From Actinobacteria bacterium HGW-Actinobacteria-1 (GTDB lineage Bacteria; Actinomycetota; Coriobacteriia; Anaerosomatales; Anaerosomataceae): DNA of 64,000 nt. This document shows positions 1 to 64,000 of this stretch, piece by piece (position 1 is the first letter of the stretch; every line of letters begins with the position of its first letter). The position numbers and the translations under genes were made by a program. The notes beneath the pieces were generated by a model. It searched no databases. It saw only the letters and a program-made list of their open reading frames with translations, and was not told the origin of the DNA. Location of the stretch: contig PHFB01000007.1 in NCBI GenBank assembly GCA_002841355.1, positions 1 through 64,000 on the forward strand, read 5' to 3'.

Positions 1-591
1 GACCTCGGCGTTGCCGGCCACGTCGACCGACCAGAACTCGATCGTGTGCGAGCCGAGCGCGCTCACCGAGATGCTCGTGCCCGCGACCTGCGCGCCGCCA
101 TCGAGCTTGTAGTACGTCGCGGCCACGCCGGAGCCGGCGTCGGTCGCCGACAGCGTGATGGTCGCGTTCGAGATGTAGCTCGCAACGGCATTCGAACTCG
201 TCACCGGGGCGGTCGTGTCAGCGGGCGGGGCGATCACGGGGCTGACCGTCGTGCTACCGATGCCGTCGCTGGTGCTCGGTCCGCCAACCGCGTAGATCGT
301 GTACGTCTTGCCGGCGGCGACGGTGAACTGACCGGTCGGAGCCAGGAACGTGAAGATCTTCGTCGATCCGTCGAAGACCGCGACAGAGTCAGCGCCGGTT
401 GCGCTGAAGTTGTACGTCGCATTCGTGCCAACCGTGGATGCCAGGGTCGCGGTCACCGGAATGTTGGCTCCGCTATGGCATCCCGTGCAGGCCGAGGTTC
501 TCGTCGGGAATGCCTGCGCAGCGGTTGCGAATGCGGCCATGAGGCCCACTAGCGCGACCGCTGCGACAGAAATCAGTACTCGTTTCTTCAT
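1..591 (-). CDS. Secreted CxxCH (putative haem-binding) protein with Ig/OmpL47-like repeat, partial
   Basis: The open frame runs from ATG at 591 (minus strand) through position 1 without a stop: 197 codons, C-terminus missing off the left edge. A GGAGGT Shine-Dalgarno lies 6 nt before the ATG. Residues 1-27 form a classical signal peptide (basic MKKR, hydrophobic core, AQA cleavage). Residues 35-39 are CTGCH, the c-type haem attachment motif, just after the cleavage site. About residues 45-115 look like a beta-sandwich domain, and after a PADTTAPV linker there is a segment with YKLDGG and VDVAGN signatures typical of OmpL47/Ig-like repeats. The plus-strand ORF in the same place is a shadow: only the minus frame gives a signal peptide, a ribosome site and coherent domains. 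It may be an extracellular cytochrome-like or adhesive protein; one CxxCH alone does not prove haem binding. Confidence 0.75.
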   Translation of the reverse strand, partial: MKKRVLISVAAVALVGLMAAFATAAQAFPTRTSACTGCHSGANIPVTATLASTVGTNATYNFSATGADSVAVFDGSTKIFTFLAPTGQFTVAAGKTYTIYAVGGPSTSDGIGSTTVSPVIAPPADTTAPVTSSNAVASYISNATITLSATDAGSGVAATYYKLDGGAQVAGTSISVSALGSHTIEFWSVDVAGNAEV

Positions 592-741
592 ACAACACCT
601 CCGTGAGTGCGATTGCGGCGTGACGCTTGCGATTGCTGTGTGCGCCACTCACCGGATTGCTTCGACTACTATCGGGACGGGGCATGAGAACCCGATGAGA
701 CTTCGGTGAGTGTTCTCTCATGACCACGCGGCCTGCTCCGG

Positions 742-747
742 TACAAT
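742..747 (+). promoter_or_regulatory. Putative -10 box of the hom promoter
   Basis: TACAAT stands 53 nt before the hom start. No convincing -35 is present at 17 nt. A bulged GC hairpin begins at about 755, close to the predicted transcription start. Confidence 0.4.
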
Positions 748-799
748 GTGAGAACCGCGGCGCCGAGAAGCGCGCGGATCGAGCTTCCAGGAGGATGTC

Positions 800-2089
800 A
801 TGCGTACAGTTCGGGTCGGCCTCATCGGACTTGGCACCGTCGGCAGCGGCGTCGTCGACATACTGCGTCGCCATCGCACCGACTTCGCCACGCGCGCGGG
901 CGTCCAGATCGAGCTCACGCGTTTCGCCGACCGCAACGCCGACCGCTTCGCCGAGCTCGGGCTGCCCGCCGAGGCGTGCACCACCGACGCTTCAGACGTG
1001 CTGGCAGATCCCGATGTGGATGTCGTGATCGAGCTCATCGGCGGGACTGGTGTTGCCCGCGACATCGTTCTCGGCGCGCTTTCCGCCGGAAAGAGCGTCG
1101 TCACCGCGAACAAGGCACTCATGGCGAGCAATGGCCGAGAAGTGATGGACGCCGCAGATACGAACGGTGTCGACATCATGTTCGAGGCCGCGGTCGGCGG
1201 CGGCATCCCGATCATCGGGCCGCTCAAGCACTCGCTCGTGAGCAACGAGATCACGGCCGTGTACGGCATCGTCAACGGCACGACCAACTACATGCTCACC
1301 CGCATGGCCGAGGACGGCCTCGACTACGCCGCAGCGCTCGTCGAGGCGCAGGAGCGCGGATTCGCCGAGGCCGACCCCACCGCTGACGTCGACGGCCTCG
1401 ACGCTGCCGCGAAGATCGCCATCCTGGCGTCCATCGCGTTCAACTCCCGCGTCACGTTCTCGCAGGTGCCCGCCGAGGGCATCCGCTCGCTGTCGCCGGC
1501 TGATATCGCGTACGCCGCCGAGATGGGCTACACCATCAAGCTCATCGCGATCGCACGGCGCGTTGATGGCGGCATCGACGTCCGCGTGCATCCGACCATG
1601 ATCCGTTCGGGGCACCCGCTCGCGAAGGTCTCGGGCGTGTACAACGCCATCTACGTCGTGGGCGACTCGGTGGGGGAGACGATGTTCTTCGGCGAGGGTG
1701 CCGGGTCGTTGCCTGCCGCCTCGGCCGTCGTCGGCGACGTCATCGAGGTCGCGCGGCACATCCAGAGCGGCTGCCTCGCGCTTGTAGGCTGCACATGCCA
1801 CGAGGAACTTGCGGTGCGCGAACTGGGAGCGCTTGAGACCGGCTACTACGTCCGGCTCGCCGTGGCCGATGAGCCCGGCGTGCTCGCGGCAGTCGCCAGC
1901 ATCTTCGGCGCGCACGGCGTCTCGCTCGCCTCGGTCATCCAGAAGCGCACTGACGATGAGGGCGGAGCTGAGATCGTGTGGGTCACGCACCGCGCCGCCG
2001 AGCGCGACTTCCAGGCCGCCATCGCCAAGATCAAAGCGCTCGACGTCGTTCAGGCGGTTGCCGCGACGATTCGCGTCGAGGAGCTGTGA
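800..2089 (+). CDS. hom: Homoserine dehydrogenase
   Basis: 429 aa. It reduces aspartate semialdehyde to homoserine with NAD(P)H, at the branch leading to threonine and methionine. The N-terminus has the Rossmann motif GLGTVGSGV (about residues 9-17); VTANKALMA and the ADPTADVDGLDAAAK region are hallmark catalytic-domain segments. A C-terminal ACT domain (about residues 348-425, AVADEPGVLAAVASIF) makes it the regulated, threonine-sensing type. ATG 800 has AGGAGG 5 nt upstream. thrB follows after 7 nt, so the two are very probably cotranscribed; no thrC is seen in the window. Confidence 0.96.
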   Translation: MRTVRVGLIGLGTVGSGVVDILRRHRTDFATRAGVQIELTRFADRNADRFAELGLPAEACTTDASDVLADPDVDVVIELIGGTGVARDIVLGALSAGKSVVTANKALMASNGREVMDAADTNGVDIMFEAAVGGGIPIIGPLKHSLVSNEITAVYGIVNGTTNYMLTRMAEDGLDYAAALVEAQERGFAEADPTADVDGLDAAAKIAILASIAFNSRVTFSQVPAEGIRSLSPADIAYAAEMGYTIKLIAIARRVDGGIDVRVHPTMIRSGHPLAKVSGVYNAIYVVGDSVGETMFFGEGAGSLPAASAVVGDVIEVARHIQSGCLALVGCTCHEELAVRELGALETGYYVRLAVADEPGVLAAVASIFGAHGVSLASVIQKRTDDEGGAEIVWVTHRAAERDFQAAIAKIKALDVVQAVAATIRVEEL

Positions 2090-2096
2090 CGACGCC

Positions 2097-2993
2097 GTGA
2101 CCGCTCGCGTCCGTGTCCCCGCAACATCCGCGAACCTCGGCCCGGGCTACGATGCGTTCGGGCTGGCGCTTGCCCTCTATGACGTCTTCGAGGCTGAGCC
2201 CGCCGAGAGGTGGACGGTGGAGATCACCGGCGAGGGCGAGGACGCTCTTCGCACCGACGAGGGCAACGAAGTCGTCAGGTCGATGCGCCACCTCTTCGAC
2301 ACGGTCGGCTACTCGGGCGCGGCCTCCGTACGCTGTGAGAACGGCATCCCGGTTGGGCGCGGGCTGGGCTCCTCGGCCGCGGCTATCGTCGGCGGTCTGC
2401 TGCTCGGCGATCTCATCGCAGGTTCGGAGCTTCCGCGCGAACGCATCTTCGAGCTTGCATCGGAGCTTGAGGGCCATCCCGACAACGTTGCCGCCGCCGT
2501 CTTCGGCGGCTTCACGGTGTGCTGGCAGGACGGGGCGCCACACGCCGCAAGGGTCGAACCGGGAGGTGGATTCGCGGCGGTCATCGCGCTGAGCGACACG
2601 GCGCTTTCCACCACCGAGGCACGCGACGCGTTGCCCGATACGGTTTCGCACGTAGATGCCGCGTTCACCGCGGGCAGGGCAGGGCTTCTCGCCGCCGGCA
2701 TCACGCTGGGTCGCAGTGACCTCGTCGCCGCGGGTCTCGTCGACCGCCTGCACGAACCCTTCCGCGAGCATCTCATGCCCGATATCGGCGCCACGCGTGA
2801 CGCGCTCGTCTCGGCAGGTGCAATTGGTGCGGTGCTCTCCGGCGCCGGACCAACCGTCCTCGGATTCGTGATGGCCGAGAGCGACGATGACGCACTGGAT
2901 GAGGCGCTGCGTGTTGCCACGCGTGTGGCGGAGCTTCGCGGTCGTCACGTGTTCGCGCTCGGCATCGACCGCGACGGCGCCACGATCCACTGA
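2097..2993 (+). CDS. thrB: Homoserine kinase
   Basis: 298 aa from GTG 2097. GHMP-family kinase phosphorylating homoserine for threonine synthesis. It starts with the typical VRVPATSANLGPGYDAFG segment and carries the ATP-binding motif GRGLGSSAAA at about residue 90; the C-terminal GAVLSGAGPTVLGF segment is also characteristic. The open frame extends further upstream inside hom, but homology begins at this GTG, and GAGGAG at the end of hom can act as ribosome site (12-nt spacing). Its stop overlaps a possible ATG of the next gene. Confidence 0.95.
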   Translation: MTARVRVPATSANLGPGYDAFGLALALYDVFEAEPAERWTVEITGEGEDALRTDEGNEVVRSMRHLFDTVGYSGAASVRCENGIPVGRGLGSSAAAIVGGLLLGDLIAGSELPRERIFELASELEGHPDNVAAAVFGGFTVCWQDGAPHAARVEPGGGFAAVIALSDTALSTTEARDALPDTVSHVDAAFTAGRAGLLAAGITLGRSDLVAAGLVDRLHEPFREHLMPDIGATRDALVSAGAIGAVLSGAGPTVLGFVMAESDDDALDEALRVATRVAELRGRHVFALGIDRDGATIH

Positions 2994-3010
2994 TGCCCGG
3001 GGGGAGCGAA

Positions 3011-4417
3011 GTGTCGGGAGCGATCGCACAGGAGCCGGGGCACGCGAAGCCGCCCGCGTGGCGAATCGTCGCGCTTGCGGCTGTCATGGTGCTCGCCTCC
3101 GTTGCTGCGGCGTACATCTCCTTCGCCGGGGTGCAGTGGCCTTCGGTCGAGGTGCTGTTCTCGGGCACAATCGCGGTCACGCTTGCTGCGGTGGCGCTTG
3201 CGAGCCCCCGCAACGGCCTGGTCTTGCTGCTGATGGCGATTCCACTATTCGACTTCGCGACGCTTGGTCCTCAGAACGCGCCGTTCACCGCTGCTCACGT
3301 GTTGCTCGGCGGGACGATCCTGGGCTGGCTTGCGCGGGTGGTTCGTGACCACAAGAGTGCGCTGCCGACGCCCACGCCGCTACTCGGCGGGTTGGGGCTG
3401 TTGGTGATCGCCGGACTTGGCTCGCTCATCGCGTCGCTTGCTCCGGCGACGACGGCGTTCAACACGTTCCGACTCCTTGCGCTCTTCCTGCTCGCCATGG
3501 TCGTGATGTGGCGTGCCTCCACACCCGAGGGGGCGTTTTCGCTCGTGCGCCTGCTGGTGTGGATCGCCGTTGCGCTCGTGGGAGTCGAGGGGGTGCAGTA
3601 CCTGATGCCGGGGCTCGGCATCGGCAGGATAGCGACACAGGGACTTGAGTCGACCGCGCTGCTCGTACGACCGGCAGCGTTCTTCCTGGATCCGAACTTC
3701 CTCGCAGGCTATCTGTCTGCGGCTGCGCTCGCGTGCGGCGCGATGCTCGTTCGCGCGCGCTCGTGGCATGAGGGGCTCGTGTGGGCCGTGCCGGGCGCGA
3801 TCACGGCCGCCGGCATGCTCGTGACGTTCTCCCGGACCGCCTGGGTCGGCTTCGCGGTCGGCATGGTGCTGGTGCTGCTCACCGCTCCTGCCGAGCGGCG
3901 CAAGAAGCTCGTCATCATCGCCGTGGTCCTTGCCGTCGCGGCGGTGCCGTTCCTGCCTGCGTCGATCACCGCCAGAGTCGCCACGATCTTCGAGCCGCAG
4001 TCGACGGGTTCGCTCTCCACACGCTACCTCATGGTCGTCTCGAGCGTGCAGATGCTCGGGCAGTACTGGCTCGGGGGCACCGGGCTTGGCGGGTTCGAGC
4101 TGGCGTATCCTCCGTACCGGCAACCTGGCTCGCTCGCGCGCATCCTGCACCCGCATCAGCTCTTCCTGGCGATGTGGGTCGAGATGGGGCTCCTCGGCCT
4201 GCTTGCCGAGTTGATGATCGTGGCAGGCATCGCGATCGCGTGGCGCCGCCTTCACGTGCGCGGGTATCCGGGAGTGAGCGCCGCCGTGCTCGTCGGTGCG
4301 GTCGCTTTGGTCGTGGAGTCGTTCTTCCAGTACTATCTGTACTTCGAGTACCTCTGGCTGTTCCTGGCGCTTCTGGCAGCCGTATCGGTCCATCGCAAGG
4401 AGGTCTCCGGTGCCTGA
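3011..4417 (+). CDS. O-antigen ligase / polymerase family membrane protein (copy 1)
   Basis: About 468 aa with a dozen or so hydrophobic segments and the Wzy/WaaL signature region: FSRTAWVGF around residue 275, then a large loop with RYLMVVSSVQML and GGTGLGGFELAYPPYRQPG. It probably polymerises or transfers lipid-linked glycans at the outer face of the membrane. GTG 3011 is preferred because a GGGGGAG ribosome site precedes it; an in-frame ATG at 2993 overlaps the thrB stop but has no ribosome site. It overlaps the next, Wzz-like gene by 8 nt. The C-terminal FFQYYLYFEYLWLF segment is nearly identical in protein and DNA to the copy at 44908-46293. Whether it is a ligase or polymerase cannot be told from sequence. 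Confidence 0.85.
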   Translation: MSGAIAQEPGHAKPPAWRIVALAAVMVLASVAAAYISFAGVQWPSVEVLFSGTIAVTLAAVALASPRNGLVLLLMAIPLFDFATLGPQNAPFTAAHVLLGGTILGWLARVVRDHKSALPTPTPLLGGLGLLVIAGLGSLIASLAPATTAFNTFRLLALFLLAMVVMWRASTPEGAFSLVRLLVWIAVALVGVEGVQYLMPGLGIGRIATQGLESTALLVRPAAFFLDPNFLAGYLSAAALACGAMLVRARSWHEGLVWAVPGAITAAGMLVTFSRTAWVGFAVGMVLVLLTAPAERRKKLVIIAVVLAVAAVPFLPASITARVATIFEPQSTGSLSTRYLMVVSSVQMLGQYWLGGTGLGGFELAYPPYRQPGSLARILHPHQLFLAMWVEMGLLGLLAELMIVAGIAIAWRRLHVRGYPGVSAAVLVGAVALVVESFFQYYLYFEYLWLFLALLAAVSVHRKEVSGA

Positions 4418-5180
4418 GAATGCCCATCCCACGTTCCTTGAGGCGGTTCGCCGGGAGTGGTGGATCCCCGTCGTCGTCATGGTGCTTGCTGGCGGCATCG
4501 CGCTTGGTGTCTCCTCGGCCAACCCCGAGCCGCTCTACGAGGGTCGAGCGGTCGTCATCATCGACGCGCCCACGCTCTCGAAGTTCCCCGATCTCCCCAA
4601 GCCCGACGCCATGATCCGCGAGGTCGCGAGCGCCGAGTTCTCCTCCGAGGTTGCAAGCCGCGCCGTCGTGCCGAGCGAGACCGTAGCCGCGGGACTGCAG
4701 GCTTCGACGCGCGACGATCCGCAGAGCCAGCTCATCCTCACGTTCACATCTTCCGATGAAGCGCTGGCAGCGAAGGTGGCCACCATCGCTGCCGGCTACG
4801 CCGCGGAACGTGCCGGTGTCATCGGCGGCAAGGAGATATGGGAGCTGCAGCGCCGTGTAAGCGAGACGCAGCGGGCGCTCAAAGAGGTGCTGAAGATCAA
4901 CTCCGAAGCCGGGCGCAACGCTGACGATGCATTCAAGCTGGCAGCGGCGGGCACGCAGTGGGAGATGCGCATGCGTCTGTACGAGGACACACTCGCGCTT
5001 CGCACCCTTCGCAACGCCTACTACTACAACGGCAACCTCAAGACGCCGGATATCTCACCGGTGCGTCGTCGGGGCGCTACCGTTGCCGGCGCCCTGGTCT
5101 TCGGGCTCGTTCTGGGGCTCGTGATCGCGGTCTTCCGGGAGGCGCTGCTCTCAAGGCCGCCCAAGCCACACGCGGCCTGA
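4410..5180 (+). CDS. Wzz-like chain-length / polysaccharide co-polymerase protein (copy 1)
   Basis: 256 aa from GTG 4410, with AAGGAGG 6 nt upstream. Two membrane segments flank an extracytoplasmic domain: TM1 at about residues 20-38 after an EWW motif, and TM2 at about 222-245 (ATVAGALVFGLVLGLVIAVF). The middle is alpha-helical with coiled-coil character, as in Wzz-type length regulators. There is no cytoplasmic tyrosine-kinase domain. Overlap with the preceding ligase-like gene implies coupled translation and a joint role in setting glycan chain length. A paralogous pair occurs at 44908-47029. Confidence 0.75.
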   Translation: MPENAHPTFLEAVRREWWIPVVVMVLAGGIALGVSSANPEPLYEGRAVVIIDAPTLSKFPDLPKPDAMIREVASAEFSSEVASRAVVPSETVAAGLQASTRDDPQSQLILTFTSSDEALAAKVATIAAGYAAERAGVIGGKEIWELQRRVSETQRALKEVLKINSEAGRNADDAFKLAAAGTQWEMRMRLYEDTLALRTLRNAYYYNGNLKTPDISPVRRRGATVAGALVFGLVLGLVIAVFREALLSRPPKPHAA

Positions 5181-5221
5181 AGGGGAGCGCGGACCCGCTC
5201 TTGACGTGAACGCCCGTTATC

Positions 5222-5251
5222 TGGGAACAATAGGGATGTCCCCTGTTCCCA
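5222..5251. repeat. 30-bp imperfect palindrome upstream of the cDPG cassette
   Basis: TGGGAACA (5222-5229) is inverted as TGTTCCCA (5244-5251), with inner GGGA/TCCC symmetry. It lies 40 nt before the metallophosphoesterase start and follows TTGACG at 5201. It could be a dimeric repressor site or an RNA hairpin; no U-tract follows. Confidence 0.5.
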
Positions 5252-5290
5252 GCGCTTGTTCCACGGTTGTCTCTACGACCGGAGGATCCC

Positions 5291-6082
5291 GTGAGCGACG
5301 TCAAGCCTCTCGTCATCGCGCAGGTCTCGGATCTGCACTGCGGCTCGCAGTACCACATACCGAGTCTGGCCACGCGTGTCGTTGACGAGGTGAACGACCT
5401 CGACCCCGACGTGCTTGTCGTGACTGGCGACCTCACCGACATGGGTTTCCGCCAGGAGTTCAAGGCGGCCCGGGGCCTGATCTCGCGCATGGACGTCGAG
5501 CAGGTGATGGTGCTTCTCGGCAATCACGACGCACGCAACGTGGGGGACATGCACTTCGAAGAGCTCTTCGGCGCGCGCTCGACCGAGCTGCGGTTGCCCG
5601 GCGTGCGGATCCTCGGGCTCGACTCGTCGGAGCCGGACCTCGACGGTGGTCGCGTCGGGCGCGAGCGGTACCGTTGGATCGAGGAGCGCTTCTCGGATCC
5701 CGACGAGTTCAAGATCGTCTGCCTGCATCACCACCTCCTGCCAGTGCCCGGTACCGGCCGCGAGCGCAACATCGTCTTCGACGCCGGCGATCTGCTTCGC
5801 GTGCTCACCTCCAGCGGCTGCGACATGGTGTTGTGCGGCCACAAGCACGTCCCGCATGTGTGGCGCCTGGAGGGCATGGTCGTGGTGAACGCCGGAACGG
5901 CGTGCACGCACAGGCTCCGCGGCAACACGCAGGCGTCGTACAACATCATCGAGATCTATCCGGACCGTGTGCGTGTCGTGCTCAAGCACCCATTCGGGGA
6001 GCCGGAGCCGGTCGCGGACTTCGAACGCGTGCCGCGCCGCGAATGCGTCTGGCATCCTGCCTCGGGAGGTGACGCGAGATGA
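5291..6082 (+). CDS. Calcineurin-like metallophosphoesterase
   Basis: 263 aa from GTG 5291 (GGAGG 5 nt upstream). All metal-binding motifs of the family are present in order: DLH (residues 14-16), GDLTD, GNHD, the CLHHH block and GHKH. The overall layout resembles CpdA/Icc-type phosphodiesterases. Its stop overlaps the ATG of the cyclic 2,3-diphosphoglycerate synthetase gene by 4 nt, so the two are translationally coupled. The substrate is unknown; hydrolysis of a phosphoester connected with cyclic 2,3-diphosphoglycerate is a reasonable inference from context, not something the sequence shows. Confidence 0.88.
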   Translation: MSDVKPLVIAQVSDLHCGSQYHIPSLATRVVDEVNDLDPDVLVVTGDLTDMGFRQEFKAARGLISRMDVEQVMVLLGNHDARNVGDMHFEELFGARSTELRLPGVRILGLDSSEPDLDGGRVGRERYRWIEERFSDPDEFKIVCLHHHLLPVPGTGRERNIVFDAGDLLRVLTSSGCDMVLCGHKHVPHVWRLEGMVVVNAGTACTHRLRGNTQASYNIIEIYPDRVRVVLKHPFGEPEPVADFERVPRRECVWHPASGGDAR

Positions 6083-7419
6083 GCACCGTCGTTGCACTCA
6101 TCGACGGCGAGCATTACCCGCCGGTCGTGCGCGCGGCGCTCTGTGCGCTGGCGGCCGAGTTCGACATCGTCACGGCCGCTTTCATCGGCGGTACCGAGAA
6201 GGTGGACGCGTCGGATCCCGACATCTACGGCGTGCCGGTGATCTTCGCGTCCACGGCCGAGGAGGCGCTTCGCACCGCGATCGCCCGATACAGCCCGCAC
6301 GCGATCGTCGATCTCTCGGACGAGCCGGTCGTGAGCTCTGCCGAGCGATTCCGCCTCGCCTCGATAGCGCTCGGTGCAGGCGTGTCGTACCGCGGCGCCG
6401 ACTTCCTGTTCACACCGCCGTGTCCCAAGCTCGACCTACGCACGCCGACGCTTGCGATCGTCGGAACCGGCAAACGCGTAGGAAAGACCGGCTTCTCGGC
6501 GTATGTCGCCCGGCATCTCAAAGCCAAAGGCCAGCGTGTCGTGGTGCTTGCCATGGGCCGAGGCGGCCCTGCCGAGCCGGAACTGATCCGCGGCGACGAG
6601 ATCGAACTCTCCACCGAGGACCTGCTCGCGCTGGCGGCACTGGGCAAGCACGCATCCTCGGACAACTACGAGGATGCCGTGATGAGCCGCGTGGCAACGG
6701 TCGGCTGCAGGCGATGTGGCGGCGGCATGGCTGGCGACACGTTCTTCAGCAACGTGCCCGAGGGCGCACGGCTTGCCGATGGTCTCGGGATGGATCTCGT
6801 GATGCTCGAGGGCTCGGGCGCCGCGATTCCGCCGGTTGCCGCGGACGCCACCATCCTCGTGATAGGCGCAGGCCAGGGACCCGGTTATGTGCGGGACTAC
6901 TTTGGCCCCTTCCGGCTTGCGCGGGCCGATGCGGTCGTGCTCACCGGTGCCGAGGAGCCCGTCGCTTCCGCCGCCGAGGTGGAGGCGATGCTGGCGGCGA
7001 TCAGCGTCCAGCGCCCGGATCTTCCTGTGGCGACCGTGGGCTTCAGGCCTGCGCCGCTGCATCCGGTGTCCGGGAAGCGGGTCTTCTTTGCGACGACCGC
7101 GCCGGCCGCGCTCTTGCCCCGGCTTGTCCGGCATCTTGAGACCGAATACGGGTGCACTGTCGTCGCCGCCAGTCCGCATCTCTCGAACCGCGCGCTGCTG
7201 CGTGCGGATATCGACGCGGCGGCCGGAACGTTCGATGTGCTGCTGAGCGAACTGAAGGCAGCGGCTATCGATGTGGTCGCGGCCGCAGGCGTACAGGCTG
7301 GCGTGCCTACTGTGCTCTGCGACAACGTACCGGTGGCCCTCGGTGGAATACCCGTTGACGACCTTATCGACATGTCCGCAGACCTCGCGCTCAGGCGCGG
7401 GAGCCCGAGGAGTGATTGA
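6079..7419 (+). CDS. cpgS: Cyclic 2,3-diphosphoglycerate synthetase
   Basis: 446 aa, close to the length of the archaeal enzyme (about 460). It is predicted to form the intramolecular phosphoanhydride of 2,3-diphosphoglycerate using ATP. Shared family blocks include LIDGEHYPPV at the N-terminus, FIGGTEK, DLSDEPV, the P-loop GTGKRVGKT (about residues 131-139), AMGRGGPAEPELIRGD, GCRRCGGGMAG and LEGSGAAIPPV. These match my memory of the Methanothermus fervidus protein well. The gene is coupled to the phosphoesterase upstream (ATGA overlap) and to 2-phosphoglycerate kinase downstream (TGATG), exactly the two activities needed to make the cyclic compound from 2-phosphoglycerate. Confidence 0.88.
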   Translation: MSTVVALIDGEHYPPVVRAALCALAAEFDIVTAAFIGGTEKVDASDPDIYGVPVIFASTAEEALRTAIARYSPHAIVDLSDEPVVSSAERFRLASIALGAGVSYRGADFLFTPPCPKLDLRTPTLAIVGTGKRVGKTGFSAYVARHLKAKGQRVVVLAMGRGGPAEPELIRGDEIELSTEDLLALAALGKHASSDNYEDAVMSRVATVGCRRCGGGMAGDTFFSNVPEGARLADGLGMDLVMLEGSGAAIPPVAADATILVIGAGQGPGYVRDYFGPFRLARADAVVLTGAEEPVASAAEVEAMLAAISVQRPDLPVATVGFRPAPLHPVSGKRVFFATTAPAALLPRLVRHLETEYGCTVVAASPHLSNRALLRADIDAAAGTFDVLLSELKAAAIDVVAAAGVQAGVPTVLCDNVPVALGGIPVDDLIDMSADLALRRGSPRSD

Positions 7420-8369
7420 TGCCGACGACCAACCCTCCGATTCTCATCAAGGACGAGAAGCACGGACTCCCGTACAGCAAAGGCCTGATGGCGCAGTCGT
7501 TCACCGCGACCGGCTTGTCGCCAGCTCGCGCGTACCTCGCGGCGCAGCGCATCCAGGACGAGATGCGCGAGCGCGATCTGAGAGAGGTGTCGCTCGACGA
7601 GATCCAGTCGATGGCCGTTGCGGTTCTTGAGGAGCAGGCGGGCCCGGAATTCGCCCGGCGCTACATGAAGCTCCGGGAGCTCGCGAACCTCGATCGACCG
7701 CTCGTGATCCTCATCGGCGGCACCACCGGCGTCGGCAAATCCACCATCGCCACCGAGATAGCGCACCGGCTCGGAATCACACGCATTGTCTCTACCGATT
7801 CCATTCGAGAGGTGATGCGTGGTATCTTTACGCGGGACCTCATGCCAGCGATCTACGAAAGTTCGTTCAACGCGTGGCGCGGACTGAGGGTTCCCGTCCC
7901 CCACGGTGCGAATCCCGTCATCGTCGGCTTCCGCGAGCAGACCGCCGCCGTCATCACCGGCATCAGGTCGCTCATCGAGCGGGCATCGGTCGAAGGCGAG
8001 AGCCTCGTCATCGAGGGCGTTCACATGGTTCCGGGCTACATCGAGCCTTCCCAGTTCAAGAACGCGTCCGTCGTTCAGATGCTGGTGACGGTCGATGACG
8101 AGGAGGCCCACAGGAGCCACTTCTACATCAGGGAAGTCCAGACGGACGGTACGCGTCCGTTTGAGAAGTACCGGGCGAATTTCGGGAACATCAGGCTCCT
8201 CGGCAGGTACATCGAGGATCTGGCCGTCGAGCATGGCATCCCGATCGTCCACAGTCACCAACTCGACCGCACGGTCGCGGAGGTGCTCGAACTCGTCGTC
8301 AACGCGGCTATCCGCGGAGACGATCGGACAGCGTCGTTGCAGGCGAGCCCTGCGACGGAAGGAGAGTAG
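7419..8369 (+). CDS. pgk2: 2-phosphoglycerate kinase
   Basis: 316 aa from ATG 7419 (GAGGAG 6 nt upstream). It would phosphorylate 2-phosphoglycerate to 2,3-diphosphoglycerate, the substrate of the preceding gene's enzyme. The N-terminal ~95 residues (LPYSKGLMAQSF, SPARAYLAAQRIQ) form an ATP-cone-like segment typical of this family; the kinase part has P-loop GGTTGVGKST at about residue 102 and STDSIREVMR. Archaeal homologues accompany the cyclic 2,3-diphosphoglycerate pathway. The upstream in-frame TTG at 7416 is less likely as start. Confidence 0.88.
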   Translation: MPTTNPPILIKDEKHGLPYSKGLMAQSFTATGLSPARAYLAAQRIQDEMRERDLREVSLDEIQSMAVAVLEEQAGPEFARRYMKLRELANLDRPLVILIGGTTGVGKSTIATEIAHRLGITRIVSTDSIREVMRGIFTRDLMPAIYESSFNAWRGLRVPVPHGANPVIVGFREQTAAVITGIRSLIERASVEGESLVIEGVHMVPGYIEPSQFKNASVVQMLVTVDDEEAHRSHFYIREVQTDGTRPFEKYRANFGNIRLLGRYIEDLAVEHGIPIVHSHQLDRTVAEVLELVVNAAIRGDDRTASLQASPATEGE

Positions 8370-8375
8370 CCGCAC

Positions 8376-9038
8376 ATGAAGTTCTTCCTGGATACCGCGA
8401 ACATCGCCGAGATCGAAGAGGCAGCAAGCTGGGGCGTGCTTGCAGGCGTCACCACCAACCCCACGCTCTATGCTCGTGAGGGCGGCAAGCTCGCCGATTT
8501 CCACGGTCACCTCAAGCGCATCTGCGACATCGTTGACGGACCCGTCAGTGGCGAGACCGTGGGCCTCAAGCGGGACGAGATCGTGCGCGAAGGCCTCGAG
8601 CTTGCCGAGATCGCTCCCAACCTCGTCGTGAAGGTCCCGACGATGCCGGAAGGCCTCGCCGCCACCAAGGCACTCTTCGACAAGGGCATCAAGGTCAATA
8701 TGACGCTCTGCTTCACGGTCCCGCAGGCGATTCTCGCGGCACGCTCCGGCGCCGCATACGTCTCGCCGTTCGTCGGTCGTTTCGATGACATCTCGGAGGA
8801 CGGCATCGATCAGCTCGAGCAGGTCGTCGTCGCCCTGAGCAACTACGACTTCGGCCACCAGGTCGAGGTCATCGCCGCTTCCATCCGCAGCGCGAACCAC
8901 GTGACGAAGGCAGCACTCATGGGTGCCGATATCGCCACCGTGCCGTTCAACGTGCTGGAGAAGCTGGTGAAGCATCCGTTGACTGATAGGGGCCTGGAGT
9001 CCTTCCTGGCCGACTGGGAGAAAGTGAAGAACGCATGA
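8376..9038 (+). CDS. tal: Transaldolase / fructose-6-phosphate aldolase-like (TalC/FSA type)
   Basis: 220 aa, the short TalC/MipB subfamily. The N-terminal MKFFLDTANIAEI block, GVTTNPTL, the Schiff-base lysine in LVVKVPTMPEG (about residue 85) and SPFVGRFDDI are all present. It transfers or cleaves dihydroxyacetone units in sugar phosphate metabolism; sequence alone does not separate transaldolase from aldolase. GGAGAG precedes the ATG and the gene overlaps rho by 4 nt. Confidence 0.93.
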   Translation: MKFFLDTANIAEIEEAASWGVLAGVTTNPTLYAREGGKLADFHGHLKRICDIVDGPVSGETVGLKRDEIVREGLELAEIAPNLVVKVPTMPEGLAATKALFDKGIKVNMTLCFTVPQAILAARSGAAYVSPFVGRFDDISEDGIDQLEQVVVALSNYDFGHQVEVIAASIRSANHVTKAALMGADIATVPFNVLEKLVKHPLTDRGLESFLADWEKVKNA

Positions 9039-10384
9039 GTGCTCGTCCACGCAAGCGCGGCCGCCGCGGCGGTGCCCCGCAGTCCGAGGTAGCACCCTCG
9101 ATCACGCGGGAGGAACTCGCCGGCAAGACCGTGCCGGAGCTGCGGCAGATGGCTGCCGAGATCGATCTCGACGTCAAAGCCTTGAAGAAGAAGGATGAGA
9201 TCGTCGAGGCCGTCTACGAAGCCAAGGTCAAGGCCGAGGGATTCATTGACATCGTCGGCATTCTCGATGTCCTGCCCGAGGGATATGGCTTCATCCGCAC
9301 TGCCGGATACCTGCCGGGCGACCACGACGTCTACTGCTCGATGTCGCAGGTTCGCCGTTTCGAACTCCGGCGTGGCGACCTCATCAAGGGCCAGGTACGT
9401 CCCCCTAAGGAGTCCGAGAAGTACCCGGCGCTCCTCAAGGTGAGCGCTATCAACGGTCTTGAGCCCGAGGCCGCGAAGCAGCGCAAGAACTTCAAGGACC
9501 TCACGCCTGTGTACCCGGACGACCGTCTTCGTCTGGAGCATGGTCCGCAGTTCATGACCGTTCGCGTGATCGACCTCGTGGCGCCGATCGGCAAGGGCCA
9601 GCGCGGCCTGATCGTCTCCCCGCCGAAGGCAGGCAAGACGACCGTTCTCAAGGACATCGCCGCCGCCATCACGGCGAACAACCCCGAGGTCTACCTCATG
9701 TGCCTCCTTGTGGACGAGCGTCCCGAGGAAGTCACGGACATGGAGCGGTCGATCCACGGAGAGGTCGTCTCCTCGACGTTCGACATGCCCTCCGAGAACC
9801 ACATCGCCGTCGCCGAGCTCGTGATGGAGCGCGCGAAGCGCCTTGTCGAGAGCGGCTACGACGTCGTGATCCTGCTCGACTCGATCACGCGGCTCGCTCG
9901 CGCGTACAACCTCGCCACGCCGGCCTCCGGCCGCATCCTCTCCGGTGGTGTCGACTCGACGGCGCTCTATCCGCCGAAGAAGTTCTTCGGCGCGGCGCGC
10001 AACATCGAGCACGGCGGCTCGCTCACGATCCTCGCGACCGCGCTCGTGGATACCGGCTCCAAGATGGACGAGGTCATCTTCGAGGAGTTCAAGGGCACCG
10101 GCAACATGGAGCTCCGTCTCGACCGTGGCATGGCCGATCGCCGGATCTTCCCGGCTATCGACGTCGTCACCTCGGGCACCCGTAAAGAGGAGCTCATCCT
10201 CGACCCGATGGAAGCGCCGTTCGTGTGGGGCCTCCGCAGGATTCTGCATGGCGTCGACTCCGCGGAGCGCGCGCTCGACATGCTCATCAAGGGACTCAAG
10301 CAGACGCAGTCAAACACCGAGTTCCTCACCAAGATGGCCCGCAAGGCCGAGGACAAGCGCAATACGAACGGGATCGACCTGTAA
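9035..10384 (+). CDS. rho: Transcription termination factor Rho
   Basis: 449 aa hexameric RNA helicase that ends transcription. Residues ~22-60 form the Rho_N domain (LAGKTVPELRQMAAEI), ~67-140 the cold-shock-like RNA-binding domain (GFIDIVGILDVLPEGYGFIR), then the ATPase with Walker A PPKAGKTT (~residue 195) and Walker B VVILLDSITRLARAYN. A short basic, RRG-rich N-terminus replaces the long insert of many actinobacterial Rho proteins. ATG 9035 overlaps the aldolase stop. Confidence 0.97.
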   Translation: MSARPRKRGRRGGAPQSEVAPSITREELAGKTVPELRQMAAEIDLDVKALKKKDEIVEAVYEAKVKAEGFIDIVGILDVLPEGYGFIRTAGYLPGDHDVYCSMSQVRRFELRRGDLIKGQVRPPKESEKYPALLKVSAINGLEPEAAKQRKNFKDLTPVYPDDRLRLEHGPQFMTVRVIDLVAPIGKGQRGLIVSPPKAGKTTVLKDIAAAITANNPEVYLMCLLVDERPEEVTDMERSIHGEVVSSTFDMPSENHIAVAELVMERAKRLVESGYDVVILLDSITRLARAYNLATPASGRILSGGVDSTALYPPKKFFGAARNIEHGGSLTILATALVDTGSKMDEVIFEEFKGTGNMELRLDRGMADRRIFPAIDVVTSGTRKEELILDPMEAPFVWGLRRILHGVDSAERALDMLIKGLKQTQSNTEFLTKMARKAEDKRNTNGIDL

Positions 10385-10399
10385 GCCACATGTCGTAGA

Positions 10400-10428
10400 T
10401 TGCTCGCGGGACACCGAGGTGTTATCCT
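10400..10428 (+). promoter_or_regulatory. rpmE promoter
   Basis: TTGCTC (10400-10405), a 17-nt spacer, then TATCCT (10423-10428). The predicted start near 10435 leaves a ~53-nt leader with a hairpin. Confidence 0.55.
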
Positions 10429-10443
10429 AGCCCGGCTGTCCCG

Positions 10444-10466
10444 GCGCCTGGTCGGAAACCAGGCGC
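10444..10466 (+). promoter_or_regulatory. Leader hairpin of rpmE
   Basis: GCGCCTGGT pairs perfectly with ACCAGGCGC (9 bp, 5-nt loop) within the rpmE leader, 21 nt before the GTG start. It could stabilise the leader or be a ribosomal-protein regulatory element; it could also help end rho transcription. Confidence 0.5.
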
Positions 10467-10487
10467 ATACTCGGAGGTGAACCGGAA

Positions 10488-10895
10488 GTGCGTAATGATA
10501 TCCACCCGGAGTACGTCGACTCCAAGGTTGTGTGTTCCTGCGGGAACACCTTCATGACCAAGTCGACCAAGCCGGAGCTGCACGTCGAACTCTGCAACAT
10601 GTGCCACCCGTTCTACACCGGCCAGCAGAAGTTCGTCGACACCGGTGGCCGCGTCCAGCGGTTCTCGGACAAGTTCGGCAACGCTGCCGCCGCCGTCATG
10701 GAGCGGGAAGCTGCGGACAAGGAAGCGCGCCGCAAGGCCGCCGAGGAAGCCGCTGCCAAGCTCAAGACCGAGCGCGACGCGCGTGCCGCCGACAAGGCGT
10801 CCAAGGCTGCGAAGTTCGAGGTCACCGAGGCCGTCAAGAGCGGCGATGCCTCCGCGGATGCCACTGAGGCGCCCGCCGAGGAGTCCGCGGAGTAG
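10488..10895 (+). CDS. rpmE: 50S ribosomal protein L31 with long C-terminal extension
   Basis: 135 aa from GTG 10488. The first ~70 residues are a normal zinc-binding L31: C16, C18, C36 and C39 form the CxC...CxxC site, followed by [20 protein letters not shown]. The remaining ~65 residues are an alanine-, lysine- and glutamate-rich helical tail ending in an acidic stretch, doubling the usual length. TCGGAGGTGAACC provides the ribosome site. A hairpin terminator follows. Confidence 0.93.
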
Positions 10896-10921
10896 TCGCG
10901 GCACCAACCACTGTTATGATG

Positions 10922-10945
10922 AGGAGGCGAGCTTGCTCGCCTCCT
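10922..10945 (+). terminator. Terminator hairpin after rpmE
   Basis: GGAGGCGAG pairs with CTCGCCTCC around a CTTG loop, followed by TTCGTCG and no U-tract. A TATGAT sequence directly precedes it (10915-10920). Confidence 0.6.
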
Positions 10946-10992
10946 TCGTCGTAGAGACGGGATTCGTTCCGTCAGGCACCTGGAAGGGCAAC

Positions 10993-11676
10993 ATGGACGT
11001 CAAGCTGCTCTACCATACTCCCGATCCGGAGCGTGCCGTGGCCGCTGCGGCCCGGCTGTGCTACGCACCGGTGGGCGCCGCCGAGCTGGTCGAATCGATG
11101 AGCGAAGAGGCCGTGCGCAAGGTTCTCAAGACGGTCATCTCATCGGGACATCTCTCCACGCTCGAACATGCGAGCTACACCTTCGCGATCGACGGCGTGT
11201 CGCGGGCGCTCACACACCAGCTCGTGCGTCATCGCCTTGCGAGCTTCAACCAGCAGTCGCAGCGCTACGTGCGTTATGACGCCGAGCCCGTGATGATCGA
11301 GCCGCCATCGGTTGCTGCCGACGCCTCGGCCCACGAGATCTTCGCCGCCGCAAGTGCTGCCGCCTTCGAGGCGTACGGCAAGCTACTTGAGGCAGGCGTG
11401 CCCGCCGAAGACGCGCGATACCTGCTTCCCAACGCCATGGAGACGAAGATCGTCGTCACCATGAACATCAGGGAGCTGCTCCACTTCTTCGAACTCCGCT
11501 GCTGCAAGCGCGCACAGTGGGAAATCCGCGACCTCGCGCTCCGCATGCTGGAGCTTGCCGAATCGACCGCGCCGTACATCTTCCTCGACGCTGGTGCCGC
11601 GTGCCGTCGCGGCGCGTGCTCCGAGGGCAAGATGACCTGCGGCGACCCCTACCCGAAGGCGCCGAAACGTGACTGA
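10993..11676 (+). CDS. thyX: Flavin-dependent thymidylate synthase
   Basis: 227 aa from ATG 10993 (GGAAGGG upstream). It makes dTMP from dUMP with methylenetetrahydrofolate and FAD. The ThyX motif RHRxxSxNQQSxRY is present as RHRLASFNQQSQRY (about residues 78-91), and the C-terminal RCCKRAQWEIRDLA block is typical. The upstream in-frame extension inside rpmE is a shadow. The next gene overlaps its end by 8 nt. Confidence 0.95.
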   Translation: MDVKLLYHTPDPERAVAAAARLCYAPVGAAELVESMSEEAVRKVLKTVISSGHLSTLEHASYTFAIDGVSRALTHQLVRHRLASFNQQSQRYVRYDAEPVMIEPPSVAADASAHEIFAAASAAAFEAYGKLLEAGVPAEDARYLLPNAMETKIVVTMNIRELLHFFELRCCKRAQWEIRDLALRMLELAESTAPYIFLDAGAACRRGACSEGKMTCGDPYPKAPKRD

Positions 11677-12652
11677 CCATACAGCTGAAGCACCCATTCG
11701 CTACACGCACATCGGTGGGCAGGCGGTGCTCGAAGGCATCATGATGCGCGGCAAGTACAACTGGGCCATTGCCGTGCGCGAGCCGGACGGGTCGATCTAC
11801 ACCGAGGAGCACGATCTCGTCTCGGCGTCGTCGCGTCATGCGTGGCTCAAGTGGCCGATCATCCGCGGTATGTGGGGCTTCTACGAGACCATGCTGCTCG
11901 CGATCAAGGCGTTCACCGTCTCGGCAGAGCATGCCGGCGAGACGGAAGAGGAGCAGCTCTCGGCCAAGGAGATCAGCTTCACGATGGTGCTCGGCCTTGG
12001 CCTTGCCATCGGGCTCTTCATCGTGCTGCCCGCGGTGATCACGAACTTCATCATCAAGGACGCCACGCAGACGCCGCTCGCCTGGAACATCGTGGACGGC
12101 ATCCTGCGCCTGGTCGCGTTCTTCGCGTACATCTGGGCAGTGAGCCGGGTTCCCGACATCCACCGTGTCTTCCAGTACCACGGTGCCGAGCACAAGACCA
12201 TCCACGCCTACGAGCACGGGCTTCCGCTCAAGGCCGAGTACATCCAGAAGTACGAGACACTGCACATCCGGTGCGGCACGTCGTTCCTGTTCATGGTCAT
12301 GGTGATCGCCATCCTCGTGTTCTCCCTCGTGCCCGGCAAAGCGATCCTGCTTGCGTGGGGTGTCACGGCGAAGATCTACGTGCTGCTCTTCAACATCTCG
12401 GTGCGCATCCTGCTGCTGCCGCTCATCGCCGGTCTTGCGTACGAGGTTTCGGTGAAGTGGGCGGGCCAGCACCCGAACAACCCCGCCGTGAAGGTCCTCA
12501 CGTGGCCCGGCATGCAGCTCCAGCGCATGACGACCGCCGCACCCGATGACTCGATGGTCGAGATCGCTGTGGCAGCGATGGAACTCGTGATCGCGCGTGA
12601 AGAGGCCGAGACCGCCGACGTCGACGCCGGCGTCGAACCGGCCATCGACTGA
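11669..12652 (+). CDS. DUF1385 (YqhQ-like) membrane protein
   Basis: 327 aa. Family hallmarks are the N-terminal GGQAVLEGIMMRG and HGAEHKTIHAYEHG motifs, and FRCGTSFLF-like text as IRCGTSFLFMVM. Four or more membrane segments are visible (about residues 105-125, 150-165, 208-225 and 235-260). Function unknown; in many Gram-positive lineages the gene sits just before prfA, as here (one small gene between). It starts 8 nt inside the end of thyX. Confidence 0.9.
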   Translation: MTDHTAEAPIRYTHIGGQAVLEGIMMRGKYNWAIAVREPDGSIYTEEHDLVSASSRHAWLKWPIIRGMWGFYETMLLAIKAFTVSAEHAGETEEEQLSAKEISFTMVLGLGLAIGLFIVLPAVITNFIIKDATQTPLAWNIVDGILRLVAFFAYIWAVSRVPDIHRVFQYHGAEHKTIHAYEHGLPLKAEYIQKYETLHIRCGTSFLFMVMVIAILVFSLVPGKAILLAWGVTAKIYVLLFNISVRILLLPLIAGLAYEVSVKWAGQHPNNPAVKVLTWPGMQLQRMTTAAPDDSMVEIAVAAMELVIAREEAETADVDAGVEPAID

Positions 12653-12681
12653 GCGCGACGATTGGCGTAGGGATTGCTTCG

Positions 12682-13122
12682 ATGACGGTCATGAAGTCAG
12701 AGACTGCTACCCAAAACACCCGGCTTGTCCGGATCCAGTTCCTGCTCGCCGCGCTCATGTGGACGGCGGCCTCGATCATGCTGGGGTCCCGCTCCATCGG
12801 TTGGCTGGCTCATCTGCATTTTGGTGCGCTGCTTGCGGCACTCGCACTCATTCTCGGTTGGGTGAAGCAGCACTACATCATGCGTCGAGTTGCGGGGGAC
12901 GCGATCGTCAGGATCGCCGAGCGGGGACCGGAAGCGAACGTCCTCGGGTTCTTCGCGCTCAAGCAGTGGCTGTTGGTCGGCCTGATGATGGGCGGCGGCA
13001 TCGCGTTGCGGCTCTCGGGCCTCGTGCCGACTCCGGTGCTCGGTACGCTGTACGCGACGGTGGCCGTGGGCCTGCTGCTTGGCAGCGGCCGCTTCTGGCA
13101 GGCGCTCGCACTCGGGGCGTAG
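12682..13122 (+). CDS. Hypothetical four-helix membrane protein
   Basis: 146 aa. Hydrophobic segments lie at about residues 19-36, 41-60, 92-110 and 115-132, with a short polar loop ([27 protein letters not shown]) between helices 2 and 3. I do not recognise the family. The ribosome site is weak (TAGGGA); an alternative ATG is at 12691. It lies 29 nt after the DUF1385 gene and before prfA. Its stop codon forms the loop of a GGGGCG/CGCCCC hairpin (13114-13128). Confidence 0.7.
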
Positions 13123-13144
13123 CGCCCCGCTCGGCCGTCCGGAA

Positions 13145-13153
13145 TGGTACAGT
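13145..13153 (+). promoter_or_regulatory. Extended -10 promoter of prfA
   Basis: TGGTACAGT is an extended -10 (TGn plus TACAGT). No good -35 is seen, as expected for extended -10 promoters. The start would fall ~60 nt before prfA. Confidence 0.45.
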
Positions 13154-13219
13154 ACAACTCAGGCGACGCGCCCCCATTGGCGCTCCCGAATGCAGTCGAC
13201 ACGGAGGATTCCGCACCCT

Positions 13220-14287
<1,068 letters not shown>

Positions 14288-15169
14288 GTGGCCGAGCGCG
14301 CCTGGACCAGCAAGGACGCGCTCGACTGGACGGCCGACTACCTCGCGCGCAAAGGGGACGCTCACCCGCGCCGCTCCGCGGAGTGGCTTCTCTCCGCCGC
14401 GACCGGACTCTCTCGCGTCGAGCTCTATGCCTTCCACGACCGGCCGCTTTCGCCCGAGGAGCGCGCCGCGTTTCGTGCGTCGATCGAGCGTCGTGCCGCG
14501 GGGGAGCCGCTCCAGTACGTGACGGGCGAGATGCCCTTCCGCCATCTCGTGCTCAGAGTCGAGCCAGGCGTGTTCATTCCGCGCCCGGAGACCGAGGTGC
14601 TCGTCGACGCGGTCATCGAGACGATCAAATCGCTTGAAGACCCGCTGGTCATCGATTTGTGTACCGGTTCCGGAGCGGTTGCCACGTGCGTCGCCTACGA
14701 GGTTCCCTCGGCGCGCGTGGTTTCGAGTGATGTCAGTGAACCTGCCGTCGAGGCCGCTCGTCGGAACGCGCTATACGCAGGGGTCGACGACAGGGTACAA
14801 GTGTTACAGGGAAGTCTCTTCGAGCCGGTATCTCGCGAGCTTCTCGGAACGGTGGACGCGGTGGTCTCGAATCCGCCGTACATCCCGACCGAAGCAGTGC
14901 GATCCCTGCCCGAGGAAATCCTCGCGTATGAGCCGATGGCCGCGCTTGACGGCGGCGTCGACGGGCTCGATGTGGCACGCGTGATCGCCGCGGAGGCCTA
15001 TCAGTGGCTCAAGCCAGGTGGCATGCTTGCGATGGAGGTCGACGAGACCCGGGCGCAGGCGATGGCAGCCGAGATGGCTGCCGACTATGAGTGCATTGAG
15101 GTCCGCAAGGACCTGACAGGACGGGACCGGATCGTGGTGGGCAAGAAACGGGAGGCGAGGCAACCATGA
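14288..15169 (+). CDS. prmC: Peptide chain release factor N5-glutamine methyltransferase
   Basis: 293 aa, GTG start directly abutting the prfA stop. It methylates the GGQ glutamine of release factors using SAM. An N-terminal helical domain (SAEWLLSAATGLSR) is followed by the SAM fold with LCTGSGAVA and the substrate-binding VVSNPPYIP motif (~residue 195-203). The gene overlaps the next one by 4 nt. Confidence 0.96.
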   Translation: MAERAWTSKDALDWTADYLARKGDAHPRRSAEWLLSAATGLSRVELYAFHDRPLSPEERAAFRASIERRAAGEPLQYVTGEMPFRHLVLRVEPGVFIPRPETEVLVDAVIETIKSLEDPLVIDLCTGSGAVATCVAYEVPSARVVSSDVSEPAVEAARRNALYAGVDDRVQVLQGSLFEPVSRELLGTVDAVVSNPPYIPTEAVRSLPEEILAYEPMAALDGGVDGLDVARVIAAEAYQWLKPGGMLAMEVDETRAQAMAAEMAADYECIEVRKDLTGRDRIVVGKKREARQP

Positions 15170-15810
15170 GCAAGGTGATTCACATCGACCCCGACAATCC
15201 CTCGGCGGAAGCGATCAATCTCGCAGCCACGGTACTCAGAGAAGGCGGCATCGTAGTCTTCCCGACAGAGACCGTGTACGGGATCGGCGCTTCCGCAAAC
15301 TCGTGCATCGGGCCGCAGGAGATTATCGACATCAAGATGCGCCCCAAGAACAAGCCGCTTCCATGGCTCGTCGAGAGCGAAGAAGCCCTCGACACGTACG
15401 GCGTTGACGTTCCCGACTACGCGCACCGGCTCGCACGGGCGTTCTGGCCTGGCGCGCTCACCATCGTCGTCAAAGCTGCTCCGATCGTGGCTCCCGAGTT
15501 CCGCGACGACCGCGGGACCGTGGCGCTTCGCTGCCCCGACCATGAGGTCGTCCAGGAGCTCATCAGGGCTTCTGGCAACGCGATCATCACGACTTCGGCG
15601 AACACGTCCGGCCTGCCTCCGGCCGGCTCTTTCGCTGAACTGGAAGAGAGAATCATCGCCTCGGCCGACCTTACGCTCGACGGCGGCGAGACGTTGCACG
15701 GTACCGCATCCACGGTCGTCGACTGTATCGGCGCCGAGCCGGTGATCACGCGCGAGGGAGCGATTCCTGCCGCACAGGTGATAGCGGCCGCTACGGCACT
15801 CGACGCCTAG
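15166..15810 (+). CDS. L-threonylcarbamoyladenylate synthase (Sua5/YrdC/YciO)
   Basis: 214 aa, single YrdC domain without the C-terminal Sua5 domain. It makes threonylcarbamoyl-AMP for tRNA t6A37. FPTETVYGIGA (about residues 27-37), KMRPKNKPLPWLV, WPGALTIVV and TTSANTSGLPP are the expected family blocks. Overlaps prmC by 4 nt (ATGA). Confidence 0.92.
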   Translation: MSKVIHIDPDNPSAEAINLAATVLREGGIVVFPTETVYGIGASANSCIGPQEIIDIKMRPKNKPLPWLVESEEALDTYGVDVPDYAHRLARAFWPGALTIVVKAAPIVAPEFRDDRGTVALRCPDHEVVQELIRASGNAIITTSANTSGLPPAGSFAELEERIIASADLTLDGGETLHGTASTVVDCIGAEPVITREGAIPAAQVIAAATALDA

Positions 15811-15822
15811 TCGCTCATGTCT

Positions 15823-15831
15823 TGCTACAAT
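15823..15831 (+). promoter_or_regulatory. Putative extended -10 before rpiB
   Basis: TGCTACAAT is an extended -10 located immediately before a strong hairpin. Because the hairpin starts inside the box, the arrangement may combine an upstream terminator with a downstream promoter. Confidence 0.35.
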
Positions 15832-15863
15832 GCGGGAGGCGGCCCGAAAGGGCGCCTCCCGCA
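15831..15863 (+). terminator. Terminator hairpin between Sua5 gene and rpiB
   Basis: TGCGGGAGGC pairs with GCCTCCCGCA, continuing through a bulged G into a GCCC/GGGC stem with a GAAA loop, then TTCGCAT. No U-tract. Confidence 0.6.
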
Positions 15864-15884
15864 TTCGCATCTGAAGGAGTCACC

Positions 15885-16328
15885 ATGCGCCTGTACGTTG
15901 GCAGCGACCACGCTGGATTCGCCCTCAAGGAGCAGGTGCGCGAGCACTTGGAGCAGGAGGGGCACGAGGTCGTCGACGTCGGCACGCACAGCGAGGATTC
16001 GGTCGACTACCCGGATTTCGCCCGCCAGGTGGGGGAGGCCGTCGCCGCCGGTGATGCCGAGTACGGCATCCTCGTGTGCGGCTCCGGTCTCGGCATGGCG
16101 ATCGCCGCCAATAAGGTAGACGGCGTCCGAGCCGTGCAGGTCATGGACACCGAGATGGCCAAGATGTCCCGGATGCACAACGATGCGAACGTCGTCACGC
16201 TGGCCGGGCGCTATACCGAGCCCGCAACCGCTGACGCCATCGTGGATACGTTCCTTGCGACCGCCTTCGAGGGCGGCCGCCACCAGAATAGAGTCGACAA
16301 GATCACCGCGATCGAGCACGAAGGCTAG
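15885..16328 (+). CDS. rpiB: Ribose-5-phosphate isomerase B
   Basis: 147 aa from ATG 15885 (GAAGGAG upstream). It interconverts ribose-5-phosphate and ribulose-5-phosphate. GSDHAGFALK at the N-terminus, DYPDFA, the catalytic Cys in ILVCGSGLGMAIAANK and HNDANVVTLAGR are all RpiB/LacAB signatures. The longer frame starting upstream runs through the hairpin and is not real. Confidence 0.95.
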   Translation: MRLYVGSDHAGFALKEQVREHLEQEGHEVVDVGTHSEDSVDYPDFARQVGEAVAAGDAEYGILVCGSGLGMAIAANKVDGVRAVQVMDTEMAKMSRMHNDANVVTLAGRYTEPATADAIVDTFLATAFEGGRHQNRVDKITAIEHEG

Positions 16329-16364
16329 GATCGAATCGTTCTTCGAGAGAGAGGTAACACCGGC

Positions 16365-17612
16365 ATGGCATTGCACTACATCCCCGGACAGGACCCTGAG
16401 CTCGCAGCCGCTATCGACGCGGAACTCCAGCGTCAGCGCGGCACGATCGAGCTCATCGCGAGCGAGAACTTCGTCTCGATGGCCGTTCTCGAGGCCGCCG
16501 GCACCGTGCTCACTAACAAGTACGCCGAAGGACTCCCCGGCAAGCGCTACTACGGCGGGTGCGAGGTCGTGGACGTCGTTGAGGACCTTGCCCGCGAGCG
16601 CGCGAAGGCGCTCTTCGGCGCGGATCACGCGAACGTGCAGCCGCATGCCGGTGCGCAGGCGAACCTCGCCGTCTACTACGCGGTGCTCAACCCCGGCGAT
16701 ACCGTTCTCGGCATGAATCTCGCCATGGGCGGACATCTCACCCACGGCTCCCCGGTGAACTTCTCGGGCAAGTGGTTCCACGTCGTCCCCTACGGGCTCG
16801 ACATGGCCACCGAGACGATTGACTATGACGAGGTCGAGCGCCTCGCCAAGGAGCACAAGCCGAAGATGATCATCGCCGGCGCCTCGGCGTATCCACGCGT
16901 TATCGACTTCGAGCGCTTCGCTGCTATCGCGAAGAGCGTCGACGCCGTCCTCATGGTCGACATGGCGCATATCGCCGGCCTCGTCGCCACGGGGGCGCAC
17001 CCGAGCCCCGTGCCGCACGCTGATTTCGTCACCTCCACGTCGCACAAGACGCTCCGTGGCCCGCGTTCCGGCTTCGTGCTGTGCAAGGAGCAGTGGAAGA
17101 CCGCGCTCGACAAGGCCGTGTTCCCGGGTCTGCAGGGTGGTCCGCTCGAGCACGTGATCGCGGCCAAGGCGGTCGCTTTCCATGAGGCCATGCAGCCCGA
17201 GTTCAAGACGTACATCGACCAGGTGGTCGTCAACGCGCAGGCCATGGGTGCAGCGATGGTCGAGGCCGGTCTTCGCCTGGTCTCCGGTGGAACCGACAAC
17301 CACCTCATGCTCGTCGACTTGCGCCCTGCCGGCATCACCGGCAAGGACGCCGAGAAGCTTGTCGAGGAAGTCGGCTTCACTGTCAACAAGAACGCGATCC
17401 CGAACGACCCCGAGAGCCCGTTCGTGACAAGCGGCATCCGGGTTGGCTCGGCGGCGATGACCACCCGCGGCTTCTCGGAAGAGGACGCGTATGCGGTCGG
17501 CACGATGCTGGCCGATGCGATCTTCCACCGCGACGACACCACGCGGCTGGCCGCGATCTCCGCACAGGTCAAGACGCTGCTCGACAGGCACCCGCTCTAT
17601 CCGGAACTGTAG
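16365..17612 (+). CDS. glyA: Serine hydroxymethyltransferase
   Basis: 415 aa. It converts serine and tetrahydrofolate to glycine and methylene-THF, supplying the ThyX one-carbon donor. [11 protein letters not shown], the [15 protein letters not shown] block, [10 protein letters not shown] and the PLP lysine in [14 protein letters not shown] (~residue 229) are all intact. GAGAGAGGTAAC provides the ribosome site. Confidence 0.97.
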
Positions 17613-17639
17613 TTGCACGAGACGCCTCAAGGAGGAACG

Positions 17640-18284
17640 ATGTCCGAGCGCCAGTGGGATAACGTCGTGGTCATGGACCACCCGCTCATCCAGCACAAAC
17701 TCTCGATCCTGCGCGACGAGAAGACGGGTGCGAAGGAGTTCCGTGAGCTCGTCAAGGAGCTCGCGATGCTCATGGCGTTCGAAGCGACTCGCGGCTTCCA
17801 GCTGGCCGAGACGACGGTGACGACTCCGGTGGCCGAGACGACGACGTATGTGCTCGCCGGCAAGAAGGTCGCGGTCATCCCGATCCTGCGGGCGGGTCTC
17901 GGCATGGTAGACGGCATCCTCGAGCTTCTGCCGGCCGCCAAAGTGGGCCACATCGGCCTGTATCGCGACCCCGAGACGCTCATGCCGGTCGAGTACTACT
18001 GCAAGCTTCCCGAGGACATCGGCGAGCGTGACATCCTCATCGTCGACCCGATGCTTGCAACCGGCGGTTCGGCCTCCGCAGCCGTGCAGTTCCTGCGCGC
18101 GCGTGGTGCCAAGGAGATCAATCTGCTGTGCCTCATCGCCGCGCCCGAGGGTATAGACGAGATCGTGCGCGCATGCGATGACGTGAAGATCTACGTCGCG
18201 GCGGTCGACAGCCATCTGAATGACCACGGATACATCGTGCCCGGCCTCGGCGATGCCGGCGACCGCCTCTTCGGCACCAAGTAG
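17640..18284 (+). CDS. upp: Uracil phosphoribosyltransferase
   Basis: 214 aa from ATG 17640 with AAGGAGG 5 nt upstream; an in-frame TTG at 17613 lacks such a site. It salvages uracil to UMP with [29 protein letters not shown] and the PRPP-binding [14 protein letters not shown] segment match the family. dCMP deaminase follows 4 nt later. Confidence 0.96.
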
Positions 18285-18288
18285 CAGC

Positions 18289-18741
18289 ATGCCCCGACCA
18301 TCCTGGGACGAGTACTTCATGTCGATCGCCACGCAAGTGGCTGGTCGCTCGACGTGTCTGCGGCGGGCGACAGGTGCCGTTCTCGTGAAGGACAAGCGGA
18401 TCCTCGCCACCGGCTACAACGGCGTTCCCTCCGGCCTTGAGCACTGCGAGGTCGTGGGGTGTCTTCGCGAGCAGCGCGGCATCGCATCGGGCTCGCATCA
18501 CGAGCTCTGCCGCGGCATTCATGCCGAGCAGAACGCGGTCATCCAGGCGGCACGCCACGGGATCGCGATCGATGGCGCCACGGTCTACTGCACGCATCAG
18601 CCGTGTGTGCTGTGCGCGAAGATCCTGCTCAACGCGGGAGTCGTCGACATCGTCTTCCGCGAGTCGTACCCCGATCCGCTCTCGGCCGAGCTCCTTGCCG
18701 AGGCAGGCGTCGTACCGCGGTGCATCGGTGGCGAAGCCTGA
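18289..18741 (+). CDS. dCMP/cytidylate deaminase (ComEB-like)
   Basis: 150 aa from ATG 18289. It deaminates dCMP to dUMP, the ThyX substrate. The zinc site is complete: HAEQNA (H and catalytic E) and PCVLCAK (two Cys). [14 protein letters not shown] and GYNGVP are typical of this clade. The stop overlaps the ATG of the next gene by 1 nt. The ribosome site is weak, suggesting coupling with upp. Confidence 0.93.
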
Positions 18742-19814
18742 TGGGCTTCATGCAATACGCGGTGGTCGCGTTGGTAGCTGCGCTCACCACGCTCGCCTTC
18801 ACACCGGTCGTGCGGATTGTGGGTATCCGCTGGGGCATCGTCTCGCATCCTGGCGGGCGTCACGTCCACAAGGGTGTCATCCCGCGCATCGGCGGCGTCG
18901 CCATGTTTCTCGGTTTCGCGGCGGCGGTGCTCACCGAGTATCTTGGCGAGCGGCTGTGGGGTTGGACCCCCGTTCTTACGCGGCTTGGACGGCCCGTCAT
19001 CGGTGTACTGATCGGCATCGTCTGCGTCTTCGTGGTCGGCATGCTCGACGACATCTTCGACCTGCGTCCCGGGCAGAAGCTTCTCGGCCAGATCGCAGCG
19101 GCCGGGATCGTCATCGCATTCGGCGTGAAGATCAGCTTCATCAGCAACCCGTTCGGTGGCGGCATCATCTTGCTCGGAGTCCTCGCGTATCCGATCACGC
19201 TCTTCTGGATCGTCGGGTTCGCGAACGTCATCAACCTCATCGACGGTCTCGACGGCCTTGCCGCAGGTGTCACCGCCATCGCCTCGCTAAGCTTCCTGTT
19301 GCTTGCGGTGCAGAGCAACGTGCTGGTCGCCGGCGCGCTCGCCGCTGCGCTCTTCGGCGCGTGCCTTGGATTCCTCAGGTACAACTTCAACCCTGCTTCG
19401 GTCTTCATGGGTGACTCGGGCGCGCTCTTCCTCGGGTTCACGCTCGCGTGCATATCGCTTCTCGGCGTGATCAAGTCGGTTGCCGCCATCACGCTCGTCA
19501 TTCCGCTGCTCATCATCGGTGTTCCGATATTCGACACGCTCTCGGCGATCATCCGCCGCAGCAGACACGGTCAGCCGATTCAGATGGCCGACAAGGGCCA
19601 CATCCATCACCGGCTCCTCGGCCGCGGTTTCAACCAACGACAGACGGTTCTGATCATCTACGCGTGGTCGATCGCGCTCGCGTTCGGAGGCTACGCGACA
19701 CGCTGGGCGCCCCCTGCGCTGCGCTTGCTCACGCTGGTCGCGCTGGCGTCGCTTTCGGGTCTGATGGCGCACTGGCTCGGTCTATTCGAAGCCGCGCATC
19801 ATGACGACGAATAG
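18741..19814 (+). CDS. Undecaprenyl-phosphate GlcNAc-1-phosphate transferase (WecA/TagO/MraY family)
   Basis: 357 aa with about ten membrane segments. It starts lipid-linked glycan assembly by moving a sugar-1-phosphate to undecaprenyl phosphate. The family motifs are GGVAMFLGF, VVGMLDDIFDLRPGQKLLGQ (Mg-binding Asp pair), NLIDGLDGLAAG, FMGDSGALFLGF and the His-rich KGHIHHRLLGRGF near the C-terminus, which favours the WecA/TagO branch over MraY. The nearby glycan locus makes it a candidate initiating enzyme. A weak hairpin (19825-19840) follows. Confidence 0.92.
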   Translation: MGFMQYAVVALVAALTTLAFTPVVRIVGIRWGIVSHPGGRHVHKGVIPRIGGVAMFLGFAAAVLTEYLGERLWGWTPVLTRLGRPVIGVLIGIVCVFVVGMLDDIFDLRPGQKLLGQIAAAGIVIAFGVKISFISNPFGGGIILLGVLAYPITLFWIVGFANVINLIDGLDGLAAGVTAIASLSFLLLAVQSNVLVAGALAAALFGACLGFLRYNFNPASVFMGDSGALFLGFTLACISLLGVIKSVAAITLVIPLLIIGVPIFDTLSAIIRRSRHGQPIQMADKGHIHHRLLGRGFNQRQTVLIIYAWSIALAFGGYATRWAPPALRLLTLVALASLSGLMAHWLGLFEAAHHDDE

Positions 19815-19840
19815 GGGTTTTCAGGCACGTTCATGCGTGC

Positions 19841-19869
19841 TTGTGATGCACTAGACCTTGTTGTATAGT
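19841..19869 (+). promoter_or_regulatory. ATP synthase operon promoter
   Basis: TTGTGA (19841-19846), exactly 17 nt, then TATAGT (19864-19869): a near-consensus housekeeping promoter and one of the best in the window. Predicted start near 19876. Confidence 0.7.
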
Positions 19870-19875
19870 GAGCAC

Positions 19876-19904
19876 GCTTTCCGAGGACCCCCCGGTCGGG
19901 AAGC
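19876..19904 (+). promoter_or_regulatory. Hairpin at the 5' end of the atp leader
   Basis: GCTTTCC pairs with GGGAAGC, with an inner GACC/GGTC stem, starting at about +1 of the atp transcript. The leader to the first gene is ~190 nt and contains no other ORF I would support. Confidence 0.5.
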
Positions 19905-20068
19905 GAATCCTATGTGACATCAGTGCCCAGTGGCCGTGTTATGACACGCGCCGCGTCGGACATTTACCCGGGGGAGAGGCGCGACAGCGCTTCGGGTGAG
20001 GTCCGTTCGTGAAGTAAGGGGCACCGACACTGTCTGGGAACCTCGGCGATACCACGATTGGGTTCGGC

Positions 20069-20353
20069 ATGTACCCTGTCGTTTTCGCGCTTGCTGGCGC
20101 CGGCCTCGGCGTTCTGCTTCTGGTTCTCGCGCGCTCGGCCTCCCGTCTTGTAACGCCTTCCGACCCGGTTCTGGGAATGATGAAGGCGATCGCCCTTAAT
20201 GGCGCCGGTATGTTCGCAGCGATCGCTGCGCTCACCGGCGTCTTTGTATTTGCGAGGGAATCGCTCGTCCCGTTCGGTGCTGGTCTCGTGGCGGGCTTTC
20301 TGCTCGCAGCGACCGGCATGATGGTCAGACTGTCTGTCCCCGACAAGGCCTGA
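20069..20353 (+). CDS. atpI: ATP synthase I-like small membrane protein
   Basis: 94 aa with four hydrophobic segments (about residues 2-20, 38-58 and 63-85, the first possibly split). Position as first gene of the atp operon, size and topology fit AtpI, an assembly factor; sequence similarity itself is weak. ATG 20069 lacks a clear ribosome site, whereas AAGGGG (20016-20021) lies 8 nt before an in-frame CTG at 20030, which would add 13 residues (LSGNLGDTTIGFG). An unconventional CTG start is therefore possible. Confidence 0.65.
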   Translation: MYPVVFALAGAGLGVLLLVLARSASRLVTPSDPVLGMMKAIALNGAGMFAAIAALTGVFVFARESLVPFGAGLVAGFLLAATGMMVRLSVPDKA

Positions 20354-20375
20354 GCAGAAGGAGGTCGGTCAGCCC

Positions 20376-21152
20376 GTGGAAAACATGGGTCATATGGTCG
20401 AGGAGCTCTTGCACGAGCTCTCGGTACTGCCATTGTTCTCGGAGCACATCGGCACGTTCACACTAACGAACTACACGTTCTTCTTGCTCATCGCGCTCGC
20501 ACTGACGATCGTGTTCTTCTTGGTCTCAACGCGCCGCCTGAGCTTGGTGCCGAAGGGTCTCGGCAACGTGGTCGAGGCAGGTGTGTCGTTCGTTCGTGAC
20601 GGCCTGTGCGTCGACATCCTGGGTTCCGAGAACGGCCGGAAGTACTTCCCGTTCATCGGGACGATCTTCTTCTTCGTGCTGTTCAACAACCTGCTCGGGC
20701 TGATCCCGGGTTCGCTGCCGGGTACGGGCACCATCGGTGTCACGGTCACCTGGGGCATCGTCGTGTTCCTCGTGTACAACGGCATCGGCATCAAGAAGAA
20801 CGGCCCGCTCACGTATATCAAGAGCTTCGTGCCGAGCGGCACACCGCTTCTGCTCATGCCGCTCATCTTCCTGCTCGAGATAGTCAGCCATTTCCTTCGC
20901 CCGATCACGCTTGGCATTCGTCTCTACGCCAACATGTACGCGGGTCACATCATGCTCGGCATCTTCACCATCCTGGTGACCATCTCCCTCGAGCACCTGT
21001 CTCCGGGCAGTGCGGTCACGGGTGTCCTCGCATTCGTCATGCGCGTGATCATGCATGGCTTCGAGGTGTTCGTTGCGGTGCTGCAGGCGTACATCTTCAG
21101 CATCCTGACGACGGTCTACATCAACGGCGCACTGCACGCGTCGGAGCACTAG
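20376..21152 (+). CDS. atpB: ATP synthase F0 subunit a
   Basis: 258 aa from GTG 20376 (AAGGAGG upstream). Membrane stator subunit with the proton half-channels. The conserved arginine is in LGIRLYANMYAGHI (~residue 185), and FNNLLGLIPG plus the C-terminal FEVFVAVLQAYIFSILTTVYI are hallmark segments. Six or so membrane helices. 22 nt after atpI. Confidence 0.96.
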   Translation: MENMGHMVEELLHELSVLPLFSEHIGTFTLTNYTFFLLIALALTIVFFLVSTRRLSLVPKGLGNVVEAGVSFVRDGLCVDILGSENGRKYFPFIGTIFFFVLFNNLLGLIPGSLPGTGTIGVTVTWGIVVFLVYNGIGIKKNGPLTYIKSFVPSGTPLLLMPLIFLLEIVSHFLRPITLGIRLYANMYAGHIMLGIFTILVTISLEHLSPGSAVTGVLAFVMRVIMHGFEVFVAVLQAYIFSILTTVYINGALHASEH

Positions 21153-21225
21153 GGGACAACCGCCGGAATGAATCCGGCGTGAAACCTGTACGTACGAGAA
21201 TGTTTGGACTCATAGAGGAGGAACA

Positions 21226-21450
21226 GTGGAAGGTTCTCTGAGCGTTCTGGGCGCCGGACTTGCGTTCGGTATCGGTGCGATCGGGCCGGCCATCGGCATC
21301 GGCATGATCGGAGCGAAGACCATCGAGTCGATGGCGCGTCAGCCCGAGATGGCTGGCAAGCTGCAGGCGACCATGTTCATCGCGCTTGGCATGACTGAAG
21401 CCATCGCACTGCTCGGCTTCGTGCTCGCATTCGTCCTCATGGGTGCCTAA
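21226..21450 (+). CDS. atpE: ATP synthase F0 subunit c
   Basis: 74 aa hairpin of two helices, GTG start with AGGAGG. The polar loop ARQPE and the ion-binding Glu in ALGMTEAIALLGF are present. Helix 1 has GPAIGIGMIG without the Gln of sodium-binding rings, and the Glu is followed by Ala rather than Ser/Thr, so proton coupling is inferred. Confidence 0.96.
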   Translation: MEGSLSVLGAGLAFGIGAIGPAIGIGMIGAKTIESMARQPEMAGKLQATMFIALGMTEAIALLGFVLAFVLMGA

Positions 21451-21481
21451 GCCCACGATTCGATAGCCGAGGAGGAAGCGC

Positions 21482-21982
21482 GTGGAAGCAATCATCCCAA
21501 AGGTACCTGAAGTGCTCGTCGCGCTTGCGTCGTTCGTCGTGCTCTTCGTTCTGCTCTCGAAGCTCGCGTTCCCGCCGGTCACCAAGATGCTCGACGAGCG
21601 TGCGGAGAAGATCCGCGAGTCTCTCGAGAAGGCCGAAGAGACGCGCGTCGAGGCAGAGCGTCTGCTCGAGGAATACCGGGTGCAGATGGCCGAGGCCCGT
21701 ACTGAGGCCGCGAAGGTCATCGAACAGGGCCGCACCGTGGCCGAGAACATGAAGAACGAGATCGTCGCGAAGGCGCGCGAGGAGGCCGACGCCGAGAAGG
21801 CGAAGGCCATCGAAGCGATCCAGGCCGAGAAGGCCGCCGCGATGTCTGAGCTTCAGGCCTCGGTGGCCGACCTTTCGGTCGCCGTTGCCGGCAAGATCAT
21901 CGGCCAGAAGCTCACCGCTTCTGACCATGCGGCGCTCATCGAGCGTTCCATCGCAGAGGTGGGTAGCCTGAATGAGAACTAG
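21482..21982 (+). CDS. atpF: ATP synthase F0 subunit b
   Basis: 166 aa from GTG 21482. One N-terminal membrane helix (about residues 8-28, VLVALASFVVLFVLLSKLAF) then a long charged coiled coil rich in Glu, Ala, Arg and Lys that forms the peripheral stalk. The atpH start overlaps its 3' end by 11 nt. Confidence 0.95.
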   Translation: MEAIIPKVPEVLVALASFVVLFVLLSKLAFPPVTKMLDERAEKIRESLEKAEETRVEAERLLEEYRVQMAEARTEAAKVIEQGRTVAENMKNEIVAKAREEADAEKAKAIEAIQAEKAAAMSELQASVADLSVAVAGKIIGQKLTASDHAALIERSIAEVGSLNEN

Positions 21983-22495
21983 CGAGCTCGTAGACACCTA
22001 CGCACGCGTGCTGTTCGACCTCGCCGCGCTGGCGGAGTCGGTCGACGCGGCCGACGAGGGTCTGCAGAGCGTCGTGAACTCACCGGGACGTCCGTTCCCT
22101 CCGAGAAGAAGCGCGATATCCTGCGCGACATCTTCGGTGGCGACGTGGCTCCCGAGGTGCTCGCGGTGGTCACGCTCCTGGTCGACCGCGGTATGGTCGA
22201 TCGTCTCGGCGCGATGGCGGATGCGTTCACCGCGATCGCCGAGAAGGAGCGCGGCATCGTCGTCGCCGAGGTCACGACCGCCGTGCCTCTCACCGACGAC
22301 CTGCGCTCTAAGCTGACCGACAAACTGAGTGCCGCGTTGGGTCGCGCCGTTTCGCTCCGCGAGAGCGTCGACGAGTCGCTGCTCGGTGGCATCGTCATCC
22401 GTGTGGCCGGGCGTGTTCTCGATGGCAGCGTCACCTCGCAGCTTCGTGACCTTCGCCAGGCTCTTCTGACCGCACGCCAGGGAGGTGAGGCATAA
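21972..22495 (+). pseudogene. atpH: ATP synthase F1 subunit delta, interrupted by a single-base frameshift
   Basis: Translation from ATG 21972 gives MRTSELVDTYARVLFDLAAL and continues to about codon 34 (GLQSVV), then leaves the delta-subunit frame. From about 22076 the frame two bases on (ELTGTSVPSEKKRDILRDIF, then GGDVAPEVL and LLVDRGM) is a perfect delta continuation to the TAA at 22493-22495. Restoring one base near 22075 joins both into a ~174-aa protein, the normal length. Nothing resembling a slippery heptamer is present. Because the other seven atp genes are intact and the subunit is needed, a sequencing or assembly deletion is the likeliest cause; a genuine mutation is possible. Confidence 0.9.
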
Positions 22496-24064
<1,569 letters not shown>

Positions 24065-24066
24065 GG

Positions 24067-26387
<2,321 letters not shown>

Positions 26388-26400
26388 GAGGCCTGTCCAC

Positions 26401-26826
26401 ATGGCACGCACCCTACTGTGTGAGATCGTGACGCCGGAGCGCATCGTCTACACCAACGAGGTGGAGATGGTGATCGCTCCGACGGTCGAGGGCGAGGTCG
26501 GCATCCTGCCGCTCCACGTCCCGCTCGTCACCGTGCTCAAGGCGGGCGAGCTCCGCGTGCGCTACAACGACGGCAAAGACGTCGAGTGGTTCGCCGTCTC
26601 CGGCGGCTACATGCAGGTGCACGAAGACAAGGTCATCATCCTTGCCGAGAACGCAGCGGTCGCGTCGCAGATCGACGTCGAGCGGGCGCGGCAGGCACGT
26701 GACCTGTACGCGCAGCGTATGGCCGAGCTCAAGGAGCAGTCCGCAGCTCAGGCCGAGTGCGATGCGTGTGAGATCGACCTCAGGTGGTTCGAGGCCCAGG
26801 TCAAGGTCGCCGAGACCCGCTCGTAA
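26401..26826 (+). CDS. atpC: ATP synthase F1 subunit epsilon
   Basis: 141 aa. N-terminal beta-barrel with CEIVTPERIVYTNEVEMV and GEVGILPLHVPLVT, then two C-terminal helices rich in Arg, Ala and Glu that can inhibit ATPase activity. Last gene of the operon; a strong terminator begins 23 nt after its stop. Confidence 0.95.
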   Translation: MARTLLCEIVTPERIVYTNEVEMVIAPTVEGEVGILPLHVPLVTVLKAGELRVRYNDGKDVEWFAVSGGYMQVHEDKVIILAENAAVASQIDVERARQARDLYAQRMAELKEQSAAQAECDACEIDLRWFEAQVKVAETRS

Positions 26827-26849
26827 GCGTCACCGCGCGATCACGACAC

Positions 26850-26873
26850 GGGGCGGTCCGAAAGGGCCGCCCC
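26850..26873 (+). terminator. Terminator of the atp operon
   Basis: GGGGCGGTCC and GGGCCGCCCC form a 10-bp stem (one G-U) capped by GAAA, followed by GTTCGCGTTT. Confidence 0.75.
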
Positions 26874-26918
26874 GTTCGCGTTTCCTGGTCACGTTCAGGT
26901 GACGGTGCGCCGCTCTCG

Positions 26919-26947
26919 TTGCCGCTCGGTGCCACCTCGGCTACGCT
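26919..26947 (+). promoter_or_regulatory. murA promoter
   Basis: TTGCCG (26919-26924), 17 nt, TACGCT (26942-26947), located between the atp terminator and murA. Confidence 0.5.
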
Positions 26948-26988
26948 ATCTGCGACCCGAAACCACTCGTAAGGGGAACTCCTACTTC

Positions 26989-28254
26989 ATGCAGTCGATT
27001 CGTGTGACAGGCGGCAAGCCGCTCTCCGGTTCGGTGACGGTGGTTGGCGCCAAGAATTCGGGACTCAAGCTCATGGCCGCGGCGCTCCTTGCGCCGGGCG
27101 TCACGACCATCCGCAACATGCCCGATATCGCCGACGTGGACATCATGTCCGAGGTCATCGGTGGTCTCGGCGCTGTCGTCCGCCGAGAAGATCACGCGCT
27201 CATCATCGATGCCACGCACATCGGTTCGTACGAGGCTCCTTATGAGATGGTCTCGAAGATGCGGGCGTCGATCATCGTGCTCGGCCCGCTGCTCGGCAGG
27301 CTGGGCCGGGCTCGCGTTGCGATGCCGGGTGGCTGCAATATCGGATCGCGCAAGATCGACCTGCACCTGCGCGGACTCGCGCAGCTTGGAGTAGAGATCA
27401 CGAGCGGTCATGGCTACATCGAGGCATCCGCGCCGTATGGCATGCACGGCGCGACAATCGTGCTCGACTTCCCAAGCGTAGGCGCTACCGAGAACCTACT
27501 CATGGCCGGTGCAGCCGCCCAGGGTACGACCATCATCGAGAACGCCGCCCGCGAACCGGAGATCCAGGACCTCATCCAGTTCCTCATCGGGATGGGTGCT
27601 CGCATCGAAGGCGCCGGCACGTCCACCGTCATCGTTGAGGGCGTGAGCTCATTCACGCCCGTGGATCACGCCGTCGTCGGTGATCGCATCGAAGCCGGGA
27701 CCTTCCTTGCGGCCGCTGCGCTGTGCGGCGGTCCGGTGACGGTCCACGGCGTCGAGCCAGAACACCTGGAGCTCGTGCTCGCGAAGATCGCCGCCGCAGG
27801 TGCCGAGGTCACCACGGGTCCGAACTCCGTGACGGTTCGCCGCACCGGACCGTTGCGTCCGGTGGATGTGGCGACGCTTCCGTACCCGGGGTTCCCCACG
27901 GACATGCAACCGCAATTCATGGCGCTCATGGCTGTCGCCGACGGCACCAGTGTTATCACCGAGAACGTCTTCGAGAGTCGCTTCATGTTCGCCGATGAGC
28001 TCGGCCGCATGGGCGCGGACGTCACCATCGAGGGCCACCGTGCACTCATCCGCGGCGTCGCCGGCCTCTCGGGTGCGCCCGTGAAGAGCCCCGACCTGCG
28101 CGGCGGCGCGGCGCTCGTGCTTGCCGGGCTTGTCGCCGACGGGACCACGACCGTTGGCGACATTCACCACATCTTGCGCGGCTACGAGGCGTTCGTGGAC
28201 AAACTCGCGGCGCTTGGCGCCGATATCTCGCTCATCGACGAAGACGACGAATAG
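26989..28254 (+). CDS. murA: UDP-N-acetylglucosamine 1-carboxyvinyltransferase
   Basis: 421 aa from ATG 26989 (AAGGGG upstream). First committed step of peptidoglycan synthesis: enolpyruvyl transfer to UDP-GlcNAc. The substrate-binding KNSGLKLMAAALL (~residues 22-34) and the active-site Cys in MPGGCNIGSRKIDLHL (~residue 117) are present, so the fosfomycin target cysteine is retained. fabZ follows after 12 nt. Confidence 0.97.
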   Translation: MQSIRVTGGKPLSGSVTVVGAKNSGLKLMAAALLAPGVTTIRNMPDIADVDIMSEVIGGLGAVVRREDHALIIDATHIGSYEAPYEMVSKMRASIIVLGPLLGRLGRARVAMPGGCNIGSRKIDLHLRGLAQLGVEITSGHGYIEASAPYGMHGATIVLDFPSVGATENLLMAGAAAQGTTIIENAAREPEIQDLIQFLIGMGARIEGAGTSTVIVEGVSSFTPVDHAVVGDRIEAGTFLAAAALCGGPVTVHGVEPEHLELVLAKIAAAGAEVTTGPNSVTVRRTGPLRPVDVATLPYPGFPTDMQPQFMALMAVADGTSVITENVFESRFMFADELGRMGADVTIEGHRALIRGVAGLSGAPVKSPDLRGGAALVLAGLVADGTTTVGDIHHILRGYEAFVDKLAALGADISLIDEDDE

Positions 28255-28266
28255 GGGAGTCTCGCC

Positions 28267-28689
28267 ATGCTGAATTCCGAGGAGATCAAAGCGATCATCC
28301 CGCACCGTGACCCGTTCCTGCTCGTCGACCGGGTGGACGAGCTCGTCTCGGGCGAAAGCGCCGTCGGCTACCTGGACGTGCGCGAGGACGCCTTCTGGGT
28401 CCCCGGACACTTCCCCGACTACGCGGTGATGCCCGGCGTGCTCATCGTCGAAGCGCTGGCGCAGGTCGGCGCTGTCGCGCTTCTGTCGCTACCTGCGAAT
28501 CAGGGCAAGATCGCACTTTTCGCCGGCATCGACAAGGTGCGCTTCAAGCGCCAGGTGCGTCCCGGCGACACGCTGCGCCTCGAGTGCGCCATCACCAAGA
28601 CGCGCGGGCCGATCGGCTTTGGCACTGCACGCGCGACCGTTGACGGCGAGCTTGCCTGCGCGGGCGAGCTCATGTTCGCGATCCAGTAG
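28267..28689 (+). CDS. fabZ: 3-hydroxyacyl-[acyl-carrier-protein] dehydratase FabZ
   Basis: 140 aa hot-dog fold enzyme of fatty acid elongation. The catalytic His is in [21 protein letters not shown] (~residue 48) with the Glu on the following helix; [13 protein letters not shown] is the typical N-terminus. It closes the murA transcription unit; the next gene begins 8 nt on. Confidence 0.95.
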
Positions 28690-28697
28690 GCGAGCGA

Positions 28698-29927
28698 GTG
28701 TCGGCTGCCACCATCGACGAACACGGCCGCGCACGTTTCGGCGGCGTGATCTTCGCCAAGCTGTTCCCCAACGACGACGAGCCGTTCCGCGGCATCTTCG
28801 TGGCCGAGCAGCTGCGGGCAACGTCGGATCGCGTCGACTGGTCGGTCATCGCTCCGGTGCCCTGGGTGCCGAAGTGGGTGGCGCGCGCGCTTCACAAACC
28901 TTACGCGAGCGGCGAGCGCATCATCGACGGTTCGCTCGTCATGTGGCCCCGCTATCCTGTGCTGCCGAAACGTTGGCTGTACGCGACGGTGGCGCCGCTC
29001 ATCGCGCTCACTGCCCGCGGAGCGTTCAAGCGTGCATGCGCCCGCACGAACGCCTCCTTCGTGCACGTGCACGACTTGTATCCGAGCGGGGCAGCCGGCA
29101 GACGCCTGTGCGACGCCGCCAGTTTGCCGTACGTGCTCACCGTCCATGGCCTCGACCTCTACTCGAACCTGGAGAATCCTCGCTGGCGGCGGGAGATCCT
29201 CGCTGCCGGTCGCGGCGCCCGCGCGGTCATCTGCGTCGGCGAGCGCCTTGCGACTGACGTCACAGCCGAGCTTGGCCTGGATCCCTCGCTCGTGACGGTC
29301 ATCCCGAACACCTACGACGTCCGCCGCTACACGCATGTCGAGCGCGCGCGTGGCCCGGTGCTGCGCATCTTGAGCGTCGGTCGCCTGTCGCATGAGAAGG
29401 GCCATGACGTGCTCCTGCGAGCATTCGCGCAGGTGCGCGTCGCAGGCGTCGAGGCGACGCTCACGATGGTGGGCGACGGCCCCGAGCGAACCGCGCTGGA
29501 GGCGCTTGCGAGCGACCTCGGCATCGCTGACGCCGTGGAGTTCAAGGGCATCCTACTCGACGAACCCCTCGCCGCCGAGATGCGCGGGGCCGACCTCTTC
29601 GTGCTTCCCTCGCGATCCGAGGGCTTCGGTGTGGTGCTCATCGAGGCGCTGGCGACCGGGCTTCCCGTTGTCGCGACGCGCTCCGGCGGCCCCGACGGCA
29701 TCGTGGCCGATGGTGACGGTGTGCTTGTGGCAGCTGACGACGTAGACGCGTTCGTCGCCGGGCTTCACGACGCCATTGCGCGGCTCGACAGCTTCGACAG
29801 CACGGACATTGCGGCTCGTGCGGCGGCGCGGTACTCGCCGAGCGCCGTAGGCGGCATGCTCGTCTCAGTGTACGAGGCTGTTCTTGCCGGTGCTCCCATA
29901 CCGAATTCGATCGGAGCGCGCCGATGA
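28698..29927 (+). CDS. GT4-type glycosyltransferase
   Basis: 409 aa from GTG 28698. Two Rossmann halves: an acceptor-side N-terminal half with HVHDLYPSGAAGRRLC and VLTVHGLDLYSN, and a donor-side half with SVGRLSHEKGHDVLLRAF and the EX7E motif in SRSEGFGVVLIEALATGLPVV. It transfers a sugar from an activated donor; the specific sugar is unknown. It opens the glycan locus and overlaps the next gene by 4 nt. Confidence 0.88.
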   Translation: MSAATIDEHGRARFGGVIFAKLFPNDDEPFRGIFVAEQLRATSDRVDWSVIAPVPWVPKWVARALHKPYASGERIIDGSLVMWPRYPVLPKRWLYATVAPLIALTARGAFKRACARTNASFVHVHDLYPSGAAGRRLCDAASLPYVLTVHGLDLYSNLENPRWRREILAAGRGARAVICVGERLATDVTAELGLDPSLVTVIPNTYDVRRYTHVERARGPVLRILSVGRLSHEKGHDVLLRAFAQVRVAGVEATLTMVGDGPERTALEALASDLGIADAVEFKGILLDEPLAAEMRGADLFVLPSRSEGFGVVLIEALATGLPVVATRSGGPDGIVADGDGVLVAADDVDAFVAGLHDAIARLDSFDSTDIAARAAARYSPSAVGGMLVSVYEAVLAGAPIPNSIGARR

Positions 29928-31084
29928 GCCCGCGACATCTCGTCGTCATGATCGTGAGCGCGTCTGGTACTGCGGACCCGCGCGTCGCCAAGGAAGCCGA
30001 GGCGCTCGTCGGCGGCGGCTACGAGGTCGTCGTCCTGGCGTGGGACCGCGAGAAGCGAGATCCGGCGGTCATAGAGCGCAACGGCTGGCGAATCGAGAGC
30101 ATGGGGCCCGAGGCGCGCCACGGCGCCGGGCTCCGCAACATCGCCGGCTATCGCGAGTTCTGGCGTGTTGCGCGCGAGCGCGCAGCCCAGCTGCGACCAG
30201 ACGTGCTGCACTGCGCCAACCTCGACACGGTGCCCGCCGCGTTGCCGCTCGTTACCCGTTCGGCGAGTGCCCCGAAGCTCGTGCTCGACTTCTGGGAGAT
30301 GTACCGCCACAGCCGGGCGCTGCCGCAGCGCGGCATCAAGGGCGTGGTCGCCCGTGCCGCCGCACGGTATCTCGAGCGTCGCTGTATCCCGCGCGCCGAC
30401 GTCGTCATCACCGTTGGCGAGGGCCAGGTGGGCTACTACGAGGCGCTTGGCGCGAAGAACATCGTGCTCGTCGAGAATGCGCCCGAACTCGAACGGTACA
30501 CGCCGGTCGAGCGCAACGAACCAGAGTTCGTGGTGAGCTTCATCGGCCAGAAGCGCTGGGTTCCCGCGCTCGTCAACCTCATGGAGGCCATTCAGCCGCA
30601 TCCGGAGCTTCGCGCGCTGCTCATCGGTGGCGGTACAGCCGAGGAAGAGATCGCGCGTATCGCAGCGACGATGGAGCGCGTCGAGACGCGCGGACGGTTC
30701 GAGCCCGCGCAAGGTCCCGCGCTCTACCACGAGTGCGATGCCGTCTTCGCATGCTACGATTCGTCGCTCGAGAACTGGCGGACCGCCTATCCCGTAAAGG
30801 CGATGGAAGCGATGGCGTGCGCGTTGCCGCTCATCTGCACGCGGGGGACGTTCAGCGGCGAGTACGTTGAACGGCATGGCCTGGGCTACGCGGTGGACGA
30901 TCACGACCCGAAGGACATCGCACGGGCGCTCGTCGCGCTCGCCGCAGATCGCGAGGCCGCACGCGCGATGGGCCGTCGCGGGCGGGCGATAGTGGAGGCC
31001 GGACTCAACTGGTCCGGAGCGTCGGCGCGGTTGCTGACAGCGTACGATGCGCTGTTCCGGCCCGAAGGCATTCCGGTACAATAA
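29924..31084 (+). CDS. Glycosyltransferase (GT4-like)
   Basis: 386 aa. N-terminal SASGTADPRVAKEAEALVGGGYEVVVLAWDR is the start typical of GT4 family members that act on bacterial surface glycans; YPVKAMEAMACALPLICT near residue 290 corresponds to the donor-binding EX7E region. ATG overlaps the preceding stop (ATGA). The acceptor is unknown. Confidence 0.85.
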   Translation: MSPRHLVVMIVSASGTADPRVAKEAEALVGGGYEVVVLAWDREKRDPAVIERNGWRIESMGPEARHGAGLRNIAGYREFWRVARERAAQLRPDVLHCANLDTVPAALPLVTRSASAPKLVLDFWEMYRHSRALPQRGIKGVVARAAARYLERRCIPRADVVITVGEGQVGYYEALGAKNIVLVENAPELERYTPVERNEPEFVVSFIGQKRWVPALVNLMEAIQPHPELRALLIGGGTAEEEIARIAATMERVETRGRFEPAQGPALYHECDAVFACYDSSLENWRTAYPVKAMEAMACALPLICTRGTFSGEYVERHGLGYAVDDHDPKDIARALVALAADREAARAMGRRGRAIVEAGLNWSGASARLLTAYDALFRPEGIPVQ

Positions 31085-31152
31085 GAAGATTCGCGACCAG
31101 GCAGGATTGCCTCGGCGTGACGCAACATGTCGACTCTGGGAGAGAAGAGCAG

Positions 31153-32448
31153 ATGGGACTCAAAGAACGGATCGAGAGCGGGGAAGCCGTCTTCGGCGTG
31201 GTCGGTCTCGGATATGTCGGACTGCCGCTTGCAGTAGAGATGGCGAAGTCCGGTCACAAGGTCATCGGGCTCGAAGTCTCGGAAGGCAAGACCACCGAGG
31301 TCAACGCGGGCAGAAGCTACATCCCCGACGTGCCCACCGATGAGCTCGCGGAGCTCGTCTCGGCCGGTCTCATCGAGGCCACAACCGACTTCTCTCGCGT
31401 GGCCGAGACCGACGCGGTCGTCATCTGCGTCCCGACGCCGCTCAACAAGATGAAGGAGCCGGACACCTCGTTCATGGAGTCCGCTGCAGCCGCCGTTGCG
31501 CCATACCTGCATCCCGATATGCTCGTCACGCTCGAGTCGACCACGTATCCCGGAACCACCGAGGAGATCGTGCAGCCGATCCTCGAGGCGAACGGCCTCA
31601 AGGTCGGGACGAACCTGTACCTCGCGTTCTCACCGGAGCGCGTCGACCCCGGTAACCCGGTCTTCCAGACCCGCAACACCCCGAAAGTCGTCGGTGGCGT
31701 CACGCACGACTGCACCGAGATCGCAGTTGCTATGTACGCGCGCTTCATCGACACCGTGGTGCCGGTCTCCTCGACCCGCGCCGCCGAGATGACGAAGCTC
31801 CTCGAGAACATCTTCCGTTGCGTGAACATCGCGCTCATGAACGAGTTGCTCCAAGTGTGCGAGCGCATGGGCATCAACATCTGGGAAGTCGTCGACGCTG
31901 CCAAGACCAAGCCGTTCGGCTTCATGCCGTTCTATCCCGGTCCGGGCCTCGGCGGTCACTGTATCCCGATCGACCCGTTCTACCTCTCGTGGAAGGCGCG
32001 TGAGTTCGACCTGCACACCGAGTTCATCGAGCTCGCCGGCAAGGTCAACGAGAACATGCCGTACTACGTCGTCACGCGTCTCATGGAGGCGCTCAACACG
32101 CAGCGCAAGTCGCTCGCGGGATCGAAGATCCTGCTCCTCGGTGTCGCGTACAAGAACGACATCGACGACATGCGCGAGTCTCCCGCCATCAAGATCGCCG
32201 AGCTCCTCGCCGAGAAGGAAGCGCAGCTCGTCTACCACGACCCGTACGTGCCGAAGTTCAGCTTCGACGGGCAGACGCTTGAAAGCGTCGCGCTCACAGA
32301 AGCCGAGCTTGCCTCGGCAGATGCGGTGCTCGTCGTGACCGATCACCGCAACGTCGACTACCACCTGGTCGTTCGAGCATCGCGGCTGATCGTCGATACG
32401 CGCAACGCGCTCAAGGCATTCGACGACAACAAGGTGGTGCGCCTGTGA
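31153..32448 (+). CDS. wbpA: UDP-N-acetyl-D-glucosamine 6-dehydrogenase (WbpA-like)
   Basis: 431 aa from ATG 31153. It oxidises C6 of a UDP-N-acetylhexosamine to the uronic acid with NAD. The NAD motif GVVGLGYVGLPLAVEMAKSG lies at ~residues 14-33 and the catalytic Cys in GPGLGGHCIPIDPFYLSW at ~residue 270. Text in this clade (KNDIDDMRESPA) and the three following genes point to WbpA rather than WecC. The product would be UDP-GlcNAcA. It overlaps the next gene by 4 nt. Confidence 0.88.
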   Translation: MGLKERIESGEAVFGVVGLGYVGLPLAVEMAKSGHKVIGLEVSEGKTTEVNAGRSYIPDVPTDELAELVSAGLIEATTDFSRVAETDAVVICVPTPLNKMKEPDTSFMESAAAAVAPYLHPDMLVTLESTTYPGTTEEIVQPILEANGLKVGTNLYLAFSPERVDPGNPVFQTRNTPKVVGGVTHDCTEIAVAMYARFIDTVVPVSSTRAAEMTKLLENIFRCVNIALMNELLQVCERMGINIWEVVDAAKTKPFGFMPFYPGPGLGGHCIPIDPFYLSWKAREFDLHTEFIELAGKVNENMPYYVVTRLMEALNTQRKSLAGSKILLLGVAYKNDIDDMRESPAIKIAELLAEKEAQLVYHDPYVPKFSFDGQTLESVALTEAELASADAVLVVTDHRNVDYHLVVRASRLIVDTRNALKAFDDNKVVRL

Positions 32449-33473
32449 CCGGCAAGCCCGTTCGCGTCGGAGCCGTCGGCTTCGGCTACTGGGGTCCCAA
32501 CCTCGTCCGCAACGTCGACAAGGCGGGGGATGCGCAGCTCGTCGCCGCGTGCGATCTGTCCGAGGCGAATCTCGCGAAGCTCAAGGGCCTGTACCCGCAC
32601 GTCGAGACGACCACCGACCTCGACGCCTTCCTTGCCGACTACGACCTCGACGCCGTTGTGGTAGCCACAAGCGCGCCCAGCCACTTCGCGATCGCGAGCA
32701 AGGTCATAGCGGCGGGCAAGCACTGCTTCGTCGAGAAGCCGCTCACGCTCAAGAGCGAGGATTCTGCAGCGCTCGTGCGCGCAGCAGACGCCGCCGGCGT
32801 GGTGCTCATGGTGGGACACCTCATGGAGTACCACTCGGCGATCAACTGGATCAAGGACTACGTCGCATCGGGTGAGCTCGGTGACGTGCTCTACCTGTAC
32901 ATGCAGCGACTCAACCTCGGCAAGGTCCGCACCGAGGAGAACGCCTTCTGGTCGCTCGCGCCGCACGATGTGTCGATCGCCCTCTACGTCCTCGGCGAGA
33001 CGCCGGATTACGTGAGCGCGAACGGTGCCGCGTACGTGACGCCGGGAGTGCACGATACGGTCTTCGCGAACCTGCACTTCCCGAGTGGCAAGATGGCGAA
33101 CATCCATGTGAGCTGGCTCGACCCGCATAAGGTCCGCAAGCTCACGATCGTCGGCACGAAGAAGATGCTCGTGTTCGACGACATGGAAGCCACCGAGAAG
33201 CTGTGGATCTACGACCGCGGTGTTGGTGCCCCCGAGAACGCCATGGCGTACGGCGAGGACCTCACGCTCCGCTTCGGCGACATCACCGTTCCGTGGGTTC
33301 CGCTCAAGGAGCCACTCGCACTCGAGGTGCAGCACTTCCTCGACTGCTGTGCCACCGGCGCGACGCCTCGCAGCGATGGCCGAGACGGGCTGAACGTCGT
33401 CCGCGTTCTCGAGGCTGTTGACGTTTCCATGGCCGCAGGCGGATCACCCGCGGCGATCGCACAGGAGGTCTGA
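32445..33473 (+). CDS. wbpB: Gfo/Idh/MocA oxidoreductase, UDP-GlcNAcA 3-dehydrogenase (WbpB-like)
   Basis: 342 aa from GTG 32445. NAD-binding GFGYWGPNLVRN at the N-terminus and the active-site EKPLTLKSEDSAALV motif (~residue 100) define the family. Between wbpA- and wbpD-like genes its expected job is oxidation of C3 of UDP-GlcNAcA to the 3-keto sugar, which the aminotransferase then aminates. GHLMEYHSAI is also typical of WbpB/WlbA. Confidence 0.85.
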   Translation: MTGKPVRVGAVGFGYWGPNLVRNVDKAGDAQLVAACDLSEANLAKLKGLYPHVETTTDLDAFLADYDLDAVVVATSAPSHFAIASKVIAAGKHCFVEKPLTLKSEDSAALVRAADAAGVVLMVGHLMEYHSAINWIKDYVASGELGDVLYLYMQRLNLGKVRTEENAFWSLAPHDVSIALYVLGETPDYVSANGAAYVTPGVHDTVFANLHFPSGKMANIHVSWLDPHKVRKLTIVGTKKMLVFDDMEATEKLWIYDRGVGAPENAMAYGEDLTLRFGDITVPWVPLKEPLALEVQHFLDCCATGATPRSDGRDGLNVVRVLEAVDVSMAAGGSPAAIAQEV

Positions 33474-33474
33474 G

Positions 33475-34215
33475 ATGAGTGCATACGTACACCCTTCGGC
33501 GAAGGTAGGCGCGAACTTCGCGCCGGCGCCGTTCTGCATCATCGATGAGGATGTCGTCATCGGCGACAACGTCACCGTCGGCTCGTTCGTGCGCATCTGC
33601 GCGGGCGCGGTTCTCGGTGATGACGTGACCGTTGCCGACGGCGCCATCGTCGGCAAGCGTCCGAAGCTCGCCAAGGGCTCGACAGCCAAGGGCGGCGTGC
33701 TTCCCGGCGTGGTGCTCGGTCGCGGCTGCGCCGTGGGGAGCAACGCCGTCGTTATGGCTGGTTCGACGTTCGGCGTGGAGTGCATCATCGCCGACGGCGC
33801 CGGCGTTCGCGAGCGCTGCACCATCGGCGACAACGTCGTTGTCGGCCGCAACGTGACCGTGGAGAATGACACGTCGATCGGCAGCCGCACACGCATCCAG
33901 TCCGGCGCGTACGTCACGGCATACGTGACCATCGAAGAGGATGTCTTCATCGCGCCGATGGTCGTGACCACCAACGACAACTACATGGGCCGCACCGAGA
34001 AGCGCCTCACCGAGATGCGCGGGTGCACGATCCGTCGAGGCGCGCGCGTGGGTGGCGGAGCGCACATTCTTCCCGGGATCGAGATCGGCGAGGACGCGTT
34101 TGTCGCAACCGCCGCTGTTGTCACCCGCAACGTCCCGGCGCGCACGCTCGTCATGGGCACGCCTGCGAAGCCCGTGAAGGACGTCCCGGAAGAAGAACTG
34201 CTGGAGAACCAGTAA
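33475..34215 (+). CDS. wbpD: UDP-3-amino sugar N-acetyltransferase (WbpD-like, left-handed beta helix)
   Basis: 246 aa from ATG 33475 (AGGAGG upstream). At least seven turns of hexapeptide repeat (VVIGDNV, CTIGDNVVVGRN, DTSIGSRT, GARVGGGAHILPGIEIGEDAFVA style). It would acetylate the 3-amino group of UDP-2-acetamido-3-amino-glucuronic acid with acetyl-CoA. Family and neighbours support WbpD; a wrapped C-terminus (TPAKPVKDVP) is typical. Confidence 0.85.
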   Translation: MSAYVHPSAKVGANFAPAPFCIIDEDVVIGDNVTVGSFVRICAGAVLGDDVTVADGAIVGKRPKLAKGSTAKGGVLPGVVLGRGCAVGSNAVVMAGSTFGVECIIADGAGVRERCTIGDNVVVGRNVTVENDTSIGSRTRIQSGAYVTAYVTIEEDVFIAPMVVTTNDNYMGRTEKRLTEMRGCTIRRGARVGGGAHILPGIEIGEDAFVATAAVVTRNVPARTLVMGTPAKPVKDVPEEELLENQ

Positions 34216-34229
34216 CGGCAACGTGACGG

Positions 34230-34250
34230 CAGTCCCATCACGTGGGACTG
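34230..34250 (+). terminator. Hairpin between wbpD- and wbpE-like genes
   Basis: CAGTCCCA and TGGGACTG form an 8-bp stem with a 5-nt loop; GGGCC follows, not U residues. It may attenuate or protect the mRNA rather than terminate. Confidence 0.35.
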
Positions 34251-34311
34251 GGCCGCCGCTGAATGCGAAGATGTGTCGAATCAACGACGAGACGATGAGG
34301 AGCTGGACTCC

Positions 34312-35418
34312 ATGGGCGTACCCCTTCTTGACCTGAAGGCCCAGTACCGTGATCTGCAGGACGAGCTCGACGCGGCCATTAACGACGTCATGGCCAACGC
34401 CGCGTTCATCGGCGGGCCGAAGGTGGCCGCGCTTGAGCAGGCGATCGCCGACTACTGTGGCACGAAGTACGCGGTCGCATGCGGCAACGGCACGGATGCC
34501 CTGTTCCTGATCCTTGCGGCAATGGGCATCGGCAAGGGCGACGAGGTCATCACGACACCGTTCACGTTCTTCGCAACGGTTGAGGCGATCGTCCACCTTG
34601 GCGCCAAGCCCGTCTTCGTCGACATCGAGCCCGGTACGTACAACATGGATGTCACCGCCCTTGAGGCCGCGATCACCGATCGCACCAAGGCGATCATGCC
34701 GGTCCACATCTTCGGTCAGTGCGTGGACATGGACGTCGTCAACGAGATCGCCGGCCGTCACGGCCTCAAGGTCATCGAAGACGCCTGCCAGGCAATCGGC
34801 GCCACCTACAAGGGTCGCATGGCGGGTTCGCTTGCCGATGCCGCCGCCTTCTCGTTCTTCCCGAGCAAGAACCTCGGCTGCGCCGGTGATGGCGGCATCG
34901 TCACCACCGACGACAAGGAGATCGCGGACGCGTGCCGCAAGCTTGCGAACCACGGCTCCAGCCGCAAGTACTACCACGACGCGTTTGGCGTGAACTCGCG
35001 TCTCGACTCGCTCCAGGCTGCGATCCTCCTTGTGAAGCTGCCGCATCTGGACACGTGGAACGCACAGCGCCGCGCGGCCGCCGAGGTCTATGGCGAGCTC
35101 CTGGCCGGCGTGGACGGCATCGAACTCCCCGTCGTTCGCGACTATGGCGTCCCGGTCTACCACCTCTACATCGTCAAGTCCGAGCGTGCCGAGAAGGTCA
35201 TGGCCGCGCTGCAAGAGGCTGGTATCGGTACCGCTCTGTACTATCCGCTCGCACTGCACGAGCAGGAGTGTTTCGAATCCGTCGACGGCTTCGTGAAGCC
35301 GTCGCTGCCGGAAGTCGAGTCGTGTGACGCGCGCACGTTCGCGTTGCCGTGCTTCCCCGGCATCACGCGCTCGCAGCAGGATGAGATCGTCCGGGTCGTC
35401 AAGGATGCGCTCGCCTGA
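34312..35418 (+). CDS. wbpE: DegT/DnrJ/EryC1 aminotransferase (WbpE-like)
   Basis: 368 aa from ATG 34312 with GAGGAG 9 nt upstream. PLP enzyme putting an amino group on C3 of the keto-sugar. GNGTDALFLIL, HIFGQCVDMD, EDACQAIGATYKG and the PLP lysine in FSFFPSKNLGCAGDGG (~residue 185) are standard for the family. With the three genes before it, it completes the four-step route to UDP-2,3-diacetamido-2,3-dideoxy-glucuronic acid. No WbpI epimerase is seen. Confidence 0.88.
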   Translation: MGVPLLDLKAQYRDLQDELDAAINDVMANAAFIGGPKVAALEQAIADYCGTKYAVACGNGTDALFLILAAMGIGKGDEVITTPFTFFATVEAIVHLGAKPVFVDIEPGTYNMDVTALEAAITDRTKAIMPVHIFGQCVDMDVVNEIAGRHGLKVIEDACQAIGATYKGRMAGSLADAAAFSFFPSKNLGCAGDGGIVTTDDKEIADACRKLANHGSSRKYYHDAFGVNSRLDSLQAAILLVKLPHLDTWNAQRRAAAEVYGELLAGVDGIELPVVRDYGVPVYHLYIVKSERAEKVMAALQEAGIGTALYYPLALHEQECFESVDGFVKPSLPEVESCDARTFALPCFPGITRSQQDEIVRVVKDALA

Positions 35419-35444
35419 TCGAGCAGTGTCAACGAGGAAGTGAT

Positions 35445-36839
35445 ATGGGAAAGCACTACGCACCGCGCTCCCGCTCTCGTTCGCGGGTAGCTCCACGGGG
35501 CCGCACGTCGAGCGTGGGTCGAATCGTCGAACCGTCGCCTCGTCTGCGGGCACATAAGCAGAACCGCAACCGCGCGATCAAGCGCGCGGTGCTCGTCGCC
35601 GTCATCGCGGTGGCGCTCCTCGTGGTCGGTGTGGCAGCGTATGCCTTCTTCACCGTTCGAAGCATCGACAAGACGATCAAGGCGGGCGTGGGCTCAAACA
35701 GCCAGACCGTCGCCGCTCTCACGAAGCCGGTACCGAAGCAGCCCTTCACGATCCTCCTCATGGGAAGCGACGCGCGGCCCAAGGAAGAGGCCGCGCGAGC
35801 GGATACGATTATCGTCGCCAGGGTCGACCCGCAGACCAAGCAGGTCGCGATGCTCTCGATTCCCAGAGACACGCGGGTCGAGATCCCCGGTCATGGAATC
35901 AGCAAGATCAACGCGGCTAACTTCTATGGTGGCGCAGAGGGCGGTCCCGCACTCATGATCAAGACCGTCGAGGGGTTCCTCGGCATCAAGATCAATCACT
36001 ACATGGAAGTGAACTTCGTCGGCTTCCAGAAGGCTGTTGACGCGCTTGGTGGCGTTTGGATCGACGTCGACACCACGATCGACGACCCCAAGGCCGCCAG
36101 TCACAGCCCGCATCTGCGGGCCCAGCATATCGACAAGGGGTATCAGCTGCTCACTGGCGAGTACGCGCTCACGTACGTGCGCAGCCGGGCGTTCCCGGAT
36201 GCCGACTTCACCCGCATGAAGCACCAGCAGACATTCTTCAAGGCCCTTGCCGAGCAGTCCTCGCGCATCGAGAACCTGCCTAAGCTGCCCGCAATCGCAC
36301 GTGAAGTCGCCAACTACACCGCGACTGATATGAGCGTCGGCGAGATGATCGACATCATCATGGCGATCAAGGGCATCAAGGCCACCGACCTGCAGACTGC
36401 CACGATCACCGGAACATGGAAGTCGCCGTACGTCTGGACGGACGAGGAGGAGAAGGCGCGTCTTGTCGCCGCCTTCACCGCCGGACGAGCCTTCGACGCC
36501 ACGTCCACCGCCGATGTGCCGCTCGTGCCTTCGACCATCTCGATCACCGTGCGCAACGGTGCAGGCGAGGAGGGCGTGGCATCGTCTGCGTCGTCTATCC
36601 TCAGGGCCGCCGGGTTCACGATCGGCGAGGTGGGCAACGCGAACCAGTTCGTTTACGACAAGACGCTCGTCGTCTATAAAGACGACGCGAACAAGGCCGC
36701 AGCGGATCTGGTGGCTTCGAAGTTGCCTACAGGCAATGTCGTCGCGAGCCGCGGGATGTACGAATTCACATCAGACGTGCTCGTCGTCGTGGGCAAGGAC
36801 TGGAAGGCCGCTGTCGCCGGGACTAGTTCGACGCAGTAG
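35445..36839 (+). CDS. LytR-CpsA-Psr family protein with LytR_C domain
   Basis: 464 aa. Basic Arg/Ser-rich cytoplasmic N-terminus, one membrane helix (about residues 46-68), then the LCP catalytic domain: LLMGSDAR, RADTIIVARVDPQ, IPRDTRVEIPG, INAANFYGG and TYVRSR-type active-site segment (YALTYVRSRAFPDADFTRMKHQQ). The C-terminal ~100 residues (ITVRNGAGEEGVASS onward) are a LytR_C domain. LCP proteins move undecaprenyl-linked glycans to peptidoglycan. Its stop codon touches the stop of the convergent gene. Confidence 0.92.
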   Translation: MGKHYAPRSRSRSRVAPRGRTSSVGRIVEPSPRLRAHKQNRNRAIKRAVLVAVIAVALLVVGVAAYAFFTVRSIDKTIKAGVGSNSQTVAALTKPVPKQPFTILLMGSDARPKEEAARADTIIVARVDPQTKQVAMLSIPRDTRVEIPGHGISKINAANFYGGAEGGPALMIKTVEGFLGIKINHYMEVNFVGFQKAVDALGGVWIDVDTTIDDPKAASHSPHLRAQHIDKGYQLLTGEYALTYVRSRAFPDADFTRMKHQQTFFKALAEQSSRIENLPKLPAIAREVANYTATDMSVGEMIDIIMAIKGIKATDLQTATITGTWKSPYVWTDEEEKARLVAAFTAGRAFDATSTADVPLVPSTISITVRNGAGEEGVASSASSILRAAGFTIGEVGNANQFVYDKTLVVYKDDANKAAADLVASKLPTGNVVASRGMYEFTSDVLVVVGKDWKAAVAGTSSTQ

Positions 36840-38060
36840 TTAGCGCGCCGCAGCCTGCTCGAGGATATCCAGCAGGCGCTGAGCTTGCAGCGTGCGATCG
36901 AAGCGCTCCTGAGCGAGCTGACGGGCGTTGCGCCCCATCTGAGCGAGTCGCTCAGGGTCGCTGGCGAAGCGTTCGATCACATCTGCCAGCGCCACACCGT
37001 CCTCCGCGGGCACGTATGCGCCGCACGAGGACTCCTCCACGAGTTCCTTCGTCCAGCCCGGCGAGTTCACGATCATCGGTCGTCCGGATGCCAATCCGTC
37101 GAAGAACTTGTTCGGCGAGTTCGTGGCGAGGATGGGAACGTCCGCGAAGAGCGTCATGAGCACATCGGCCGAGCGCGTGAGCACCGGCACGTCCTTCTTC
37201 GGCAACGAGCCGACGAACCGCACGTTCGTGAGACCATCGACTGCGTCTTGCAGCGCCGGAAGCGACTTGCCGTCTCCGGCGATCACGAACACGATGTCGC
37301 TGCGGCCACGCTCCGCGAGTGTGCGAGCCGCCTCGGGCACGATCGCCTCGACGGCGTTCGAAGGACCTATCGCGCCAGCATATCCGACGATGAACGCGTC
37401 TGGTCCGATCCCAAGGCCGCCGAGGAACGCTTCATCCTTGGCGCCCGGATGGAAGAGATCCAAGTCCGAGCAGTTCGGCACGAGATGAACGTTGGCGGGG
37501 GAGACTCCCTCGGCGACGACACCGGCGGCCATACCCGGGGACAGGGCGATCACGTCGGTGGACTGGCGGTACAAGAACCGCTCCAGCGATTTCGCGATGC
37601 GCGCGAGCATGCCCGTCCGCTTCAGCGCACCCATCTGGATCGCTGCCTCGGGCCACAGGTCGCGCACTTCGAAGACGAATGGGGTGCGTCGGATTGTCGC
37701 CGCGACCCAGCCGGGGATTCCTACCGTCAGCGGGGTGGACGTAGCGAACACCACATCGTGCTTGCCGGCGGTCGATGCCAGCCATGTCGCGCCGAGCGTG
37801 AACATGATGAACGACCACATGCGACGGCCATACCCCATGTAGTTGGAGTAGTGGACGCGTACGGAACGCACACGGATACCGTCGATCTCGCCCTCCGAGA
37901 AGAGCTTCCGGTCGTATTCCTCCGGGAGACGCGATGAGCTCGTGATAATCGTGACTTCGTGGCCGTCCGCGACCCATCGGCGGGCGAACTCGTACGAGCG
38001 AATGAGCCCGAGCGATGACTCGCGGGTGGCGAAGAACTGGTGGACGTACAGGATTCGCAC
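36840..38060 (-). CDS. Glycosyltransferase, WbuB-like GT4
   Basis: 406 aa from GTG 38060 with GGAGG 5 nt upstream; the longer frame upstream has no ribosome site. N-terminal ILYVHQFFATRESS, SYEFARRWVADGHEVTIIT, YSNYMGYGRRMWSF and EVRDLWPEAAIQMG strongly resemble WbuB/WcaI-type (fucosamine-like) transferases; GYAGAIGPSNAVEAIV and the donor-binding region follow. Exact sugar not determined. It converges on the LCP gene with no spacer. Confidence 0.85.
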   Translation of the reverse strand: MRILYVHQFFATRESSLGLIRSYEFARRWVADGHEVTIITSSSRLPEEYDRKLFSEGEIDGIRVRSVRVHYSNYMGYGRRMWSFIMFTLGATWLASTAGKHDVVFATSTPLTVGIPGWVAATIRRTPFVFEVRDLWPEAAIQMGALKRTGMLARIAKSLERFLYRQSTDVIALSPGMAAGVVAEGVSPANVHLVPNCSDLDLFHPGAKDEAFLGGLGIGPDAFIVGYAGAIGPSNAVEAIVPEAARTLAERGRSDIVFVIAGDGKSLPALQDAVDGLTNVRFVGSLPKKDVPVLTRSADVLMTLFADVPILATNSPNKFFDGLASGRPMIVNSPGWTKELVEESSCGAYVPAEDGVALADVIERFASDPERLAQMGRNARQLAQERFDRTLQAQRLLDILEQAAAR

Positions 38061-38070
38061 GAGACCTCCG

Positions 38071-39387
38071 TCAGGCGTTCTCGGCAGCACGGTGCTCGCC
38101 GCCGCGGCCGACGGCCATATACGTGAGTCCCGCCGAGCGGACCGCTGCGGCATCGAGACAGTTGCGACCGTCGTAGATGATGCCTGGCCCGGTCATGACC
38201 TCGCGTACCCGCGCCCAATCGAGTTCCGTGAATTCGTGCCATTCGGTGACGACGACCGCCGCCGAGGCACCCTCGAGCGCTCGCCAGACGTCGGCAACGC
38301 GGGTGGCCCCCGAAACCGTGAGCTCGGCCGCGACCGGGTCGTAGATGCGAATCGTAGCGCCCTGCTCGGCAAGGAGCGGCACGATGTCGAGCGCCGGAGA
38401 CTCGCGAACGTCGTCCGTGTCGGGCTTGAAAGCCAGGCCGAGGATCGCGATCGAGCGCTCGTGCAGGTCGGGGAGAGCGCGCATCACATGCACGACCGGC
38501 AGCAGACGCTGGCGGTTGTTTACCTCGATGACCGACTTGAGCAGCGTGAACTGGTATCCGTTGAGCGTCGCGATGAAATCGAGCGCCCGGGTGTCCTTCG
38601 GGAAGCAGGAACCGCCGTAGCCGATACCGGCGTTCAGGAACTGCGAGCCGATGCGCTTGTCCATGCCGATGCCCCGCGACACCGCGTCGATGTCGGCGCC
38701 GATGCAGTCGCACAGGTTGGCGATCTCGTTGATGAAGGAGATCTTCGTCGAGAGGAAGGCGTTGCTCGCGTACTTGATCGTCTCGGCGCTTGCCACGTCC
38801 GTCTCGACGAGCGGAGCGTCGATGTCGGCATAGAGCTCGCGCATGAGAGCCAGGTCAGCCTCCTCAGCGGCGCCGAGGACGATGCGGTCGGTCTTGAACC
38901 AATCTTCGAGGGCCTTGCCCTCGCGGAGGAACTCGGGATTCGAGACGTAGCCGATGCGAACGGCCGCGTCATCGAGGTAGCGCTGCCGAATTGCGGCACC
39001 GGTGCCCATCGGCACGGTGGACTTCATGACGAGCGTGAAGGGGTGGTCGGCGGCCTCGGCAAGGGCAGCGACGACCGTGCGAACCGCAGAGAGGTCGGCG
39101 GCACCATTGGGGGCCATCGGCGTGCCTACCGCAACGACGGTGATGTCGCCGATAAGATCGCGCCAGCCGTTCTCGGGAGTGGCGAATGTGAGATTGCCGC
39201 TTGCCATACCGCCCGCAAGCAACTCTTCGATGCCGGGCTCGTAGATCGTGCTGGTGCCCGAGGTGAGCATATCGACCTTTGCGCGGTCGATGTCGACGCA
39301 CGTGACCGAATGGCCCGAGTGTGCGAGGCAGACGCCGGTGACGAGACCAACATAGCCGGTGCCTACGACGGTGACACGAAGGGTCAT
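38071..39387 (-). CDS. ugd: UDP-glucose 6-dehydrogenase
   Basis: 438 aa from ATG 39387 (GGAGGT upstream). It oxidises UDP-glucose to UDP-glucuronate. NAD motif VVGTGYVGLVTGVCLAHSGH at the start, IYEPGIEELL, and the catalytic Cys in GIGYGGSCFPKDTRAL (~residue 260). It is the classical Ugd type, distinct from the WbpA-like enzyme at 31153. It lies 10 nt before the WbuB-like gene in the same minus-strand unit. Confidence 0.93.
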   Translation of the reverse strand: MTLRVTVVGTGYVGLVTGVCLAHSGHSVTCVDIDRAKVDMLTSGTSTIYEPGIEELLAGGMASGNLTFATPENGWRDLIGDITVVAVGTPMAPNGAADLSAVRTVVAALAEAADHPFTLVMKSTVPMGTGAAIRQRYLDDAAVRIGYVSNPEFLREGKALEDWFKTDRIVLGAAEEADLALMRELYADIDAPLVETDVASAETIKYASNAFLSTKISFINEIANLCDCIGADIDAVSRGIGMDKRIGSQFLNAGIGYGGSCFPKDTRALDFIATLNGYQFTLLKSVIEVNNRQRLLPVVHVMRALPDLHERSIAILGLAFKPDTDDVRESPALDIVPLLAEQGATIRIYDPVAAELTVSGATRVADVWRALEGASAAVVVTEWHEFTELDWARVREVMTGPGIIYDGRNCLDAAAVRSAGLTYMAVGRGGEHRAAENA

Positions 39388-39541
39388 GACCGCTACCTCC
39401 AGAAGTCGGGGCGCGCACAAGAAGCGCCGAGGCAAAGGGTACCATACGACGCCCCCGTTAACCGGTGCGGCAGACGTGCGTCACCCTCCGGTTGACTCGG
39501 TCGGATTGCGTGCCCTGAGCTGCTGCTGCTAAGGTCGCCCT

Positions 39542-40765
39542 ATGCGAATCCTCCAGGTAGCTCCAGTGCCCCGCGATGTCGGCGGCATCAACACAGGCGG
39601 CATCCCCACCCACGTCTGGGGACTCGCGACGCATCTTGCTGCACGCGGTCACGAGGTGGCTGTCGCCGCGGACAATCGACCCGCGAGCGTGGGCAGCGCC
39701 GTAGTCGAGGGCGTGCGGTTGTTCGGCATCCACGAGTACGCGCCCGGCGCTGGTGTGGCCCGGCTCGCCTCGCCGAGGATCGCCGGTGCGTTCCTGCGTG
39801 CGCGCGCTCTCCTCGGCCCGGGCTGGTCAGCTGGCTGGATCGCGCGGGCGCTGCTCGGCTATGAGGCGGCTATCCGGGAGTTCCGGCCCGACGTCATCCA
39901 CGTGCATGCGCTCGAGGGCAGATTCTCGCTGCTGCACGAGTTTGCGGGCGACATCCCCGTTGTTGCGACCGCGCATTCGACACACTATTTCGAGCACGCT
40001 GCGCCAGAGCACGCGGCCCCGCGGCGTGCGCTTGTGGAGCGCAACCTCGCGCGGGCGGGCGACGTCGTGTTCGTGAGCGATTACCTGAAGCGACGCTACG
40101 AGGAGCTCTTTCCAGCGCTGATGGAGCGCGTGCGCGCCTCCGTCGTCCTGAACCCGATCGACGCTTCGCTGTACAGTCCCATGGATCGCACCGAGGCTCG
40201 CGCGCAGATCGCCGCGGGTGCGGATCGCGAAGTGCTGCTCTTCGCGGGGAACCTCATCCCGCGCAAGGCCCCGCTTGCGTTCGTCGAGGCTGTCGCGGCG
40301 CTTCGCGACGCGGGCAGACCGGTGCTCGGCATCATGGTGGGCGAGGGGACCGAGGAGACCGCAGTCCGCAACGCGATCGCCTCGAACGGCCTGCAGGGCG
40401 CCGTGCGGTTGGACGGTTTCCGTTCCCAGGCCGAGATGGCGGCATACTACAGCGCCGCAGACGTCTTCGTCTTCCCGAGCCTCATGGAGAGCTTCGGCCT
40501 GGTCGCGCTTGAGGCGATGCTGTGCGGGTGCCCGGTCGTCGGCACCCCCGAGGTGCTGCCCGAGGTCGTCCCGGACGGCTCCGGCATCTGCGTGCCTTCG
40601 TTCGAGCTCGGCGATCTCGTGACCGCGCTTACCGAGGCTCTCGATCGCACGTGGGACCGCGGCGCGATTCGCGAGCGCGTGCTCGGCTCGGACTGGGCGA
40701 CGCGGATCGCCGACTACGAGTCGCTCTACCACTCGCTGACTAAGGGCGGCGCGGACGAAGCTTAG
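39542..40765 (+). CDS. GT4-type glycosyltransferase
   Basis: 407 aa. N-terminal PRDVGGINTGGIPTHVWGLATHLAARGHEV, VIHVHALEG, FAGNLIPRKAPLAFVEAV and the EX7E motif SLMESFGLVALEAMLCGCPVVGT. AAGG 7 nt before the ATG serves as ribosome site. Divergent from ugd (154-nt gap) and overlapping tail-to-tail with the flippase gene by 26 nt. Confidence 0.88.
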   Translation: MRILQVAPVPRDVGGINTGGIPTHVWGLATHLAARGHEVAVAADNRPASVGSAVVEGVRLFGIHEYAPGAGVARLASPRIAGAFLRARALLGPGWSAGWIARALLGYEAAIREFRPDVIHVHALEGRFSLLHEFAGDIPVVATAHSTHYFEHAAPEHAAPRRALVERNLARAGDVVFVSDYLKRRYEELFPALMERVRASVVLNPIDASLYSPMDRTEARAQIAAGADREVLLFAGNLIPRKAPLAFVEAVAALRDAGRPVLGIMVGEGTEETAVRNAIASNGLQGAVRLDGFRSQAEMAAYYSAADVFVFPSLMESFGLVALEAMLCGCPVVGTPEVLPEVVPDGSGICVPSFELGDLVTALTEALDRTWDRGAIRERVLGSDWATRIADYESLYHSLTKGGADEA

Positions 40766-42239
40766 CGACTGCTTTCGCGGTGAGGTCCTTGAAGAAGTCC
40801 CGCTCGGCAGGCTCGAGCTCGCGGAAGAGGACAAGTGCGAGCGCGTAGAGCACGATGCCGCTTGCGACCTCGGCGATGAGCACCCAGACCGTGCCGGTCA
40901 GCCGATGGAATCCGAACCACACCAGGAATCCCATGAGCGCTGATGAGAACGTGATGCGCGCGAGGTTCTTCCACGGCAGCTGCCACGCCATGTACGGCTT
41001 GCTGCGATGCCACGTGAGGCCGAGCAGCACGAAGTAGGCAAGCACGGTGTTGAACGCGGCGGCGATGTAGCCGAACTTCGGCACGAAGTACAGGTTCGAC
41101 GCCACGTTGATCGCGGCTGCCGCCACGGTGTTCGTCATGATGATCGTCGAGCGCTTGTGGAGCGCCACGCCGTTGGCGGCGATCTGCACGAGGCCGTAGC
41201 CCATCACGCCGACCATGACGATCGGCAGCACCGCGTACGCCTCACGGTACGACGGGCCCACGAAGACCTGGAAGAACTGGTACGTCACCGCGGACATCCC
41301 CGCGATGATCGGGAACGTCACCATCGCGTAGTAGCGGGTGAACTGCGTCTGGACCTGCTGCGCGAGCTCCTGGCCGTTCTTCTCGAACGTCATGACCATC
41401 ACGGGACCCATGGTGATCATGAGCGGCATGATGATGAGGTTCATGATCTTGTCGCCCAGGGTGTACGCCGTCGAGTAGAGACCGACCTCGCTCGCGCCGC
41501 GAAGGGCGCCGATGACGTAGCGGTCGGCGAGCACGAGCGCCCACGACGACATCGCTGCGGGCACGAGCGGCAGCCCGTACGACGCGAACTGGCCCAGCAC
41601 GTCCTTGCGAACATGCGCGGGCGACAGGCTTCCTTGCTTCGAGGTCATCCACAGCCCGAAGGGCGTGACGATGAGGTTGCCGAGCACCACGCCCGCGAGG
41701 ATGCCCCACGCGCCGAGCCGTGGCCCTGCCACGAACCACACGGAGAACGCGGTGCCCACAAGCGTCTTGGCCACCGAGAGGATCGCATAGCCCGTCGACT
41801 TGTTGGCGGCGCGTAGGATCTGCAGCAGCGAGTCGCTCAGGTAGTTCACGGCGAGCGATGCGAGCCCGATCGGGATGAGATGCATGAGTCCCGGCGAGAT
41901 GGACTTCCCGACAAGCATCACCACGGCGCCGCATACGAGCGCGGCGGTGACGAGCGCGCCGGTCACGGACCATATCGAGGTCGCGACGTAGTCGTCAGCC
42001 CGGCCTTCCTTCTCGTACGTCCAGTAGAAGCGCACGATCGAGCCGTTGACCCACTGCGTCACGATGACCGCGATGAGCGATATCGCCGAGGAGATGAGCG
42101 AGAAGTTGCCGTAATCCTCGCGCGCGATCAGGCGCGTGAAGAGCGGCACGGTGATGAGCGACGTGAGCGCAGGCACCAGCCGGACCGGGAAGTACTTGAA
42201 GGCGTCGGTGCCAGCGCGCTTGAGGATGTTCGTCAGCAC
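40740..42239 (-). CDS. Wzx-type polysaccharide flippase (MOP superfamily)
   Basis: 499 aa with about 12-14 membrane helices and an N-terminal LVPALTSLITVPLFTRLIAREDYGNFSLI segment typical of oligosaccharide flippases. It would move undecaprenyl-linked repeat units to the outer face of the membrane. The start overlaps the end of the glycosyltransferase gene upstream on the same strand by 7 nt. Confidence 0.88.
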   Translation of the reverse strand: MLTNILKRAGTDAFKYFPVRLVPALTSLITVPLFTRLIAREDYGNFSLISSAISLIAVIVTQWVNGSIVRFYWTYEKEGRADDYVATSIWSVTGALVTAALVCGAVVMLVGKSISPGLMHLIPIGLASLAVNYLSDSLLQILRAANKSTGYAILSVAKTLVGTAFSVWFVAGPRLGAWGILAGVVLGNLIVTPFGLWMTSKQGSLSPAHVRKDVLGQFASYGLPLVPAAMSSWALVLADRYVIGALRGASEVGLYSTAYTLGDKIMNLIIMPLMITMGPVMVMTFEKNGQELAQQVQTQFTRYYAMVTFPIIAGMSAVTYQFFQVFVGPSYREAYAVLPIVMVGVMGYGLVQIAANGVALHKRSTIIMTNTVAAAAINVASNLYFVPKFGYIAAAFNTVLAYFVLLGLTWHRSKPYMAWQLPWKNLARITFSSALMGFLVWFGFHRLTGTVWVLIAEVASGIVLYALALVLFRELEPAERDFFKDLTAKAVAKLRPRRP

Positions 42240-43378
42240 GCGGTAGTCTCCTTGGCGGTCGGTGCGAGCGTCGCGTAGAGGTCGATAAGCTTGGCGCGCT
42301 CGTTCTCCCAGTTGTAGCGCAGCGCGGCGGCGCGTCCGTTCGCGCCATACTCGGCAGCGTTCTCGTACGCTGCCAGGACCGCCCGGGCGATGTCGGCGGG
42401 ATCAGAGACCTCGCAGACCTCGCCGACGTTCTCGGCGCGCACGGTCTGGCCGATGAAGCGCATGTCGGACGCTGCGATCGCGGTGCCAGCCATCATCGAG
42501 TCGAAGAGCTTGTTCGGCGCCGTGAGCCGGTAGCTGAGCGAGAGCGGCTCGATGAGAACTGCCGAGACGTCAGCCGAGGCGAGACGGGGCACGATGTCGT
42601 TCGGCGGAATCGGGCCGACAATGCGCGCACGGTCTCCGAACGGCGCTGCGGCTTCGCGCATCATGCGCTCGTATTCGGGCTGCGGAATCGGGCCGACGAG
42701 CTCCACGACGAAGTTCTCGGGCAGGTAGGCGAGCGCCTGGATGAGCGGGATGGCGCCACGGCCGTGCTGGAAGACGGAGATGGCGGTGACACGCACGAGG
42801 CCGTCTTCGCCCCGCTTGGCCCAGTACGGCGCGAGCTCCTCGTCGGTGCGAAACACCGGGACGTTCAGGACCGTCACGGACGGACCCTTGTACTTGTAGC
42901 GCGCGAGGATCTGCTCGGCGTAGGCGGGGGAGGCGGTGATGAGCGCGTCCGATGCCCGGAGCATCGTGCCTTCGACTTTGATGAGCATGCGGCGCTTGGT
43001 GCGGATCTTGTCTTTCGCGTGCCCGCTCCAGAGCTCATGCGTGTCATAGACGACGCGCGCCCGCTTCTTGCCGAGGCGTGCTGCCGCCAGGCACGGGAAG
43101 AGCGAGTCGATGTCGTGCGCGTGGTAGATGTCCGCCGCCTCTTCGAGCAGCGGCTTCACGATGCTCCAGTACGGCACGCGGCTCGTCTTGGCGATGCGGC
43201 GAATCTTCACGCCGTTCACGGTCTCGCGCTCGGCGAGCCCGAGTCCGGGCTTCATGTCCGCAACGACGGTGATGTCGTAGCCGGCCTCGGCAAGCGCTTC
43301 GGCCTCCCGGCGGACCCGGAGGTCGCTCGTGAAGGTGTTGTCGAGGCGCATGCAGATGCGGGTGGCGCTCATCATCAT
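42233..43378 (-). CDS. GT4-like glycosyltransferase
   Basis: 381 aa, starting with three consecutive ATG codons (43378, 43375, 43372); GGGAG precedes the first. SDLRVRREAEALAEAGYDITVVADM at the N-terminus, DIYHAHDIDSLFPC and VYDTHELWSGH in the acceptor domain, and LTAPNKLFDSMMAGTAIAASD in the donor region identify the family. It forms a coupled pair with the flippase. Confidence 0.85.
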   Translation of the reverse strand: MMMSATRICMRLDNTFTSDLRVRREAEALAEAGYDITVVADMKPGLGLAERETVNGVKIRRIAKTSRVPYWSIVKPLLEEAADIYHAHDIDSLFPCLAAARLGKKRARVVYDTHELWSGHAKDKIRTKRRMLIKVEGTMLRASDALITASPAYAEQILARYKYKGPSVTVLNVPVFRTDEELAPYWAKRGEDGLVRVTAISVFQHGRGAIPLIQALAYLPENFVVELVGPIPQPEYERMMREAAAPFGDRARIVGPIPPNDIVPRLASADVSAVLIEPLSLSYRLTAPNKLFDSMMAGTAIAASDMRFIGQTVRAENVGEVCEVSDPADIARAVLAAYENAAEYGANGRAAALRYNWENERAKLIDLYATLAPTAKETTAC

Positions 43379-43560
43379 CCGTTCTCCCGCAAGGCGGGTG
43401 AGGTGCGTGTTTCCCCAGTCACGCCATGATAGCCGAGGTGCTGCTAGCGGTGGAGCGACCGCGCAGGTACGCTAGCGCGTTTCGCTGACTCGGGCAAGCG
43501 TTCGTGCGATTCAGTTGACGGTCGGTTGTCGGGGGAGCGTGCGCGTCCGGTACCTGCGGC

Positions 43561-43566
43561 TATACT
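43561..43566 (+). promoter_or_regulatory. Putative -10 directly before a glycosyltransferase start
   Basis: TATACT ends 8 nt before the ATG at 43575, and no ribosome site precedes that ATG; transcription could start at or next to the start codon. No matching -35 is seen. Confidence 0.35.
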
Positions 43567-43574
43567 ATGCACCT

Positions 43575-44918
43575 ATGCAATCTTCAACTTCTTCCAGAAT
43601 CCTGTTCATCGTGTACGAGTATCCGCCCTCCGCTGGGGGCGGCGGTCAGCGCATAACCAAGTTCACGCGCTATCTCACCGCAGCCGGATGGTCACTGCAC
43701 GTGCTCACGGCTGAACTCGTGCCCGGCCGCCCCACCGACAACTCGCTCCTTGCCGAGGTGGCGGGTGTGCCTGTCACGAAGCTTCCGGCGCGCCACGTCG
43801 CCGCTGCGATCGCCCGCATGCTCAAGCCGCTCCGGTTTGCGCGCCCTATGGTCGCGGGCACGGTGGCCGCTGGTGCCTCGGCGGGTTCCGGCGTCTCGGG
43901 CGGGCAGCGACCGCTCAGCAGCCGCATCTCACGCTGGCTTGCGGTTCCCGACGACGCACTCTTCTGGTCGAAGCGCGTGCCAGCGGTCGCTAAGCGTCTG
44001 CACGCGGAGCATGGCTTCTCGGCCATCCTAGCGTCTGGGCCTCCGTATTCCACGCTCGTTGCGGCAGTCCGCGCCGGTCGCGAACTCGGACTGCCGGTCG
44101 TCGTCGATATGCGCGATCCCTGGGTGGGCAACCTGCACGCGAAGTGGCCGACCGCCTGGCACCAGCGCCGCTTCGCCGAGCTCGAGCGCGAGGTCATGAC
44201 CGCGGCTGCGGGCGTCACCGCGGTTTCCGACGTCATCGCCGAGGAGTGCATCGAGATGGGCGCGTCCGGCGCCATCGTCATCCCCAACGGCTTCGATCCG
44301 ACTGATATGCCGCGCTGGGCTCCTGTTGAGGACGCGCCGCTCAAGCTCGCGTTCCTCGGCCAGTTCAGCCCGCGTCTCTCCGACCCGAGCGACATCTTCG
44401 TCGCGCTCGCGCGTGCCCGCGAGATCGAACCGCGCCTGCAGCATGCGACGATCGATGTGCTCGGAGCCGAGTCGCCCTGGGCGATCGAGGCGGCCGAGCA
44501 GGCCGGGGTCGCCGATGCGGTCACGTTCCACGGCTTCAAGCCGTACGCCGAGGCACTCGCGGCCGTGAGTTCCGCCGACGCCGGGCTGCTCATCCTGCCG
44601 GACGGTCCCGGATCGGCCGGGGTGTACTCGGGCAAACTCTTCGACTATCTCGGCATGGGGATTCCCGTGCTCTTGTACGGCCCGGCCAAAGGCGCTGCGG
44701 GCAAGCTCGTTGCCGGGGCCAATGCAGGGCTCGTTGTGCCCTTCGGCGACGTCGATGCGATGGTTCGAACGCTCTGCGAGCTTGCGGTCGCGAAGGCCGA
44801 GCACCGCGCCGTGACCGCTCCGGATGCAGACGTGCTGGCGCCGTTCGACCGCACGAAGCAGGTTGCGACCCTCTCGGCAGAGATCGAGCGCGTGGTGCGA
44901 GGTGCAGATGCCCGCTGA
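43575..44918 (+). CDS. Glycosyltransferase (GT4-like)
   Basis: 447 aa from ATG 43575. VYEYPPSAGGGGQRITKFTRYL is a typical N-terminus of this group; IVDMRDPWVGN-like VVDMRDPWVGN, VTAVSDVIAEE and SAGVYSGKLFDYLGMGIPVL follow. The start is uncertain because there is no ribosome site; an in-frame GTG at 43539 lies 3 nt after GGGGGA. The 3' end overlaps the ligase-like gene by 11 nt. Confidence 0.83.
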   Translation: MQSSTSSRILFIVYEYPPSAGGGGQRITKFTRYLTAAGWSLHVLTAELVPGRPTDNSLLAEVAGVPVTKLPARHVAAAIARMLKPLRFARPMVAGTVAAGASAGSGVSGGQRPLSSRISRWLAVPDDALFWSKRVPAVAKRLHAEHGFSAILASGPPYSTLVAAVRAGRELGLPVVVDMRDPWVGNLHAKWPTAWHQRRFAELEREVMTAAAGVTAVSDVIAEECIEMGASGAIVIPNGFDPTDMPRWAPVEDAPLKLAFLGQFSPRLSDPSDIFVALARAREIEPRLQHATIDVLGAESPWAIEAAEQAGVADAVTFHGFKPYAEALAAVSSADAGLLILPDGPGSAGVYSGKLFDYLGMGIPVLLYGPAKGAAGKLVAGANAGLVVPFGDVDAMVRTLCELAVAKAEHRAVTAPDADVLAPFDRTKQVATLSAEIERVVRGADAR

Positions 44919-46293
44919 GATCACACCATCGCAGCGCAGTATGTCCACCGCCTCCTGGCTAGCCGTAGCGGCGTTCGTCGGCATCCTCGGCGGCCTGGCA
45001 GCCGTCCGCGACCTGCAGATGCTGCTTGTAGCGGGAATCGCGGGCATCGCGTTCGCGGCAGTCGTCGTTCGGCGGTTCGAAGTCGGGCTGTTCGCGCTTT
45101 TGCTGACACTGCCGCTCGACATCTACGGGCGCATCATCTCGAATCCGATCCCGCTCACGGCGTTTCAAGTCGTGCTGGTCGCCACACTCATAGCGTGGGC
45201 CGCGCGAATCCTCACCGACGCGCATCGATGGCTCAGGCTTTCGGCGATGGACATGGGAGTGCTGGCCCTCGTGCTGGCGGCGTTCATCTCGGCCACGTTC
45301 TCCGCGGCGCCGGGCGACACCGTTTACGCTGCGATTCGCGTCATGTTCCTGTGGATGTTCATGCTCCTGGTGGAGAACGGCATCCAGGAGGAGAAGCAGC
45401 TTGAGCGGTACTTCGGCGTGCTCATCGCCACTGCGGTCTTCTTCGGGCTGTTCGGTTTCGCGCAGCAGTACGTGCCGGGCTTCAACTACGGCAACACGCA
45501 CCAGAACCTGGCGCTCGACGGGAGCGTGAATCTGTCGCGCGCGGCCGGTCTCTTCGAGGATCCGAACATGTTCGCCGGTTATCTCTCGGCGTGTTTTGCG
45601 GCTGCGTTCGCATTCGCAGTGCATGCTCGCTCGCGCAAGCGGATCATGGTTCTCCTCGGCGCAACCGCAGTGATCGGCGTGGGCCTGGTCGTCACGTTCT
45701 CGCGTACCGGGTGGGTGGGTGCGCTCGTCGGTGCCATCATCGTGGCGCTGACGGCTCCGAAAGGTCGCCGTATCCGCATCGTGAGCGGCGGCGTCGTGAT
45801 CATCTTGCTGGCGATGCTGCTTGCCCCAGGTCAGGTCGCCGAGCGTGCCGCATCGATCTTCGACACCGAGCGCGACCTGTCTAACATCACCCGCTACGGG
45901 ATGTACCTGTCTACCGTTCAGATGATCAAGGACGACTGGGTGGGCGGCACCGGACTTGCCGCCTTCGAGCAGGTGTATCCTGACTACCGGCAGCCGGGCA
46001 CGATCCTGAGCGTCCGGAAGCCGCACCAGCTGCCCATCGCGTTCTGGGCCGAGATGGGCGTGGCCGGCCTCGCTGCAGAGATACTGCTCGTCGGGGCGCT
46101 CGCGGCTCTCTTCTGGCCCAGGCGGGGGAGACCGTGGACGGCCTTCGAGGCGGCGTCGCTCGCAGGCTTGGTCACGCTGCTCTCCGAGACGTTCTTCCAG
46201 TACTATCTGTACTTCGAGTATCTCTGGCTGTTCGTTGCGCTGTGCGTCGTTTCATCGCGGCTCGCGCGCTCGAGTGTGAAAGGTGTTGAGTGA
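44908..46293 (+). CDS. O-antigen ligase / polymerase family membrane protein (copy 2)
   Basis: 461 aa from ATG 44908 (GAGGT 4 nt upstream), many membrane helices. FSRTGWVGALVGA, RYGMYLSTVQMIKDDWVGGTGLAAFEQVYPDYRQPG and FFQYYLYFEYLWLF match copy 1 (3011-4417) segment by segment, and the last block is almost identical at the DNA level. Like copy 1 it is followed by a Wzz-like gene. ATG 44941 is a less likely start. Confidence 0.85.
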   Translation: MPAEITPSQRSMSTASWLAVAAFVGILGGLAAVRDLQMLLVAGIAGIAFAAVVVRRFEVGLFALLLTLPLDIYGRIISNPIPLTAFQVVLVATLIAWAARILTDAHRWLRLSAMDMGVLALVLAAFISATFSAAPGDTVYAAIRVMFLWMFMLLVENGIQEEKQLERYFGVLIATAVFFGLFGFAQQYVPGFNYGNTHQNLALDGSVNLSRAAGLFEDPNMFAGYLSACFAAAFAFAVHARSRKRIMVLLGATAVIGVGLVVTFSRTGWVGALVGAIIVALTAPKGRRIRIVSGGVVIILLAMLLAPGQVAERAASIFDTERDLSNITRYGMYLSTVQMIKDDWVGGTGLAAFEQVYPDYRQPGTILSVRKPHQLPIAFWAEMGVAGLAAEILLVGALAALFWPRRGRPWTAFEAASLAGLVTLLSETFFQYYLYFEYLWLFVALCVVSSRLARSSVKGVE

Positions 46294-46294
46294 C

Positions 46295-47029
46295 GTGACG
46301 GAGCAGCTCTCCTTCGACCGGGTACTCGCGGTCCTGAAGCGGCAATGGTGGATCGTTGTCGCGGTGGTCGCTGTCGCGGGCGTTGTCGGCTTCGTGGCGT
46401 CGTCGGGCGTCGCCGACGTCTACACCGGTGTCGCCAAGATCGCCATCGACACGGCCCCTTCGTCGCGCTATCGCGGCATGCCTGTCGCGGACGACCTGGT
46501 GAAGGCGACGTCGGGAACCGAGATGCGCGCAGCCGTCGCGAAGGCGCTCGGAACGAGCGAGAACGACGTGGCGGCGAACTTGCGCGCAGCCGCTTCCGGC
46601 AATCCGCTCACGACCATTCGCGTGACGTACACCGCCGCGACCAAGGACGCCGCCGAGGCAGGGGCGCGTGCCGGTGCGAAAGCGATCATCGACGTCGTGG
46701 ACGTCTCCATGGCAAAGGAGATCGCCATCCGGGAAGGCCAGATCGCTGCCTCCAAGAAGGCGCTTGCCACGTTCGATGAGGTGGTGAAGTCGGAGCCGCC
46801 GAGCTCCCAGACCGCATATCAGCGCTGGGCAGTCGAGACCCAGCTGCTCGACTACGAGAGTGCCCTCGAAGGCATCATCGGCGTTTACACCTACGACGGA
46901 ACGACCACGTCATCAGTGAGCCTTGGCTCCGAGGCGCGGAACAAGAACGTTCTCGGTGCGCTTGTGGTCGGCCTTGCGCTCGGCATTCTCCTTGCTGGCG
47001 CTCGGGAAGCGATGCGGGCCCGCTCGTAA
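46295..47029 (+). CDS. Wzz-like chain-length / polysaccharide co-polymerase protein (copy 2)
   Basis: 244 aa if started at GTG 46295; GTG 46283 would add four residues and overlap the ligase gene. TM1 follows a QWW motif (about residues 20-38) and TM2 is near the C-terminus (LGALVVGLALGILLAGA). The layout and the aromatic pair before TM1 mirror copy 1. No kinase domain. Predicted to set polymer length together with the preceding ligase/polymerase. Confidence 0.75.
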   Translation: MTEQLSFDRVLAVLKRQWWIVVAVVAVAGVVGFVASSGVADVYTGVAKIAIDTAPSSRYRGMPVADDLVKATSGTEMRAAVAKALGTSENDVAANLRAAASGNPLTTIRVTYTAATKDAAEAGARAGAKAIIDVVDVSMAKEIAIREGQIAASKKALATFDEVVKSEPPSSQTAYQRWAVETQLLDYESALEGIIGVYTYDGTTTSSVSLGSEARNKNVLGALVVGLALGILLAGAREAMRARS

Positions 47030-47079
47030 CCGTCCGGCTACGTGTCGTGCCGTCCGTCACCGTCGGGTCGAATGCCCGG

Positions 47080-47088
47080 TGGTATACT
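47080..47088 (+). promoter_or_regulatory. Extended -10 promoter of the SpoIID/CWB2 gene
   Basis: TGGTATACT combines TGn with TATACT, 44 nt before the GTG start. Confidence 0.5.
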
Positions 47089-47131
47089 TGGACACTGGAT
47101 GTAGCAGTCGAATTCCAACGGAGGTTCTTCC

Positions 47132-49384
47132 GTGCGCCGTAGTCAGTACATCCGGTTCGCCGCTGCCGTGGCGGCCTTCACGCTTGCGATAGGGCTGGTC
47201 AGTCCGGCCCCCGCCGTCGCCGACATGGCGCCGCTGTCGATTCCAGAATTCACGATCACCGGCGGTGGTTTCGGCCACGGAATCGGTCTGTCGCAGTACG
47301 GCGCCCAGGGCTACGCGCTCCAGGGCTGGAAGTACGACGCGATCATCAAGCATTACTACCAGGGCACGTCCATCTCGGCGATGGCGCACACGGTGCAGCC
47401 TCGCGTCAACCTGAACGCAAGCGGCACCGCGCGCAGCACGTGGACCCTGCGAGCTGTCGATACGACGCTGACGCTCTACGCGACGACGAATCCTACCGTG
47501 AAAGTCTACCTGCCGAAGAACATCTACTACACCGTCTCGAACACCTCGAGCGGTGTCGTGGTGAAGGACCAGAACCAGATCGTGAAAGCCACCTTCCCGG
47601 GCGGCAACGTCATCGCTGATCCGAACGGCAACGCACTCGTCGATATCCGCGACACATCGGGACCCATGAGCTACCCGTACGTACGCTGGCGTGGCTATGT
47701 GGAACTTGTCCGCAACGGTACAACCACGCTCTATCTCTACAACGTCGTCGGATTCCAGGACTACCTCTACGGCGTCGTGCCCCGGGAGAGTCCGGCAAGC
47801 TGGAATGCCGAGGCACTCAAGGCGCAGGCCGTGGTCGCGCGTTCGTACGCCAAGAAGAAGCTCGACCCCAACGATGACGGCGTCCGCGACAACAGCCTGC
47901 TTTGCACCACGGCCGACCAGGTCTATGGCGGGCATTCCAAGCTCGTGCAGGGCGAGGTCGACATGCACGAGGACAGCAGGACGAACTCTGCCGTCGATCT
48001 GACGAACAACCTCATCGTGAAGTCCGGCACGTCGATCGTGCAGACGTTCTTCTTCTCGGCTTCTGGCGGGCACACCGCGAACATCGAGGACTCCTGGAGC
48101 TACTCCGATCCGCAGGTGTACTACACCGGCGTGGACGACCCATACGAGGCAGCAGCCGGCTCTCCGTACAGCTCATGGACGCCGATCAAGAAGACCGGCC
48201 TCGAACTTGCGGTCGCGCTGCGAGACTCCTCGACCGCGCGCTCGGAGCTGTCCAACCACGGATTGCCGGCAGTTCCGACCGCCACTGGGGTGTACGTCAC
48301 CGGCGTGACCATCGACAGAGGCGAGTCGGGCTACCCGCGCTGGACGTACTTCCACTTCAGCGACGCTGCGAAGACGGTGTGCAAGCTCTCGGGCTACACC
48401 GTGAAGGTCGCACTCGGCCTCAAGTCTCCCAACTTCAACTTCTCGGGCTTCCCGATGAGCCGCATCCAGGGTGCCGACCGCTACGCCACCGCGATCGCGA
48501 TCTCGCAGAAGGCGTTCACCGGCACGGCTCCGGCTGTGGTGCTCGCCAGCGGCGAGGCGTATCCCGACGCGCTCTGCGGCTCCGCGCTCGCGGGTGCCGA
48601 GGATGGCTCGCTCCTGCTGACTGCGAAGGCAAGCCTGCCAAGCGCGGTCGAGACCGAGCTCAAGCGGCTTGCCCCTGCCCGCGTGTACATCATGGGCAGC
48701 ACCGCAGCCATCTCGGCCGACGTTGAGGCGCGCGTTCGCACCGTGCTGCCCTCGGCGGTCACGACACGGCTGGCCGGCACCGATCGCTACGAGACTTCAC
48801 GCAAGGTGGCCGACAAGGTCTATGCGCTCAAGGCGCCGACGAAGGCCGTTGTCGCGAACGCGTTCGCGTGGCCGGACGCCGCGTCGGTCTCGGCACTTGC
48901 GTACGCGAAGCACTACCCGATCCTGTTCTCGCGACCGAGCGAGCTCGGCACGGACACGGCGGGGTATCTCTCGGCACACAAGCCGACGGGTCTCGTTGTG
49001 GGAAGCGAGACGGTCGTGCCCGCAAGCGTGTTCACGGAGGTCCAGACGCTTACGGCCAAGACGCCGACACGCCTCGCCGGCGCCAACCGCTATGCGACGG
49101 CGGCTGCGGTTGCCCGCTACAGCTTGAACGCGCTTGAGGGCTTTTCGTCGAGCGAGGTGTACATCACGACCGGGCTTAACTACCCGGATGCTCTTGCGGG
49201 TGGCGTGATCGCAGGGAAGGGCCTGCATCCGCTGGTGCTTACCGGTTTTGACTCGGTTCCGCCCGACACGGCTACGTTCCTGAAGGAGAAGCAACCCACA
49301 ATCGGGTACATCTGGATTCTGGGGGGTGCCGGCGCGATCTCGAAGACGGGCGCGGGCGCCATCGACTCCGTGATGATGAACTAG
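47132..49384 (+). CDS. Secreted SpoIID/LytB-domain protein with three cell-wall-binding (CWB2) repeats
   Basis: 750 aa from GTG 47132 (GGAGG 8 nt upstream). Residues 1-30 are a signal peptide. ITGGGFGHGIGLSQYGAQGYA (~residues 45-65) and GFQDYLYGVVPRESPASWNAEALKAQAVVARSYA (~205-240) are SpoIID/LytB signatures; the family includes peptidoglycan lytic enzymes of sporulation and amidase enhancers. Three CWB2 repeats start at RIQGADRYATA (~445), RLAGTDRYETS (~546) and RLAGANRYATA (~646) and should bind an anionic cell-wall polymer. It has its own extended -10 promoter and sits beside the polysaccharide locus. Confidence 0.92.
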   Translation: MRRSQYIRFAAAVAAFTLAIGLVSPAPAVADMAPLSIPEFTITGGGFGHGIGLSQYGAQGYALQGWKYDAIIKHYYQGTSISAMAHTVQPRVNLNASGTARSTWTLRAVDTTLTLYATTNPTVKVYLPKNIYYTVSNTSSGVVVKDQNQIVKATFPGGNVIADPNGNALVDIRDTSGPMSYPYVRWRGYVELVRNGTTTLYLYNVVGFQDYLYGVVPRESPASWNAEALKAQAVVARSYAKKKLDPNDDGVRDNSLLCTTADQVYGGHSKLVQGEVDMHEDSRTNSAVDLTNNLIVKSGTSIVQTFFFSASGGHTANIEDSWSYSDPQVYYTGVDDPYEAAAGSPYSSWTPIKKTGLELAVALRDSSTARSELSNHGLPAVPTATGVYVTGVTIDRGESGYPRWTYFHFSDAAKTVCKLSGYTVKVALGLKSPNFNFSGFPMSRIQGADRYATAIAISQKAFTGTAPAVVLASGEAYPDALCGSALAGAEDGSLLLTAKASLPSAVETELKRLAPARVYIMGSTAAISADVEARVRTVLPSAVTTRLAGTDRYETSRKVADKVYALKAPTKAVVANAFAWPDAASVSALAYAKHYPILFSRPSELGTDTAGYLSAHKPTGLVVGSETVVPASVFTEVQTLTAKTPTRLAGANRYATAAAVARYSLNALEGFSSSEVYITTGLNYPDALAGGVIAGKGLHPLVLTGFDSVPPDTATFLKEKQPTIGYIWILGGAGAISKTGAGAIDSVMMN

Positions 49385-49403
49385 CCTTCCGAGAGGAGCA
49401 CCC

Positions 49404-50219
49404 GTGGCTGTATCGCTTTCGGTGCCTGAAGCCGATGTCGCGCTCGTTCGTGCCGCCTCGCCGCTGCGGCCGCGCGTCGCCGTCGTGCTTGGCTCGGGGC
49501 TCTCCGGACTTGCCGATGTCGCGACAGAGGCTGCTGTGGTCGGCTATGGCGCACTTGAGGGATTCCCGCGCGTCGGGTCGGTCGTCGGTCACGCAGGCAA
49601 GCTTGTGGTCGGGCTGCTCGGCGGCGTACCTGTCGTGCTGTTCCAGGGTCGCGCGCACCAGTACCAGGGCGTGAGCGCTCTCGAGGCGGCGTATCCGACC
49701 CGCCTTGCGGCGGCGCTTGGCTGCGATGTCCTCGTTGTCACGAACGCCGCTGGCGGAGTCGTCTCGCGCCTCAGTGTCGGTGACCTGGTGGTCATCTCCG
49801 ATCATATGAATCTGATGGGCACGAATCCGCTCACGGGATGGCCCGGACCAGAGGGTGGCTTCCCGTTCATCCCGATGCGCGATGCATACGACCCGGAGCT
49901 CCGCGCGATCATGCTCGACGTCGCCGCGAGGCAGGGCGTGAAGGTCGCCGAAGGCGTCTATGCGGGGCTGCTCGGCCCGTCGTACGAGACGCCGGCCGAG
50001 GTGTCGATGCTGGCGGGACTTGGCGCGGACGTCGTTGGCATGTCGACCGTGCCAGAGGTCATCGCGGCGCGGGCGCTGGGCCTACGGGTGCTTGGCATGT
50101 CGCTCGTGACGAATGCCGCTGCGGGCGTCGGGTTGTCGCACGCGGAGGTGTTGGAAGCGGGGGACAAAGCCGCCACTCAACTGCAGCGTCTCGTCACGGA
50201 ATTCGTCTCTCGGCTCTAG
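49404..50219 (+). CDS. punA: Purine-nucleoside phosphorylase
   Basis: 271 aa, GTG start with GAGAGGAGC upstream. Trimeric PNP class: VLGSGLSGLAD, GRAHQYQG, TNAAGGV, GPSYETPAEV and SMLAGLGADVVGMSTVPEVIAA (substrate-site Glu and Asn regions). It cleaves inosine/guanosine with phosphate; residues separating it from methylthioadenosine phosphorylase cannot be fully judged, and proximity to mtnA leaves that option open. Confidence 0.92.
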   Translation: MAVSLSVPEADVALVRAASPLRPRVAVVLGSGLSGLADVATEAAVVGYGALEGFPRVGSVVGHAGKLVVGLLGGVPVVLFQGRAHQYQGVSALEAAYPTRLAAALGCDVLVVTNAAGGVVSRLSVGDLVVISDHMNLMGTNPLTGWPGPEGGFPFIPMRDAYDPELRAIMLDVAARQGVKVAEGVYAGLLGPSYETPAEVSMLAGLGADVVGMSTVPEVIAARALGLRVLGMSLVTNAAAGVGLSHAEVLEAGDKAATQLQRLVTEFVSRL

Positions 50220-50239
50220 CGACGCGCGTCAGTGCGTCC

Positions 50240-50248
50240 TGCTATACT
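50240..50248 (+). promoter_or_regulatory. Extended -10 promoter of ahcY
   Basis: TGCTATACT (TGn plus TATACT), 65 nt before the start. The leader is too short for, and does not resemble, a SAH or SAM riboswitch. Confidence 0.45.
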
Positions 50249-50313
50249 TTGTCGGTTCAGGCAGCCCCAGGCTTATGCACTCTCAAGCTCGGAATCCCTA
50301 AGGAGGCACTCAC

Positions 50314-51573
50314 GTGCAGTACGACGTCAAAGACCTTTCCCTCGCAGCGGCCGGCAAGGCCCGCATCGAGTGGGCCGATAACGACATGCCCGTCCTCGCG
50401 AGCATCCGCGAGCGCTTTGAGGCCGAGAAGCCTCTCGCCGGCATCCGGATCGGCGCGTGCCTGCACGTGACGACCGAGACCGCGAACCTGATGCGTACCC
50501 TCAAGGCCGGTGGCGCCGAGGTCATGCTGTGCGCGAGCAACCCGCTCTCGACGCAGGACGACGTCGCAGCTGCGCTCGTCGAGGAGTACGGCATCGCCAC
50601 CTTCGCCGTGAAGGGCGAGGACACCCCCACCTACTACGCGCACATCGACGCTGTCGTTGCCGCGAAGCCGCAGATCACCATGGACGACGGCGCTGACGTC
50701 GTTGGTCGTATTCACGCTCAGTTCCCCGAGGCGCTTGAGGGCATTCTCGGCGGTACCGAGGAGACGACGACGGGCGTTATCCGCCTCGCGGCAATGGCCG
50801 ATGACGGCGCACTTAAGTACCCGATCATCGCCGTGAACGAAGCGAACACCAAGCACCTCTTCGACAACCGCTACGGCACCGGTCAGTCCACGATCGACGG
50901 CATCATCCGTGCCACGAACCGCCTCATCGCGGGTCGCACGATCGTCGTGTCCGGCTACGGCTGGTGTGGTCGCGGCATCGCGAGCCGCGCCGAGGGCCTT
51001 GGCGGCAACGTCATCGTCTGCGAAGTCGATCCGCTCAAGGCGCTCGAGGCTGTCATGGACGGCTATCGCGTGATGCCGTCTGTCGAAGCCGCTGCGCTCG
51101 CTGACATCTGGGTCACCGTTACCGGCGACATCAGCGTCATCGACTCTCCGGCGTTCGACGCCATGAAGGACGGCGCGATCATCGCGAACTCCGGACACTT
51201 CAACGTCGAGATCAACATCCCGCACCTCCGTGCCATCGCCGTGTCCACGCGCGAAGTCCGTCCGCTCGTTGAGGAGTTCGTGCTCGCCGACGGTCGCAAG
51301 ATCTTCCTGCTCGCCGACGGCCGCCTCGTGAACCTCTCGTGCGCCGAGGGCCACCCCGCTTCGGTCATGGACATGAGCTTCGCGAACCAGGCCCTGTGTG
51401 CCGAGTTCATGGTGCAGAATTGCGCCGAGATGGAGGCCGGTGTCTACGAGGTGCCGACTGAGATCGACGAGGAGATTGCCGCGCTCAAGCTCGCCTCCAT
51501 GGGCGTCGAGATCGACGAGCTCACTGAGGAGCAGGAGAAGTACCTGAGCTCCTGGCAGGAAGGCACCGTCTAA
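50314..51573 (+). CDS. ahcY: Adenosylhomocysteinase
   Basis: 419 aa from GTG 50314 (AAGGAGG 8 nt upstream). It splits S-adenosylhomocysteine to homocysteine and adenosine. NAD-binding [50 protein letters not shown] and the [13 protein letters not shown] segment are intact. The length matches the shorter archaeal/Thermotoga type, lacking the ~40-residue insert of many bacterial enzymes. A strong terminator follows. Confidence 0.96.
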
Positions 51574-51590
51574 GAAGTAGCTGAAACCAA

Positions 51591-51616
51591 CGGGCCGGCG
51601 GGAGACCGCCGGCCCG
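51591..51616 (+). terminator. Terminator of ahcY
   Basis: Perfect 11-bp stem CGGGCCGGCGG/CCGCCGGCCCG with a GAGA tetraloop, then TGTTCGTAT. Confidence 0.8.
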
Positions 51617-51637
51617 TGTTCGTATCGGGAGTGATGT

Positions 51638-52864
51638 ATGGCGATCAACGATATTCCCCGCACGATCTGGTGGGAGGACGGCAAGGTCGTCCTCGTCGAT
51701 CAGTCCCGTCTGCCGCTCGTGGGCGACCTTCTCGTCTGCAACACCTACGACGGCGTGTGTCATGCCATTCGCGGCATGGCAGTACGTGGGGCTCCCGCGC
51801 TTGGCGTTGCAGCGGCACTTGCGGTCGCGCTGTGGGCGACGACCGCCGGCGAGGAGATCGATGACACCGAGAGCTTCCTTGCGGAGCTCGGCCGCGTGGC
51901 CGATGAGATCGCCGAGACTCGCCCGACGGCTGTGAATCTCGCATGGGGCGCCGAGCGCATGAAGCGCTTCGCCCGCGACAACGCCGACGTGAGCCTCCCT
52001 GAGTTGCGCGAGCTCATTCTCGCCGAGGCGCTCGCCATACGTGCCGAGGACGAAGCCCGGAACCGCGAGATCGGCGCGAACGGGGCGGCGCTGCTCGAGC
52101 CCGGTAGTCGCGTTCTGACGCACTGCAACGCCGGCTCGCTCGCTACCGCGTTCTTCGGCACCGCGCTCGGCGTGATCTTCTCGGCACACGAGCAGGGCAA
52201 GATCGAGGGCGTCTGGGTCGACGAGACGCGTCCTGTCTTGCAGGGAGCGCGCCTGACGGCCTGGGAGCTCAAGCTTGCCGGTGTGCCGTTCAAGCTCATC
52301 ACCGACAACATGGCGGCCAGCATCATGCGCGCCGGGCTTGTCGATGCGGTCATCGTTGGTGCGGACCGGATCGCCGCCAACGGCGACGTCGCGAACAAGA
52401 TCGGCACGTACGGGCTTGCGGTGCTCTGCAAGGAGCACGGCATCCCATTCTACGTAGCTGCACCGACCTCAACCGTGGACCTCACGCTTGCGCATGGCGA
52501 TGACATCGTCATCGAGCAGCGCGACGAGCGCGAGGTCACCGGCGTCACCGTTTCCGGCGTCATCGCGCCAGATTCCTCGGCTGCCTCACGTGCTTTCGAC
52601 TTGCTCACCGATGGCGGCCCCTACGAGGTCCCGATCGCGAAGGGCCATCAGCTGGTCATCGATCGCAAGGGCGGAGCATACCGTTTCGACGGCTGGTTCC
52701 GTATCGCACCGCCGGGGGTCGAGGTCTACAACCCGGCATTCGACGTCACGCCTGCCGAGTACGTGACCGCCATCATCACCGAGTGCGGTGTTGTGCGCGC
52801 TCCCTTCGGCGAGTCGCTGGCGCTGAACTGCCAGGGTTCTGGCGCAATCCACGAGCTGGGGTAA
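51638..52864 (+). CDS. mtnA: S-methyl-5-thioribose-1-phosphate isomerase with internal insertion
   Basis: 408 aa versus the usual ~340-350. It isomerises methylthioribose-1-phosphate to the ribulose form in methionine salvage. Catalytic Cys in VLTHCNAGSLAT (~residue 163) and Asp in GADRIAANGDVANKIGTY (~residue 245) are present. The extra length is an insert of ~55 residues (about 298-355, VTVSGVIAPDSSAASRAF to FDGWFRIA) between EREVTGV and PPGVEVYNPAFDVTP, which are adjacent in normal MtnA. GGGAG upstream of ATG 51638. Confidence 0.92.
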   Translation: MAINDIPRTIWWEDGKVVLVDQSRLPLVGDLLVCNTYDGVCHAIRGMAVRGAPALGVAAALAVALWATTAGEEIDDTESFLAELGRVADEIAETRPTAVNLAWGAERMKRFARDNADVSLPELRELILAEALAIRAEDEARNREIGANGAALLEPGSRVLTHCNAGSLATAFFGTALGVIFSAHEQGKIEGVWVDETRPVLQGARLTAWELKLAGVPFKLITDNMAASIMRAGLVDAVIVGADRIAANGDVANKIGTYGLAVLCKEHGIPFYVAAPTSTVDLTLAHGDDIVIEQRDEREVTGVTVSGVIAPDSSAASRAFDLLTDGGPYEVPIAKGHQLVIDRKGGAYRFDGWFRIAPPGVEVYNPAFDVTPAEYVTAIITECGVVRAPFGESLALNCQGSGAIHELG

Positions 52865-52871
52865 GAGCGCG

Positions 52872-53780
52872 GTGTCCATCCAGGCGCTCGCGCCCGTCAT
52901 CCTCGGCGTCCTGGGGTACGTCGGGATCGGCGTCGCTTTGCGCCTGAGTGGGTTGATGACGGTTGAGGATTCGAAGCCGCTCAACACGCTGCTCATCTGG
53001 GTCGCGCTCCCGGCGCTGGTGTTCAACACCGTGCAGCCAGCTCGCGCGGATGCGCAGATGGCCATCATCCCGTTGCTTGGTTGGGCGATCGCTCTCGTCG
53101 GCATCGGCGTTGCCTGGTTGCTCGCGCGTGCCTTCAAGTTGCAGGGTCCCGCTGCGGGGGCGTTCATCTTGGTGGCGGCGTTCGGGAACACCGCCTACAT
53201 CGGGTACCCGGTCGCTTCAGCGCTCCTGGGTGACGCGGGACTCGTTCGCGCGATCTTCTGCGATCTGTTCGGCAACACCGCTGCGATCATCACGGTCGGG
53301 GCGCTCATCGCTGGCCACTACGGCGAGCACGACGTCAAGGTGAATCCGCTGCGCGAGCTGGTGACGTTCCCTCCGTTCATCGCGCTTGTGATCGCGCTCC
53401 TGCTTCGTTCGGTTACTGTTCCGGCTGTGGTCAGCTCCTGGTTGGGAGCGCTCGGTAAGCTGGTGATACCGATGATCATGGTGAGCGTCGGTCTGTCGCT
53501 GAAGCCGAAGGCGATGCGCGAGCACCTCGGCAAGCTGAGCGCGATCGCGGGCGTGAAGCTCGTCCTCATGCCGCTCGTGGCGCTTGCGTTGGGGAGTCTA
53601 CTGCTCAAGGACGAGGCGTCGCTGAGGATCCTCGTGCTGGAGACCGGCGTGCCCACGATGATGCTCACCCTCGTCTTCGGGATGAAGTACCGGCTTGATG
53701 TCGACCTTATCGCCTCGGCGATCCTGGTCACCGTCATCGGGGCTATCGTGACGATTCCGCTCTTGCAGCTGCTCGTCTAG
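52872..53780 (+). CDS. AEC family transporter
   Basis: 302 aa from GTG 52872, about ten membrane helices in two inverted halves; N-terminal APVILGVLGYVGIGVALRLSG, the central AFGNTAYIGYPVASALLGDAGL and the C-terminal ETGVPTMMLTLVFGMKYRLDVDLIASAILV blocks are typical of auxin-efflux-carrier family permeases. In bacteria these often carry malate or other small organic acids; the substrate here is unknown. 7 nt after mtnA, probably one transcript. Confidence 0.87.
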   Translation: MSIQALAPVILGVLGYVGIGVALRLSGLMTVEDSKPLNTLLIWVALPALVFNTVQPARADAQMAIIPLLGWAIALVGIGVAWLLARAFKLQGPAAGAFILVAAFGNTAYIGYPVASALLGDAGLVRAIFCDLFGNTAAIITVGALIAGHYGEHDVKVNPLRELVTFPPFIALVIALLLRSVTVPAVVSSWLGALGKLVIPMIMVSVGLSLKPKAMREHLGKLSAIAGVKLVLMPLVALALGSLLLKDEASLRILVLETGVPTMMLTLVFGMKYRLDVDLIASAILVTVIGAIVTIPLLQLLV

Positions 53781-53802
53781 GCGCCCCGGTCTGGGGGTCT
53801 GC

Positions 53803-54477
53803 GTGGGCGTGCTCGAGGTTCTCACCGAGATCATCTCGCCGGTTCGTTGCGCTGGCTGTGGTCTGCCGGGGCTGGCGCTCTGTCCCGCTTGCAGCGCGAC
53901 GGCGCCGCTCATCGACCCACAGCGCTCGTGTCAGCGCTGTGGCGCACCCCTTCAGGGTCGTGAGTGCTCGGAATGCGCAGGGAGAACGTTCGCTTTCAGT
54001 CGCGCGATCTGTGCCGGACGCCTTGAACCGCCGCTGTCGCGAGCCGTGACGTTTTACAAGGACGCTGCCGAGCGCCGGTACGCCTCGCTGCTCGGCGCCC
54101 TGCTGGCCGAAGCGTGCGAATGCTGGCGAGGATGGCCAGACGTCGTGTGCGCGCTTCCGCCAACACGTACGGCGTTGCTTCGGAGAGGTTTCGATCACAC
54201 GGACGCCATCGCACGCTTCGTGGCTTCAGGGCTTGACGTGCCGCAGGCGTCGCTGCTCTTGGTCGCCGTCCGAGACGATCAAAGGCAGTTGGGACGTGAT
54301 GCCCGGTTCGCCAACGTGGCAGGCGCGTTCACCGTCCCGCAGGATGCTGTGGTGCCGCGCCACATTCTCGTCGTTGACGACGTGCTCACGACAGGTGCGA
54401 CGTTCGATGGCGCCGCACGGGCCCTGCGTGCAGCCGGTGCCGTCGAAGTACGGGTTGCCGCGGTCGCTCGCGCGTGA
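53803..54477 (+). CDS. comF: ComF family phosphoribosyltransferase-like protein
   Basis: 224 aa from GTG 53803. N-terminal zinc ribbons (CAGCG, CPAC, CQRCG, CSEC) are followed by a PRT domain with PRPP motif ILVVDDVLTTGATFDG near residue 190. ComF takes part in DNA uptake in competent bacteria, though the gene is widespread. Its neighbourhood (structured RNA and HPF gene downstream) is a recurring arrangement. Confidence 0.92.
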   Translation: MGVLEVLTEIISPVRCAGCGLPGLALCPACSATAPLIDPQRSCQRCGAPLQGRECSECAGRTFAFSRAICAGRLEPPLSRAVTFYKDAAERRYASLLGALLAEACECWRGWPDVVCALPPTRTALLRRGFDHTDAIARFVASGLDVPQASLLLVAVRDDQRQLGRDARFANVAGAFTVPQDAVVPRHILVVDDVLTTGATFDGAARALRAAGAVEVRVAAVARA

Positions 54478-54486
54478 GCCGTATGT

Positions 54487-54900
54487 CTACGCGGACCGTC
54501 GGTGCAGGTTGCCGAGCACGACGGTCCCTGCGATCACCGTGGCAAACGCGGCCCAGGGGCCCGCGCCCGCCGCATCGTTCATGCTGAAGATGGAGACCAC
54601 GACGAGCCCCAGGACGGCGCCTACTATCGCGCCTGCGTAGCCCTTCCAGACAGAGAACGGCCGACTCCGGTATCGCGCGACGGTCCACGGGCCGAGCGGC
54701 GCGCCCACCACGAGCCCCAACAGCCCGCCCATCAGAGCGCGAGCGATGTCTTGGAGGCCCTGCGTCCCGCTGATGAGGTCGAGAAGCCAGCGCGCACCCG
54801 CCCCGAACGCGTATCCGAGTAGTGCTGCCGTGACAGCGGCCGCCGCCACTTCAAGTGCATAGTCGATAGCACCGGGCCGTGCTGCCGTCGAGCTGGTCAT
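54487..54900 (-). CDS. Hypothetical small membrane protein
   Basis: 137 aa from ATG 54900 with GAGGAG 6 nt upstream. Hydrophobic, Gly/Ala-rich segments at about residues 14-38, 50-66, 82-100 and 108-128. It resembles no family I can name with confidence. Convergent with comF and divergent from the structured RNA. Confidence 0.72.
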   Translation of the reverse strand: MTSSTAARPGAIDYALEVAAAAVTAALLGYAFGAGARWLLDLISGTQGLQDIARALMGGLLGLVVGAPLGPWTVARYRSRPFSVWKGYAGAIVGAVLGLVVVSIFSMNDAAGAGPWAAFATVIAGTVVLGNLHRRSA

Positions 54901-54985
54901 CGGCGTCTCCTCAGGTGTGGAACAGCTGGCATTCGGTCTATTCCCCTTAAGGAAAGCGGTTGTCGGGGAAGGGAGCGTCGTTTCC

Positions 54986-54994
54986 TGGTACACT
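54986..54994 (+). promoter_or_regulatory. Extended -10 promoter of the structured RNA
   Basis: TGGTACACT (TGn plus TACACT). The predicted start falls at 54999-55001, precisely where the closing stem of the RNA begins. A -35 is not evident (TTGTCG lies too far at 54960). Confidence 0.5.
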
Positions 54995-54997
54995 TCT

Positions 54998-55250
54998 GGG
55001 TGCTTCCATCCGGGTCTGTGGTTGCGGGCGCGCAAGCGCCTCAGTCCAAGGTAGACGCGGCCGAAAGGACCCACGTAAGCCGGCGGGCAACCGTCGCGCG
55101 AGCATGGCGCGTCTTAGGGGTAAGTCGTACCGTCCGGTCCAACCATCCCGGTTGGCGGGCGAGAGGGCCGGTAGTGAGATAGCATCAAGCGGAAGCCCCC
55201 GTACGCGAGTGTGGGGCCAAAGACCAGGTCAGCCGGATGGAAGCACCGTT
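54998..55250 (+). ncRNA. Large structured RNA, candidate raiA-motif-type ncRNA or leader
   Basis: This fills the only gene-free gap over 300 nt. GGTGCTTCCATCCGG (54999-55013) pairs perfectly with CCGGATGGAAGCACC (55233-55247), enclosing ~220 nt. Inside are GGCGC/GCGCC with a GCAA loop (55027-55040), GTCC/GGAC (55044-55047/55067-55070), CGGCGG/CCGTCG with GCAA (55081-55096), a CGCG stem (55097-55111), GGTA/TACC (55119-55131), CCAACC/GGTTGG (55139-55155) and an 8-bp stem with GCGA loop (55197-55216). No coding frame is convincing. The location between comF and the HPF gene fits what I recall of raiA-motif RNAs. No terminator separates it from the binding-protein gene 26 nt downstream, so a cis-regulatory leader is the alternative. 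RNA nature is well supported; class assignment is tentative. Confidence 0.75.
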
Positions 55251-55273
55251 TGTTCTATGACTGGAGGCAACCG

Positions 55274-56122
55274 ATGACACGCTCCAAGAGAGCGCTTGCG
55301 CTGATCCTCTCGGCGATGTTGCTTTTCGGAATCGCGGGATGTGGCGGCAAGGACGAGAAGACGTCGCTCACGCCCACTGTGATTCCCCCAGTGATCGCCA
55401 AAGAAGGCGTGTTGCGCGCGGGCGTGGACCTGTCGTACCCCCCGTTCGCCGGCGAGGAGAAGGGCCAGAAGGTCGGCATTGACATCGATGTCGCCGCAGC
55501 GCTTGCCGAGCGACTTGGCCTGTCGCTTGAGATCGTCGACCTGAAGCCTTCGGACATCCCCGCCGCGCTGCAGAATAAGCAGGTCGACGTCGCACTTGGT
55601 GCGGTCTCGATAACCGATGCCGTGCTCGCCGGTGTCACCCCGGCGGGGTCGTACATATCGGACGGTGCCGGCTACTTCTCCATCGTCGCCAGCGGAGCTG
55701 TTGCTCCGGAGATCACCTCGGCCTCGCTTGCGGGTATGAAGGTCGGATGCCAGAAGGAGTCAGCCGCATTCTGGAACCTTCAGTCTGACTACGGAGAGGG
55801 ATTCGCCACCGCATACGAGACTGTTCGCGCAGGCTTCGAGGCACTGCAGGCAGGGGAGATCGATGTGCTCGTTGCTGATGCCGTGGTCGGTGCCTACATC
55901 TCGCGTGACTTCAACGACGCACGTTTCGTCGGACAGTATGGGCAGGCGGCTGCGCTTGCGGTCGTCGTTGCGCCGGATGCGAGCGAACTCGAGACGGCGG
56001 TTCGCGGCGCATTGGATGCGCTCGCATCTGAAGGTGTGCTCGACGCCATCCGCACGAAGTGGGTCGGTAGCCTTCCGGTATTCGATGTCTCTGCATCAAC
56101 TGAAGCCAGCACCACGCCCTAA
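55274..56122 (+). CDS. Amino-acid-type ABC transporter substrate-binding lipoprotein (1)
   Basis: 282 aa from ATG 55274 (GGAGG 6 nt upstream). Signal peptide with lipobox LFGIAGC (Cys ~23), then an SBP_bac_3 fold: VLRAGVDLSYPPFAGEEKGQKVGIDIDVAAALAERLG, ITDAVLAG, VGCQKESAAF and VDVLVADAVVGAYI. It should capture a polar amino acid or similar solute. The structured RNA ends 26 nt before its start. A 13-bp terminator follows. Confidence 0.88.
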   Translation: MTRSKRALALILSAMLLFGIAGCGGKDEKTSLTPTVIPPVIAKEGVLRAGVDLSYPPFAGEEKGQKVGIDIDVAAALAERLGLSLEIVDLKPSDIPAALQNKQVDVALGAVSITDAVLAGVTPAGSYISDGAGYFSIVASGAVAPEITSASLAGMKVGCQKESAAFWNLQSDYGEGFATAYETVRAGFEALQAGEIDVLVADAVVGAYISRDFNDARFVGQYGQAAALAVVVAPDASELETAVRGALDALASEGVLDAIRTKWVGSLPVFDVSASTEASTTP

Positions 56123-56148
56123 GCGGTTCGCCGTACGTGATGTGTATG

Positions 56149-56178
56149 AGAAGGCCGACGCAACCGCGTCGGCCTTCT
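56149..56178 (+). terminator. Terminator after binding protein 1
   Basis: A 13-bp stem (AGAAGGCCGACGC with its complement) and an AACC loop, followed by TGCATATC. Confidence 0.8.
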
Positions 56179-56218
56179 TGCATATCGACACCAGCGCGCT
56201 GCATATATCACGCCCCCT

Positions 56219-56247
56219 CTGACATTCTATGCGAGCTGCGCTATAGT
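56219..56247 (+). promoter_or_regulatory. Promoter of the second binding-protein gene
   Basis: CTGACA (56219-56224), exactly 17 nt, TATAGT (56242-56247): a near-consensus promoter, giving a ~55-nt leader. Confidence 0.65.
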
Positions 56248-56309
56248 TATGCAGCGTGATGTTGAGGAGGGCACGCACGGTGCCCGTCGTGTTCATCGAA
56301 GGAGGATCC

Positions 56310-57137
56310 ATGTCGAAGAGCAAGAAGTGGGTAGCGCTCGCACTGGCTGTCGCACTCGTGCTGGCCGTTGGCCTGACCGGTTGCGCCAGCAAAACCGACG
56401 AGGGCACCACGGGCGAGACCACCGGCGGCGAGACCGCAACGGTCGAACTCAAGACGATCGAGGCCGGCAAACTGCTGGTCGGCTCGGACACGGCGTTCCC
56501 GCCGTTCGAGTCAATGAACGGTGATGTGGCTGAAGGTTTCGACGTTGACCTAATGAAGGCCATCGGCGAGAAGCTTGGCCTCGAGGTCACCTTCCAGACC
56601 GAGATTTTCGATACCCTGATCCCGACGCTCAAGGCCGGCGGCAAGTTCGACGTCATCGCCTCAGGCATGACGATCAAGCCGGATCGCCAGCTGGAGATCG
56701 ACTTCACGGACCCGTACTACGACTCCAACCAGTCGCTGGTCATGAAGAAGGGCACCGCGTACACCGGTCCCGAGCAGCTCGCCGGCAAGAAGATCGGCGT
56801 TCAGTCCGGCACCACTGGTGAGGCCTGGGCCAAGGAGAACGTCGAGGGTGCAACGCTCGTTCCGTTCAAGAACGCCACGGATGCCTTTGCCGCACTCCAG
56901 GCCGGCAACGTCGACGCGGTCGTCAACGACCTGCCTGTGTCGACCGAGCTCCTCAAGGACGACGATCGTGGCATGGAGATCGTTGCTCAGATCCCCACGG
57001 GCGAGCAGTACGGCTTCGGTGTGAGCAAGGACAATCCTGATCTTACCGCCGCCATCAACAAGGCCCTCGGCGAGCTCAAGGCCGACGGCACGTACAACGA
57101 GATCTACCAGAAGTGGTTCGGCATTCTGCCCGAATAG
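56310..57137 (+). CDS. Amino-acid-type ABC transporter substrate-binding lipoprotein (2)
   Basis: 275 aa from ATG 56310 (AAGGAGG 5 nt upstream). Lipobox AVGLTGC then a Thr/Gly/Glu-rich linker and SBP_bac_3 domain: LLVGSDTAFPPFESMNGDVAEGFDVDLMKAIGEKLG, ASGMTIKPDRQ, DPYYDSNQSLVMKKG and IGVQSGTTGE. A classical glutamine/polar amino-acid binding signature. Own promoter and terminator separate it from binding protein 1, and the two are clearly different sequences. Confidence 0.92.
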   Translation: MSKSKKWVALALAVALVLAVGLTGCASKTDEGTTGETTGGETATVELKTIEAGKLLVGSDTAFPPFESMNGDVAEGFDVDLMKAIGEKLGLEVTFQTEIFDTLIPTLKAGGKFDVIASGMTIKPDRQLEIDFTDPYYDSNQSLVMKKGTAYTGPEQLAGKKIGVQSGTTGEAWAKENVEGATLVPFKNATDAFAALQAGNVDAVVNDLPVSTELLKDDDRGMEIVAQIPTGEQYGFGVSKDNPDLTAAINKALGELKADGTYNEIYQKWFGILPE

Positions 57138-57169
57138 CTGACGGGGAACGTTGATAACGTGTATTCTGC

Positions 57170-57199
57170 GGGGGACTCCTGATGCATCAGGAGTCCCCC
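57170..57199 (+). terminator. Terminator after binding protein 2
   Basis: GGGGGACTCCTGA and its complement form a perfect 13-bp stem with TGCA in the loop; GTGATTC follows. A partial hairpin may let some transcription pass into the permease gene. Confidence 0.75.
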
Positions 57200-57230
57200 G
57201 TGATTCAAACCGGCCATGATAGGGGCATGC

Positions 57231-58565
57231 ATGTTTGACCTGACCCGCAAGTACCGGCAGCGTTCACTCTTGTCGGTGCTCGTCGTCTTCCTCTTGCTTC
57301 TAACCCTTGCGTCTCCGGCGTTTGCCATGACGGGCGGCAAGGTCACCGTCGATCGTGAGACTGGCGGGCAGCTCACCCGGTTCACGTTTGCCGCGACCAC
57401 CGGAGCTGATGAAGCCGTCTCAAGAATCGACTTCCTGTTCCCTGAGGGTTTCGATCCATCCAAGGCAAGCGTCGACGTCACCTTGCTTGAGGGCCTTAAG
57501 CGCATTGATGCAATCTACGAGCGGCGCATCGACCCCAAAACGGGTGTGGTTACCGTCTTGTTCGATCCGGCGGTGCCGCCGGGCAGCAACCTCTTCATGC
57601 AAATCCGTGAAGTCATGACTCCCATTGCCGGTGGTACCTACGTACTTCCAGTTGAGTACCGCCTTGCCGGGGATAGCGCCGGAGCGGTGCCGCACGCGAT
57701 TGACGGTCTGACATTCAAGTACAAAACCCCGCCTCGCGAAGAAGTCATCTCTCGCTGGCTCGACGGCCAGGGCTGGGTCACGGCCTGGAACAACGTGAAG
57801 TTCCTGAACCTGTTCCTCAAGCCGCAGCAGTTCGTCCGCGCCGTGCCGCTGCTCTTCGCTGGCTGGCTCATGTCACTCGCGCTGGTCCTCAGCGCATTCC
57901 CGATTTCGATCGTGGGCGGACTTGGCACGGCGTTCATGAAGATGTCGAAGGTCCCGCCGGTTCGCTGGCTCGCCTCCATCTACATCAATGTCATCCGAGG
58001 AACGCCGCTCTTCTTGCAGATATTCGTCGTCTTCATCGGCCTGCGGACCACCGGCCTTCGGTTCCCGGACTTCGTGTCCGCCATCGTGGTTCTGGCGTTC
58101 AACTCCTCGGCATACCTCGCCGAGATCTTCCGCGCCGGCATCCAGTCGATATCGAAAGGCCAGTTCGAGGCCGCATCATCGCTTGGCATGTCTTACTGGC
58201 AGGCGATGCGATACGTGATCATCCCTCAGACGGTTCGTCGCGTTCTCCCGACGATGACGTCTGAGTTCATCTTGCTCTTCAAGGACACGGCGCTGTTTGC
58301 CGCGGTTGGCATCTTCGAGCTCATGCTGCGTTCGCAGAACTTCGTGTCGCGCTCGGGCAACCTGACGGCGTACGTTGTCGCGGCGCTCTACTACCTCATC
58401 ATCACCATCCCGCTCATCAACCTCGTTGGTCGCCTCGAGGCCAAGCTCGCACAATCTGAGCACGGCGTCGCGGCTCCAACCAGCAAGCGGCGGGGTAGGC
58501 GCACGCCTGCGCTGCTATCGGGTCCGGACTTTGACACAACCGCCGCGAAGCATGAATCGAGGTGA
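57231..58565 (+). CDS. Polar amino-acid ABC permease with extracytoplasmic N-terminal domain
   Basis: 444 aa from ATG 57231 (AGGGG 5 nt upstream); ATG 57216 is an alternative. Residues ~10-33 form a signal peptide or TM ([20 protein letters not shown]). Residues ~35-170 are a beta-rich extracytoplasmic domain ([32 protein letters not shown]) that faintly recalls DUF2808. The rest is a HisM-type permease: [48 protein letters not shown] and the [17 protein letters not shown] loop. Ordinary permeases of this type are ~220-250 aa. It overlaps or abuts the ATPase gene. Confidence 0.88.
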
Positions 58566-58570
58566 GCGCC

Positions 58571-59305
58571 GTGACGCAGCCGGTCGTTCGAATCATTAAT
58601 CTCCACAAGTCGTTCGGTGCTCTTGAGGTACTGAAGGGCGTCGATCTCGAGGTCCAGCGCGGCGAGGTGGTCGTCATTCTCGGACCGAGCGGTTCCGGGA
58701 AGTCCACGATGCTGCGTTGTGTGAACCATCTCGAGGAGCCAACGAGCGGTGAGGTCTGGCTACAGGACGTCCAGATCAACGCTCAGGGCGCGAACGTGAA
58801 CAAGGTTCGCGAGCATATCGGGATGGTGTTTCAGAGCTTCAACCTGTTCCCGCACCTCACCGCGAAGGGCAACGTCATGTTGGCCCAGCGCAAGGTGCTT
58901 GGCAGGAGCGAGGCCGAAGCGGCACGAATCGCCGACGAGCAGCTGGCGAAGGTTGGTCTGTCCGACCGGGCGGACCATTATCCGTCGCAGCTCTCCGGCG
59001 GACAGCAGCAGCGTGTCGCGATTGCCCGGGCGCTGGCGATGGATCCTATCGTCATGCTCTTCGACGAGGTCACCTCGGCGCTTGACCCGGAATTGGTCCG
59101 AGACGTTCTCGAGGTCATGAAGGAGCTGGCGCGCGGAGGCATGACGATGCTCGTGGTCACGCACGAGATGGGCTTCGCCCGTGACGTGGGTAGCCGCGTC
59201 GTCTTCATGGACGGCGGCGTGATCGTTGAGCAGGGATCGCCCGAGCAGGTCTTCGACAACCCTCAGAACGACCGCACCAAGGACTTCCTCGGCCACATCA
59301 GTTAG
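58571..59305 (+). CDS. Polar amino-acid ABC transporter ATP-binding protein
   Basis: 244 aa from GTG 58571 (GAGG 8 nt upstream); GTG 58562 is possible. Walker [10 protein letters not shown] (~residue 38), Q-loop [16 protein letters not shown], signature LSGGQQQR, Walker [15 protein letters not shown] and the H-loop VVTHEM identify a GlnQ/HisP-type ATPase. It powers the permease encoded just upstream with one or both binding proteins. Confidence 0.95.
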
Positions 59306-59395
59306 AGGAATTCGCGTACTTGCCCGCGGCGAGCCGCTTGTGGCGGCGCGTCGCGGGTATGTTCATCTACGACCGGATCGAACAGGAGGCCCACG

Positions 59396-59929
59396 ATGAA
59401 GATAATCATCAAGGGACGGCACATGGAAGTCACGCCGGCCATTCGCAGCTATGCCGAGGAGAAGATCGGCCGCATCGCGAAGATTCTCGACAGCATGATC
59501 CTGAGCACTGAGATCGAGCTCTTCACCGAGAAGAACCCGTCCATCGAGAATGGTCAGGTTGCTGAAGTAACGGTGTACACCAAGGGCCATGTGATTCGCG
59601 CCAAGGAAGCCGCAAGCGACATGTACGCTGCAATCGACCTTGTCTCTGACAAGCTGGAGCGTCAGGTCAAGAAGTTCAAGACCAAGATCGTCGATAAGCA
59701 CCGCGCGCCGATCGTAATGCCGCCGGTCGCCGAACCCGTTGCGGAAGACGAACCGGTCGTCGTCAAGACGAAGGTGGTCGAGGTCAAGCCGATGACGCAG
59801 GAAGAGGCGATTCTGCAGCTCGAGCTTCTCGGTCATGACTTCTTCGTTTTCTCCTCGGCGGAGACAGAAGAGATCAGCGTGCTGTATCGGCGCAACGACG
59901 GAGACTACGGGCTTATCGAGCCGAGATAG
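59396..59929 (+). CDS. hpf: Ribosome hibernation promoting factor, long form (RaiA/HPF)
   Basis: 177 aa. N-terminal domain MKIIIKGRHMEVTPAIRSYAEEKIGRIAKIL binds the 30S subunit; a linker with Pro/Val/Glu leads to the C-terminal dimerisation domain (VVKTKVVEVKPMTQEEAILQLELLGHDFFVF...YRRNDGDYGLIEPR), making it the long form that produces 100S ribosomes. GGAGGCCCACG precedes the ATG. It lies ~4 kb downstream of the structured RNA, with the ABC genes between. Confidence 0.95.
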   Translation: MKIIIKGRHMEVTPAIRSYAEEKIGRIAKILDSMILSTEIELFTEKNPSIENGQVAEVTVYTKGHVIRAKEAASDMYAAIDLVSDKLERQVKKFKTKIVDKHRAPIVMPPVAEPVAEDEPVVVKTKVVEVKPMTQEEAILQLELLGHDFFVFSSAETEEISVLYRRNDGDYGLIEPR

Positions 59930-59955
59930 GCCGGAGAACACACCAGACTCACCAG

Positions 59956-59977
59956 AAGGGGGCGCATGCGCCCCCTT
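59956..59977 (+). terminator. Terminator of hpf
   Basis: AAGGGGGCG/CGCCCCCTT stem with a CATG loop; TTCG/CGCAGTTTGTT follows. Confidence 0.75.
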
Positions 59978-60017
59978 CGCAGTTTGTTACTGTGAGTAGC
60001 AAGCGTCTGTTATGCGG

Positions 60018-60047
60018 TTGACATGCAGGAAAACTGCGGACTATCGT
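60018..60047 (+). promoter_or_regulatory. Promoter of the 60129 gene
   Basis: Perfect TTGACA (60018-60023), 18 nt, TATCGT (60042-60047). Leader ~75 nt. Confidence 0.55.
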
Positions 60048-60128
60048 TGAACGTGGTATCCATGATCGGGCCGCAAACGCTTCATCGTCGAAGTTGATTC
60101 GGACCACAGACCACGCAGGGGGTCCCGA

Positions 60129-60788
60129 GTGGAGAACACGGTATCGTCGGCGATTATCGCTGAGATAGAGGAAGCTCTGTCCCAGGTCGCCGAGATCAAA
60201 GCCGCGCGAGTTGTAGCGTCCTCGGATGGGTTCATCGAGGAGATACATGTGCTCGCCCTTCCGACCAAGTCCCCTAAGCAGCTTGTTCGCGACATTGAGT
60301 CGACGATCATGGCGGCCTTCGGCGTGGCCATCGACCACAAGATCATCTCGATTGCCCAGCTCGGTCCGGACGTACTTCCGAAGCCGGAGAGCAAGGTCCA
60401 CGCACGAGCGCGAATTCACGCGATCAACGCCGAGGTCACCGGCGTGCAAGCGAACAGCACGGTGACGCTTGAGCTCGAGGGCGACATCTACGTGGGCACG
60501 GCATCAGGTCCCGCCAGCCAAACGGGCCGTCAGCGACTCGTGGCGCTCGCGACGCTCAATGCAGTCGAGCAGTATCTTCATGGGAGTATGAGTTTCGCGC
60601 TGGAGGACGTAGAGATCGTGCGTCTGGGCAGGGAATCGGTCGCAGTCTCCTGCATCGTGCTCGTTACCTCACTCGGAGAGCAAGCGTTCTCTGGTTCAGC
60701 ACTGGTACGGCAGAACGAGAAGGACTCGATCGTCAGGGCGACGCTTGACGCGATCAACCGACGAATGGGTTTCTTGACAACCCCATAG
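60129..60788 (+). CDS. Conserved hypothetical protein, possibly two-domain
   Basis: 219 aa from GTG 60129. Residues ~1-90 (ARVVASSDGFIEEIHVLALPTKSPKQLVRDIESTI, FGVAIDHKIISIAQL) look like a small alpha/beta domain; residues ~97-210 repeat a beta-rich pattern (AEVTGVQANSTVTLELEGDIYVG, LVALATLNAVEQYL, VSCIVLVTSLGEQAFSGSALV). I have a general memory of similar unassigned proteins in Firmicutes and Actinobacteria but no function. Cytoplasmic; no signal or membrane segment. Confidence 0.8.
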   Translation: MENTVSSAIIAEIEEALSQVAEIKAARVVASSDGFIEEIHVLALPTKSPKQLVRDIESTIMAAFGVAIDHKIISIAQLGPDVLPKPESKVHARARIHAINAEVTGVQANSTVTLELEGDIYVGTASGPASQTGRQRLVALATLNAVEQYLHGSMSFALEDVEIVRLGRESVAVSCIVLVTSLGEQAFSGSALVRQNEKDSIVRATLDAINRRMGFLTTP

Positions 60789-60886
60789 AATCCAAGTTTG
60801 GGCCAACGCCGTGAGAAACCGGTTTGAACACTGTCAGCGAACGAAGTAGCGGAGCGGACAGCGTTCTTCCATTACTAGCGGGATGG

Positions 60887-60922
60887 GAGAAGACCCGAAA
60901 TCACCGTAAAGGGGGTCTTCTC
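60887..60922 (+). promoter_or_regulatory. Hairpin overlapping the ribosome site of the 24-aa peptide
   Basis: GAGAAGACCC (60887-60896) pairs with GGGTCTTCTC (60913-60922), 10 bp with a 16-nt loop, ending 3 nt before the ATG. The ribosome-binding AAAGGGGG (60908-60915) lies partly in the stem. A second imperfect stem (60827-60835/60857-60865) precedes it. Confidence 0.6.
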
Positions 60923-60925
60923 AAC

Positions 60926-61000
60926 ATGAAGAGAATCATTTTCCTGCTCAGCTCTCTCGCCGCGCTCGTTCTGGGCGGCGGCGCCATGTATCGCGTGTAG
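60926..61000 (+). CDS. 24-residue hydrophobic small protein
   Basis: ATG 60926 to TAG 61000. The product begins MKRIIFLLSSLAALVLGGG and ends AMYRV: a short basic N-terminus and one hydrophobic helix, like a bare signal peptide or single-span membrane peptide. AAAGGGGG lies 10 nt upstream. It has no Cys, so it is not an obvious cyclic-lactone peptide or lipoprotein. The HD-GYP gene starts 49 nt later. It could be a signalling peptide, a leader peptide or a membrane microprotein; evidence is ORF form, ribosome site and position only. Confidence 0.5.
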   Translation: MKRIIFLLSSLAALVLGGGAMYRV

Positions 61001-61049
61001 CTTCTTCCAGCGGCGTTGGCCCGCCATATTCACAGAATCGGACGGGTCC

Positions 61050-62348
61050 GTGACTATTAGCCGCAAAGTGCGTCTGTCAGGTCTTCTAGTCCTCGTGATC
61101 ATAGCCGCTGCGGTTATGGCCACGAGAACTTGGCCGCCTTTTCCCAGCAATCAGGCGGCTGTTACCGTCATGCTAGCGGGTCTCACGTTTCTCACGGAGG
61201 CACTTGCATTTGAGCTACCGCTACTGGGCACCGTGTCGCTTGCCTTCGCAATCGACCTGGCTGCTTTGCTATTTCTTGGCCCGCTGCCTGCGGCGGTGGT
61301 GGCAGCAGCGGGGGCGATCACTCCTCAAGATATAAGAGACCGCAAGCCTGTTCGTTCCATGTTGTTCAACGTCGCACAGCTCATCCTGTCCGTACTTGTC
61401 GCCGGGGCGGTGTACCTTGCCACGGGCGGGGTGGTACTGAGTCTCACATCGGAGGCAGGACCCTCAGTCTTGACAATCATACCGGCTGCAGGTGCCGCAC
61501 TCGCGATGCACGGGACGAACATCTTACTCGTTACCGCCTACATATCGGTTGCCAAGGGTCTTAGCGCCCGAGAGGTTTGGCGCGGGCAGAGGCTTGGGGC
61601 GTACCTTGTGAGCTTCATCGGTCTGGCGTTTCTGGCAGCGCTGATGGCCCAACTGATGCGTGTATCGGGATGGATCGGCATCGTGCTACTACTCCTGCCG
61701 CTTGCCGTCGCAAGACAGACCTTCCAGGCCTACCAGAACCTCTCTCAGGCCTACTCGGAGACGGTGAGATCGCTGGTCGCGGCCATAGAAGCGAAAGACC
61801 CGTATACGCGAGGCCATTCCGAACGCGTCGCGGCATACTCGAAGATGATGGGGTTGAAGGCCCAGCTCCCGAGCCCTGCCGTTCAGATTCTAGAATACGC
61901 CGCATTGCTCCATGATGTCGGGAAGATCGGCGTTGATCGGGACACACTGGTGAAGGACACTCGACTTTCGGCGAACGAATTCAATCAGATCCGCCAACAC
62001 CCTGCCGTCGGAAAGACGGTGCTTGAGGCGGTTGAGTTCCTTGAGGACATCGTGCCCATCGTCTATGCGCATCATGAGCGTCCGGATGGCGCGGGCTATC
62101 CCCTGGGCCTCTCCATGGACGAGATTCCAGAGGAGGCCAGGATACTGGCGGTGGCGGACAGCTTTGACGCGATGACCTCGAATCGCGCATATCGACGTCC
62201 GATGAGTATCGGTGAAGCGCGAGCTGAGTTGACGCGAGTACGAGGCAGCCAGTTGGATTCCGCTCTCGTGGACCTATTCCTCGAGTCCATATCAGCCTTC
62301 GATAGCATTGAAGAACTCATCGAGGCGATTGGAGCAAGCCGTGCCTGA
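61050..62348 (+). CDS. Membrane-bound HD-GYP domain protein
   Basis: 432 aa from GTG 61050. About eight membrane helices fill residues 8-225; from ~235 there is a complete HD-GYP domain: KDPYTRGHSERVAAYS, LLHDVGKIGVDRDTL, the HPAVGKTVLE block, HHERPDGAGYP (GYP motif) and ILAVADSFDAMTSNRAYR. HD-GYP enzymes degrade cyclic dinucleotides such as c-di-GMP, so a membrane-sensing phosphodiesterase is predicted. It overlaps the next gene by 8 nt. Confidence 0.92.
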   Translation: MTISRKVRLSGLLVLVIIAAAVMATRTWPPFPSNQAAVTVMLAGLTFLTEALAFELPLLGTVSLAFAIDLAALLFLGPLPAAVVAAAGAITPQDIRDRKPVRSMLFNVAQLILSVLVAGAVYLATGGVVLSLTSEAGPSVLTIIPAAGAALAMHGTNILLVTAYISVAKGLSAREVWRGQRLGAYLVSFIGLAFLAALMAQLMRVSGWIGIVLLLLPLAVARQTFQAYQNLSQAYSETVRSLVAAIEAKDPYTRGHSERVAAYSKMMGLKAQLPSPAVQILEYAALLHDVGKIGVDRDTLVKDTRLSANEFNQIRQHPAVGKTVLEAVEFLEDIVPIVYAHHERPDGAGYPLGLSMDEIPEEARILAVADSFDAMTSNRAYRRPMSIGEARAELTRVRGSQLDSALVDLFLESISAFDSIEELIEAIGASRA

Positions 62349-63555
62349 GTGGGAGAAGACGCGAGTAGGCTCATTTATGCTCAGCCTCGTTTTCATTGCC
62401 GCCGGTCTTGCGGTCTCGCTTGTCGCGGTTCTGGATGTGCAGTCGACATCCCTGGTGCTGGTCGTAGCTTTCGCGGTTGCATATGGTCTTGTTGATGCTA
62501 TGAGTGTTCGGCTTGCCCGCGGGGATACGGTGTTCGTTGACGGGGCGGTTTCGCTGTCAGCGGTGGTCGCGTTGTCGCCGGGCGCTGCAGTATTGAGCTG
62601 TCTCGTGGGGACAATCCTTGGCGCGGTCTTTCATTTTGGCGTTCACCGGTCTCTGGCGCTGCGTCTTGGGGAAATCCTGAAGCGGCCGCTGTTGGTCGCA
62701 GGTCTCGCTGTTGCGGCGGCTCGGTTCCTGGATCGAGGAGCCTTGGCGGCGGGCAGCATTCAAGCACTTGTAGTCTGTGTGTCACTCGGACTTGCGTACT
62801 CGGCCGTCGATTTCATGTTGCTGTCGGCGATGGTGGCCCTGGACACCAAGGCCACCGTCAGCCGTGTTGTGCGCGGGCTCGCGCGTTCCTTGGTCGCACT
62901 TCACGCAGCTCACGTCTCGCTTGGGGTTGCTGCTGCACTGCTCATGCGCCAGGTTGGGACGTGGGGTCTCTGGTCGATGGTCGCCTTGGTCCTCCTGAGC
63001 CAGTACAGCTTCAACCTGCTTCTTCGTACTCGGGGAGCATATTCGGAGACAATCCAGGCACTCATGCGAGCGAGCGAGCTGCGTGTTGAAGATGCGGCTC
63101 AGGGTCACTCGCAACGCGTCGCTGACCTGGCGGTGGGTGCCGGGCGATTACTTGGCATGTCCAGCGCGACCTTGGAGCAGCTGAACTACGCTGCCTTGCT
63201 GCATGAAATAGGTCGGATCGGCGCAGGTGATGACTTGAGCGTCAGCGGCGTGATTCGCGAGCACGCACTGCGAGGGGCAGAGATCGTAAGTGCAATTCCC
63301 TTTCTGGCTTCGACGGAACGCATGATTGCAAACCAACGTGAGTTGCAGGCGAAGTCACCAGACAGTGATGAGGATCTGGTGTGTGCCAGGCTAATAGGAG
63401 CGTGTTGTGACCTGGATCGAGCAGTGACAGCACAACCTTCGCGTTGGACGCGAGCAGCAAGTGCTGAGAAGCTCGATGCGTGTCTTCCCGAGACGCTGGA
63501 GACCAGGTTGCGCCTGGCCGTACTTCAGTCAGCCGCTCATCGTATCGACCAGTAG
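62341..63555 (+). CDS. Membrane protein with degenerate HD-GYP domain
   Basis: 404 aa from GTG 62341 (GGAG 6 nt upstream). Similar architecture to the preceding protein: ~7-8 membrane helices to residue ~225, then GHSQRVADLAVGAGRLL and LLHEIGRIG, where the metal-binding HD is replaced by HE, and the HHE/GYP and VADSFDAM motifs are missing or unrecognisable. Likely a non-catalytic paralogue acting as sensor or partner. Overlap suggests equal production with the active protein. Confidence 0.85.
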   Translation: MPEWEKTRVGSFMLSLVFIAAGLAVSLVAVLDVQSTSLVLVVAFAVAYGLVDAMSVRLARGDTVFVDGAVSLSAVVALSPGAAVLSCLVGTILGAVFHFGVHRSLALRLGEILKRPLLVAGLAVAAARFLDRGALAAGSIQALVVCVSLGLAYSAVDFMLLSAMVALDTKATVSRVVRGLARSLVALHAAHVSLGVAAALLMRQVGTWGLWSMVALVLLSQYSFNLLLRTRGAYSETIQALMRASELRVEDAAQGHSQRVADLAVGAGRLLGMSSATLEQLNYAALLHEIGRIGAGDDLSVSGVIREHALRGAEIVSAIPFLASTERMIANQRELQAKSPDSDEDLVCARLIGACCDLDRAVTAQPSRWTRAASAEKLDACLPETLETRLRLAVLQSAAHRIDQ

Positions 63556-63673
63556 CAGCTTCGGACAGCTCCAGGTGACTTTGTCTCACGGTCGATTCCG
63601 AGCGTAGATCACGATTTTCGCCAGCCGAAACGGAAGCTACCTTCCTCCAGCTAGCTATTCACCGGAGGTTGGA

Positions 63674-63679
63674 TATACT
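63674..63679 (+). promoter_or_regulatory. Putative -10 of the regulator gene
   Basis: TATACT, 38 nt before the ATG at 63718; no clear -35. Confidence 0.35.
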
Positions 63680-63717
63680 CGTTTCACCTCAGGACGGTCT
63701 CCCAGTTTGGGGGGAAA

Positions 63718-64000
63718 ATGGGAGAGATTCCAGTTCCAAGCGGCGCCAGCCGTCACTACTGGGTGCGTCGAGAGAAACTCGAAAGGGCGTTTCTTCAGAC
63801 TCGGCCGGATGTTGTGTTCGTCGTGAGCCCAGGGGGCTATGGCAAGACGGTGTTGGCTCGGCAGTTGGCGGCATCAGCAACCGGGGAGGTTCTCTGGTTG
63901 TCGATGGGAGGCGGGTCGCCATCCTCCGCAGACCTGCCGTCCGCGCTGTCACTGGCGATCACGACAGATCGTCAGTCGGGACGCGGGGCCAGCATCGCGA
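63718..64000 (+). CDS. P-loop (MalT/STAND-like) regulator, N-terminal fragment
   Basis: 94 codons from ATG 63718 (GGGGGG 3 nt upstream), open to the right edge. Residues ~17-50 contain RREKLERAFLQ and the P-loop segment VVSPGGYGKTVLARQLA, followed by VLWLSM. This is the start typical of large MalT/LuxR-type ATP-dependent transcription regulators. The DNA-binding part, if any, lies outside the window, so the class is provisional. Confidence 0.65.
   Translation, partial: MGEIPVPSGASRHYWVRREKLERAFLQTRPDVVFVVSPGGYGKTVLARQLAASATGEVLWLSMGGGSPSSADLPSALSLAITTDRQSGRGASIA

Follow-up and report, generated by a model that had tools for sequence, protein, structure and literature searches.

Three overlapping genes in the window (the first 64,000 nucleotides of contig PHFB01000007.1 from Actinobacteria bacterium HGW-Actinobacteria-1) encode a metallophosphoesterase (MPE), cyclic 2,3-diphosphoglycerate synthetase (cPGS) and a 2-phosphoglycerate kinase-type protein (2PGK). 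Our best explanation, to which we give a probability of roughly 0.6 taken as a whole, is that 2PGK and cPGS make cyclic 2,3-diphosphoglycerate (cDPG), that the MPE hydrolyses cDPG or 2,3-diphosphoglycerate (2,3-DPG), and that this turnover module is native to a large part of Actinomycetota, the phylum of the window. The parts differ in firmness: the predicted synthesis of cDPG by 2PGK and cPGS is close to certain on sequence grounds, and its breakdown by the MPE is strongly suggested. cDPG has been described as exclusive to hyperthermophilic methanogens (PMC10690619), and the cPGS gene as lost during the evolution of ammonia-oxidising archaea (PMC7554672). The literature that we searched contained no report of cDPG in any bacterium or of the product or activity being measured there, and no discussion of a bacterial cPGS or pathway phosphoesterase; subscription papers and database annotations lay outside this search, so a bacterial cPGS may well be automatically annotated somewhere. 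The gene families are already known; what is new is how widely they occur in bacteria, how tightly the three genes keep together, and that a phosphoesterase is linked to the pathway in both domains. Should the operon work as its sequence predicts, a sizeable fraction of one bacterial phylum would make cDPG too, mesophilic and subsurface bacteria would hold an unrecognised phosphate store, a breakdown activity described in 1992-1994 would gain a concrete and directly testable candidate gene in the MPE, and new enzymes would be at hand for producing cDPG, a compound of industrial interest.

In the proposed pathway, 2PGK would convert 2-phosphoglycerate and ATP to 2,3-DPG, and cPGS would spend another ATP on forming the internal phosphoanhydride, yielding cDPG, ADP and phosphate. 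The MPE would then reopen cDPG to 2,3-DPG or dephosphorylate 2,3-DPG, a step that would return carbon and phosphate to lower glycolysis or gluconeogenesis. The genes and motifs of the locus, by position in the window, are the following:

5291-6082, forward strand: MPE, a soluble-looking calcineurin-type metallophosphoesterase of 263 aa (PF00149), proposed cDPG (or 2,3-DPG) hydrolase
5750-5770, forward strand: GTGRERN motif of the MPE, its GRER core being residues 156-159, conserved across cPGS-linked MPEs
6079-7419, forward strand: cPGS (also cDPGS), cyclic 2,3-diphosphoglycerate synthetase, 446 aa, identified from homology, ligand residues and model
6463-6489, forward strand: Walker A/P-loop GTGKRVGKT of cPGS, with K132 and R133 (substrate) and K136 and T137 (ATP/Mg)
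7419-8369, forward strand: 2-phosphoglycerate kinase-type protein (2PGK), 316 aa, ATP-cone plus P-loop kinase
7716-7742, forward strand: Walker A GGTTGVGKS of 2PGK, conserved in the 2PGK alignment
8376-9038, forward strand: fsa, fructose-6-phosphate aldolase/transaldolase-type gene (TIGR00875, 264.6 bits against a cut-off of 245.95)
9035-10384, forward strand: rho-type gene, conserved right-hand neighbour of the module

An earlier note on this DNA had proposed that the first three genes are translationally coupled, and the open reading frames and their junctions bear this out. The MPE starts with GTG at 5291, preceded by GGAGG, and ends at 6082, its stop overlapping the cPGS start in ATGA, and the cPGS stop and 2PGK start overlap in TGATG with one base in common. 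What that note missed is that the string continues from 2PGK without a real gap, first into fsa, which begins 6 bp past 2PGK, and then into the gene at 9035-10384, joined to fsa by another ATGA overlap, which we name rho-type from its sequence. The order MPE-cPGS-2PGK-fsa-rho is found again in related bacteria. A promoter scan gave no sigma-70-type promoter for the operon, and no operon terminator was found beyond a single terminator-like site, at chance level, within cPGS.

The identity of cPGS is secure. The 446-aa protein matches no model in Pfam or NCBIfam; its residues 4-423 match the crystallised enzyme of Methanothermus fervidus (8ORU/8ORK) at E 6e-123, with 5e-186 in a profile comparison, and the other cPGS of solved structure, 9SXB, is matched at 2e-100. 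In the M. fervidus enzyme, 2,3-DPG is held by E45, K145 and R146, Mg is bound through T150 and D208 and ATP through E305, T353 and E404, and K149 and K406 provide charge shielding (PMC10690619). By alignment, E45, K46, K145, R146, K149 and T150 correspond to E40, K41, K132, R133, K136 and T137 of the window protein, and D208, E305, T353, E404 and K406 to D195, E292, T340, E391 and K393. The mapped ligand residues are invariant in a 12-member alignment of bacterial and archaeal proteins, except that E292 is nearly invariant; P335 of M. fervidus (PMC10690619) aligned to a phenylalanine by our count and was omitted from the comparison. An AlphaFold model (pLDDT 86) matches 8ORU over its whole length (E 2e-49, TM 0.82), with both the N-terminal domain unique to cPGS and the P-loop domain present. 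Assignment of 6079-7419 to a different P-loop family is ruled out: LpxK reaches a TM of 0.43 or less, and HypB and UreG are also far weaker. The homology check, which the earlier note had named as a possible refutation, thus bears out that note's assignment to the cPGS family and to no other P-loop family. The window enzyme shares with its M. fervidus counterpart near full-length homology, the fold and the reported substrate, Mg and ATP residues; unlike it, the window enzyme sits on a bacterial branch in a non-methanogen host, has an activity predicted from sequence, and is encoded in a string with MPE and fsa-rho.

The third gene is 2PGK-like by family and probably a 2PGK by function, the function being assigned because of its pairing with cPGS. 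The protein matches the NCBIfam 2-phosphoglycerate kinase models PRK12337 (4e-97) and PRK04220 (3e-92), with residues 8-302 of 316 aligning to model positions 6-297 of 306, so that it shares the ATP-cone and P-loop kinase with the methanogen enzymes (PRK04220) and their relatives (PRK12337) at near full length; the ATP-cone passes its Pfam cut-off (27.3 against 25.8 bits). As in Thermococci, the gene overlaps cPGS. In contrast to the archaeal enzymes, the window protein falls below both curated equivalog cut-offs (NF003259, 309.3 against 343; NF008994, 325.7 against 603), and it shares 37-38% identity with the copies tested from Methanopyri and Thermococci. Family match and adjoining genes nevertheless uphold the proposed pairing of a 2PGK-type kinase with cPGS.

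2,3-DPG is also the cofactor of the phosphoglycerate mutase dPGM, and 2PGK might mainly supply that cofactor, with cPGS incidental. 2PGK occurs without cPGS in Thermus/Deinococcus (2PGK: PMC1274311) and is present in mesophilic methanogens (PMC2686161), both of which would suit such a role. We nevertheless think it improbable and largely reject it: dPGM was over its cut-off in none of 15 genomes tested, the cofactor-independent apgM was over its cut-off in genome G000, and 2PGK without cPGS is almost absent from an even sample of the phylum, with 3 genomes of 296. In some genomes apgM adjoins the module. This adjacency is excluded as evidence because in bacteria the gene lies beside threonine genes and may be a relative of homoserine kinase.

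The phylum sample, 296 genomes drawn evenly from Actinomycetota, shows how widely the three families travel together. cPGS occurs in 163 genomes (111 of 199 genera), 2PGK in 163 and the MPE in 162, the last at a threshold that also lets in a second, weaker clade. Among the cPGS-positive genomes, 160 of 163 have 2PGK and 159 of 163 the MPE family; genomes that lack cPGS almost always lack the two partners as well, and close to 130 genomes have none of the three. Fisher tests of co-occurrence gave p < 1e-74, with the genomes related and the trials therefore not independent. Where positions were listed (150 genomes), the gene immediately upstream of cPGS is the MPE in 125, with a median gap of 95 bp between matched regions, and the gene immediately downstream of cPGS is 2PGK in 119. 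Scanning genomes of bacteria and archaea gave 80 loci, with the MPE upstream of cPGS in 72 and 2PGK downstream in 68. The module spans many families of the phylum, and none of the 20 listed genomes of the same class outside the window's own family has cPGS, 2PGK or MPE.

The archaeal survey covered 115 genomes from the phylum of a Theionarchaea locus, most of which are taken to be Thermococci from operon content and 9SXB. cPGS was found in 91 and an MPE homologue (1e-43 or better) in 98, with both in 89 and the MPE relative without cPGS in nine. Of the 89 genomes with both, 73 have the MPE relative within 3.5 kb of cPGS, against a chance expectation of about 0.007 per genome. The loci read out run cPGS-2PGK-CBS-MPE with a 500-aa tandem MPE, or have the MPE close by on the other strand. 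All five Methanopyri-type genomes carry cPGS as well as one clear MPE relative with a single domain, which was not adjacent to cPGS in the one locus examined; Methanopyrus kandleri, of this group, contains about 1 M cDPG (PMC10690619).

Since the only characterised members are archaeal, recent transfer of the cassette from an archaeon might be considered, and the earlier note had presented it as an archaeal oddity in one bacterium. We regard such a transfer as very improbable indeed. When the cPGS tree was built with archaeal members, bacterial and archaeal proteins fell on two sides of a single branch (support 98), which the tree gives as one old split; the bacterial MPEs likewise lie on one side of a branch (support 99), in a tree whose root is unsure because of long outgroup branches. 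Chromosomal neighbours are identical in many lineages, and the cPGS tree and this conserved neighbourhood together reject a recent archaeal origin. With cPGS in more than half of the sampled phylum genomes and the locus fixed beside fsa-rho, the cassette is no peculiarity of a single bacterium.

The MPE is best read as a phosphoesterase that uses two metals and belongs to a subfamily of its own. It scores 65.6 bits against PF00149 (cut-off 21.5, E 1e-17), and its metal-ligand residues D14, H16, D47, N78, H146, H184 and H186 are conserved. When 72 bacterial and 15 archaeal MPEs linked to cPGS are aligned with Rv0805 and GpdQ, the linked proteins keep the metal-ligand motifs throughout and share an HHHLxPxPxxGRERN block, R210 and a GNHDxRNxG stretch. 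The GRER motif within this block is common to nearly all of them in both domains, its first arginine being conserved at 93% among the archaeal proteins, owing to a threonine in the one from Theionarchaea. Several of the conserved arginines would fit a compact substrate with much negative charge, as cDPG is. The phosphoesterase's membership of the pathway, which had been proposed from gene coupling alone, thus appears much better founded, with co-occurrence, a neighbourhood conserved in two domains and GRER all pointing to it. A match to the anti-phage phosphoesterase DS9 (65.7 bits against a cut-off of 420) reflects superfamily likeness only, and that reading was rejected.

The substrate of the MPE is where readings diverge most. 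Rv0805, a class III cyclic nucleotide phosphodiesterase, and GpdQ are its nearest solved relatives in sequence and rank first in the fold search, which would suit an MPE that acts on some other substrate tied to the locus (for instance a cyclic nucleotide, a cyclic dinucleotide or a by-product nucleotide) and that regulates a pathway in which 2PGK and cPGS still make cDPG. The gene for a CBS-domain protein within the archaeal operons also indicates that regulators occur there. We consider a regulatory MPE unlikely: the two relatives share the metallophosphoesterase fold and metal-ligand motifs, but they are only 23-24% (Rv0805) and 20% (GpdQ) identical to the MPE and have neither the GRER motif nor the HHHLxP pattern. 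Furthermore, the MPE reaches no curated cut-off for the named NCBI phosphodiesterases (CpdA, 37.1 against 225; SpdA, 37.2 against 400; YfcE, 41.2 against 56.25), and the almost unbroken co-occurrence of the genes in both domains suggests that the substrate is specific to this pathway.

Within our best explanation, one sub-case has the MPE dephosphorylate linear 2,3-DPG (or 2PG/3PG), with cPGS running in reverse, or a different enzyme, opening cDPG. It is a conceivable, if somewhat doubtful, sub-case: the M. fervidus cPGS is reported to be reversible (PMC1224877), metallophosphoesterases are commonly phosphomonoesterases, and the fold search with the MPE also matched purple acid phosphatases, but such an enzyme would drain the substrate of cPGS unless it were controlled. 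Sequence alone does not separate this activity from hydrolysis of cDPG by the MPE.

Hydrolysis of cDPG is itself a known activity, described in Methanothermobacter thermautotrophicus (Sastry 1992 and van Alebeek 1994, as cited in PMC1224877) from membranes or extracts and as membrane-bound (PMC1224877); the literature searched names no gene for it. The MPE would match it in carrying out the breakdown reaction that the pathway is expected to include, but differs in having no obvious membrane segment (highest 19-residue mean hydropathy 0.91), a value compatible with peripheral binding. A broader proposal, which we put forward tentatively and as less than an even bet, is that the MPE is the cDPG hydrolase, conserved in Methanopyri, Thermococci and Actinomycetota alike, and that cDPG is a widespread prokaryotic reserve of phosphate and energy, used by many mesophilic bacteria too, rather than a thermoprotectant of hyperthermophilic methanogens only. 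In methanogens, the cDPG level goes up with growth temperature, and a phosphate or energy store has also been proposed (PMC10690619). With low confidence we favour for the bacterial compound a role as phosphate/energy reserve or moderate-level general protectant over that of a specifically thermophilic solute, because the spread of the module over many families does not suggest a function for hyperthermophiles only.

Some gene arrangements weigh against our best explanation: besides the nine archaeal genomes that have an MPE relative but no cPGS, the MPE does not adjoin cPGS in 25 of the 150 bacterial genomes, and in one lineage a peptidase takes that place. Two of the loci without a downstream 2PGK run into a contig end. 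Nine Rubrobacter loci have no 2PGK in the slot after cPGS, which gave a first impression of 2PGK loss; this reading was rejected, as the two Rubrobacter genomes checked carry 2PGK elsewhere, and in the one Rubrobacter locus examined the slot is filled by a glpX-type FBPase.

Among bacterial versions of the module, the slot following the cyclic 2,3-diphosphoglycerate (cDPG) synthetase gene (cPGS) is occupied in Rubrobacter (L073:2938-3975) by a glpX-type fructose-bisphosphatase in place of the 2-phosphoglycerate-kinase-like protein (2PGK), suggesting a link to gluconeogenesis. The usual position of the metallophosphoesterase (MPE) is taken by an S49 peptidase (SppA-type) at four loci, assigned with Pfam for L017, L018 and L063 and by eye for L057, and in one bacterial family the sole MPE homologue is a weaker one located elsewhere. 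The full module is present in L048, whose record bears the title Slackia heliotrinireducens and a name taken from a mine, whereas it is missing from the sampled genomes of the same class outside the window's family; L048 is probably a mislabelled metagenome bin.

The window carries two further gene groups:
2993-5180, O-antigen-ligase-like and Wzz-like genes, upstream of the module
28698-46293, large glycan biosynthesis cluster, genes named by eye from ORFs
The first group stays together in near relatives only. The second comprises, by eye, glycosyltransferases, UDP-sugar dehydrogenases, flippase-like and LytR-like genes and a second ligase-like gene.

At three archaeal loci (L130, L131, L134) the gene order is cPGS-2PGK-CBS-MPE, and the CBS-domain-like protein flanked by 2PGK and MPE may regulate cDPG turnover by sensing nucleotides. 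The solved cPGS structure, PDB 9SXB, is identical across the stretch compared to the L121 protein of the Thermococci phylum, and thus a structure of cPGS from a non-methanogen seems to be already available. Nine genomes of this phylum (G309-G312, G325-G327, G331, G416) have an MPE relative and lack cPGS; that of G310 (L124) keeps the GRERN motif of cPGS-linked MPEs.
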